IMG/VR virus record: IMGVR_UViG_3300006920_000177 | Location: 1 to 28,282 of that record | Strand: one strand, 5' to 3' | Source: a virus | DNA length: 28,282 nt | In this document: in pieces, positions 1 to 28,282 of the stretch | Layout: each line of letters starts with the position of its first letter | Numbering within the stretch: the stretch's first letter is position 1 | Made by a program: the position numbers and the translations under genes | The notes under the pieces: generated by a model | Told to the model about the DNA's origin: nothing | Seen by the model: the letters and a program-made list of their open reading frames with translations, nothing else | Databases searched by the model: none

Positions 1-156
1 AGGGTCTCTTAAGTCTACATAGTCACCATAAGGATAAATTGTAGTTCCATACCCAATTGTAGGTACTCCCGCAGGACATAAGTAAGGTTTACTTTCAAAA
101 CCCTCATACTCCTTTATTAAATTCACACAATTATCTGAATATAGTCTCTTATTCAT
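1..156 (-). CDS. Phage lysozyme (T4-type, GH24), N-terminal part, cut by window edge
   Basis: This would be the endolysin that cuts host peptidoglycan at the end of infection. Only the first 52 codons are present; the gene runs off the left edge. The start is the ATG at 156, five bases after the stop of the holin candidate. Residues 14-37 carry the hallmark of T4-type lysozymes: an EGF motif with Glu18, then YLCPAGVPTIGYG. Glu18, Cys27 and Thr33 have exactly the spacing of the T4 catalytic triad Glu11-Asp20-Thr26, with Cys replacing Asp. Cys at this position is known in active lysozymes of this group. No signal peptide is visible, so export probably depends on the upstream holin. Family assignment is firm; full length and the rest of the domain cannot be seen. 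Confidence 0.9.
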   Translation of the reverse strand, partial: MNKRLYSDNCVNLIKEYEGFESKPYLCPAGVPTIGYGTTIYPYGDYVDLRDP

Positions 157-161
157 AAGAA

Positions 162-341
162 CTATTCTTTATCTTTACCCTTTGACTTCCATAAATAATA
201 CCATCTAGTGACAGTATAACCTATGGCTACTAATGTTAAAATTATTCCTAAAATCTTATCTATTTCTAAAGTAGAAAAAGCTATTGCAAAGCTGCTAAAG
301 AGTGCTACTCTTATGTCCGTTAAAGTCATTCTGAATCCCAT
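162..341 (-). CDS. Small membrane protein, candidate holin
   Basis: A 59-residue protein read from ATG at 341, just upstream of the lysozyme gene. Residues 12-24 and 30-44 are hydrophobic and separated by a short polar stretch (TLEIDK), giving one or two membrane segments; the C-terminus is strongly basic (WKSKGKDKE). Size, topology, a charged tail and position directly before an endolysin are what is expected of a holin, which forms the lesion that lets lysozyme reach the cell wall. There is no sequence signature naming a holin family, so the call rests on architecture and context. A second in-frame ATG (Met5) could allow a dual-start product, as in some holin/antiholin pairs. The gene follows the promoter-like element at 359-393. 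Confidence 0.65.
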   Translation of the reverse strand: MGFRMTLTDIRVALFSSFAIAFSTLEIDKILGIILTLVAIGYTVTRWYYLWKSKGKDKE

Positions 342-350
342 CGTTAAATT

Positions 351-386
351 AATACCTGATACTAATAATACTTAATATCAGGTATT
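351..386. repeat. 11-bp perfect inverted repeat across the lysis promoter
   Basis: AATACCTGATA at 351-361 and its exact complement at 376-386, with a 14-base centre. On the - strand the centre contains the TATTAT of the promoter-like element at 359-393, so the arms straddle the putative -10. This could be an operator. In read-through RNA from the fibre genes it would form a hairpin; on the + strand the repeat is followed by a T-rich run, on the - strand it is not. Confidence 0.7.
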
Positions 387-393
387 TTGTTTT
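359..393 (-). promoter_or_regulatory. Phage-type promoter-like element E (lysis genes)
   Basis: One of seven ungapped 35-bp matches in the window. It has AAAACA at 388-393, a 17-bp spacer and TATTAT at 365-370. The hexamer ends 23 bases before the ATG of the holin candidate, the same distance as at element C. It would drive holin and lysozyme independently of the fibre genes. Confidence 0.7.
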
Positions 394-423
394 AATTTTT
401 ATTTTACCTATTTGATTGTCAGA

Positions 424-771
424 TTATTCTGCCACCAACTCCCAATCGCTTGATGTTAGTCCAAATACATTAGTTGAACCTACAATTGATAAAAATGCTG
501 ATTCTAAGAATGTTTGTTGTTCAGAAGAATAGCTTTCAGATGTAAGAATGTCGTTACCAAGACTAGCAAACAGACTGTCGACCTGAGCATTAGTGTATTT
601 TAAATTTCTTTTAGTCATCAGAATTAAATCTCCATTACTCCATCTATAATAAAAGACTTCACCTGAGTTGCTTAAAGAATCCCAATTTCTTAATTCAGCT
701 ACACCAAAATCATCTATACCATTTAGTATATCTAGATTTTCTACTACTAACTTTGTTTTTAATCGTATCAT
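424..771 (-). CDS. Hypothetical protein between tail fibre and lysis genes
   Basis: A 115-residue protein that starts 22 bases after the fibre gene ends, behind an AAATAAATAAATAA-type leader. It has no signal peptide or membrane segment. The C-terminal part (a potential helix around residues 60-75, then a segment ending in FGLTSSDWELVAE) looks like a compact soluble domain. I do not recognise the family. Its place at the end of the structural operon suggests either a fibre-associated protein (chaperone or tip) or an accessory lysis protein; neither can be shown from the sequence. The hairpin and promoter-like element at 351-393 separate it from the lysis genes. Confidence 0.75.
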   Translation of the reverse strand: MIRLKTKLVVENLDILNGIDDFGVAELRNWDSLSNSGEVFYYRWSNGDLILMTKRNLKYTNAQVDSLFASLGNDILTSESYSSEQQTFLESAFLSIVGSTNVFGLTSSDWELVAE

Positions 772-793
772 TTATTTATTTATTTATTAATTA

Positions 794-3700
794 TTACCAA
801 GTTGCTACCGCAACTCTTTTCCAAGTATTAGTTGCAGTACATACATACATATAGTTTGCATCCCATCTAATTTCTCCTGTAGTTCCTGTATCACTTGCAC
901 TAGAAGGAGCAGTATTCAATGCTGTCAATTTAAATTCTTCAGCCTCGACATATCCTGCCTCAAAATGATGGCTTAAAATTGAAGCATTACCATAAACCGC
1001 AGTGTTATCTCCCTTACCTATTGCTGCGTTACCAAGAACCATTGAATTACTATCTCCTGTAGAATTCTTTAATTTAGCATAATACCCAATAAGTGTGCAA
1101 GTGTTCATCCCTGTTACATTTGCATTGCCTTCATCTTTGGCACCCGAATACATTCCCATAACGACATTACTGCTTCCTGATGTTGCGTTTTCAGCACCAC
1201 CTCTACCAACAACGACATTATTCGTGGAAAGACCTGTAAACTTTTGACCCGCTTGGAATCCAATACTTACATTACCATAGCCTGTACTTCCTTCTCTACC
1301 TGCTCTATGCCCCATATAGGTATTAGCGTTACCTGTAGTTGATAGCAATCCTGACTCATATCCTACGCAAGTATTATAGCCAAATCCTGTAGTCTGTGCG
1401 CTTAAAGCGTTATCTCCTATTGCAATATTATAGCCTCCTGTAGTACAAGCGTCTAAAGCATTTTTTCCTATTCCTATACTCTTTGTGCCTGTTGTTACAT
1501 TCGCACCCGCATTAACACCAATAAAAATAGAGTCTGATGCAGTGGTAATGTCTTGACCCGCAAAACTTCCAATACAAACATTATTTGTAGCTGATGTTAC
1601 TGAACTACCTGACAAATAGCCAAAGTACAGACTTCCTGTATTTGAAATACCAATACTATCAACTCCTGTAATTGCGTCACCATCAGTTACAGTTATACCT
1701 GAATTCTGAACACCTTTACCATTACCATCACCTCTAATTAGAAAATTATCACCTAGATTAGCACTTGCAGTTACATCGCCTGCTCCTCCTGCAGGAGTTA
1801 CCCACTTCATACCTAAAGGTTGTGCTGAATCAGCCTCCAATATTTGACCATTAGTTCCAATAGGTAATCTACTATCAGAACTACTACTTCTAGTAAATAT
1901 GTCTCCCTTTGTTGTTAAAGGAGATGAATAAAGTTGCCCTACAGTAGCAAATCCAACATCATTGCTGAACATACTTAAGCCTATTTCCTCAAATGCCTTT
2001 CTCTTTTGAACGCCATTATCTAAAATTATTAGTTCATCAGTTTCCTCTGTTGCCACAGTCATATCATTCAGATTCTGTAAAGCTAAACTTAAGTTTCCTG
2101 AGCCTGTTACAGTCCCACTTAATCCTGTGTTAGTTCCTACGCTAGTAACAGTACCTGTTCCATATCCTGCTACTGAATGGTCTCCCCATCCAAAAGCAGT
2201 CTGTCCGTTTGTTATTCTACTATCATTTCCTTGTGCTACAGTACCTGCAGCAGTACCAAAGTTTTTATTAAACCCTGTATTCTTACTGAAAACAGGCTCG
2301 TAAACACCTGAGTGATTATGACTTGTTAAACTCCATCTAGCATCACCTAAAGCATTAAAATCTGTTATTCCGTATCCACCAATTGTAGTTGGCTTAGATG
2401 TTAATGAAGCAAATGTATGAGTATGTGCTGTTGGAGCATCACCAACATACATAAAGCTACCATTACTTAATGCTGCATTAAAATTAGTCTTAGTACCTGT
2501 AATTCCATAACCTGATAAGGTTGTAGGCTTAGACGTAAGACTAGCAAATGTATGAGTATGTGAAAGTTGCGCCCATTCTGCATCCCCAAGAGATACAAAA
2601 TCAGTAATACCATATCCTGCTATTGTTGTAGGTTTTGAGGTTAATGAAGCAAATGTATGAGTATGACCTACTGTAGCATACAATCCACTATGGTCTCCCC
2701 AACCAAATGCAGTAGTAAAGTTAGTTTCCTGAGTAGGAGATATAAACACTCTTGATGCAGTTTCAGTAATTTGGTCGGCTGTATAATCACCACTTTGTGC
2801 AGTAACTGCACCTATTCTACCAAACACTGATACAACATCTGATGTAGGAGATAATAATTCTTGCCAATCTGCCATATTAACATTATCAGAATTTAATGCT
2901 ATATAACTTTTATTTTGGTCACTTCTTACCGCTACATCTCCTTCTTGAACTGTTAAAGCTAATTGTGCAATTTCAGTTGCAACTACATAAGTTGTGCTTA
3001 TTGCAAGTGCAGGTAATTGAGAAGGATTAATTAATCCTGAACCATCTAACCCCGCATATCCATTTATAGCATCTTTTCCTGATAATAATTGGTAACCGCT
3101 TAAATCTTGGTCTCCTGTGTTTGTTCCTGAAACTAAATCTAAAGCAGCTATATTAGCGTGTATATCAGTAGAATAACCTGCTCCCGAATGGTCTCCCCAT
3201 CCATAAGCTGTATTAAAATTAGCCTTTTCTGTTGGAGTAACAAATACTCTTGTAGCAGTTTCTGTTATTTCGTCAGCATCATAATCACCACTTGTAGCTA
3301 CTACAACACCTGTTCTACCAAATACACTATCTACTGCACCATCTACATAATTAGCATCAGCATATTCTTTTGTTATTACTGCTTTAGCACCAATAGCGTT
3401 AATCTTAGCTGTAGTTTGCTCAGGAATACTTACCTCACCACCTTTAAGTACAATTAAACCATCTTTCCTGTTACCTGAACTTGTTCCTACACCAACAATA
3501 AATGCTCTGTCAGCAGCGTCTATACCAAATGCTTCTGAAGCAGTTCTAGTATAATCGGTATTCCATAATCCTACTGCTAATTCAGCACCTGACCTTGTAA
3601 TAAGGCTCTTACCTATTGCAGCAGCAGCTTGTCCTACAACTACGTTATAATAACCTGCAGCGAATTGACTAGAGTCTCCACTAGCAGTACCCATATTATG

Positions 3701-5038
3701 ACCTGTACCAAATCCTGCATTATAAATACCTTGTGAACCACTTGATAAGTCTCTACCAACCAATATAGAAGCAGTACCACTATTCAACATTTCTTCACCA
3801 TCTGAAGCTACCCCAATTGTAAGAGAATAAGTTCCTAATGGAGTATCATAAACACCTGAACCTACTTTATATCCTGAGTACATTACAGTAGTATCTACTG
3901 TTAATCCTGCACCTATTTTTATAGTTCCTAATGCTTGGTCAACTGTAATTCTTTGACTAGATGCTGAAGATAACCAACCTAAATTAGATATAGTATCTCC
4001 ACCTGCATCTGTACCTGACTCAAAATAACCTTCAAAACCTGTAATGAATCCTTCACCATCTATCCATTCTTTGGATACTAATGCTTTAGCACCAATAGCA
4101 TTAATACCTGCTATTGTTGAGCCATTAGCAGTTATTTCACCTGTTAAAAATGTATCCGTAGTTGAACTATTACCAATATAAACAGTATTACTACCTTGAC
4201 CTACTGCATCTACACCAATAGCTATTTCATTTGTGATACCATCACCACTAGCTTTTACATTAGCACCTATAAAAATAGAATCAGCTACATTATAAAGTTC
4301 GCTAGTTGCGCCATAAAATCTACCTGCCTTAGCACCTATTGCAGTATTGTTATCACCTGTTAATAGTTTCCATAAAGCATAAGTACCAAATGCTGAGTTA
4401 TTATTATTTGTAGTTACATTGTTCATTGTCAATGCACCAAATCCTGTATTGCTATTACCTGTAGAATTGTATTCTAATGCTTGATAACCAACTCCTGTAG
4501 ATAAGTTTCCTCCTACATCTGATTTCATAGCATTAAAACCAATACCTAATGTACTACTATTTGCTACCTGAGCATTAATACTTTCAGCAGCTAAATCTCT
4601 TACTGCTTCTACATTTCCGTTACTACTAATAGTTACAATACTTTCTTTTACTCCTTTTGCTCCATCATCACCAAGAACAATAGCTTCAGTTGTTATAGGC
4701 AATGCTGACGTTACAAATCCACTACCTGAAATTGCATTATTAGCCCATTCTTTAGTAACTAGAACAGATGCTGCTGCAGCATCAATTATTCCAATAGTAG
4801 ATAATGGTGCTAATACCTCACCTGTGGATGAGTTAGCTGAAAATACATTTGATGTAGCGTCAGTGAACTCAATTACCCCTGTAGTCTTAATACCTAAAGT
4901 AGATAATTGGAAAGAACTATCATTACCAAATCCATCTGTGATAATTTGATAAGAAGGTGTAACAACACCATTACCACTAAATTTTAATAAACCTTGATAG
5001 GTTGAATTTATTGTCTTATTCGTTAGAGTTACGCCCAT
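794..5038 (-). CDS. Large repetitive tail fibre / adhesin-like protein
   Basis: A 1414-residue fibre, by far the largest protein here. Residues about 170-310 and 1145-1305 form two blocks of short degenerate repeats of the type TGxxNTAIGxxAG, as in the beta-roll heads of trimeric autotransporter (YadA-like) adhesins. Between them are two copies of a VFGRxGxVxAxSGDYxADxITETAxRVFxxPT module (around residues 570 and 740), several GWGDHS motifs, and three copies of HTHTFASLTSKPTTxxGYGIT (about residues 790-895). Such modules are common in tail fibres of Bacteroidota and enteric phages. The C-terminus (GEIRWDANYMYVCTATNTWKRVAVATW) resembles fibre termini that end in a small beta domain. It probably trimerises and binds the host surface. 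A 43-codon frame overlaps its first codons. The repeats make it prone to recombination. Confidence 0.88.
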   Translation of the reverse strand: MGVTLTNKTINSTYQGLLKFSGNGVVTPSYQIITDGFGNDSSFQLSTLGIKTTGVIEFTDATSNVFSANSSTGEVLAPLSTIGIIDAAAASVLVTKEWANNAISGSGFVTSALPITTEAIVLGDDGAKGVKESIVTISSNGNVEAVRDLAAESINAQVANSSTLGIGFNAMKSDVGGNLSTGVGYQALEYNSTGNSNTGFGALTMNNVTTNNNNSAFGTYALWKLLTGDNNTAIGAKAGRFYGATSELYNVADSIFIGANVKASGDGITNEIAIGVDAVGQGSNTVYIGNSSTTDTFLTGEITANGSTIAGINAIGAKALVSKEWIDGEGFITGFEGYFESGTDAGGDTISNLGWLSSASSQRITVDQALGTIKIGAGLTVDTTVMYSGYKVGSGVYDTPLGTYSLTIGVASDGEEMLNSGTASILVGRDLSSGSQGIYNAGFGTGHNMGTASGDSSQFAAGYYNVVVGQAAAAIGKSLITRSGAELAVGLWNTDYTRTASEAFGIDAADRAFIVGVGTSSGNRKDGLIVLKGGEVSIPEQTTAKINAIGAKAVITKEYADANYVDGAVDSVFGRTGVVVATSGDYDADEITETATRVFVTPTEKANFNTAYGWGDHSGAGYSTDIHANIAALDLVSGTNTGDQDLSGYQLLSGKDAINGYAGLDGSGLINPSQLPALAISTTYVVATEIAQLALTVQEGDVAVRSDQNKSYIALNSDNVNMADWQELLSPTSDVVSVFGRIGAVTAQSGDYTADQITETASRVFISPTQETNFTTAFGWGDHSGLYATVGHTHTFASLTSKPTTIAGYGITDFVSLGDAEWAQLSHTHTFASLTSKPTTLSGYGITGTKTNFNAALSNGSFMYVGDAPTAHTHTFASLTSKPTTIGGYGITDFNALGDARWSLTSHNHSGVYEPVFSKNTGFNKNFGTAAGTVAQGNDSRITNGQTAFGWGDHSVAGYGTGTVTSVGTNTGLSGTVTGSGNLSLALQNLNDMTVATEETDELIILDNGVQKRKAFEEIGLSMFSNDVGFATVGQLYSSPLTTKGDIFTRSSSSDSRLPIGTNGQILEADSAQPLGMKWVTPAGGAGDVTASANLGDNFLIRGDGNGKGVQNSGITVTDGDAITGVDSIGISNTGSLYFGYLSGSSVTSATNNVCIGSFAGQDITTASDSIFIGVNAGANVTTGTKSIGIGKNALDACTTGGYNIAIGDNALSAQTTGFGYNTCVGYESGLLSTTGNANTYMGHRAGREGSTGYGNVSIGFQAGQKFTGLSTNNVVVGRGGAENATSGSSNVVMGMYSGAKDEGNANVTGMNTCTLIGYYAKLKNSTGDSNSMVLGNAAIGKGDNTAVYGNASILSHHFEAGYVEAEEFKLTALNTAPSSASDTGTTGEIRWDANYMYVCTATNTWKRVAVATW

Positions 5039-5147
5039 TATTTATTATTTTTTTTTCTTCTTTACTCAGTTTTGAGATTAGCTTATCTAGCTTTATCTCA
5101 TAGCTTTTCTTTACTTTATATTTATTTATTATATTCTTTGACTCCAT
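5016..5147 (-). CDS. Small lysine-rich protein before the fibre gene
   Basis: A 43-residue frame from ATG at 5147, beginning 16 bases after the connector gene ends and overlapping the first 23 bases of the fibre gene in another frame. The product is basic and likely helical (MESKNIINKYKVKKSYEIKLDKLISKL and onward). It fills an otherwise empty 125-base gap in a genome that leaves few gaps, and the stop-start overlap is typical of coupled phage genes. No family is recognised. It is plausible but not proven to be translated. Confidence 0.5.
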   Translation of the reverse strand: MESKNIINKYKVKKSYEIKLDKLISKLSKEEKKIINNGRNSNE

Positions 5148-5163
5148 TCTTATTAAACAGATT

Positions 5164-5676
5164 TTATCCTAAATACCAAGTAGTAGTATTTACATCTTTT
5201 TCAGGGTTCATATCATCATTAAAAGCAGTATATTCACTGTAATCAGACTCATTATCTCTTAAATGCTCGATAAGTCTATTAGTATAGAACTGTGCTTTAT
5301 CATTAGCTAATTTAGCTAGTCTAGTAATCTCTTGACTAGAAGCATTAAATGAATTCTCTGAGTTATGTTTAAATACACCACCATCTGCAATCATAAATGC
5401 TGAGAAAGGAATATATTCAGCCTGAGTGTACCAAGCTAACATAGGTTTGATAAAGTCGGTAAGAAGCGTTCTATACGCTTCATTACCTAAATCGTCTATT
5501 GTTCCATCGTCAACAATATTCTGTAATTTAATATAAAGGTTCGAGCCTAAATAGTTTTGAACGTGAATATCCTGAGCAGTTTCTATAAACTGTATCATCT
5601 TATCAGGGTCTACATTTCCACTGACAATTGATTTTTGTTTTATATACTTTGGTGATACAAATATTGCTTTTGCCAT
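5164..5676 (-). CDS. Head-tail connector / adaptor protein (DUF6712-like)
   Basis: A 170-residue, mostly helical protein whose ATG overlaps the last base of the portal gene. It reads as a head-completion adaptor: an N-terminal stretch with AQDIHVQNYLGSNLYIKL (about residues 34-51), a helix around YRTLLTDFIKPMLAWYTQAEYIPF, then GGVFKHNSENSFNASSQEI and a C-terminal helix. This order of motifs is the pattern I know from the DUF6712 family of Bacteroidota phages, which is related in position to gp6-type adaptors that sit under the portal. Position next to the portal fits. The family name is from memory of the pattern; the adaptor role is inferred. Confidence 0.7.
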   Translation of the reverse strand: MAKAIFVSPKYIKQKSIVSGNVDPDKMIQFIETAQDIHVQNYLGSNLYIKLQNIVDDGTIDDLGNEAYRTLLTDFIKPMLAWYTQAEYIPFSAFMIADGGVFKHNSENSFNASSQEITRLAKLANDKAQFYTNRLIEHLRDNESDYSEYTAFNDDMNPEKDVNTTTWYLG

Positions 5677-7415
5677 TATTTCTTTCCTTTTATTAAATTC
5701 TTAATCTTACTTAGAAACCTTCCTTGATTAGGCATATCAACAGGTCTTATTCCCATTTCTTCAGGGTTATTTGGTAATATTAATCCTTCTGATACTGCTT
5801 CATCAATATTAACTGCTCCTGTACCTTTCTTTTTATAAACTAACATAGTCCAAAAATGATGGCAATTAATTCCTCCCTTATATTTTAGCAAACTATAATT
5901 TCCACCTTTGTGTCCGTGTTCCTTATTAACACCTCTAAAACTCATTTGATTAATATCCTCTTTACGGAAAACTATATCATTAACAGATAGTGTTTCTATT
6001 CTTTTACAAAAAGACCTACTATCATCATCATTTCTTACAGGTGAATATTTATATCTTATCTTATAAATACCCTTATCTTCAATAGACTTTTCATTAGGGT
6101 TAGCATCAGCTAATTTAACTCCTGTTTCAGCATCACATTGATATATCAATTCCCAAGAGTCATCTACGACCTCTCCTGAGGCATTTAGAGACTCAATTAA
6201 GGCATCTTCTTGTTCTTTTGTTAGTTTGGTATGACTAGAGAGTTTTTCGCCTGTCTCCTGCTCTTTAACAACGCTTGTAGAGATGTTATCTAATTCAACA
6301 AATTCTATTGGCTGTAAAGTAACAAAGTATAATGATAAAAATATTTTATTAACTGCTAGTATATCATTTAGAGCTGAAATTATATTCTGTTGAAAAGGTC
6401 TAATAACTATGTTATCCATTAAAATAGATGCAGTCCTTAACTCTTCAGCATTGTTTCCAAATCCTGTATTATCTTTAATACCTAATAAAATTGGCGATAC
6501 AATTCCGTGACCTAACATTATCTTCTCTCTACTCTCATCAGCTAAGAACTGATATTGAGCGTGTGCATCAGGTAAATGAATAGGGTCTATTGTAGCAGCA
6601 GTTTCTTTATCATCATTAAACGCAATTATGAACTTACCTCCATTTCCTGCTCCACCAAACTTATCGTTTATCTTTCTTTCCATACCTTCCTGAATTTCTT
6701 CAGTAGGCGTTCCATTGTTAAAGTTAATAAGTAAAGAAGGTTGCAAGCCATTCTCGATATTTGACAAATGATAGTTAGATACCTCTTGCTCCAACTCACT
6801 ATACTGTAAAGATGATTGGTAATCACAAGGTGAATAGTAGTAAAAGCCCGAAACATATGGTCTAACGATATACACTTCTGTAGTTTCTTTTTTATTTCCG
6901 TTTCCAAAAGTAGGTATTCTTTTAGGTTTGTCTCCGTTCTTAAATTCTTTCCAATTAGGGTGATAATAAAATCCTTTTATAACACCATTAGTAGTTTTTT
7001 CTGCTCGTAAAGTTTCCATAGGGTGATGCTTTATAGCAATCACCTTAGTTTTGGCTTTATTATAAACAACCTTAAAACATCCTTGTCCTAATAGTTTTCT
7101 ATCGCCTACAACCTTACGCAATTCTTTTTCATCAATAAGTTTCTTCATTTCTATGTAAGAATCTCTATTGATATTTCTATCAACTGCCTCAAGTCCTCTA
7201 CCATAAATCATATCAGATATACCATTAACACATCTTGCATTAGTAGGTGAACCTAAATATCTTTCTATTATAGAACCAAAGTAGTTGTTATCCTCACCAT
7301 AAGAAATCCATTCCTTACCAACAGTTTCTACTACAGTAGGTCTCTCATAGTGTGATAAGTTCACAAATCTTACCTGTGGGTTTTTTACATTACCCTCTTC
7401 TGTTTTTTTAGTCAT
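5676..7415 (-). CDS. Portal protein with C-terminal head-protein-like domain
   Basis: A 579-residue protein. Residues about 35-370 have the character of a portal: NARCVNGISDMIYGRGL, LLGQGCFKVVYNKAKTKVIAIKHHPMETLRAEK, a clip/stem region, and the helix HGIVSPILLGIKDNTGFGNNAEELRTA. The portal is the dodecameric ring at the capsid vertex through which DNA is packed. Residues about 435-545 look like a separate domain: YRYKYSPVRN-type start, SFCKRIETL, the DIN motif, then GVNKEHGHKGGNYSLLKYKGG and INCHHFW. The paired Cys and His residues recall the C-terminal part of MuF/SPP1 gp7-like minor head proteins, so this may be a portal-minor head fusion. The start overlaps the previous gene by 8 bases, implying coupled translation. 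Portal call is strong; the domain interpretation is inference. Confidence 0.85.
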   Translation of the reverse strand: MTKKTEEGNVKNPQVRFVNLSHYERPTVVETVGKEWISYGEDNNYFGSIIERYLGSPTNARCVNGISDMIYGRGLEAVDRNINRDSYIEMKKLIDEKELRKVVGDRKLLGQGCFKVVYNKAKTKVIAIKHHPMETLRAEKTTNGVIKGFYYHPNWKEFKNGDKPKRIPTFGNGNKKETTEVYIVRPYVSGFYYYSPCDYQSSLQYSELEQEVSNYHLSNIENGLQPSLLINFNNGTPTEEIQEGMERKINDKFGGAGNGGKFIIAFNDDKETAATIDPIHLPDAHAQYQFLADESREKIMLGHGIVSPILLGIKDNTGFGNNAEELRTASILMDNIVIRPFQQNIISALNDILAVNKIFLSLYFVTLQPIEFVELDNISTSVVKEQETGEKLSSHTKLTKEQEDALIESLNASGEVVDDSWELIYQCDAETGVKLADANPNEKSIEDKGIYKIRYKYSPVRNDDDSRSFCKRIETLSVNDIVFRKEDINQMSFRGVNKEHGHKGGNYSLLKYKGGINCHHFWTMLVYKKKGTGAVNIDEAVSEGLILPNNPEEMGIRPVDMPNQGRFLSKIKNLIKGKK

Positions 7416-7848
7416 AAATTCTTATTATTCTATTATCTTCGTCTTCATCAATTGTAAATTCTCCATCATTAATACTGTAATCATCAGAAACAAGTCCTGC
7501 AATAGCAGTAGCCTTACATCTATGTATAATCGCCTCATTAGTTCCTGAATCAACATCATACCAAGTCCTATCAACAGGATTGAATGTTTGGTCATCAGAA
7601 TACTGTTTTATTTCAATGTTGTAAGTGTTATTTACTTTCAATATAGTAAAGTCACACTCTACTGTTAAGTAATCACCATCAATAGCAATAGCACCTAGTG
7701 TTAAAGCCTCATTATCCAAAGTTTCAGTAGCATTACTACCTTCCTCTGTAATAGTTACGGATGTGAATACAGTAACATTTGTTAGGTCAATGTGTCTAGG
7801 TATAAACTTCAATACATTGGTTACTGAGTTTGTATTTAATATCTTCAT
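7408..7848 (-). CDS. Hypothetical structural protein upstream of portal
   Basis: A 146-residue acidic, beta-rich protein without signal peptide or membrane segment. It begins the operon that contains portal, connector and fibre, and its end overlaps the portal start by 8 bases. The pattern VTVFTSVTITEEGSNATETL, followed by LKVNNTYNIEIKQYS, suggests a small beta-sandwich. I do not recognise a family; a minor head or head-tail joining protein is possible from location. Its only Met is the first one, and that ATG lies just 3 bases after the TATTAT of promoter-like element A, so the mRNA may be leaderless or a non-ATG start may be used. Confidence 0.75.
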   Translation of the reverse strand: MKILNTNSVTNVLKFIPRHIDLTNVTVFTSVTITEEGSNATETLDNEALTLGAIAIDGDYLTVECDFTILKVNNTYNIEIKQYSDDQTFNPVDRTWYDVDSGTNEAIIHRCKATAIAGLVSDDYSINDGEFTIDEDEDNRIIRIYD

Positions 7849-7880
7849 ACTATAATACCAAAAAAGTATGTTTTTGTTTT
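7846..7880 (-). promoter_or_regulatory. Phage-type promoter-like element A (portal/fibre operon)
   Basis: AAAACA at 7875-7880, 17-bp spacer, TATTAT at 7852-7857, and the conserved tail AGTATG that here contains the start codon of the 146-residue protein. It lies just downstream of the terminator at 7891-7918, a terminator-promoter junction dividing two late operons. Confidence 0.75.
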
Positions 7881-7890
7881 GAATATAAAT

Positions 7891-7918
7891 AAAAAAGCCT
7901 CCGATTAGGGAGGCTTTT
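7891..7918 (-). terminator. Rho-independent terminator after the capsid/tail-tube operon
   Basis: GCCTCC at 7897-7902 pairs with GGAGGC at 7909-7914, extended by A4/T4 and closed by a 6-base loop. On the - strand the stem is followed by six T. A-tracts and T-tracts on both sides could make it bidirectional. It ends transcription from element F before element A starts the next operon. Confidence 0.9.
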
Positions 7919-7946
7919 ATAAATAAATATTAATTAATTGTAAGTG

Positions 7947-8477
7947 TTACACACCCGCAGTGATTGTTCCACCTGCATCAACTAAGTTAGTATCAAGGAA
8001 ATTAGCAGGAGTTTTCTCCATACCTGTTAGGGTAAGAGTATATCCACTAAAATCTCCCATTTGTTGTCCTGTTACAACTGTTCCACCTGTAACTTCCATT
8101 CCGTTTAGCAATCCTGCTACAAAGAAAGCACCATTTTGGTCTTCCACAATAACGTGAGGATGTCCGTAAGAAATTAATTTAATCTCTTTGTGGTCTTCTT
8201 TAGATAGTCTAGGCATAGACAATTCAAGAACTTGTTCAAAAGCAGTAGTTCCATTTTCAACAGAAGACTGAATATTTTGAGTGAAAGAACTTGAAAAATG
8301 CACCTCGTATTTGTAAGCAGCAACTGCAACTCCTAGAGTGTCAATTACATCTAGGTCTGTTATATTATAGGCTAGTCCATCAATATCTCCATAGTTAATG
8401 AAATAGATATTTTTGATACCACCTACAGAATCCTTACAGGGTTTTAAACGCCCTAATGATAAATTTTCGCAAGCCAT
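7947..8477 (-). CDS. Tail tube-like (major tail) protein
   Basis: A 176-residue protein, second gene after the major capsid protein counting it as first. The N-terminus MACENLSLGRLKPCKDSVGGIKNIYFINYGD, the middle segment with FEQVLELSMPRLSKEDHKEIKLI, and the later VIVEDQNGAFFVAGLLNGMEVTGG and SGYTLTLTGMEKTPANF together form a pattern I associate with tail tube-like proteins of Bacteroidota siphoviruses: a beta-barrel with strands around the conserved GY-LTLTG-E motif. It would form the inner tube of the tail. Its operon closes at the terminator at 7891-7918. The name rests on motif memory and context, not on a search. Confidence 0.65.
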   Translation of the reverse strand: MACENLSLGRLKPCKDSVGGIKNIYFINYGDIDGLAYNITDLDVIDTLGVAVAAYKYEVHFSSSFTQNIQSSVENGTTAFEQVLELSMPRLSKEDHKEIKLISYGHPHVIVEDQNGAFFVAGLLNGMEVTGGTVVTGQQMGDFSGYTLTLTGMEKTPANFLDTNLVDAGGTITAGV

Positions 8478-8496
8478 AATTTTATAGTATTTTTTT

Positions 8497-8518
8497 TAGA
8501 TTATTAGATTAGATTAGA
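8497..8518. repeat. Short tandem TTAGAT repeats in the leader of the tail-tube gene
   Basis: Four TTAGAT/TTAGAA-type units, one offset by two bases, 20-40 bases upstream of the tail-tube start. On the mRNA strand they read as TCTAAT repeats. No function can be assigned. Confidence 0.5.
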
Positions 8519-8527
8519 AATAGGATT

Positions 8528-8549
8528 TGGAGGGTAATTAAACCCTCCA
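8528..8549 (-). other. Stable hairpin between capsid and tail-tube genes
   Basis: TGGAGGGT at 8528-8535 pairs perfectly with ACCCTCCA at 8542-8549 around a 6-base loop. No T-run follows on the - strand, so a classic terminator is unlikely. It may be an mRNA stabiliser, a processing site or a weak attenuator that sets the ratio of capsid to tail-tube protein. Confidence 0.6.
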
Positions 8550-8571
8550 TCCCCTTATATCAAATCACTTA

Positions 8572-9489
8572 TTATGCAGGTGTGTAAAGTACTACCTCTG
8601 CACCATAAGCATAACCTACTGCTGCAGTATATCGCATAACAAATCTCACATTTCGTGAACCATCTTTGTCAGCCATATCCAATACTTTAACCTCATTTCT
8701 ATCAGAACTTAAACCTGTTCCGAAGAATAAGTTAGAAGACTGAGCAGCTACCATATAGCTAGAAGGCATACCTGAAGCCATAAAGATGTTTACACCTTCA
8801 AATTGTAACTGAGAAAATCCTTGATTAGAACCTTCATTTCTGTAACCATCTCCACCACCTTGTAGTGCTAAAGAAGAAACATACGCTCTCCAAACATTAG
8901 GAGCAACATATAATTTTAAATCCTCTTTACCATAGATAGCCTCAGGGATAAGGTTTATAACCTTTCTCATTTCAGCTTGGATAGTTCCTGAAGCAGCAGC
9001 AATACCTGCTTGGTCAATTACAGTCGCATCAGCAGTAAATAATGTGATTAATCCATCAAATTCACCTTCGTTTCCGTCAGCACCATTCCAAATGATAGAC
9101 TCATTTGCAGTAGCAACTTCAGCTACAGTTTTACCTATAATGAAAGAAGCTAAATCAGGAGGTAAATTATCGTGAGCCGATAATCCCATAGAAATTGCAT
9201 CCCAATCATCTTGGAAATCTTGCTTACACAAAGTGTAGTTCACTTGAAACTCCTTAGGAGTAAGTGTATTTTCATCAACAGTGATGGTAGCAGTAGGCGT
9301 AAAATCACAAGTTCCATCTTTGATAAGGTCACTCATCGCAACTCTTTTCAATACTTGTTTGAACTTGATATTAGGCTTAACTGTTATTCCACCATTACGA
9401 ATAGTAGTTGGTGATAACAAAGCAGCAGACAAATAAGGCATTGCCTTTTCCCCCGCATAGCTAGTTGTAATATTAGTTGTTGTTGGCAT
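8572..9489 (-). CDS. Major capsid protein
   Basis: A 305-residue protein directly downstream of the scaffold-like gene, with an A-rich leader (AACAAAAAAACAATAAAAA) before the ATG, as expected for a highly translated Bacteroidota phage gene. Features that fit an HK97-fold major capsid protein are an early flexible arm, a helical region around QDFQDDWDAISMGLSAHDNLPPDLASFIIGKTVAEVATANESIIWNG (a spine-helix-like stretch), then KLYVAPNVWRAYVSSLALQ, and a C-terminal segment with VKVLDMADKDGSRNVRFVMRYTAAVGYAYGAEVVLY, typical of the P- and A-domain strands. The size is right for a capsid subunit without a large delta domain, consistent with separate scaffold and protease genes next door. No enzyme motif is present. 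Confidence 0.85.
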   Translation of the reverse strand: MPTTTNITTSYAGEKAMPYLSAALLSPTTIRNGGITVKPNIKFKQVLKRVAMSDLIKDGTCDFTPTATITVDENTLTPKEFQVNYTLCKQDFQDDWDAISMGLSAHDNLPPDLASFIIGKTVAEVATANESIIWNGADGNEGEFDGLITLFTADATVIDQAGIAAASGTIQAEMRKVINLIPEAIYGKEDLKLYVAPNVWRAYVSSLALQGGGDGYRNEGSNQGFSQLQFEGVNIFMASGMPSSYMVAAQSSNLFFGTGLSSDRNEVKVLDMADKDGSRNVRFVMRYTAAVGYAYGAEVVLYTPA

Positions 9490-9506
9490 TTTTTATTGTT
9501 TTTTTG

Positions 9507-10034
9507 TTAATTAATTGAATTAAATAATGATTTGAATACCACATCCTCTGTGGTTTGAGTTCGGTTTTGAGCGTAAAGAAATGTTTGTTTCTTTTCTACC
9601 ATACCTTCAGGGTCGTGTACTAAATCATCTGTAGTTTCATCTACCTCACTTAGTTCAACTGACTCCTCAACTACTTCTTCTGTTACAGTTTCTTCAGATA
9701 GTTCTGCAGGCACTTCTTGAGTTGTTGAAGGTGAAATGCTTTCTAACACTTTCGTGTACATCTCTTTAATTTCAGCTATAGCAGAATCAAACTCAGCTTT
9801 AGAAACACTTGCAACAGGTGCAACTACTTCTGCAGGAGCGTCAACTTCGGGAGTGTCTTCTAATACTACTTCCTCTGAAGAGACTTCTTCTAATACAACT
9901 TCTTCTTCAACTACTTCATTAGGTGAAACTACCACTTCTTCATTAGAATCTGTTACTGTACTTTCCTCAACAGGTGTACCAACCGATTTGGCTAGTTCCA
10001 CTATTGCATCGAAAAGTTCCTTTGGTTTTCTCAT
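9507..10034 (-). CDS. Acidic scaffold-like protein
   Basis: A 175-residue protein dominated by Glu, Val and Ser, with many EEVV-type repeats in residues 25-75 and 110-145 and a short helical stretch around SKAEFDSAIAEIKEMYTKVLESI (about residues 83-105). The low-complexity acidic composition, the central coiled-coil-like helix and the location between the capsid protease and the major capsid protein match phage scaffolding proteins, which guide capsid assembly and are then removed by the protease. A C-terminal segment (TFLYAQNRTQTTEDVVFKSLFNSIN) could be the capsid-binding end. The scaffold call is by composition and context. Element F lies 27 bases upstream, so this gene opens the capsid operon. 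Confidence 0.65.
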   Translation of the reverse strand: MRKPKELFDAIVELAKSVGTPVEESTVTDSNEEVVVSPNEVVEEEVVLEEVSSEEVVLEDTPEVDAPAEVVAPVASVSKAEFDSAIAEIKEMYTKVLESISPSTTQEVPAELSEETVTEEVVEESVELSEVDETTDDLVHDPEGMVEKKQTFLYAQNRTQTTEDVVFKSLFNSIN

Positions 10035-10060
10035 AGTTTTAGTTGTTAATTTTATTCTTA

Positions 10061-10095
10061 TTATTAATAATACTAGATAACGAATCTTTTGTCTT
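10061..10095 (-). promoter_or_regulatory. Phage-type promoter-like element F (scaffold/capsid operon)
   Basis: AAGACA at 10090-10095 (one mismatch to AAAACA), 17-bp spacer, TATTAT at 10067-10072. The hexamer ends 32 bases before the scaffold-like gene. It would supply the strong transcription needed for the capsid gene. Confidence 0.65.
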
Positions 10096-10102
10096 ATTTT
10101 CG

Positions 10103-10321
10103 TTAACTTCTATTCACATTTTTTGTTCTAGGTTCTCTACTATTTGATTTAGCACTTACGCTATTGTCACCATCTACTGAACCTATTCCTTGAGATTGTA
10201 ACTCACCATCACAACATTCTCTTGAATAACTACCATCCTTACATAAACAAGCAGTCTTATTCTTTTTAGGACTAGAATTGTGCTTATTAGTATCGTACTT
10301 TCCTTTTCTTTTATTTGCCAT
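10103..10321 (-). CDS. Small Cys-containing basic protein
   Basis: A 72-residue basic, Ser/Lys/Asn-rich protein with a conserved-looking core ACLCKDGSYSRECCDGELQSQGIG (residues 24-47), where Cys25, Cys27, Cys36 and Cys37 form a possible metal site. I have seen this CxC-DGxYS-CC-G-QGIG pattern next to structural genes in Bacteroidota phages, but know no proven function. It starts 2 bases after the protease gene ends and is last in its transcription unit, just before element F. A minor structural or assembly role is a guess. Confidence 0.7.
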   Translation of the reverse strand: MANKRKGKYDTNKHNSSPKKNKTACLCKDGSYSRECCDGELQSQGIGSVDGDNSVSAKSNSREPRTKNVNRS

Positions 10322-10323
10322 AA

Positions 10324-10914
10324 TTATTTATTTAAACTGTTTTTATATTCATCTATTAATGTATTAATCTTTTCTAATGCAGACTCTTCTTCAGCATTTA
10401 CAATACTATCTTTAAATACCCCTTCAATAGAGAATCCTAAGTATTCACCATCTTTAATCTTTTTCCAAACATCATCATTCTCCACTCTAAATGCTACTAC
10501 CCAACTTCCTTTAGGTGCATCTAGATTATAAATGTTGCTTTTATCATTAGTAGGGTCTTCTACTATCCAAGATTCAGTTAAATAAACATCTCCTACCACA
10601 TCTTTATGGTCAACTGTAGTATTATGTACTTTAAGTGTTTTAAGGTACTTTTCAGCAGCTTTACGGACTGTTTCTTCACTGAAGGTTATGTTGTATTCAT
10701 ATCCTGCTTTAACTCGTCTAATAAGCTTATTTGGGATAAGAGCGAGCCCTACAACGATTCTCTTGTCATTATCCACTGCTTTCATTTCGATTTTCTGTTC
10801 ATTTAAGTGAACAAAATCTCTTTCAATTGCAGGTCTGTTTACGAAACTAATGGCATTAATACCACTATTCATACCATCGTCAATTAGTAATTCGATTGTT
10901 TCTATTAATTCCAT
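10324..10914 (-). CDS. Capsid maturation protease, XkdF-type (S78_2-like)
   Basis: A 196-residue protein. Recognisable XkdF features: VVGLALIPNKLIRR (residues 54-67), the YNITFSEETVRKAAEKYL helix (74-91), a His-containing VHNTTVDHKD (96-105), the LTESWIVED stretch with Ser115 (112-120), PKGSWVVAFRVENDDVWKKIKDGEYLGFSIEG (134-165), and a helical tail. His103 and Ser115 are the likely catalytic pair of this serine-type protease, which cleaves scaffold and capsid parts during head maturation. The neighbours support this: scaffold-like and major capsid genes follow. The start overlaps a 38-codon upstream frame by 10 bases. Family call is confident; the catalytic residues are inferred from pattern. 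Confidence 0.88.
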   Translation of the reverse strand: MELIETIELLIDDGMNSGINAISFVNRPAIERDFVHLNEQKIEMKAVDNDKRIVVGLALIPNKLIRRVKAGYEYNITFSEETVRKAAEKYLKTLKVHNTTVDHKDVVGDVYLTESWIVEDPTNDKSNIYNLDAPKGSWVVAFRVENDDVWKKIKDGEYLGFSIEGVFKDSIVNAEEESALEKINTLIDEYKNSLNK

Positions 10915-11021
10915 AGTTTGTTTATTATTCTTTTTATAAATGATTCTTTTTTTATAGGTAACTTATTAATGGCTTTTTCATCAGCCATCATTATCTCTTG
11001 TGGTGTTCTATGTTTTTTCAT
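10905..11021 (-). CDS. Small basic protein overlapping the protease start
   Basis: A 38-residue frame from ATG at 11021, four bases after the appendage gene ends, overlapping the protease start by 10 bases. The product MKKHRTPQEIMMADEKAINK and onward is basic and probably helical. The tight fit between two genes and the stop-start overlap suggest a real coupled gene. Family unknown. Confidence 0.55.
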   Translation of the reverse strand: MKKHRTPQEIMMADEKAINKLPIKKESFIKRIINKLWN

Positions 11022-11025
11022 AATA

Positions 11026-12405
11026 TTATCTTGCATCTATTTCCCAAGTAGAATCTAATTCAAGAGTACAATTTCCTGTTCCATCTAAATTTCTCACCTT
11101 AAAATATGTTATATCTCCATTTAGTATTCTATCGTGATGATTACCTGTAAAGTAAGCAACATCTCTACCACCTTGTGAGTTATTTATAACTCTTGTTTGT
11201 TGGTGAATAATCGTTTCTACTGCATCTCTAAATCTAATTAATTCTATAGAGTATTCGATATTTTGTACTCCTTCTAATACAAAATCCCAACTAACTGTAT
11301 ACTCAACAGGATTTGTTCCATTAAACTTAAGTTGTGCATTTGCAGGTGAAGAAAAATGTTGTAAGTCTTTAGCAGTAAATGTTCCTGCTAATACCTCAGA
11401 TACATTCTGAGTATTAATAGTTGTCTCCACTTCTGCAGCTAAAGCCAATTCTCCTCCAACAAAAGTATTGAATAACCCTTGATTGTTAGCAAACTCACTT
11501 GATAAGTCACTTTCACTAATATTAGGTACTATATTTGCATCTGTAGGGTCAAATACTCCATCTCTTGAAATTATACAACCTCTCAATTGAAGGGTTGAAG
11601 GGTTAGGAAAGTTTAAAGGCTGAAAGTCTAATAACGCTGCTGAAGCAGGCAAATCGCAATTTATGTCTGACAAAAATCTACTATTCATCTGAAACAAAAG
11701 TCCTTCTTTAAATAAAGGTTCTGTCATTCCTGCACTTAAACTTCTTACTATTGATGTTGTAATTCTATATCCACCTCTCCATAATCCGTGAAGCGTTAAT
11801 GAAGGAGAACCACCAAATCTACCTGTACCTGTCTCTAATCCCTGTCTATAATCATAAATATCTCCTAAACTTGTACAGTCAATATAATTTATTCTTGTAA
11901 ACTCAAATGCGTTAAATCCTGTAGCATCATAAAGTTCGTAAACCTTAGACCCTGTTCCACTAACAGTAATAAAAAATTCCTGACCAAGTAAATTCCCTGA
12001 ACCTATTGGTATGGACTCTGATATGAACATAGTATAATTATTTTCTGAGGATATTAGTCCACTTATATCAAAGCTATATCCTCTTATAGTCATTCCGTTA
12101 ACAGGAACAGTTATTTGAATAGTACCTAAATCTATTACGCCATCTAAAAAATATTCTTTAGTGGAATCAATAACTCCACCTAGAGTAGTTGCTACATTTG
12201 CTTGAGTAACAATTATCCTTCCATCTAAATCAGTAGGCTCTACTGCTCCTTCTCCAATCCATTGACTTCCATTCCAATATTCATTATCTCCTGTAGATAA
12301 GTTGTGAATAACCTCACCTTTCTCAGGGTTGAGGTTATTTCTTTCAGTAGTTGTTATCGCATCGGGTCGAACTGTGATAAAAGACCCTTTTCTTGTTCTT
12401 GACAT
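11026..12405 (-). CDS. Tail appendage / receptor-binding-like protein
   Basis: A 459-residue beta-rich protein. The N-terminus has a fibre-attachment style PDAITTTERNNLNPEKGEVIHNLSTGDNEYWNGSQW (residues 14-50), a motif pattern widespread in appendage proteins. The middle (about 65-300) is a series of short strands with turns (GTIQITVPVNGMTIRGYSFDISGLIS, GGYRITTSIVRSLSAG) compatible with a parallel beta-helix or stacked sheets. The C-terminal about 130 residues (LQHFSSPANAQLKFNGTNPVEYTVSWDFVLEGVQN and onward to TWEIDAR) look like a jelly-roll/TNF-like tip as in phage receptor-binding proteins. It is first in its unit, 21 bases after element G. Which receptor it meets cannot be told. Confidence 0.7.
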   Translation of the reverse strand: MSRTRKGSFITVRPDAITTTERNNLNPEKGEVIHNLSTGDNEYWNGSQWIGEGAVEPTDLDGRIIVTQANVATTLGGVIDSTKEYFLDGVIDLGTIQITVPVNGMTIRGYSFDISGLISSENNYTMFISESIPIGSGNLLGQEFFITVSGTGSKVYELYDATGFNAFEFTRINYIDCTSLGDIYDYRQGLETGTGRFGGSPSLTLHGLWRGGYRITTSIVRSLSAGMTEPLFKEGLLFQMNSRFLSDINCDLPASAALLDFQPLNFPNPSTLQLRGCIISRDGVFDPTDANIVPNISESDLSSEFANNQGLFNTFVGGELALAAEVETTINTQNVSEVLAGTFTAKDLQHFSSPANAQLKFNGTNPVEYTVSWDFVLEGVQNIEYSIELIRFRDAVETIIHQQTRVINNSQGGRDVAYFTGNHHDRILNGDITYFKVRNLDGTGNCTLELDSTWEIDAR

Positions 12406-12420
12406 TATATTTATTGCTTT

Positions 12421-12455
12421 ATATTATTAATACTCCGTTTATATCAAATTGTTTT
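12421..12455 (-). promoter_or_regulatory. Phage-type promoter-like element G (appendage/protease unit)
   Basis: AAAACA at 12450-12455, 17-bp spacer, TATTAA at 12427-12432 (one mismatch to TATTAT). The element touches the last two bases of the tape measure gene, and its hexamer ends 21 bases before the appendage start. Confidence 0.6.
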
Positions 12456-14910
12456 ATATTCCACTACTATTAATAGCATTAGCTTTCAGTTGTGCTGCAG
12501 TTTCTATATCATCATAAACTACATAAGCTTGAGTAGGATTGTTAACCTGATTAGCAATAGAATCGGCTAATTGATTAGATTCACTATTCCCCACTATATT
12601 AAAGTTTGGCGTAAAAGCTGCTGCTCCTCCACCTGAACCTCCACCTGAACTTCCTCCTGCACTACTAGCACTTCCGCCTGAGCCTTTAAGGGTAGTTGCT
12701 AAAATGCCTGCAATAGATATACCTGCACCTATGTTATTCTTAGTAATTCTAGCTGCACCTGCAGCTTGTTCAGTAATACTTGCTGCCTTAAAACCTGCTG
12801 CTGCTGCTGCTCCTGCAAATGGACTGATAGCAAATGCTTGTGCGGTTGCTGCTGCATAAGAAGAACCTATTGCTGCCATATTAGCCTTAATTTCATTATT
12901 AGCTGATATAGTATTTATAACTATACCTGCTACTGCTGAACCTTTTTCCAATATTAATGCTGCTAATGCAATTGCTTCATTTTCTTTACCAATAGCTTTA
13001 AATACATTTGATAATCCACCTATCCAACCTACATATTCTAATTGAATTTCTTTCTTAGCATTTATCTTATCCTGTTCTAATTGAATTTCTTCAGCCATTC
13101 TATTTTGGTCGAACATTCTTTGTTGGTCAGCTAATTCCTGAGCAATAGACATTTTATCCTCACCTGCTAGTCTTAGCTTCTCAGATAATTCAACTTGTCT
13201 ATTAGCAAAATCAGCATCTTCAGCATCCCATACTTTCCTAGTTAATTCCTCAATCTGAGCCATTCGCATATTAACAGTATCCTCATTTAGCATACCAATA
13301 TCCAAATTGCTTTCAGCTACATCAACATCAGTGCCTAGTTCTCTAGATAATTGTTGTAATCTAATATCCTCTAATAGATTTGCAGTCTGTTTAGCTTGTA
13401 ATACTTTTTGAGCATCTACTGCTACTTGATATTCAAGTTCAGCTTTAGTAACCTCTTCAGCAAATATAGCTTCAGCTTCAGCTTGCTTTTTAGCATCCTT
13501 ATTTTTCTTCTTAAAGTTTTCTAATCTAAGTCTCTCTTTCTCAATGAAATTAGTCTTAACAAGTTCTAATCCTTGTCTCTCATAATCCTGACTTCTAGCT
13601 AATCTTTCTACATCATCAATATCATCTAAATCAGCAGCATCCTTTCTAAGTTTAAGAATAGCCTTTGACATATCAAGTAATTTCTTCTTGAAATCTCTTA
13701 ATGTTTTAGCGCCTTTATCTTTCTTATCCTTACCAAATAATGTTAAAGCTAATGCTCCATCATCTTCAGTTAACATAGCCATATATTTAGCAACTACATC
13801 CCTACTGCTTTCTAGCTTATCATCTAAATTATTCATAGCAATTTTCACACCTTGTGCTGAGGCATAACCTGCACCTGTAATATTTGCTATAATACCTAGT
13901 CCAACTGTCTCTACAGTACTTAATTGGTCTTTCAACGCCTTACCTTCTTCTCTTATTTGAAAAGTCAATTCCTCTTGAATAACCTCAGCAATTGCTTTAG
14001 CCTTTGCATTTCTAAGTAAGGATTCAGTATATAAATCTAATGCTTCCTGAGACTCAGTAGTTAATCTTCCATTTTCTTCAATCTTTAAATTAAGGTCTTC
14101 ATATTCCTCATTAGCTAGTTTAACGATTTTAGTTAGTGTCTCAGCAGACATATTCCAAGTATTCATAATTTTATCTAAGATGTACATTTCTGTAGCAGCC
14201 TCAGTAAATGAATCTGTTAAATCTTCTACTTCCTTCTTAGCTTTCTTTGCACCACCTCCAAAATAATCAAATGCTGCTATTATTGCTTGCATTGCTAATA
14301 GCAAGCCTAGAGGTCCTGCAAGAGCCTTCCACATCTGCTTAAGCCCTATAGTTACTGCACTTAGCGAGGTACGAAATGTTATAGCCTTACCTGAAGCCTT
14401 TAAGCTTTCATTACCAACTGAGATTAATTGAGTTGATAATTGAGATATGTTGTTTGCCATACCTCTAATACCATAAGGTGCATCCGAAACTACCCTACCA
14501 AATTCTATAGCTGAAGCAGTAGCTTGTCCTGAAGAACCACTAACACCATTAAACTGCTTACTTAAGTTCTGTATCTGAATTTGCTTTTTTGCATAACCTT
14601 GACTACTCATATCCATTACAGAAGCCTCTTCTCTAAGCTTAGCTATCTGTTTGTTAATTGCAGCAGTACTATTTGCGTGTGCAGTAGTTGACCTTTGAAC
14701 TTGAGCAGCATAAGATGCAGTAGTACTAGCTAACTTACGTTCAGCAGCCTCTAACTGCTGAACTTTAACTTTACTTTCTGTACGCCTCATATCTAAATCG
14801 ACTACCTCACCCTTTAATTTTTGGATTTCTGTAGTTAACCTATTCAAGTTGGCTACTGCCTCATCAGTAAGAAAATTTAAATCTATATTTATTCTATTCT
14901 CTTGAGTCAT
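12454..14910 (-). CDS. Tail tape measure protein
   Basis: An 818-residue protein that sets tail length. It starts with long coiled-coil-prone stretches (residues 1-115, including EIQKLKGEVVDLDMRRTESKVKVQQLEAAERKLAS), then EFGRVVSDAPYGIRGMANNISQLSTQLISVG (about 137-167), a pattern I know from tape measures of Bacteroidota phages. Hydrophobic segments lie near 192-215 (ALAGPLGLLLAMQAIIAAFDYFGGG) and 640-720, as in tape measures that reach the cell membrane during DNA ejection. A Gly/Ser-rich linker is at about 745-770. By the usual rule of about 1.5 angstroms per residue, the tail would be roughly 120 nm long. The ATG overlaps the upstream stop by one base (TAATG). Confidence 0.9.
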   Translation of the reverse strand: MTQENRINIDLNFLTDEAVANLNRLTTEIQKLKGEVVDLDMRRTESKVKVQQLEAAERKLASTTASYAAQVQRSTTAHANSTAAINKQIAKLREEASVMDMSSQGYAKKQIQIQNLSKQFNGVSGSSGQATASAIEFGRVVSDAPYGIRGMANNISQLSTQLISVGNESLKASGKAITFRTSLSAVTIGLKQMWKALAGPLGLLLAMQAIIAAFDYFGGGAKKAKKEVEDLTDSFTEAATEMYILDKIMNTWNMSAETLTKIVKLANEEYEDLNLKIEENGRLTTESQEALDLYTESLLRNAKAKAIAEVIQEELTFQIREEGKALKDQLSTVETVGLGIIANITGAGYASAQGVKIAMNNLDDKLESSRDVVAKYMAMLTEDDGALALTLFGKDKKDKGAKTLRDFKKKLLDMSKAILKLRKDAADLDDIDDVERLARSQDYERQGLELVKTNFIEKERLRLENFKKKNKDAKKQAEAEAIFAEEVTKAELEYQVAVDAQKVLQAKQTANLLEDIRLQQLSRELGTDVDVAESNLDIGMLNEDTVNMRMAQIEELTRKVWDAEDADFANRQVELSEKLRLAGEDKMSIAQELADQQRMFDQNRMAEEIQLEQDKINAKKEIQLEYVGWIGGLSNVFKAIGKENEAIALAALILEKGSAVAGIVINTISANNEIKANMAAIGSSYAAATAQAFAISPFAGAAAAAGFKAASITEQAAGAARITKNNIGAGISIAGILATTLKGSGGSASSAGGSSGGGSGGGAAAFTPNFNIVGNSESNQLADSIANQVNNPTQAYVVYDDIETAAQLKANAINSSGI

Positions 14911-15080
14911 TATATTTTAATTAAGTTTCGTTTAACATTTGGTATTAATTCTTTCAAGGATGTTGGTGCTTCATATTTCCCTTTAGCAGTCAATATATCC
15001 TCATCAGAAATGTAGTAATTACTTATCTTTAATAAGTGTAATACATTCTTTAGATAGTTTGCTTTATCGTTATTATCCAT
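14910..15080 (-). CDS. Small protein before the tape measure gene
   Basis: A 56-residue frame from ATG at 15080, two bases after the baseplate gene ends; its TAA shares one base with the tape measure ATG. The product is hydrophilic, with YLKNVLHLLKISNYYISDEDILTAKGKYEAP as its core. Tight spacing on both sides supports translation. It has no recognised family. Confidence 0.65.
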   Translation of the reverse strand: MDNNDKANYLKNVLHLLKISNYYISDEDILTAKGKYEAPTSLKELIPNVKRNLIKI

Positions 15081-15082
15081 AA

Positions 15083-18000
15083 TTATATTTTAGGTGTTAA
15101 TTCTAGTCTTCCTGCTCTTTCACTAATTGATACTCCTGTTCTTTGCTGAGCCACTATTACTGTATTGTCATCAATAGCAAATGTTGGTGCATTCATTTGA
15201 TACAAATCATCTATCTGTTCTGAGTTTAATTTAAGTCCTTTAAAGAACATAATCTCATCCATACATCCTACATACTCATTTCTAGTTATGTGGTCATTTT
15301 TAACTCCAATAGTTGTTCTTTGTGGATGGTGTCTCATCGTAACATACGAAGCATCTTCAATGTAGGTTAAAGTTTCTTCTACATTATCAATATATAGTTT
15401 TATTCCTGCTGCAGTAGCACTACCATCATAAGTCCATACAATATGATACCATTGTCCTAAAACATATCCATTAGATTGATAATCAAATTGAGCAATTAAA
15501 GTACCTCCTGTGGTTGAGTCGTGTAGTTCAATCTGTTCAAATCCATTAGCAGTGTGTTTTATTTCCCACTCCTCATTAGTGTCTGTTCTACTAGCAAAAT
15601 AACTACTATTACCATCTGCAGGAGTAAGTGTTAATTGCTTCCAAGCTGAAATAGAATAAGGTACATCAGCACCATTAGCACTGAAAGTAAAGTCCTCACT
15701 ATTAGCCATCCAAAAATGCTCCTCATTGGCTGCGAAACAAATAGCATTACCATCTACTCCTGAACCAAATGTAGGTGACCTATCTTCTTCACCACCTCCA
15801 CCTTCATCAAATATCCAACCTGTACCCTGATGATTATTACCACTACTATCATCAAAGTTCTGTTCACCTCTATAATAAGCAACTAAACTTACATCATATC
15901 CTTGTGCATTACAATCCCATAGTTCTTCAGTCTCTTCCCATAATCCTGCTGCCTCATTCCATATTAAACAAAGTCCATCATCTTGCCATCTACCTCTATT
16001 TCCCCATTGTGCTTGAATATCAGTTAATCTAAGCAATTTTAACTTAGTTTTAGCTGTTGTAATATCAATATCCATTCCTTCAATATAGAAATCATTTCTA
16101 TTAATAACTATTATGTCATTTAACTTTAAATTCTGAAATATAAGTGGAGGTAAGTATGTTTCTACAATATATCTTCTAGCATAGTTAGAATAAATACTTG
16201 ATATGTATTTATTATGAAACTTTGCAAATATAGAGTTATCATTTAATTCTCTAGTCCACTCATCAAACTCAGTATTAAAGTGAGTTGTATAATCCTCAAA
16301 ATAACTTACATTAGAAGGAGCAAAATACTCGCTAGTAACAACATCATCACCCCAAGTAATTGTCCTACCATCACTTATAGTCTTTTTATTGCAATATAAT
16401 ATTAAAGGTAATTTCCCATCTACAGGCTCAGGTAATGATTTTTTATTATCATTAACAAACCATCCCCATTGTAAGTCTGTTAGAGTTCCATCAGTATTGT
16501 TTAGTCTTTCATACATCATCTTCTCAAACTTAGGCTTAACATCATACTTGCCACCATCGAAAAGTAAATTATTGCTAGTCTCTACTCCCTGAGTAAAGTT
16601 CCCTACATCAAATCTAACGCCTCCAAATTCATCACCTGTTATCTTACCTTGATTTATAGCTAAGAATGTCTTAGGCTTATCGTAAAGGTACTCTACCGAC
16701 GAATAAGGTGCTATTCTTTCTATTGAGGTTCTATCAATATCAACATATTGTGTAGCCTCAAATGTTCTACCTGTTTCTAACCAATGGTCAACTGACATTA
16801 TATTAATTTTATAATTGTCGTTAACATCTACCTCTTCAACTGCTATCAAGTTATAAGTTTTCATCAAATCACTTAAGAAACTTAATATCTTTACCTGAGG
16901 TAATAATAAATGAGGTACTATCTCCGAATATATTAAAGTATCCTCATATTCTGCTTCATCAGATGACGCATCAAAAAAGTTAAAGGTAGGAACAGGATTT
17001 TGTGCAATAAATTGTCTTAATTCTAATGCAGGGGCGAACCCTTCGATAGCACCTGAAGCTAAAACCTTAACCTCTAACCATTGCGTTCCCATTACTGAGT
17101 TTATATCAAAATAAACATTAACCTCAGCAGCTTCTTCATCCCATTCTACTAATTCTGTTACTCTAGTTCCATTAGAGTTAACTACAGTCACACTAGCCTT
17201 AAGAAATCCACTTCCTGTTATGTTTCGTACAGTAAATTTACCTCTATAACTCTTAAATTCTGATGCTAAGTCAGTAAAAGGTCTAAAGTCAGGTGCTGAA
17301 ATGGTTTTAAGTACCATTTCACCCTCTTCAACGCCTGCACCAAAGTCTTTTATTAGTCTAGTCCATACATTTCCATCTTCTCCACCTTCTTGTGATGAGT
17401 TAGAATAGGTTATATAACCCTTTTTATTGTGTAACCAAACGTATAATTCGTCTAATGTTGAAGGGTCTTCTGCTCCGAATAACCATTCCTTATTAAACAC
17501 AATTTGTGGGTAATCCTCTTCAATCGCATCAAATATAGCTGAAAGCTTGATTGCAGGCTTTAAATCAGTATAAGTTAGCCTATCAGGACTCGTTACTGCA
17601 GGTAAACCTGTTAAAGGTGCTAATTCTCTGAATCCACCATCACTATCTGCATACATAAAGCCTCTAGTATGAGATATAAGTGGTACTTTAAACATTCCAT
17701 TGCCTGCATTAGGCACTAAAGTAACCCCTGTTTCACCTGTAGAAGGAGGTAATTTAGCTACATCAAAGCTAGTAGACAGTCCTGTTTGCATATTAGCGTA
17801 GTTATACGGAAATGAATACTTACCTAGAGAAACTAAAGAACCTAGCTTATGCTCACCTAAAATGTCTTTTAATGATGATAATTCACCATAAAACTGTACA
17901 TTATAGCTAACAGGCATATTTTTCTCTAAATTAACACTATTTAGCTTAATATATCCCTTTTTATAGTCTATTCCATTAAGTTTTATTAATGCTGAGTGCT

Positions 18001-18256
18001 TTCTTCTAGAATCATACCCATTTAAAACATTAAAATTACCCCACCTCTTAAAAATTCTATTGTTTGTTGGTGAAGCAGGTAACTTGAATTGGTTAGTGTA
18101 CGCAGTAAAAACCTTACCAACATCTTTTGCATCCTTTACTGTGTCTTTTATAGAGATTTTAACATTCTCATCTAAGTCAGCTTGCATCCAATTGTCGATA
18201 ATGTCACCATCATCATTTAAGGTACTAGAGTTTATATATAAATTAGGTCTAATCAT
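15083..18256 (-). CDS. Tail/baseplate protein with C-terminal LamG domain
   Basis: A 1057-residue protein. The first about 780 residues look like a baseplate or tail-tip protein of Bacteroidota siphoviruses: the start MIRPNLYINSSTLNDDGDIIDNW is followed by KDVGKVFTAYTNQFKLPASPTNNRIFKRWGNFNV and a repeat-poor beta-rich body ending in NDIIVINRNDFYIEGMDIDITTAKTKLKLLRL. Residues about 789-1020 form a concanavalin-like LamG domain: LVAYYRGEQNFDDSSGNNHQG at its start, PYSISAWKQLTL in the middle, QWYHIVWTYDGSATAAGIKLYIDNVEE, and the closing GCMDEIMFFKGLKLNSEQI. LamG domains bind carbohydrates, so this tip probably helps recognise surface glycans. It begins one base after the preceding gene. Confidence 0.82.
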   Translation of the reverse strand: MIRPNLYINSSTLNDDGDIIDNWMQADLDENVKISIKDTVKDAKDVGKVFTAYTNQFKLPASPTNNRIFKRWGNFNVLNGYDSRRKHSALIKLNGIDYKKGYIKLNSVNLEKNMPVSYNVQFYGELSSLKDILGEHKLGSLVSLGKYSFPYNYANMQTGLSTSFDVAKLPPSTGETGVTLVPNAGNGMFKVPLISHTRGFMYADSDGGFRELAPLTGLPAVTSPDRLTYTDLKPAIKLSAIFDAIEEDYPQIVFNKEWLFGAEDPSTLDELYVWLHNKKGYITYSNSSQEGGEDGNVWTRLIKDFGAGVEEGEMVLKTISAPDFRPFTDLASEFKSYRGKFTVRNITGSGFLKASVTVVNSNGTRVTELVEWDEEAAEVNVYFDINSVMGTQWLEVKVLASGAIEGFAPALELRQFIAQNPVPTFNFFDASSDEAEYEDTLIYSEIVPHLLLPQVKILSFLSDLMKTYNLIAVEEVDVNDNYKINIMSVDHWLETGRTFEATQYVDIDRTSIERIAPYSSVEYLYDKPKTFLAINQGKITGDEFGGVRFDVGNFTQGVETSNNLLFDGGKYDVKPKFEKMMYERLNNTDGTLTDLQWGWFVNDNKKSLPEPVDGKLPLILYCNKKTISDGRTITWGDDVVTSEYFAPSNVSYFEDYTTHFNTEFDEWTRELNDNSIFAKFHNKYISSIYSNYARRYIVETYLPPLIFQNLKLNDIIVINRNDFYIEGMDIDITTAKTKLKLLRLTDIQAQWGNRGRWQDDGLCLIWNEAAGLWEETEELWDCNAQGYDVSLVAYYRGEQNFDDSSGNNHQGTGWIFDEGGGGEEDRSPTFGSGVDGNAICFAANEEHFWMANSEDFTFSANGADVPYSISAWKQLTLTPADGNSSYFASRTDTNEEWEIKHTANGFEQIELHDSTTGGTLIAQFDYQSNGYVLGQWYHIVWTYDGSATAAGIKLYIDNVEETLTYIEDASYVTMRHHPQRTTIGVKNDHITRNEYVGCMDEIMFFKGLKLNSEQIDDLYQMNAPTFAIDDNTVIVAQQRTGVSISERAGRLELTPKI

Positions 18257-18257
18257 T

Positions 18258-19442
18258 TTATCTTACTGTATTTATCCAATCATTTGCTGAGGTGAACTCA
18301 AAAGTATAAGAAATCATCTTATCGGACTTAATAGTCTTTATTTTATAATCTTTGCTTGTTAATTTACAAGGTACATTCCAACTTGATTGTGTTTTTGGCA
18401 ACCATCCAATACCAAGTGCATCATTACTACATCTTACCCATACTTGCTCTGACATCATCATCTCCAAGAATGTATCATTCTCAGTTTCATCTACCCATCC
18501 TGTATTAATGGTGAATTTAATAGTGCCATTTTTATTCATTGTTACTTTTTGATGCCTTGTGGCTGAATAAGACCCATTGTCAAGTAAATTTCTAGTAAAC
18601 TCACTACTATTTGTGCTTACTGCTACAGAATATCTACCTGCGAAATGTTGTTCTTGCACACATCCAAACTTATTAACAAAATACACTTTATTATACCCAT
18701 ATTTTGTACAATCTAGGTAGTTAATATCAACAGTTTCATCAGGATAAGGAATTGGAGATTGCTCAAAGTGTAATAATATTCTATCTGCTACATTAGATAG
18801 GTGTGATGAACTGATATACACTACTGCATCAGCAGTATTTGTAGAAGGTGTTAATCCTGATACTGTATGAAAAGTTGTATAAGGTGTATTAGGAGTGTCT
18901 GACTTAGCTACATTCCAATTTCTAGTCTGCAATTCATAACCTATTAACTTATCTTGTCTTACAGGTACTCTAATTGATATATCAGGGTACGCATTAACAA
19001 TAGGACTTGATAACATTACTTCCTGATAGGTAATGTTTTGAAAGTTATTACCTTGATGAAAAGTGCCATAACCATCCAAACCTATAAAATAAGCAGTAGG
19101 GTCTGTGGTTGACTCTTCAGTTGTTAATACCCAAGTCAAGTCAAATGAAATCCAAACTGCACTTGACTCTGCAGCTTCACTTCCTGTACTAATTGTTACC
19201 TCAACAAAGTCTCTAGCAAACTCAGCTATATCTACTGAAGCCTTACCATCAAAAGCCTTGCTTCTTAATGTAACATCAGGATTAGCAGGTTCAGCCGAAA
19301 CTTCACCTATCCATACTCTTAGGTCTACTAAGATATAGTCTAGATTAGCGTCTTCGTATTCTACCCAAAATGGTGAACGCAAAAGTATTTCTTCAGTTGG
19401 TAACCCTGTTGCAGGGTCTATTGGTGCTTCGTATGCTGCCAT
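18258..19442 (-). CDS. Minor tail protein, family not named
   Basis: A 394-residue, beta-rich protein without signal peptide or membrane segment. The segment YGYNKVYFVNKFGCVQEQHFAGRYSV (about residues 250-275) is a pattern I have met in tail-associated proteins of Bacteroidota phages (a VYxxNKFG turn). The C-terminus (KLTSKDYKIKTIKSDKMISYTFEFTSANDWINTVR) resembles distal-tail beta domains. It is followed by the LamG baseplate protein with a one-base gap, and both are in the operon driven by element C, between the tail completion genes and the tape measure. Distal tail or adaptor function is inferred. Confidence 0.65.
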   Translation of the reverse strand: MAAYEAPIDPATGLPTEEILLRSPFWVEYEDANLDYILVDLRVWIGEVSAEPANPDVTLRSKAFDGKASVDIAEFARDFVEVTISTGSEAAESSAVWISFDLTWVLTTEESTTDPTAYFIGLDGYGTFHQGNNFQNITYQEVMLSSPIVNAYPDISIRVPVRQDKLIGYELQTRNWNVAKSDTPNTPYTTFHTVSGLTPSTNTADAVVYISSSHLSNVADRILLHFEQSPIPYPDETVDINYLDCTKYGYNKVYFVNKFGCVQEQHFAGRYSVAVSTNSSEFTRNLLDNGSYSATRHQKVTMNKNGTIKFTINTGWVDETENDTFLEMMMSEQVWVRCSNDALGIGWLPKTQSSWNVPCKLTSKDYKIKTIKSDKMISYTFEFTSANDWINTVR

Positions 19443-19444
19443 AA

Positions 19445-19975
19445 TTATATATTTCTTCTTTCTATGTCCCTTACTTTGAGTAATTCAAAGTTTATTGTTG
19501 TCATTACTTCTTTTCCTAATTCTTCCATTAGTTCTCTCTGCAAATCACTTTCACCATCTACATAAGATAGTATATTTGCTCCATTATAGTTCAATCTTTT
19601 AATCGTTCCTTTAGTTCTAATCTTTCTAGCTATTAAATATGCTGATGATTTCATATTCCTATTACTAGACGCTGCAAACATTGTATTCCCTCTTCTTTTA
19701 AAGTTAATAGGTCGGATGTTTCTGTCCCTCATCCATTGCAGTATCTCTACTGAACTAGGTCTAGATTGTCCTGATGATAATCCTTTGTCAAGTAAATCCA
19801 ATGAACCACTACCCCAAATCTCTAAGCCTTTACCACCATCTTTAGTTTTATGGTAAATTGAATCTACAGTTCTACCACTAGCTACAAATTTCTGTACCCT
19901 AAGTTCTCTTTGTAATGTATTTACAATCTTAGAGCCATACTTATCAAATATTTTATCAAAATCTCTGCTATCCAT
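19445..19975 (-). CDS. HK97 gp10-like tail completion protein
   Basis: A 176-residue basic protein. The pattern ASGRTVDSIYHK (about residues 32-43) with a following GLEIWGSGSLDLLDKGLSSG is reminiscent of HK97 gp10-type head-tail joining proteins, which act in tail completion. It starts on the last base of the 162-residue gene and ends two bases before the 394-residue gene, so all three are translated together. Family call is moderate; no enzyme motif is present. Confidence 0.6.
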   Translation of the reverse strand: MDSRDFDKIFDKYGSKIVNTLQRELRVQKFVASGRTVDSIYHKTKDGGKGLEIWGSGSLDLLDKGLSSGQSRPSSVEILQWMRDRNIRPINFKRRGNTMFAASSNRNMKSSAYLIARKIRTKGTIKRLNYNGANILSYVDGESDLQRELMEELGKEVMTTINFELLKVRDIERRNI

Positions 19976-20463
19976 TACTCAGGAATTCCATCATCAATTA
20001 CTTCACATCCACTAATATCATTAGGAACTTCAATTACTATTTCAGCCTCCCATCCATAAAGCAGGTTCTCATAATCTCCATAAACCATTTTAGCTACAGG
20101 AGTATTTTTAAGTACATATTGTCTTTCAGCTAAATATCCTCTATTGCCTCTGACAGACTCTATAAGTCTATTAATAACTGATGCTTGTGTATTTAATACA
20201 TCCTGAAGGTTTGTTGCTCCCTTGAATGAGTTATCATAATCCTTGCTTTCATCAACTACGTCAGCAACTAATACTCTTATCTTAAATTCGATAGTAGTTC
20301 CATTGAATCGCATATCCTCTAACATAAAGTGTGCTAAAGGAAATAAGGTTGTCTTATTAAGATTGACCTCATCAAATTCACCAAACTTAACAGTATTGGT
20401 ATTTATTTCATTCAAATTGAAATGTTGTTCAATAGAATCTAATATGTTATAAACTTGTTTCAT
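19975..20463 (-). CDS. Tail terminator / completion-like protein
   Basis: A 162-residue protein starting two bases after the stop of the frameshifted chaperone product. The helix at the N-terminus (VYNILDSIEQHFNLNEINTN), the central EFKIRVLVADVVDESKDYDN and the C-terminal YENLLYGWEAEIVIEVPND resemble small alpha/beta tail terminator proteins, which cap the tail tube. The similarity is of fold-type pattern only. Location between chaperone and gp10-like gene supports a tail completion role. Confidence 0.55.
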   Translation of the reverse strand: MKQVYNILDSIEQHFNLNEINTNTVKFGEFDEVNLNKTTLFPLAHFMLEDMRFNGTTIEFKIRVLVADVVDESKDYDNSFKGATNLQDVLNTQASVINRLIESVRGNRGYLAERQYVLKNTPVAKMVYGDYENLLYGWEAEIVIEVPNDISGCEVIDDGIPE

Positions 20464-20465
20464 AA

Positions 20466-21238
20466 TTATTTAAACTTTCCTTTTATTGCTTGTCTGTCAG
20501 CCTTTATTTTTTCTTTCTCAAATTGCAACCAAGTCATTGCTTCGTGAACCGATAATTTAGTTGTCTCAGATATTCTGAGCGCTTGACCTCCTGCGAGAGA
20601 ATAGAGTTGCTGATACCATCCATATCTTTCAGCAAAGTTGCTACCTCCTCCGAGTGTACTGCTTCCTTCATCAATATCTTCTGCGAATAACTCACTGTAA
20701 GTTTCGCCAACTTCATCCCTAAACGATAAAAAAAAACCTTCGCTCCTAAAGCAATCCCTAAAGGCATTTCCTTCATAATTTCTGAAAACTCTTCTGTTCC
20801 CTGATATTCTGCTATCCTATAATGAGGTTTACCTCTAAAACTAGGGTGGATAGGTCTGTATAAAACTGCCATAGCTTTATGCATCTCATCTAAGTCATCA
20901 AAGTATGTATTAAGGTCAATATACTCACCTAAAGATAACTTATCTAGATTAGGCACTAACCCGAATTCAACTACTTCACCATTCTTGTCAGTCATATTAA
21001 ACCTATTAACTAAAGGAGTCTTTTCACTAAACACTTTAGCTAACTCACCTAGTATCTCATCAAAGATTGTAATAGGCATCTTACTAATAGTATTGTAATC
21101 TAATTTACAAACTATCTCCAATAACTTAATATCTAAAAAGTTATTCTCTACATCAGGATTGGCTTCAGCTATCTTCATAAACTTCTGATAATCCTTTAAT
21201 TCTACTCCGTTAATGTTAATTGGTAATTCTAAATGCAT
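20466..21238 (-). CDS. Tail assembly chaperone, -1 frameshift product (gpGT-like)
   Basis: The first 170 codons are shared with the 234-residue product; after the T9 run at 20728-20736 a -1 slip enters a second frame that stays open to the TAA at 20466-20468, giving 257 residues. The new 87-residue tail reads LSFRDEVGETYSELFAEDI, then GWYQQLYSLAGGQALRISETTKLSVHEAMTWLQFEKEKIKADR. The GWY-LYSLAGG and LSVHEAMTWLQFEKEK parts are the pattern of the second domain of tail assembly chaperones, and this frame has no start codon before it apart from a late ATG, so it must be reached by frameshifting. In lambda the same arrangement makes gpG and gpGT, which bind the tape measure protein and recruit tube subunits. 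The arrangement and motifs are seen directly; efficiency is unknown. Confidence 0.8.
20534..21238 (-). CDS. Tail assembly chaperone, unshifted product (gpG-like)
   Basis: A 234-residue protein, first gene of the tail operon behind element C. Its body (LGEYIDLNTYFDDLDEMHKAMAVLYRPI, then KPHYRIAEYQGT and MPLGIALGAKVFFYRLGMKLAKLT) matches the small chaperone of Bacteroidota siphoviruses that coats the tape measure before tube assembly. At codons 168-170 (GTT TTT TTT) it runs through the slippery site; without slipping it continues 64 more residues in the 0 frame. The last part of this product overlaps the -1 frame domain and may have little function of its own. Confidence 0.8.
   Translation of the reverse strand: MHLELPININGVELKDYQKFMKIAEANPDVENNFLDIKLLEIVCKLDYNTISKMPITIFDEILGELAKVFSEKTPLVNRFNMTDKNGEVVEFGLVPNLDKLSLGEYIDLNTYFDDLDEMHKAMAVLYRPIHPSFRGKPHYRIAEYQGTEEFSEIMKEMPLGIALGAKVFFYRLGMKLAKLTVSYSQKILMKEAVHSEEVATLLKDMDGISNSILSQEVKRSEYLRQLNYRFTKQ
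20725..20737 (-). promoter_or_regulatory. Programmed -1 ribosomal frameshift site
   Basis: On the mRNA the sequence is G followed by nine T and then ATC. In the 0 frame codons are GTT TTT TTT TAT, giving a T TTT TTT heptamer of the canonical X XXY YYZ type. A slip of one base back changes the next codon to TTA and opens the 87-codon chaperone domain. No strong downstream stem was evident by eye. Confidence 0.75.
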
Positions 21239-21255
21239 AGTCTATTATAAGTTTC

Positions 21256-21290
21256 TATATTATAATACCAAATTTATACCTTTTTGTTTT
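21256..21290 (-). promoter_or_regulatory. Phage-type promoter-like element C (tail operon)
   Basis: AAAACA at 21285-21290, 17-bp spacer, TATTAT at 21262-21267, ending 23 bases before the chaperone start. The spacer also contains TAAATTTG, a match to the Bacteroidota -7 element, but no TTG stands 19 bases upstream of it. It would drive the run of genes from the chaperone to the tape measure. Confidence 0.75.
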
Positions 21291-21347
21291 ACTAAAGTAC
21301 TATAGAATTTACTTATAGTGTATTAAATAACTATATTATTTTCTTAT

Positions 21348-21371
21348 TGTTGATAAATAAACTGTGAATAA
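21348..21371 (-). other. Pair of DnaA-box-like 9-mers
   Basis: Read on the - strand: TTATTCACA at 21363-21371, an exact match to the DnaA-box consensus TTATNCACA, and TTATCAACA at 21348-21356, one base off. TTATCAACA is identical to the tandem pair at 24309-24328 in the other non-coding region. A third relative, ATATTCACA, lies at 21902-21910 on the + strand. Possible binding sites for host DnaA or for the phage DnaA domain-IV-like protein. Confidence 0.5.
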
Positions 21372-21373
21372 CC

Positions 21374-21408
21374 CAAACACTTTGCACCTTTTTTAGTATT
21401 ATAGTATA
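21374..21408 (+). promoter_or_regulatory. Phage-type promoter-like element D, facing right
   Basis: CAAACA-like start (CAAACA at 21374-21379, one mismatch to AAAACA), 17-bp spacer, TATTAT at 21397-21402 and the tail AGTATA. This is the only copy on the + strand, and it points into a gene-free, hairpin-rich region. Its last 14 bases differ from those of element B only at the final base. Confidence 0.7.
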
Positions 21409-21744
21409 ACATTTCATTTCGAGGTCGGTTTCTTAACTCAAGAACAAGCACCAAACTTTAAGGCTAGTCTCCTATTGGTTCAGCTAAATCTCCACTGACA
21501 GTCATTCATAACCTTTTTACAATTTTGTTGCACCCAATGAATATTCCTGAACAGTCGGCAAGTTAAACAACTTGTATTTCAATATTTTTATAAATTGTAT
21601 AGGGGGTGCTTTATCAAATAGATATTTCACTATTCCATTAATATACAAAAGGGAACACCCTCAAAGGTGTGACCCTTAATATGCTTTTTCAGGCGAGTTA
21701 ATCGTCACGAAAGGCTCTTACAATTTTGAGATTGACGAGCCTCA

Positions 21745-21784
21745 GCCACATAATACACTCGTAAGCCATATAATACACTAGTAA
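21745..21784. repeat. Tandem 20-bp direct repeat
   Basis: Two adjacent copies of GCCAYATAATACACTMGTAA, differing at two positions, right after the AGGCTC/GAGCCT hairpin. On the - strand each contains GTGTATTATRTGG, faintly like the -10 part of the promoter family but without the AAAACA box. Role unknown; a protein-binding site is possible. Confidence 0.75.
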
Positions 21785-21856
21785 TCATACTACTACTAAC
21801 CATACCCTTTAATATTAAACAGACTTATCCCTACTCAAATCGTTGAATTCATAACA

Positions 21857-21869
21857 CTGAGTAACTCAG
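21857..21869. repeat. 13-bp palindrome CTGAGTAACTCAG
   Basis: Perfect 6-bp arms around a central A. It could be an operator half-site pair or a hairpin of the candidate RNA. Confidence 0.6.
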
Positions 21870-21921
21870 CCCCACCCACTTGCGATTTACGTCAAAATGG
21901 CATATTCACAAAATTGGATAC

Positions 21922-21950
21922 TGACACGGTGACATATAGATATTATCTAT
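21922..21950. repeat. Two adjacent palindromes, operator-like
   Basis: TGACACGGTGACA at 21922-21934 is a near-perfect palindrome around CAC-G-GTG, and ATAGATATTATCTAT at 21936-21950 has 6-bp perfect arms around ATT. Two dyads side by side suggest regulator binding, but there is no known regulator in the window. Confidence 0.5.
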
Positions 21951-21962
21951 TTTAAGGTACTT

Positions 21963-22073
21963 TTAAGGAGGTTTTAACAGACTGTAGTAATCATTAGCAC
22001 ATACTGTATAAAAGTCGCTTAGAGTGTCTGAGAATGCGAAATTGAATAGGATTGAAGTTGTTAAATTAGTCAT
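21963..22073 (-). CDS. Possible 36-residue protein
   Basis: A frame from ATG at 22073 to TAA at 21963 giving MTNLTTSILFNFAFSDTLSD and onward to KPP. It lies 26 bases after the 71-residue gene. The product has no recognisable feature, and part of the same DNA forms a hairpin on the + strand (22015-22039), so it may be either a short gene or only part of the non-coding region. Confidence 0.25.
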   Translation of the reverse strand: MTNLTTSILFNFAFSDTLSDFYTVCANDYYSLLKPP

Positions 22074-22099
22074 ATCTTTTAATATTGTTTACTAGTGGG

Positions 22100-22315
22100 T
22101 TAATGAATTGTGAATGATTTTTTAATATTGTTTTTAATGTCTTCTAATACTCTAAAAGTTTGAAATTTACTTTTACTATTATAATGTCTATGTAAATCAT
22201 TGGTAAGTATTATAGATGTAATTTTTTTAACTGCATTATTAATATCGAATGTGATAATTATAAAATCCTTATCACTTGTATAAATCCTTATCGCTTGCTT
22301 TATATTTAATTGCAT
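22100..22315 (-). CDS. Hypothetical protein, early cluster
   Basis: A 71-residue basic protein, last clear gene of the early cluster, starting 3 bases after the 201-residue gene ends. The middle (DKDFIIITFDINNAVKKITSIILTNDLHRHYNSKSKF) alternates strand and helix. No family is recognised. Close spacing suggests it is co-transcribed with the gene before it. Its role, like most early phage genes, may be in host takeover, but nothing in the sequence shows this. Confidence 0.65.
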   Translation of the reverse strand: MQLNIKQAIRIYTSDKDFIIITFDINNAVKKITSIILTNDLHRHYNSKSKFQTFRVLEDIKNNIKKSFTIH

Positions 22316-22318
22316 TAT

Positions 22319-22924
22319 TTAGTTATTTAAGTTATTATAATAATTTTGACAAGATAGCCACAAAATAGCCTGATATTGAAACCCTGTTAAATTTAGCTCT
22401 TCCGCTTTTTTTATTGTTAATTCTTTTATCTGTTGATATGCTACCTTTCCAATGTTAGCATTTTTTATGCTTCTATATTCTTTTAAACAGGCTCGAATAT
22501 GCCATATATCAACCGTTAAATAATCATCATTAAGATAAGCTATATTTTGCACAAAGTTAAAAGTTTTTAAGCTGTTGAGAGTGATTTCTAGATTACCTGC
22601 TAGTATATTAAAAGCTTTATATTTATTTGTGTGAAATGTACAAACTTTTATATCTTCAGGATGCAAGCCAAATTTGAAGGCTTCGCAAACTTTGGCAGCA
22701 TCTTTTAAGTTCTGCTGCCACCTATTGCGAGGAGACAAGCAGGATATAACACTAGCTACCTTATAAGGATTTACATCATATTTTGAAGATATATCTTTTG
22801 TGATATTATTTGCATCTTGATACCAATTCGAGCCGCTTTTAATATCCTGTTTAGTTGCTAGGTTAAAAAAGTAATCTAAATTTTTACTAATTTTATTTAG
22901 TTGTTTTTTAGTTTGTTTCTTCAT
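22319..22924 (-). CDS. Conserved phage protein with HhH-GPD-like pattern (DUF7178-like)
   Basis: A 201-residue basic, helical protein. Motifs in order: NWYQDANNITKDISSKYDVNPYKVASVISCLSPRNRWQQNLKDAAKVC (about residues 33-80), a TFHTNKYKAFNILAG stretch, LKTFNFVQNIAYLNDDYLTVDIWHIRACL (about 118-147), and GFQYQAILWLSCQNYY near the end. The order A-x-SP-x-x-W-x-x-N, N-x-x-K-A, K-x-F-x-x-N, TVD-x-W-x-x-R and QAI-W is what I remember of a widespread uncharacterised phage family (DUF7178), whose shape recalls helix-hairpin-helix DNA glycosylases. No catalytic Lys/Asp pair can be assigned, although the Asp in TVDIWH is at a glycosylase-like position. The upstream leader CTTAAAATTAAACACA is shared with its neighbours. 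Confidence 0.6.
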   Translation of the reverse strand: MKKQTKKQLNKISKNLDYFFNLATKQDIKSGSNWYQDANNITKDISSKYDVNPYKVASVISCLSPRNRWQQNLKDAAKVCEAFKFGLHPEDIKVCTFHTNKYKAFNILAGNLEITLNSLKTFNFVQNIAYLNDDYLTVDIWHIRACLKEYRSIKNANIGKVAYQQIKELTIKKAEELNLTGFQYQAILWLSCQNYYNNLNN

Positions 22925-22950
22925 TGTGTTTAATTTTAAGTTGTTATTAT

Positions 22951-23079
22951 TTATATTTTTTGTTTATTGCTGTAGTTGTGAAATTCACCTAAAATTTTAG
23001 ATTTAGGTATTGTATCATAAATTTTACCGTATTTAGTTTGTATGTATTTTAGTCCGTTTTTGTCTGTTAATGTTATCAT
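22951..23079 (-). CDS. Small early protein
   Basis: A 42-residue frame from ATG at 23079, between the 137- and 201-residue genes. The product MITLTDKNGLKYIQTKYGKI and onward is basic, with a strand-turn-strand look. It fills what would otherwise be a 177-base gap and has an A-rich leader (CCAAAAAATAAATAAACTT). No family is recognised. Confidence 0.6.
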   Translation of the reverse strand: MITLTDKNGLKYIQTKYGKIYDTIPKSKILGEFHNYSNKQKI

Positions 23080-23101
23080 AAGTTTATTTATTTTTTGGTT
23101 A

Positions 23102-23515
23102 TTAATTATATGCTTTCCAATCGTTTAAAGTTTGTTCAATGTCAATACCTAATTTTATACATTCTTTATAGCTGCAAATCTTGAAATTTTTGTCTTTTTC
23201 TAAGCCATTATCGATTAAATCCTGCTTGCAATCATCTTTTGCTTCAAATCCTACATTTATTTTGTTTATCTCTAAATTTACAATAAAATACTTATAGTTA
23301 TCGACATCATTACAATAGTTAGCAATTTCGATTTGCTTTTTAGTCCTACGATTTCTTTTTACTTTTTCAGTACTTTTAAAAGCTTCTATTATCTCTTCAT
23401 TGTCTTTTAATATCTTTTTAAGTTGATATCCTTTTAATGCTTCAGAAGCAATTATTGTAATATTATTCTTATCATCTTTTACGATTATTACTTTGTCTAG
23501 TTTTAATGTCTTCAT
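23102..23515 (-). CDS. Hypothetical protein, early cluster
   Basis: A 137-residue basic protein, second gene after the host-type promoter. A Lys/Arg-rich segment KVKRNRRTKKQIEIANYCNDV (about residues 50-70) could contact nucleic acid. The leader CTAAAATTAAACATT before the ATG is nearly the same as that of the 201-residue gene. The C-terminal CSYKECIKLGIDIEQTLNDWK is helical. Function unknown. Confidence 0.7.
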   Translation of the reverse strand: MKTLKLDKVIIVKDDKNNITIIASEALKGYQLKKILKDNEEIIEAFKSTEKVKRNRRTKKQIEIANYCNDVDNYKYFIVNLEINKINVGFEAKDDCKQDLIDNGLEKDKNFKICSYKECIKLGIDIEQTLNDWKAYN

Positions 23516-23555
23516 AATGTTTAATTTTAGATTATTATTATTAAATTATTTTTAA

Positions 23556-23843
23556 TTAATAGATGTTTATTACTATTCGAGTTAAAAGACTAGTCTCAGT
23601 ATCTTTTAATTCAACTACGGTTTTAATATTGCCATATTCAGTGATACAAGTAACTGTATTATTATAGTCATTCCTTGACTCGAGAATGTTTAGCAAGTTT
23701 CTAACATTCTTTACATTGTCTTCCGTAATGTTACATTGAAAAACAATTTCGTCACGATTCCCAAGAGTGACATTATAAAAAGATTTCAATTCAATTGACT
23801 CATTTTCAGTGATTTCAGTAAATAAATTTAGTAAATTCTTCAT
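23556..23843 (-). CDS. Hypothetical protein, first gene after the host-type promoter
   Basis: A 95-residue acidic protein (MKNLLNLFTEITENESIELKSFYN and onward), mixed alpha/beta, no membrane segment. It lies about 25 bases downstream of the predicted start of transcription from the Bacteroidota-type promoter at 23876-23906, so it should be among the first phage genes expressed. Small acidic first-expressed proteins are often anti-host factors or DNA mimics in other phages; this is context only. The family is not recognised. Confidence 0.7.
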   Translation of the reverse strand: MKNLLNLFTEITENESIELKSFYNVTLGNRDEIVFQCNITEDNVKNVRNLLNILESRNDYNNTVTCITEYGNIKTVVELKDTETSLLTRIVINIY

Positions 23844-23875
23844 AATTTTAAGTTTTTAAGTGATTAATAAAGGAC

Positions 23876-23906
23876 AAAGATAGTACTATTTTTTTAATAC
23901 GCAAAT
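23876..23906 (-). promoter_or_regulatory. Host-type (Bacteroidota) promoter for early genes
   Basis: On the - strand: TTTG at 23903-23906, exactly 19 bases, then TATCTTTG at 23876-23883. This equals the Bacteroidota primary sigma consensus TTTG-N19-TANNTTTG. Transcription should begin a few bases downstream, near 23870, about 25 bases before the first early gene. Confidence 0.85.
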
Positions 23907-23908
23907 AA

Positions 23909-24000
23909 AAAGACAAATAAAATACACAGATGCGTTTTTTATGTTAGTTTATGCTATTGATTAGTAGTATCATTGTACTATGATTAAAAGACAAATAAAA
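23909..24000. repeat. 15-bp direct repeat upstream of the early promoter
   Basis: AAAAGACAAATAAAA occurs at 23909-23923 and again at 23986-24000, 77 bases apart, directly upstream of the -33 box of the early promoter. It may be an activator site or a simple AT-rich coincidence. The rest of 24001-24158 is AT-rich with nothing else I can name. Confidence 0.55.
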
Positions 24001-24158
24001 ATAAGATATATAAAGATAAATTAGTATTTTTTTATATTTCAAATAGTCTTATTCCTTAATTATGCGTCACGATAACAATATTTTTAATATAGACAAGCTT
24101 TTTAACATTTATTTTATGTAAATTTTATGTTAAATTATTAGGAATTGTCAAATGTAGT

Positions 24159-24195
24159 AAAAAACCTCTGTGAAGCCGCATTCTCATTGGGTTTT
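24159..24195 (-). terminator. Possible terminator between repeat region and early promoter
   Basis: AAAACC at 24161-24166 pairs with GGTTTT at 24190-24195, enclosing a smaller GAA-GCCGCA-TTC stem with some mismatches. On the - strand it is followed by six T. It would stop leftward transcripts coming out of the repeat region before the early promoter. The stem is imperfect, hence the low confidence. Confidence 0.4.
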
Positions 24196-24237
24196 CTATT
24201 ATCTTTTTGTTTTAATAGTCATATACTACAGAACCCT

Positions 24238-24269
24238 AAAAGTAGCTTAAAAGTAGCTTAAAATGGCTT
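24238..24269. repeat. Three tandem 10-11-bp repeats (AAAAGTAGCTT type)
   Basis: AAAAGTAGCTT at 24238-24248 and 24249-24259, followed by a shorter variant AAAATGGCTT at 24260-24269. They form the left edge of the repeat-packed non-coding region. Confidence 0.75.
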
Positions 24270-24308
24270 AAATAGATTTTTATAATATGCAAATAAATAG
24301 ATGTAAAG

Positions 24309-24330
24309 TTATCAACAATTTATCAACAAT
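24309..24330 (+). repeat. Tandem 11-bp repeat TTATCAACAAT, DnaA-box-like
   Basis: Two exact copies of TTATCAACAAT (24309-24319 and 24320-24330). The 9-mer TTATCAACA differs from the E. coli DnaA box TTATCCACA at one position, and the 11-bp period puts both sites on the same face of the helix. Confidence 0.75.
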
Positions 24331-24341
24331 TGAAAAAATCA

Positions 24342-24427
24342 GTACCTTGCATAAAATAGTAGTGTTGAAAAAAGCAGTACCTTGCAAAAATTGGTACTGT
24401 GCAAAAATCGGTACTGTGCAATGCAAA
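24342..24427 (+). repeat. Five iterons of about 17 bp
   Basis: Units begin at 24342, 24359, 24377, 24394 and 24411. The core is GTACYKTGCAAAAATNG. The second unit is degenerate and 18 bp long; the others are 17 bp. Regular iterons beside DnaA-box-like sites are typical of replication origins controlled by an initiator protein. Confidence 0.75.
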
Positions 24428-24442
24428 CTAGGTTGCCAAAAA

Positions 24443-24544
24443 ACTCCCCTTATGTTGAACATACGGAACTCCCCTTATATTGAACATACGGATTTGAAAA
24501 CCGACCACTCCCCTTATATTAAACAGTTCCCCTTATATTAAACA
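24443..24544 (+). repeat. Four copies of CCCCTTATRTTRAACA
   Basis: Copies 1 and 2 are 25-bp units ACTCCCCTTATRTTGAACAT-ACGGA at 24443-24467 and 24468-24492. Copies 3 and 4 are 19-bp units at 24507-24525 and 24526-24544 with AAACA instead of GAACA. Related single elements are at 8550-8567 and 21805-21821. Confidence 0.8.
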
Positions 24545-24551
24545 CAGGTGC

Positions 24552-24588
24552 AAAAAAAAATCCCCACTCCAATTAAGGAATGAGGATT
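24552..24588 (-). terminator. Rho-independent terminator after the terminase operon
   Basis: On the - strand AATCCTCATTCC and GGAGTGGGGATT form a 12-bp stem with two G-T pairs and a 6-base loop, followed by seven or more T. It lies 22 bases after the terminase large subunit stop. Confidence 0.9.
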
Positions 24589-24609
24589 TACAAATTAATT
24601 GCTAATTGC

Positions 24610-25821
24610 TTACCTGATGGTATATTTACCTGAAGACCTATTGACTATCAATTGCATTGCTCCATATCTTATTGCATCTAAATAGTGATTGTACTTATCT
24701 ATTGGCACAGAACCTTTGTCCTTCCATACATAGTGATTGAGTTCCCTTATAATTCCGTGAGACTTAGGGTCTATAATCATAGTGTAATCTTGTAGCAGGG
24801 CAATCCCTGAGAGGATTGACCCTTTATTCTGCTTAGCAGGAATCATATTGACCCCATATTCTTTTATTTCAGATATAAGTCTAGGCTCGTGATTATCAGC
24901 AACTATAAGACCTCCCTTAGAATATCTTCTGTTCATAATAGCTATTTCTGAGGTAGTTAAGCCTGCCTTACCATAGCATTCCTTCACATAAATTTCCTTC
25001 TGTAACTCATCCACAGAAATCTCCACCAATGTAGTTAAGTCTGTACTGAACCCAAAATCCTGACCAAAACAGGTTTTAGCTAACCCAACATAGTGACCTT
25101 TCTTCCAATTGGAATAGATAGTTCCACTCATTTTTTCTAGCCATCCACCTAGCATTTGATGCTCATACTTTGAAGGATTATTAGCCTTCATATCAGCAAT
25201 AGCTTGTAGGAATGAATCAGGTAGGTTCTCTATATTATCTTTATATGTAGTATGTATGTAAGTAGTGTCACCTTTAACACCATTAAAGCCTTCAGGAACT
25301 CCTCTACTTTCAAAGAACCTCTTCCATATCCAATGTTCCTTAGTAGCAGGATTAAGAATAAGTATAACAATGTTCTGAGACTTTTGTGTTCTAACAGAAT
25401 AGTCTATTTTATCAAATACGAATTCATCAAGTAATTCTTCAGCCTCATCTACAACAAATATAGATACACCTGAAAGAGATTTAAGTGCAGCAGTTTGGTT
25501 ACCTGATGCAGTCTTAATACCTTTAAACATTATACTACTACCTGTAGTCTGATTTATTATCTCATCCCTAGTGACTCTAAAATCATCACCTGCATCCATA
25601 ACATCAATCTTTTCAACAAACTCAGGTATAATTGATGAATGTGCTGAAGCCATTGTATATCTAGTAAACAGAACTTTATTGTTAGGCTCATAAGTTTTAC
25701 CGTTTAGAAATAATGTAACTCCATAACTCTTACCTGAGCCTCGACCTCCTGTTATGATATAATATCTTGTATTGCCTTTGAATAAAGGGATGTACTTTGG
25801 ACTTAATTTAATCTCACTCAT
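24610..25821 (-). CDS. terL: Terminase large subunit
   Basis: A 403-residue packaging motor and nuclease. The ATPase domain has Walker A GGRGSGKS (residues 25-32), Walker B IFVVDEAEE (121-129) with Asp125 and Glu126, and the coupling motif LILNPAT (154-160). The RNase H-like nuclease domain has Asp255 (GQDFGFSTD), Asp309 in VADNHEP, and Asp382 in YLDAIRYG as the likely metal ligands. The layout is that of the Terminase_3/PBSX-XtmB group. The protein docks on the portal, drives DNA into the capsid, and cuts the concatemer. Its start overlaps the end of the small subunit gene by 8 bases; expression is from element B, ended by the terminator at 24552-24588. Confidence 0.95.
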   Translation of the reverse strand: MSEIKLSPKYIPLFKGNTRYYIITGGRGSGKSYGVTLFLNGKTYEPNNKVLFTRYTMASAHSSIIPEFVEKIDVMDAGDDFRVTRDEIINQTTGSSIMFKGIKTASGNQTAALKSLSGVSIFVVDEAEELLDEFVFDKIDYSVRTQKSQNIVILILNPATKEHWIWKRFFESRGVPEGFNGVKGDTTYIHTTYKDNIENLPDSFLQAIADMKANNPSKYEHQMLGGWLEKMSGTIYSNWKKGHYVGLAKTCFGQDFGFSTDLTTLVEISVDELQKEIYVKECYGKAGLTTSEIAIMNRRYSKGGLIVADNHEPRLISEIKEYGVNMIPAKQNKGSILSGIALLQDYTMIIDPKSHGIIRELNHYVWKDKGSVPIDKYNHYLDAIRYGAMQLIVNRSSGKYTIR

Positions 25822-26191
25822 TCTCTTCGTGTTCTATGTCAATTGTCTTAGCCTGCTCATTAGTTATGTTAAAGCTAATTACAGGCGCTTTCCTGATGTT
25901 ACTATTATTTTCTTTATTATCTCCTGCCTTACCATATTGATAGGTTAAAAGCATCTCCATAGCCTTTATATTGCCTTTTTTAGCCTGAACTGCTAACTCA
26001 TCCCAAACGCCATCTTCAGAACCGAATACATTTGATATAGCTTTCCTAGATAGTTTCTTGGCTCTATCCTTTTTAGCTTGGTTTACTGCAGGAGGTGATG
26101 ATGTATTATCTGCGGGTATCATTTTCATTCTACCCTTCCTCTTATTATAGGTTCTACCATCCTTATTCCTTTTGTTATTGTTGTTTCCCAT
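25814..26191 (-). CDS. terS: Terminase small subunit (putative)
   Basis: A 125-residue, strongly basic N-terminal protein (MGNNNNKRNKDGRTYNKRKGRMKM) followed by a helical domain with AKKLSRKAISNVFGSEDGVWDELAVQAKKGNIKAMEMLLTYQYGKAGD (about residues 43-92). The last part fits the oligomerising helix and YGK motif often found in small terminases of Bacteroidota phages. It would recognise the packaging site and load the large subunit. The annotated ATG lies only 3 bases after the TATTAT of element B. Met22 or Met24 are alternative starts that would give a normal leader and remove the low-complexity basic tail. Confidence 0.7.
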   Translation of the reverse strand: MGNNNNKRNKDGRTYNKRKGRMKMIPADNTSSPPAVNQAKKDRAKKLSRKAISNVFGSEDGVWDELAVQAKKGNIKAMEMLLTYQYGKAGDNKENNSNIRKAPVISFNITNEQAKTIDIEHEENE

Positions 26192-26223
26192 ACTATAATA
26201 CTAAAAATTGGTTATTTTGTTTT
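26189..26223 (-). promoter_or_regulatory. Phage-type promoter-like element B (terminase operon)
   Basis: AAAACA at 26218-26223, 17-bp spacer, TATTAT at 26195-26200, then AGTATG that includes the annotated terS ATG. The box overlaps the 3' end of the 94-residue gene. The last 14 bases match element A at all but one position. Confidence 0.75.
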
Positions 26224-26496
26224 CAGCAATATCTGAGATTGCCTATGAAGATACAATTGTCTTATCTTATCATACATTTCATCGGCTTGTGAAACCTGAT
26301 TATATTCCTCTTCACCTAGCTTGGTAATTCCATTCTGTTTAAGTTCAATCCTGCATTTTGGAGGATATTTATATCCACTACCTGTACCACTAATGATTAC
26401 AGGATAAAAGTAGATACCTCTTTCCCAACAAAAGCGAATAGCCTTCAGAACATCAAAGTCTGAAGGCTGAGTATCTTCTACATATCGCTTACCCAT
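26212..26496 (-). CDS. Hypothetical protein upstream of terminase
   Basis: A 94-residue basic protein. Its ATG shares one base with the TAA of the 48-residue gene (TAATG), so translation is coupled. The core reads ERGIYFYPVIISGTGSGYKYPPKCRIELKQNGITKLGEEEY, a compact strand-rich pattern around YPPKCRIEL. Proteins of this type are frequent beside Bacteroidota phage terminases, but I know no function. It is the last gene of the replication-type cluster. Confidence 0.7.
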   Translation of the reverse strand: MGKRYVEDTQPSDFDVLKAIRFCWERGIYFYPVIISGTGSGYKYPPKCRIELKQNGITKLGEEEYNQVSQADEMYDKIRQLYLHRQSQILLKTK

Positions 26497-26642
26497 TATA
26501 TTGAATTATCTATTCTCTCTATAATACTCCTTAACTCACTCCTTTCAAAAGTACCTAAAGGCTCACCATTAATACTTAAGAAGAAATGGTCTTTTATTCC
26601 CGAAGGAATACAACTTGTTTTAAATGTTACTTTATTATCCAT
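26496..26642 (-). CDS. Small 48-residue protein, translationally coupled
   Basis: A frame from ATG at 26642 to TAA at 26496. Both ends use the TAATG overlap: its ATG shares a base with the stop of the DnaA-like gene, and its TAA with the next ATG. Product: MDNKVTFKTSCIPSGIKDHF and onward with SINGEPLGTFERSELRSIIERI. It has a beta hairpin-helix look. Overlap on both sides makes it very likely real. No family is recognised. Confidence 0.75.
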   Translation of the reverse strand: MDNKVTFKTSCIPSGIKDHFFLSINGEPLGTFERSELRSIIERIDNSI

Positions 26643-27202
26643 TATGAATTACAATTTATTTGTTCATACTTATTTTTAGTTTTCCATCTGAAGGTCTTTA
26701 ATACTAATGCTGCCCTTTCATCATAAATTCTCCTCTGCTCTTCATTCAAGTTCCTGTACATAACCTCATTGTCTGTTAACTCTTCAGCTTCCTTATTCAG
26801 GAGCGTATTAAGAACTGCATTAATCTCATTAACTTGCTCTACCTTAGCTAGTAATCCATTCACCAAATCGGTATAATCACTTTGTGTTGAAGGCTTAAGA
26901 CTAGAAAGGTAACTATGATAAGCCTTTGAATAAACAGAGTCACTCATTACCTCTTGAAATAAGTTGTTCTTAGCGTGAATCACTGTAGCGTGGTCTCTAT
27001 TAACCAACTTACCTATTAACGACATAGAACTCTTACTTGTATCTAATGCTAATTTGAAATATAAGGCTCTCTGAAGCACTATCTCGTGTTCTCTGCTCTT
27101 AGTTCCTATCTCAGCACCGAAAGTACCTTCTACATAGCTTAAAATGTGTTTTAAAGCTTGCTTTTGGTTCATTCTCCTGCTAATTCTATTGTTTTCAGTC
27201 AT
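26642..27202 (-). CDS. DnaA domain IV-like DNA-binding protein
   Basis: A 186-residue protein. Residues about 36-85 match the C-terminal DNA-binding domain of DnaA: SREHEIVLQRALYFKLALDTSKSSMSLIGKLVNRDHATVIHAKNNL, with the signature RDHATVIHA at 69-77 (RDHTTVLHA in cellular DnaA) preceded by a helix-turn-helix. There is no AAA+ ATPase domain, so it cannot act alone as an initiator. It might bind DnaA-box-like sites such as those at 24309-24328 and 21348-21371 to start phage replication, or occupy host origin sites. The C-terminal half (residues 95-186) is helical and acidic in part (NTLLNKEAEELTDNEVMYRNL), perhaps for oligomerisation or partner contact. Domain call is strong; role is inferred. 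Confidence 0.85.
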   Translation of the reverse strand: MTENNRISRRMNQKQALKHILSYVEGTFGAEIGTKSREHEIVLQRALYFKLALDTSKSSMSLIGKLVNRDHATVIHAKNNLFQEVMSDSVYSKAYHSYLSSLKPSTQSDYTDLVNGLLAKVEQVNEINAVLNTLLNKEAEELTDNEVMYRNLNEEQRRIYDERAALVLKTFRWKTKNKYEQINCNS

Positions 27203-27214
27203 ATTGTGTGTGTT

Positions 27215-27406
27215 TTATATATTAAATATACCTGCAAAGTAGTATATTGTAATTACTATAAAATAATATAATACGAATGCTATAATACTACCCATTCTTT
27301 CTGCTTTTTCAAGAGGTCTATTGAAGTCTTTGATTAATGTATTTGTCATTTTACCTCCTAATGCTAAAAGCATTATTATTTTTGCTATTGCTGCTGCTAT
27401 TATCAT
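27215..27406 (-). CDS. Small membrane protein
   Basis: A 63-residue protein with two hydrophobic segments (residues 2-16, IIAAAIAKIIMLLAL, and 40-60, IIAFVLYYFIVITIYYFAGIF) and a polar, basic loop between them, so it should sit in the host inner membrane. It stands 12 bases upstream of the DnaA-like gene. Function unknown; superinfection or membrane-anchoring roles would be guesses. Confidence 0.7.
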   Translation of the reverse strand: MIIAAAIAKIIMLLALGGKMTNTLIKDFNRPLEKAERMGSIIAFVLYYFIVITIYYFAGIFNI

Positions 27407-27431
27407 AATTGTTTTATTTATTTAATTAGTT

Positions 27432-27671
27432 TTATTTAGATTGCTTTAACATATTAACTCTATAAAATTCCATTGCCTTCTTAACGCCTGCACATCCTGC
27501 GTAATCCTCTTCCTTCTCTAATCTCTTGACCTCCTGCTCACAATATCGCAATGTATAATCGCCTGTCATAAGGTTAAAATGATATAGGAAAAAGTAAGTT
27601 TCAATTCTTTCTGCTATTGTCTCTTCAGGAATAGCATTATTGCCTAGTCCTCCACTTGTATCAAATTGCAT
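27432..27671 (-). CDS. Small protein with UVR-like helical motif
   Basis: A 79-residue protein whose ATG follows the exonuclease stop after a single base. The C-terminal half reads CEQEVKRLEKEEDYAGCAGVKKAMEFYRVNM, a helix pair faintly like the UvrB/UvrC interaction (UVR) motif (ExEDYExAAxIRD). Next to an exonuclease this may hint at a DNA repair or nuclease partner. The similarity is weak. Confidence 0.65.
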   Translation of the reverse strand: MQFDTSGGLGNNAIPEETIAERIETYFFLYHFNLMTGDYTLRYCEQEVKRLEKEEDYAGCAGVKKAMEFYRVNMLKQSK

Positions 27672-27672
27672 A

Positions 27673-28282
27673 TTAAAATAGGTTTAATTTAAGTAACATA
27701 TAACTCTTCACATACATTTCCTTAGCTTTGCTCTTATAAAGTTTCTTAAACACGCTATAAACTGCTCTACGTTGAGCATATTCATTCTTACCTACTAAGT
27801 TCTTTTTAACCCAAGCCTTACCAAATCCTTTACAGAAATTAACATTATCTGCAGTATCACCTATAATCATTTGTTCATTCAGGTTGAAGGTCGCTTCATC
27901 TTTAGAGATTTGCTCCCATTCATCTCTCCTATAATTGTAAATGGTGCATTCAAATTGTCTGTAATCCTTGTCAATTGAAATAATAAAGGAATTATCCTTA
28001 CCATAGTATTCTAAATACTTAGCCACCAAATCATCAGTTTCCATTAGTGATGCAGTAGTAATTGGCAACTCCTTCTTAACATACTCAATTATTTCCTGAA
28101 GGAAAGCAGGTTTCTCTTTAGGTCTGTTAGCCTTATACAAAGGATATATCTTTTTCCTGTAGTTTTTAGTACAGAATCCACATAATATGATTTCTGCTTT
28201 AGGATACTTTAACCCAACATTATATCTTATTGAATTATATCTATCCCAAAATCTTTCAACTACACCTTCAAAATCATCAGCA
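27673..28282 (-). CDS. 5'-3' exonuclease (FEN/T7 gp6-like), C-terminal part
   Basis: The frame is open to the right window edge (202 codons plus stop here), so the true start lies outside. Codons near 28150 give YRKKIYPLYKANRPKEK, the helical-arch motif of 5' nucleases. A TTG inside this motif (28140) is a possible but wrong start. Next come METDDLVAKYL (the EADD-type metal site), FIISIDKDYRQF, and MIIGDTADNVNFCKGFGKAWV, the GDxADNxxG helix-hairpin-helix pattern. Such enzymes remove RNA primers or degrade host and phage DNA 5' ends in phage replication. The 3' end adjoins the next gene after one base. Confidence 0.9.
   Translation of the reverse strand, partial: ADDFEGVVERFWDRYNSIRYNVGLKYPKAEIILCGFCTKNYRKKIYPLYKANRPKEKPAFLQEIIEYVKKELPITTASLMETDDLVAKYLEYYGKDNSFIISIDKDYRQFECTIYNYRRDEWEQISKDEATFNLNEQMIIGDTADNVNFCKGFGKAWVKKNLVGKNEYAQRRAVYSVFKKLYKSKAKEMYVKSYMLLKLNLF

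Follow-up and report, generated by a model that had tools for sequence, protein, structure and literature searches.

A conserved T-run joins a putative tail-assembly gene of Bacteroidota phages to a startless domain in the −1 frame

The window, i.e., the whole stretch of 28,282 nucleotides of viral DNA analysed here, contains a gene in which a run of nine T residues links the annotated reading frame to a second domain in the −1 frame that has no start codon of its own. Judged by its sequence and by that of its relatives, this is a real, conserved recoding site together with a genuinely missed half of the protein. The site, its conservation, the constraint on both frames and the startless state of the −1 frame can be read directly from the genomes. 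On balance, we favour a programmed −1 recoding site, decoded by ribosomal slippage, in a tail-assembly gene of Bacteroidota phages; slippage of RNA polymerase on the same run is a strong rival.

Results

Reading frames and predicted products

The minus-strand ORF at 21238-20534 has 234 codons and carries T9 at 20728-20736, where the 0 frame reads GTT TTT TTT TAT, with T_TTT_TTT in frame at 20729-20735. Read in the −1 frame from the slip run, the DNA encodes LSFRDEVGETYSELFAEDIDEGSSTLGGGSNFAERYGWYQQLYSLAGGQALRISETTKLSVHEAMTWLQFEKEKIKADRQAIKGKFK followed by a stop codon (20466-20468), 87 codons in all, and upstream of the ATG within ‘HEAMTW’ this frame has no ATG, GTG or TTG. A −1 slip is predicted to produce a fusion of 257 residues (170+87). 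The 0-frame product extends 64 codons beyond the slip, and the two frames overlap by ~195 nt; the first-pass annotation had made no comment on this extension. Both coordinates and frames agree with the first-pass annotation of this DNA, which had described a T TTT TTT heptamer inside a nine-T run, joined to an 87-codon startless frame. The features of the locus are as follows.

20534..21238, minus strand: 0-frame ORF of 234 codons, the shorter, G-like product; relatives have 31-40% identity in alignment A1
20729..21238, minus strand: N-terminal domain of 170 codons, shared by both products; AlphaFold2 confidence and the conserved motif EMHKAMAVLYRPI
20728..20736, minus strand: T9 slip run, GTT TTT TTT TAT; T9 or T10 in 180/180 distinct relatives
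20729..20735, minus strand: in-frame slippery heptamer T_TTT_TTT
20466..20729, minus strand: startless −1 segment, 87 codons and stop, second (T-like) domain; conserved in alignment A2, helical model
20534..20728, minus strand: 0-frame tail, 64 codons and stop, entirely within the overlap with the −1 domain (dual coding)
20719..20721, minus strand: TAG closing the +1 frame two codons past the run; +1 stop within 0-3 codons in 180/180 distinct sites

Among the CDSs of the window, T9 is the sole A or T run of at least eight; three further such runs (5048-5056, 8490-8497 and 24552-24560) are intergenic. Of random genes with 234 codons and the same codon usage, about 0.15% have a −1 frame open for at least 64 codons. 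The combination of T9 with an open −1 frame is, by this measure, more than chance.

Conservation of the slip site

Relatives were collected by scanning IMG/VR with the 0-frame protein (80 loci, about 31-45% identity) and by scans with the −1 domain (a further 80 loci, retained out of 556 confirmed matches), with the homologue from phage P12024L (63 loci) and with a remote −1 domain (13 loci). Genome contigs of GTDB added four loci, from MAGs of Bacteroidetes, Winogradskyella and Flavobacterium. All site counts refer to a de-duplicated set of 180, with contigs ending before the site left out.

T_TTT_TTT, a valid slippery heptamer of the X_XXY_YYZ type, is in frame at the junction in every one of the 180 distinct sites. 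The run is T9 in 160/180 and T10 in 20/180, never shorter or longer, and its register, xTT TTT TTT Tyy, stays constant across relatives, from close ones to those with about 30% protein identity. The two Phe codons in the run are always TTT, whereas TTC accounts for 19% of the upstream Phe codons (211/1095). Past the run, the −1 frame begins with FFL.F(R/S/K/N)... and leads into a conserved GWY...LA.GD domain (WGWY...LAqGD... in the alignment). The four bacterial genome contigs also have the T-run site, and the 13 loci from the scan with the remote −1 domain, which lie outside the set of 180, have T9 in all cases except one (L242). In all relatives whose site is intact, the run and the overlap are retained and the −1 frame is open, so neither of the two refuting conditions named in the first-pass annotation applies. 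The claim of a −1 frameshift made in the first-pass annotation stands as far as a conserved T-run linking the gene to a startless −1 domain is concerned; for its translational route, transcriptional slippage on U9-10 fits as well.

Some variation around the site was seen. A T10 sub-lineage (L127, L131, L132, L137, L139, L142 and L163) has one extra Phe/Leu codon after FF; where this codon is TTC, a change to TTT would be silent in both frames, and the run looks as though it were being kept from lengthening. One locus (L079:5001-5608) encodes the same gene minus about 45 codons, including the whole slip site and the end of the N-terminal domain; it reflects either a deletion in nature or chimeric assembly and was left out of the site count.

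Dual coding in the overlap

In relatives, the 0 frame mostly continues for 50-65 codons past the slip (64 in the window), the exceptions being a few with about 26, P12024 and its near kin with 16-25, and one group with 79-84. Four-fold synonymous change, computed over codon pairs between relatives, which are not phylogenetically independent, was 0.443 for the 0 frame before the slip; the −1 frame gave 0.078 in the first 22 codons, 0.195 in the remaining overlap and 0.432 past the 0-frame stop. Position-wise synonymous rates agree with constraint in the overlap. The 0 frame is open for as long as observed in 123/123 distinct sequences; about 12 of the 123 are expected when the first 22 codons are fixed and the remainder is recoded at random. 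The low synonymous change in the overlap and the 123 open frames together argue that the 0-frame tail is itself selected. Both frames are, on these comparisons, under protein-level constraint, and selection on the 0-frame tail appears strongest in its first ~20 residues (LGNELLKSTLTYLEE-like) and weaker beyond.

AlphaFold2 modelled the N-terminal domain with pLDDT mostly of 80-94 (residues 1-130 and 150-170), and the 0-frame tail past about residue 190 with low confidence. The −1 domain was predicted as all-helical with moderate confidence (pLDDT 71).

Cultured phages and database entries

A tblastn search with the window protein against cultured phages gave no match; a query nearer the consensus found Nonlabens phages. 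The Nonlabens (Persicivirga) phages P12024L and P12024S, which were sequenced as isolates, have CTT TTT TTT TAT and the −1 domain. P12024L_40 and P12024S_38, each with the following ORF, are true homologues with T9 in the same register, and differ from the window in that the 0-frame stop comes 25 codons past the slip, as against 64. The first-pass annotation had expected gene callers to miss the fusion, and this is what the databases hold: in GenBank, the 0-frame protein and the second frame, taken from an internal ATG only, are entered for both phages as separate hypothetical proteins, with no frameshift, and PHROGs splits the pieces, with the 0-frame product in phrog_32199 and the internal-ATG fragment of the second frame in phrog_38404, both of unknown function.

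A relative with a single reading frame

Two loci (L242:2903-3460 and L243:5001-5558) have a single ORF of 185 codons without a T-run, located directly after the terminase gene and followed by two small genes resembling those after the gene in the window. hhalign identifies the C-terminal half of this ORF as a homologue of the −1 domain (probability 92%, E 6e-7). The N-terminal half is short, unlike that of other relatives, and in L242 it has no detectable similarity to alignment A1. A continuous ORF is what would be expected if the −1 domain works within a larger protein. The post-terminase position and the −1 domain homologue are shared with the window; the run is not, hence there is no shorter product.

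Genomic context and putative function

The order of TerL, the recoded gene and genes for proteins of 162, 394 and 1057 aa is kept in most loci with enough flanking sequence. In the window, the neighbouring features are as follows.

19975..20463, minus strand: following gene, 162 aa, with synteny conserved in relatives; may encode a tail terminator (inferred)
24610..25821, minus strand: terminase large subunit, upstream, syntenic
12454..14910, minus strand: probable tape measure, 818 aa, five genes downstream, from its length and coiled-coil-like composition; its PHROG match has unknown function

The minus-strand region 5676-21238 has an unusual order, in which the recoded gene is followed by small tail/neck genes, two long tail proteins and the probable tape measure, and then by protease, capsid and portal. 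The 1057-residue protein (15083-18256) has a C-terminal part that looks like an inserted LamG/concanavalin-like domain; it matched only phrog_38559, of unknown function.

From architecture and position, by analogy, the gene is probably a tail-assembly chaperone. The hallmark of G/GT-like genes is a second domain without a start that is reached by −1 recoding, in a gene upstream of tail genes; the two-product frameshift organisation and the short second domain with predicted helices seen here correspond to it. The gene does not lie directly between the tube and tape measure genes and follows TerL in relatives; a position between tube and tape measure is usual for tail assembly chaperones, but not required. 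The check proposed in the first-pass annotation was an HMM comparison of the 0-frame and −1 segments with tail assembly chaperone profiles; among Pfam and PHROG profiles bearing this annotation, none matched either half, and these families are very divergent. PDB sequence and fold searches gave no credible match. A structure search of BFVD returned uncharacterised phage proteins and one weak named chaperone, ctCpR1 (Foldseek probability 0.95, E=0.05). Matches to PF06931 (4/35 members, best E 6.5e-4) were treated as due to chance, this being an animal-virus family and implausible here. What had been called a typical chaperone second domain therefore holds up as a conserved −1 domain, while its chaperone identity found no annotated Pfam or PHROG profile and no credible PDB match.

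A recoded two-product assembly gene of another kind, e.g., a head-tail or neck factor, would be compatible with either route of slippage, and we regard it as rather unlikely. It would suit a gene that follows terminase rather than the tube gene, with the tape measure five genes on, and that matches no chaperone profile or solved fold; the G/GT hallmark and the presence of ctCpR1 among the weak structural matches speak against it.

Discussion

Compared with lambda G/GT, the gene in the window shares the two products from one start, the −1 slip through which the rarer product gains a second domain, and the location upstream of tail genes. The slip site is G_GGA_AAG in lambda and T9-10 here. Lambda G stops 6 codons (18 nt) after the T start (10115 to 10133), whereas the 0 frame in the window continues for 64 codons; moreover, unlike lambda G/GT, the gene lies away from the tube and tape measure genes and matches no annotated chaperone profile. 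Fusions of this type go back to lambda, and the recoding is in that sense nothing unusual. What makes it a distinct variant is the homopolymer at the slip and the long stretch coded in two frames, the latter being new relative to lambda, where the 0 frame ends soon after the slip. By analogy of organisation we consider the gene G/GT-like, and its membership in a known chaperone family putative.

The occurrence of a slip, its probable route and rate, and the chaperone role are inferred. In the majority of decoding events T9 would be read in frame 0 to give the 234-residue protein, composed of the N-terminal domain and a helical tail; in a minority, a −1 shift at the run would give the 257-residue fusion, with the same 170 residues followed by the helical domain of 87 residues. 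The most likely route by precedent would be ribosomal slippage on U_UUU_UUU with tandem tRNA-Phe. If the analogy with lambda gpG/gpGT holds, coating of the tape measure would fall to the short protein, and recruitment of tail-tube subunits to the less abundant fusion.

One rival explanation is a sequencing or assembly error in the homopolymer, or decay of the gene, such that the locus would really be a continuous ORF or a pseudogene. Homopolymer runs are error-prone, and the window and its relatives are mostly metagenomic contigs, yet the register is identical at the 180 distinct sites, which come from many samples, as well as in both cultured phages, the 0-frame tail is constrained, and the synonymous pattern demands two frames. 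The relatives, the cultured phages and the two-frame constraint led us to reject this explanation, the probability of which we consider negligible. Translation of the −1 frame on its own, by internal initiation or re-initiation and with no fusion, is very improbable. A possible start precedes the conserved motif in 41/180 sites, and the annotators of P12024L/S began the second frame at an internal ATG, but 139/180 sites have no ATG, GTG or TTG there, and an internal start was rejected for these, i.e., for most relatives. Furthermore, the conserved −1 protein starts exactly at the slip run (FFL.FR), and the remote relative has the domain within one ORF.

Slippage of RNA polymerase on T9-10 would yield mixed mRNAs and the same two products, and we regard it as a serious possibility, if not the favoured one. 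One extra U, or two fewer, would give the fusion, and one U fewer an immediate +1-frame stop. In many bacteria, selection against slippage by the polymerase begins to show at runs of 9-10, and Thermus dnaX and some IS elements are transcriptional slippage genes on A9/T9 (PMC1088944). The window resembles these in having a nine-base homopolymer at the frame junction and one frame closed at once; it differs in that slippage is predicted here and in that the site doubles as an in-frame ribosomal heptamer. An A/T run of at least nine at the junction is expected of a transcriptional slippage gene, and one is present here. Consistent with this route, the run is never below nine nor above ten in the 180 distinct sites, a +1-frame stop follows within 0-3 codons at each of them, and no other A/T run of at least eight occurs within the CDSs of the window; these phages also show depletion of further coding runs (A9 to 0.34, A10 to 0.18 and T8 to 0.25 of expected), and T10 lineages ending in TTC avoid a longer run despite the synonymy of TTT in both frames. 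Polymerase slippage also needs no conserved RNA structure. However, the two extra T's fall at positions where a hydrophobic residue is wanted in both proteins (V/L/I/F before FF; L or F in the −1 frame), and amino-acid constraint alone may therefore fix them. The +1 stop follows from the TTTAGG used by both frames, T9 elsewhere is only mildly depleted, with small numbers (4 seen, 7.8 expected), and ribosomal slippage is the route in the other tail chaperone genes that have been studied.

The ribosomal route has its own difficulties. Seven T's are enough for ribosomal slippage, and the constant presence of 9-10 T, though seven would do, was counted against it. A stimulatory RNA structure or an upstream Shine-Dalgarno-like element is usual, not universal, in −1 recoding genes. 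A search confined to short-range stem-loops found none that was consistent upstream or downstream of the site in 22 diverse relatives; z-scores were scattered from about −2.9 to +1.6, with no shared position. In E. coli, U_UUU_UUU is reported to be much less shift-prone than A_AAA_AAG (PMC5009743). In other genes of these phages (299 kb), in-frame T_TTT_TTT has an observed/expected ratio of 0.73, and the other T7 phases 0.23 and 0.37; the in-frame heptamer is not specially avoided elsewhere, which we counted against the ribosome as sole cause. Polymerase slippage stays a strong rival because the run is always at the classical threshold and no conserved stem-loop was found. To our knowledge, the tail chaperone genes studied so far use ribosomal slippage, and on this precedent, by analogy, we place the ribosomal route slightly ahead. 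A VFFLSFR peptide, suggested in the first-pass annotation, would confirm the fusion but not its route, because insertion of one U yields an identical peptide.

As a separate observation, in-frame T_TTT_TTT is less avoided than the other T7 phases, and A8-A10 and T8 are clearly depleted; this perhaps hints at which kind of slippage matters in the hosts.

With the −1 domain, a conserved assembly protein encoded by hundreds of uncultured phages gains its absent half; catalogues list its parts as unlinked or truncated unknowns. The gene is also a well-supported example of long dual coding in phage morphogenesis. We put forward only tentatively that the whole clade of Bacteroidota phages makes its fused tail-assembly protein via polymerase slippage on T9-10, within ~60 doubly selected codons. 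If the polymerase route is true, ribosomal frameshifting would not be the sole way in which phages set the ratio of two products. The about 180 natural T9/T10 sites form a series for asking how Bacteroidota decode a homopolymer.
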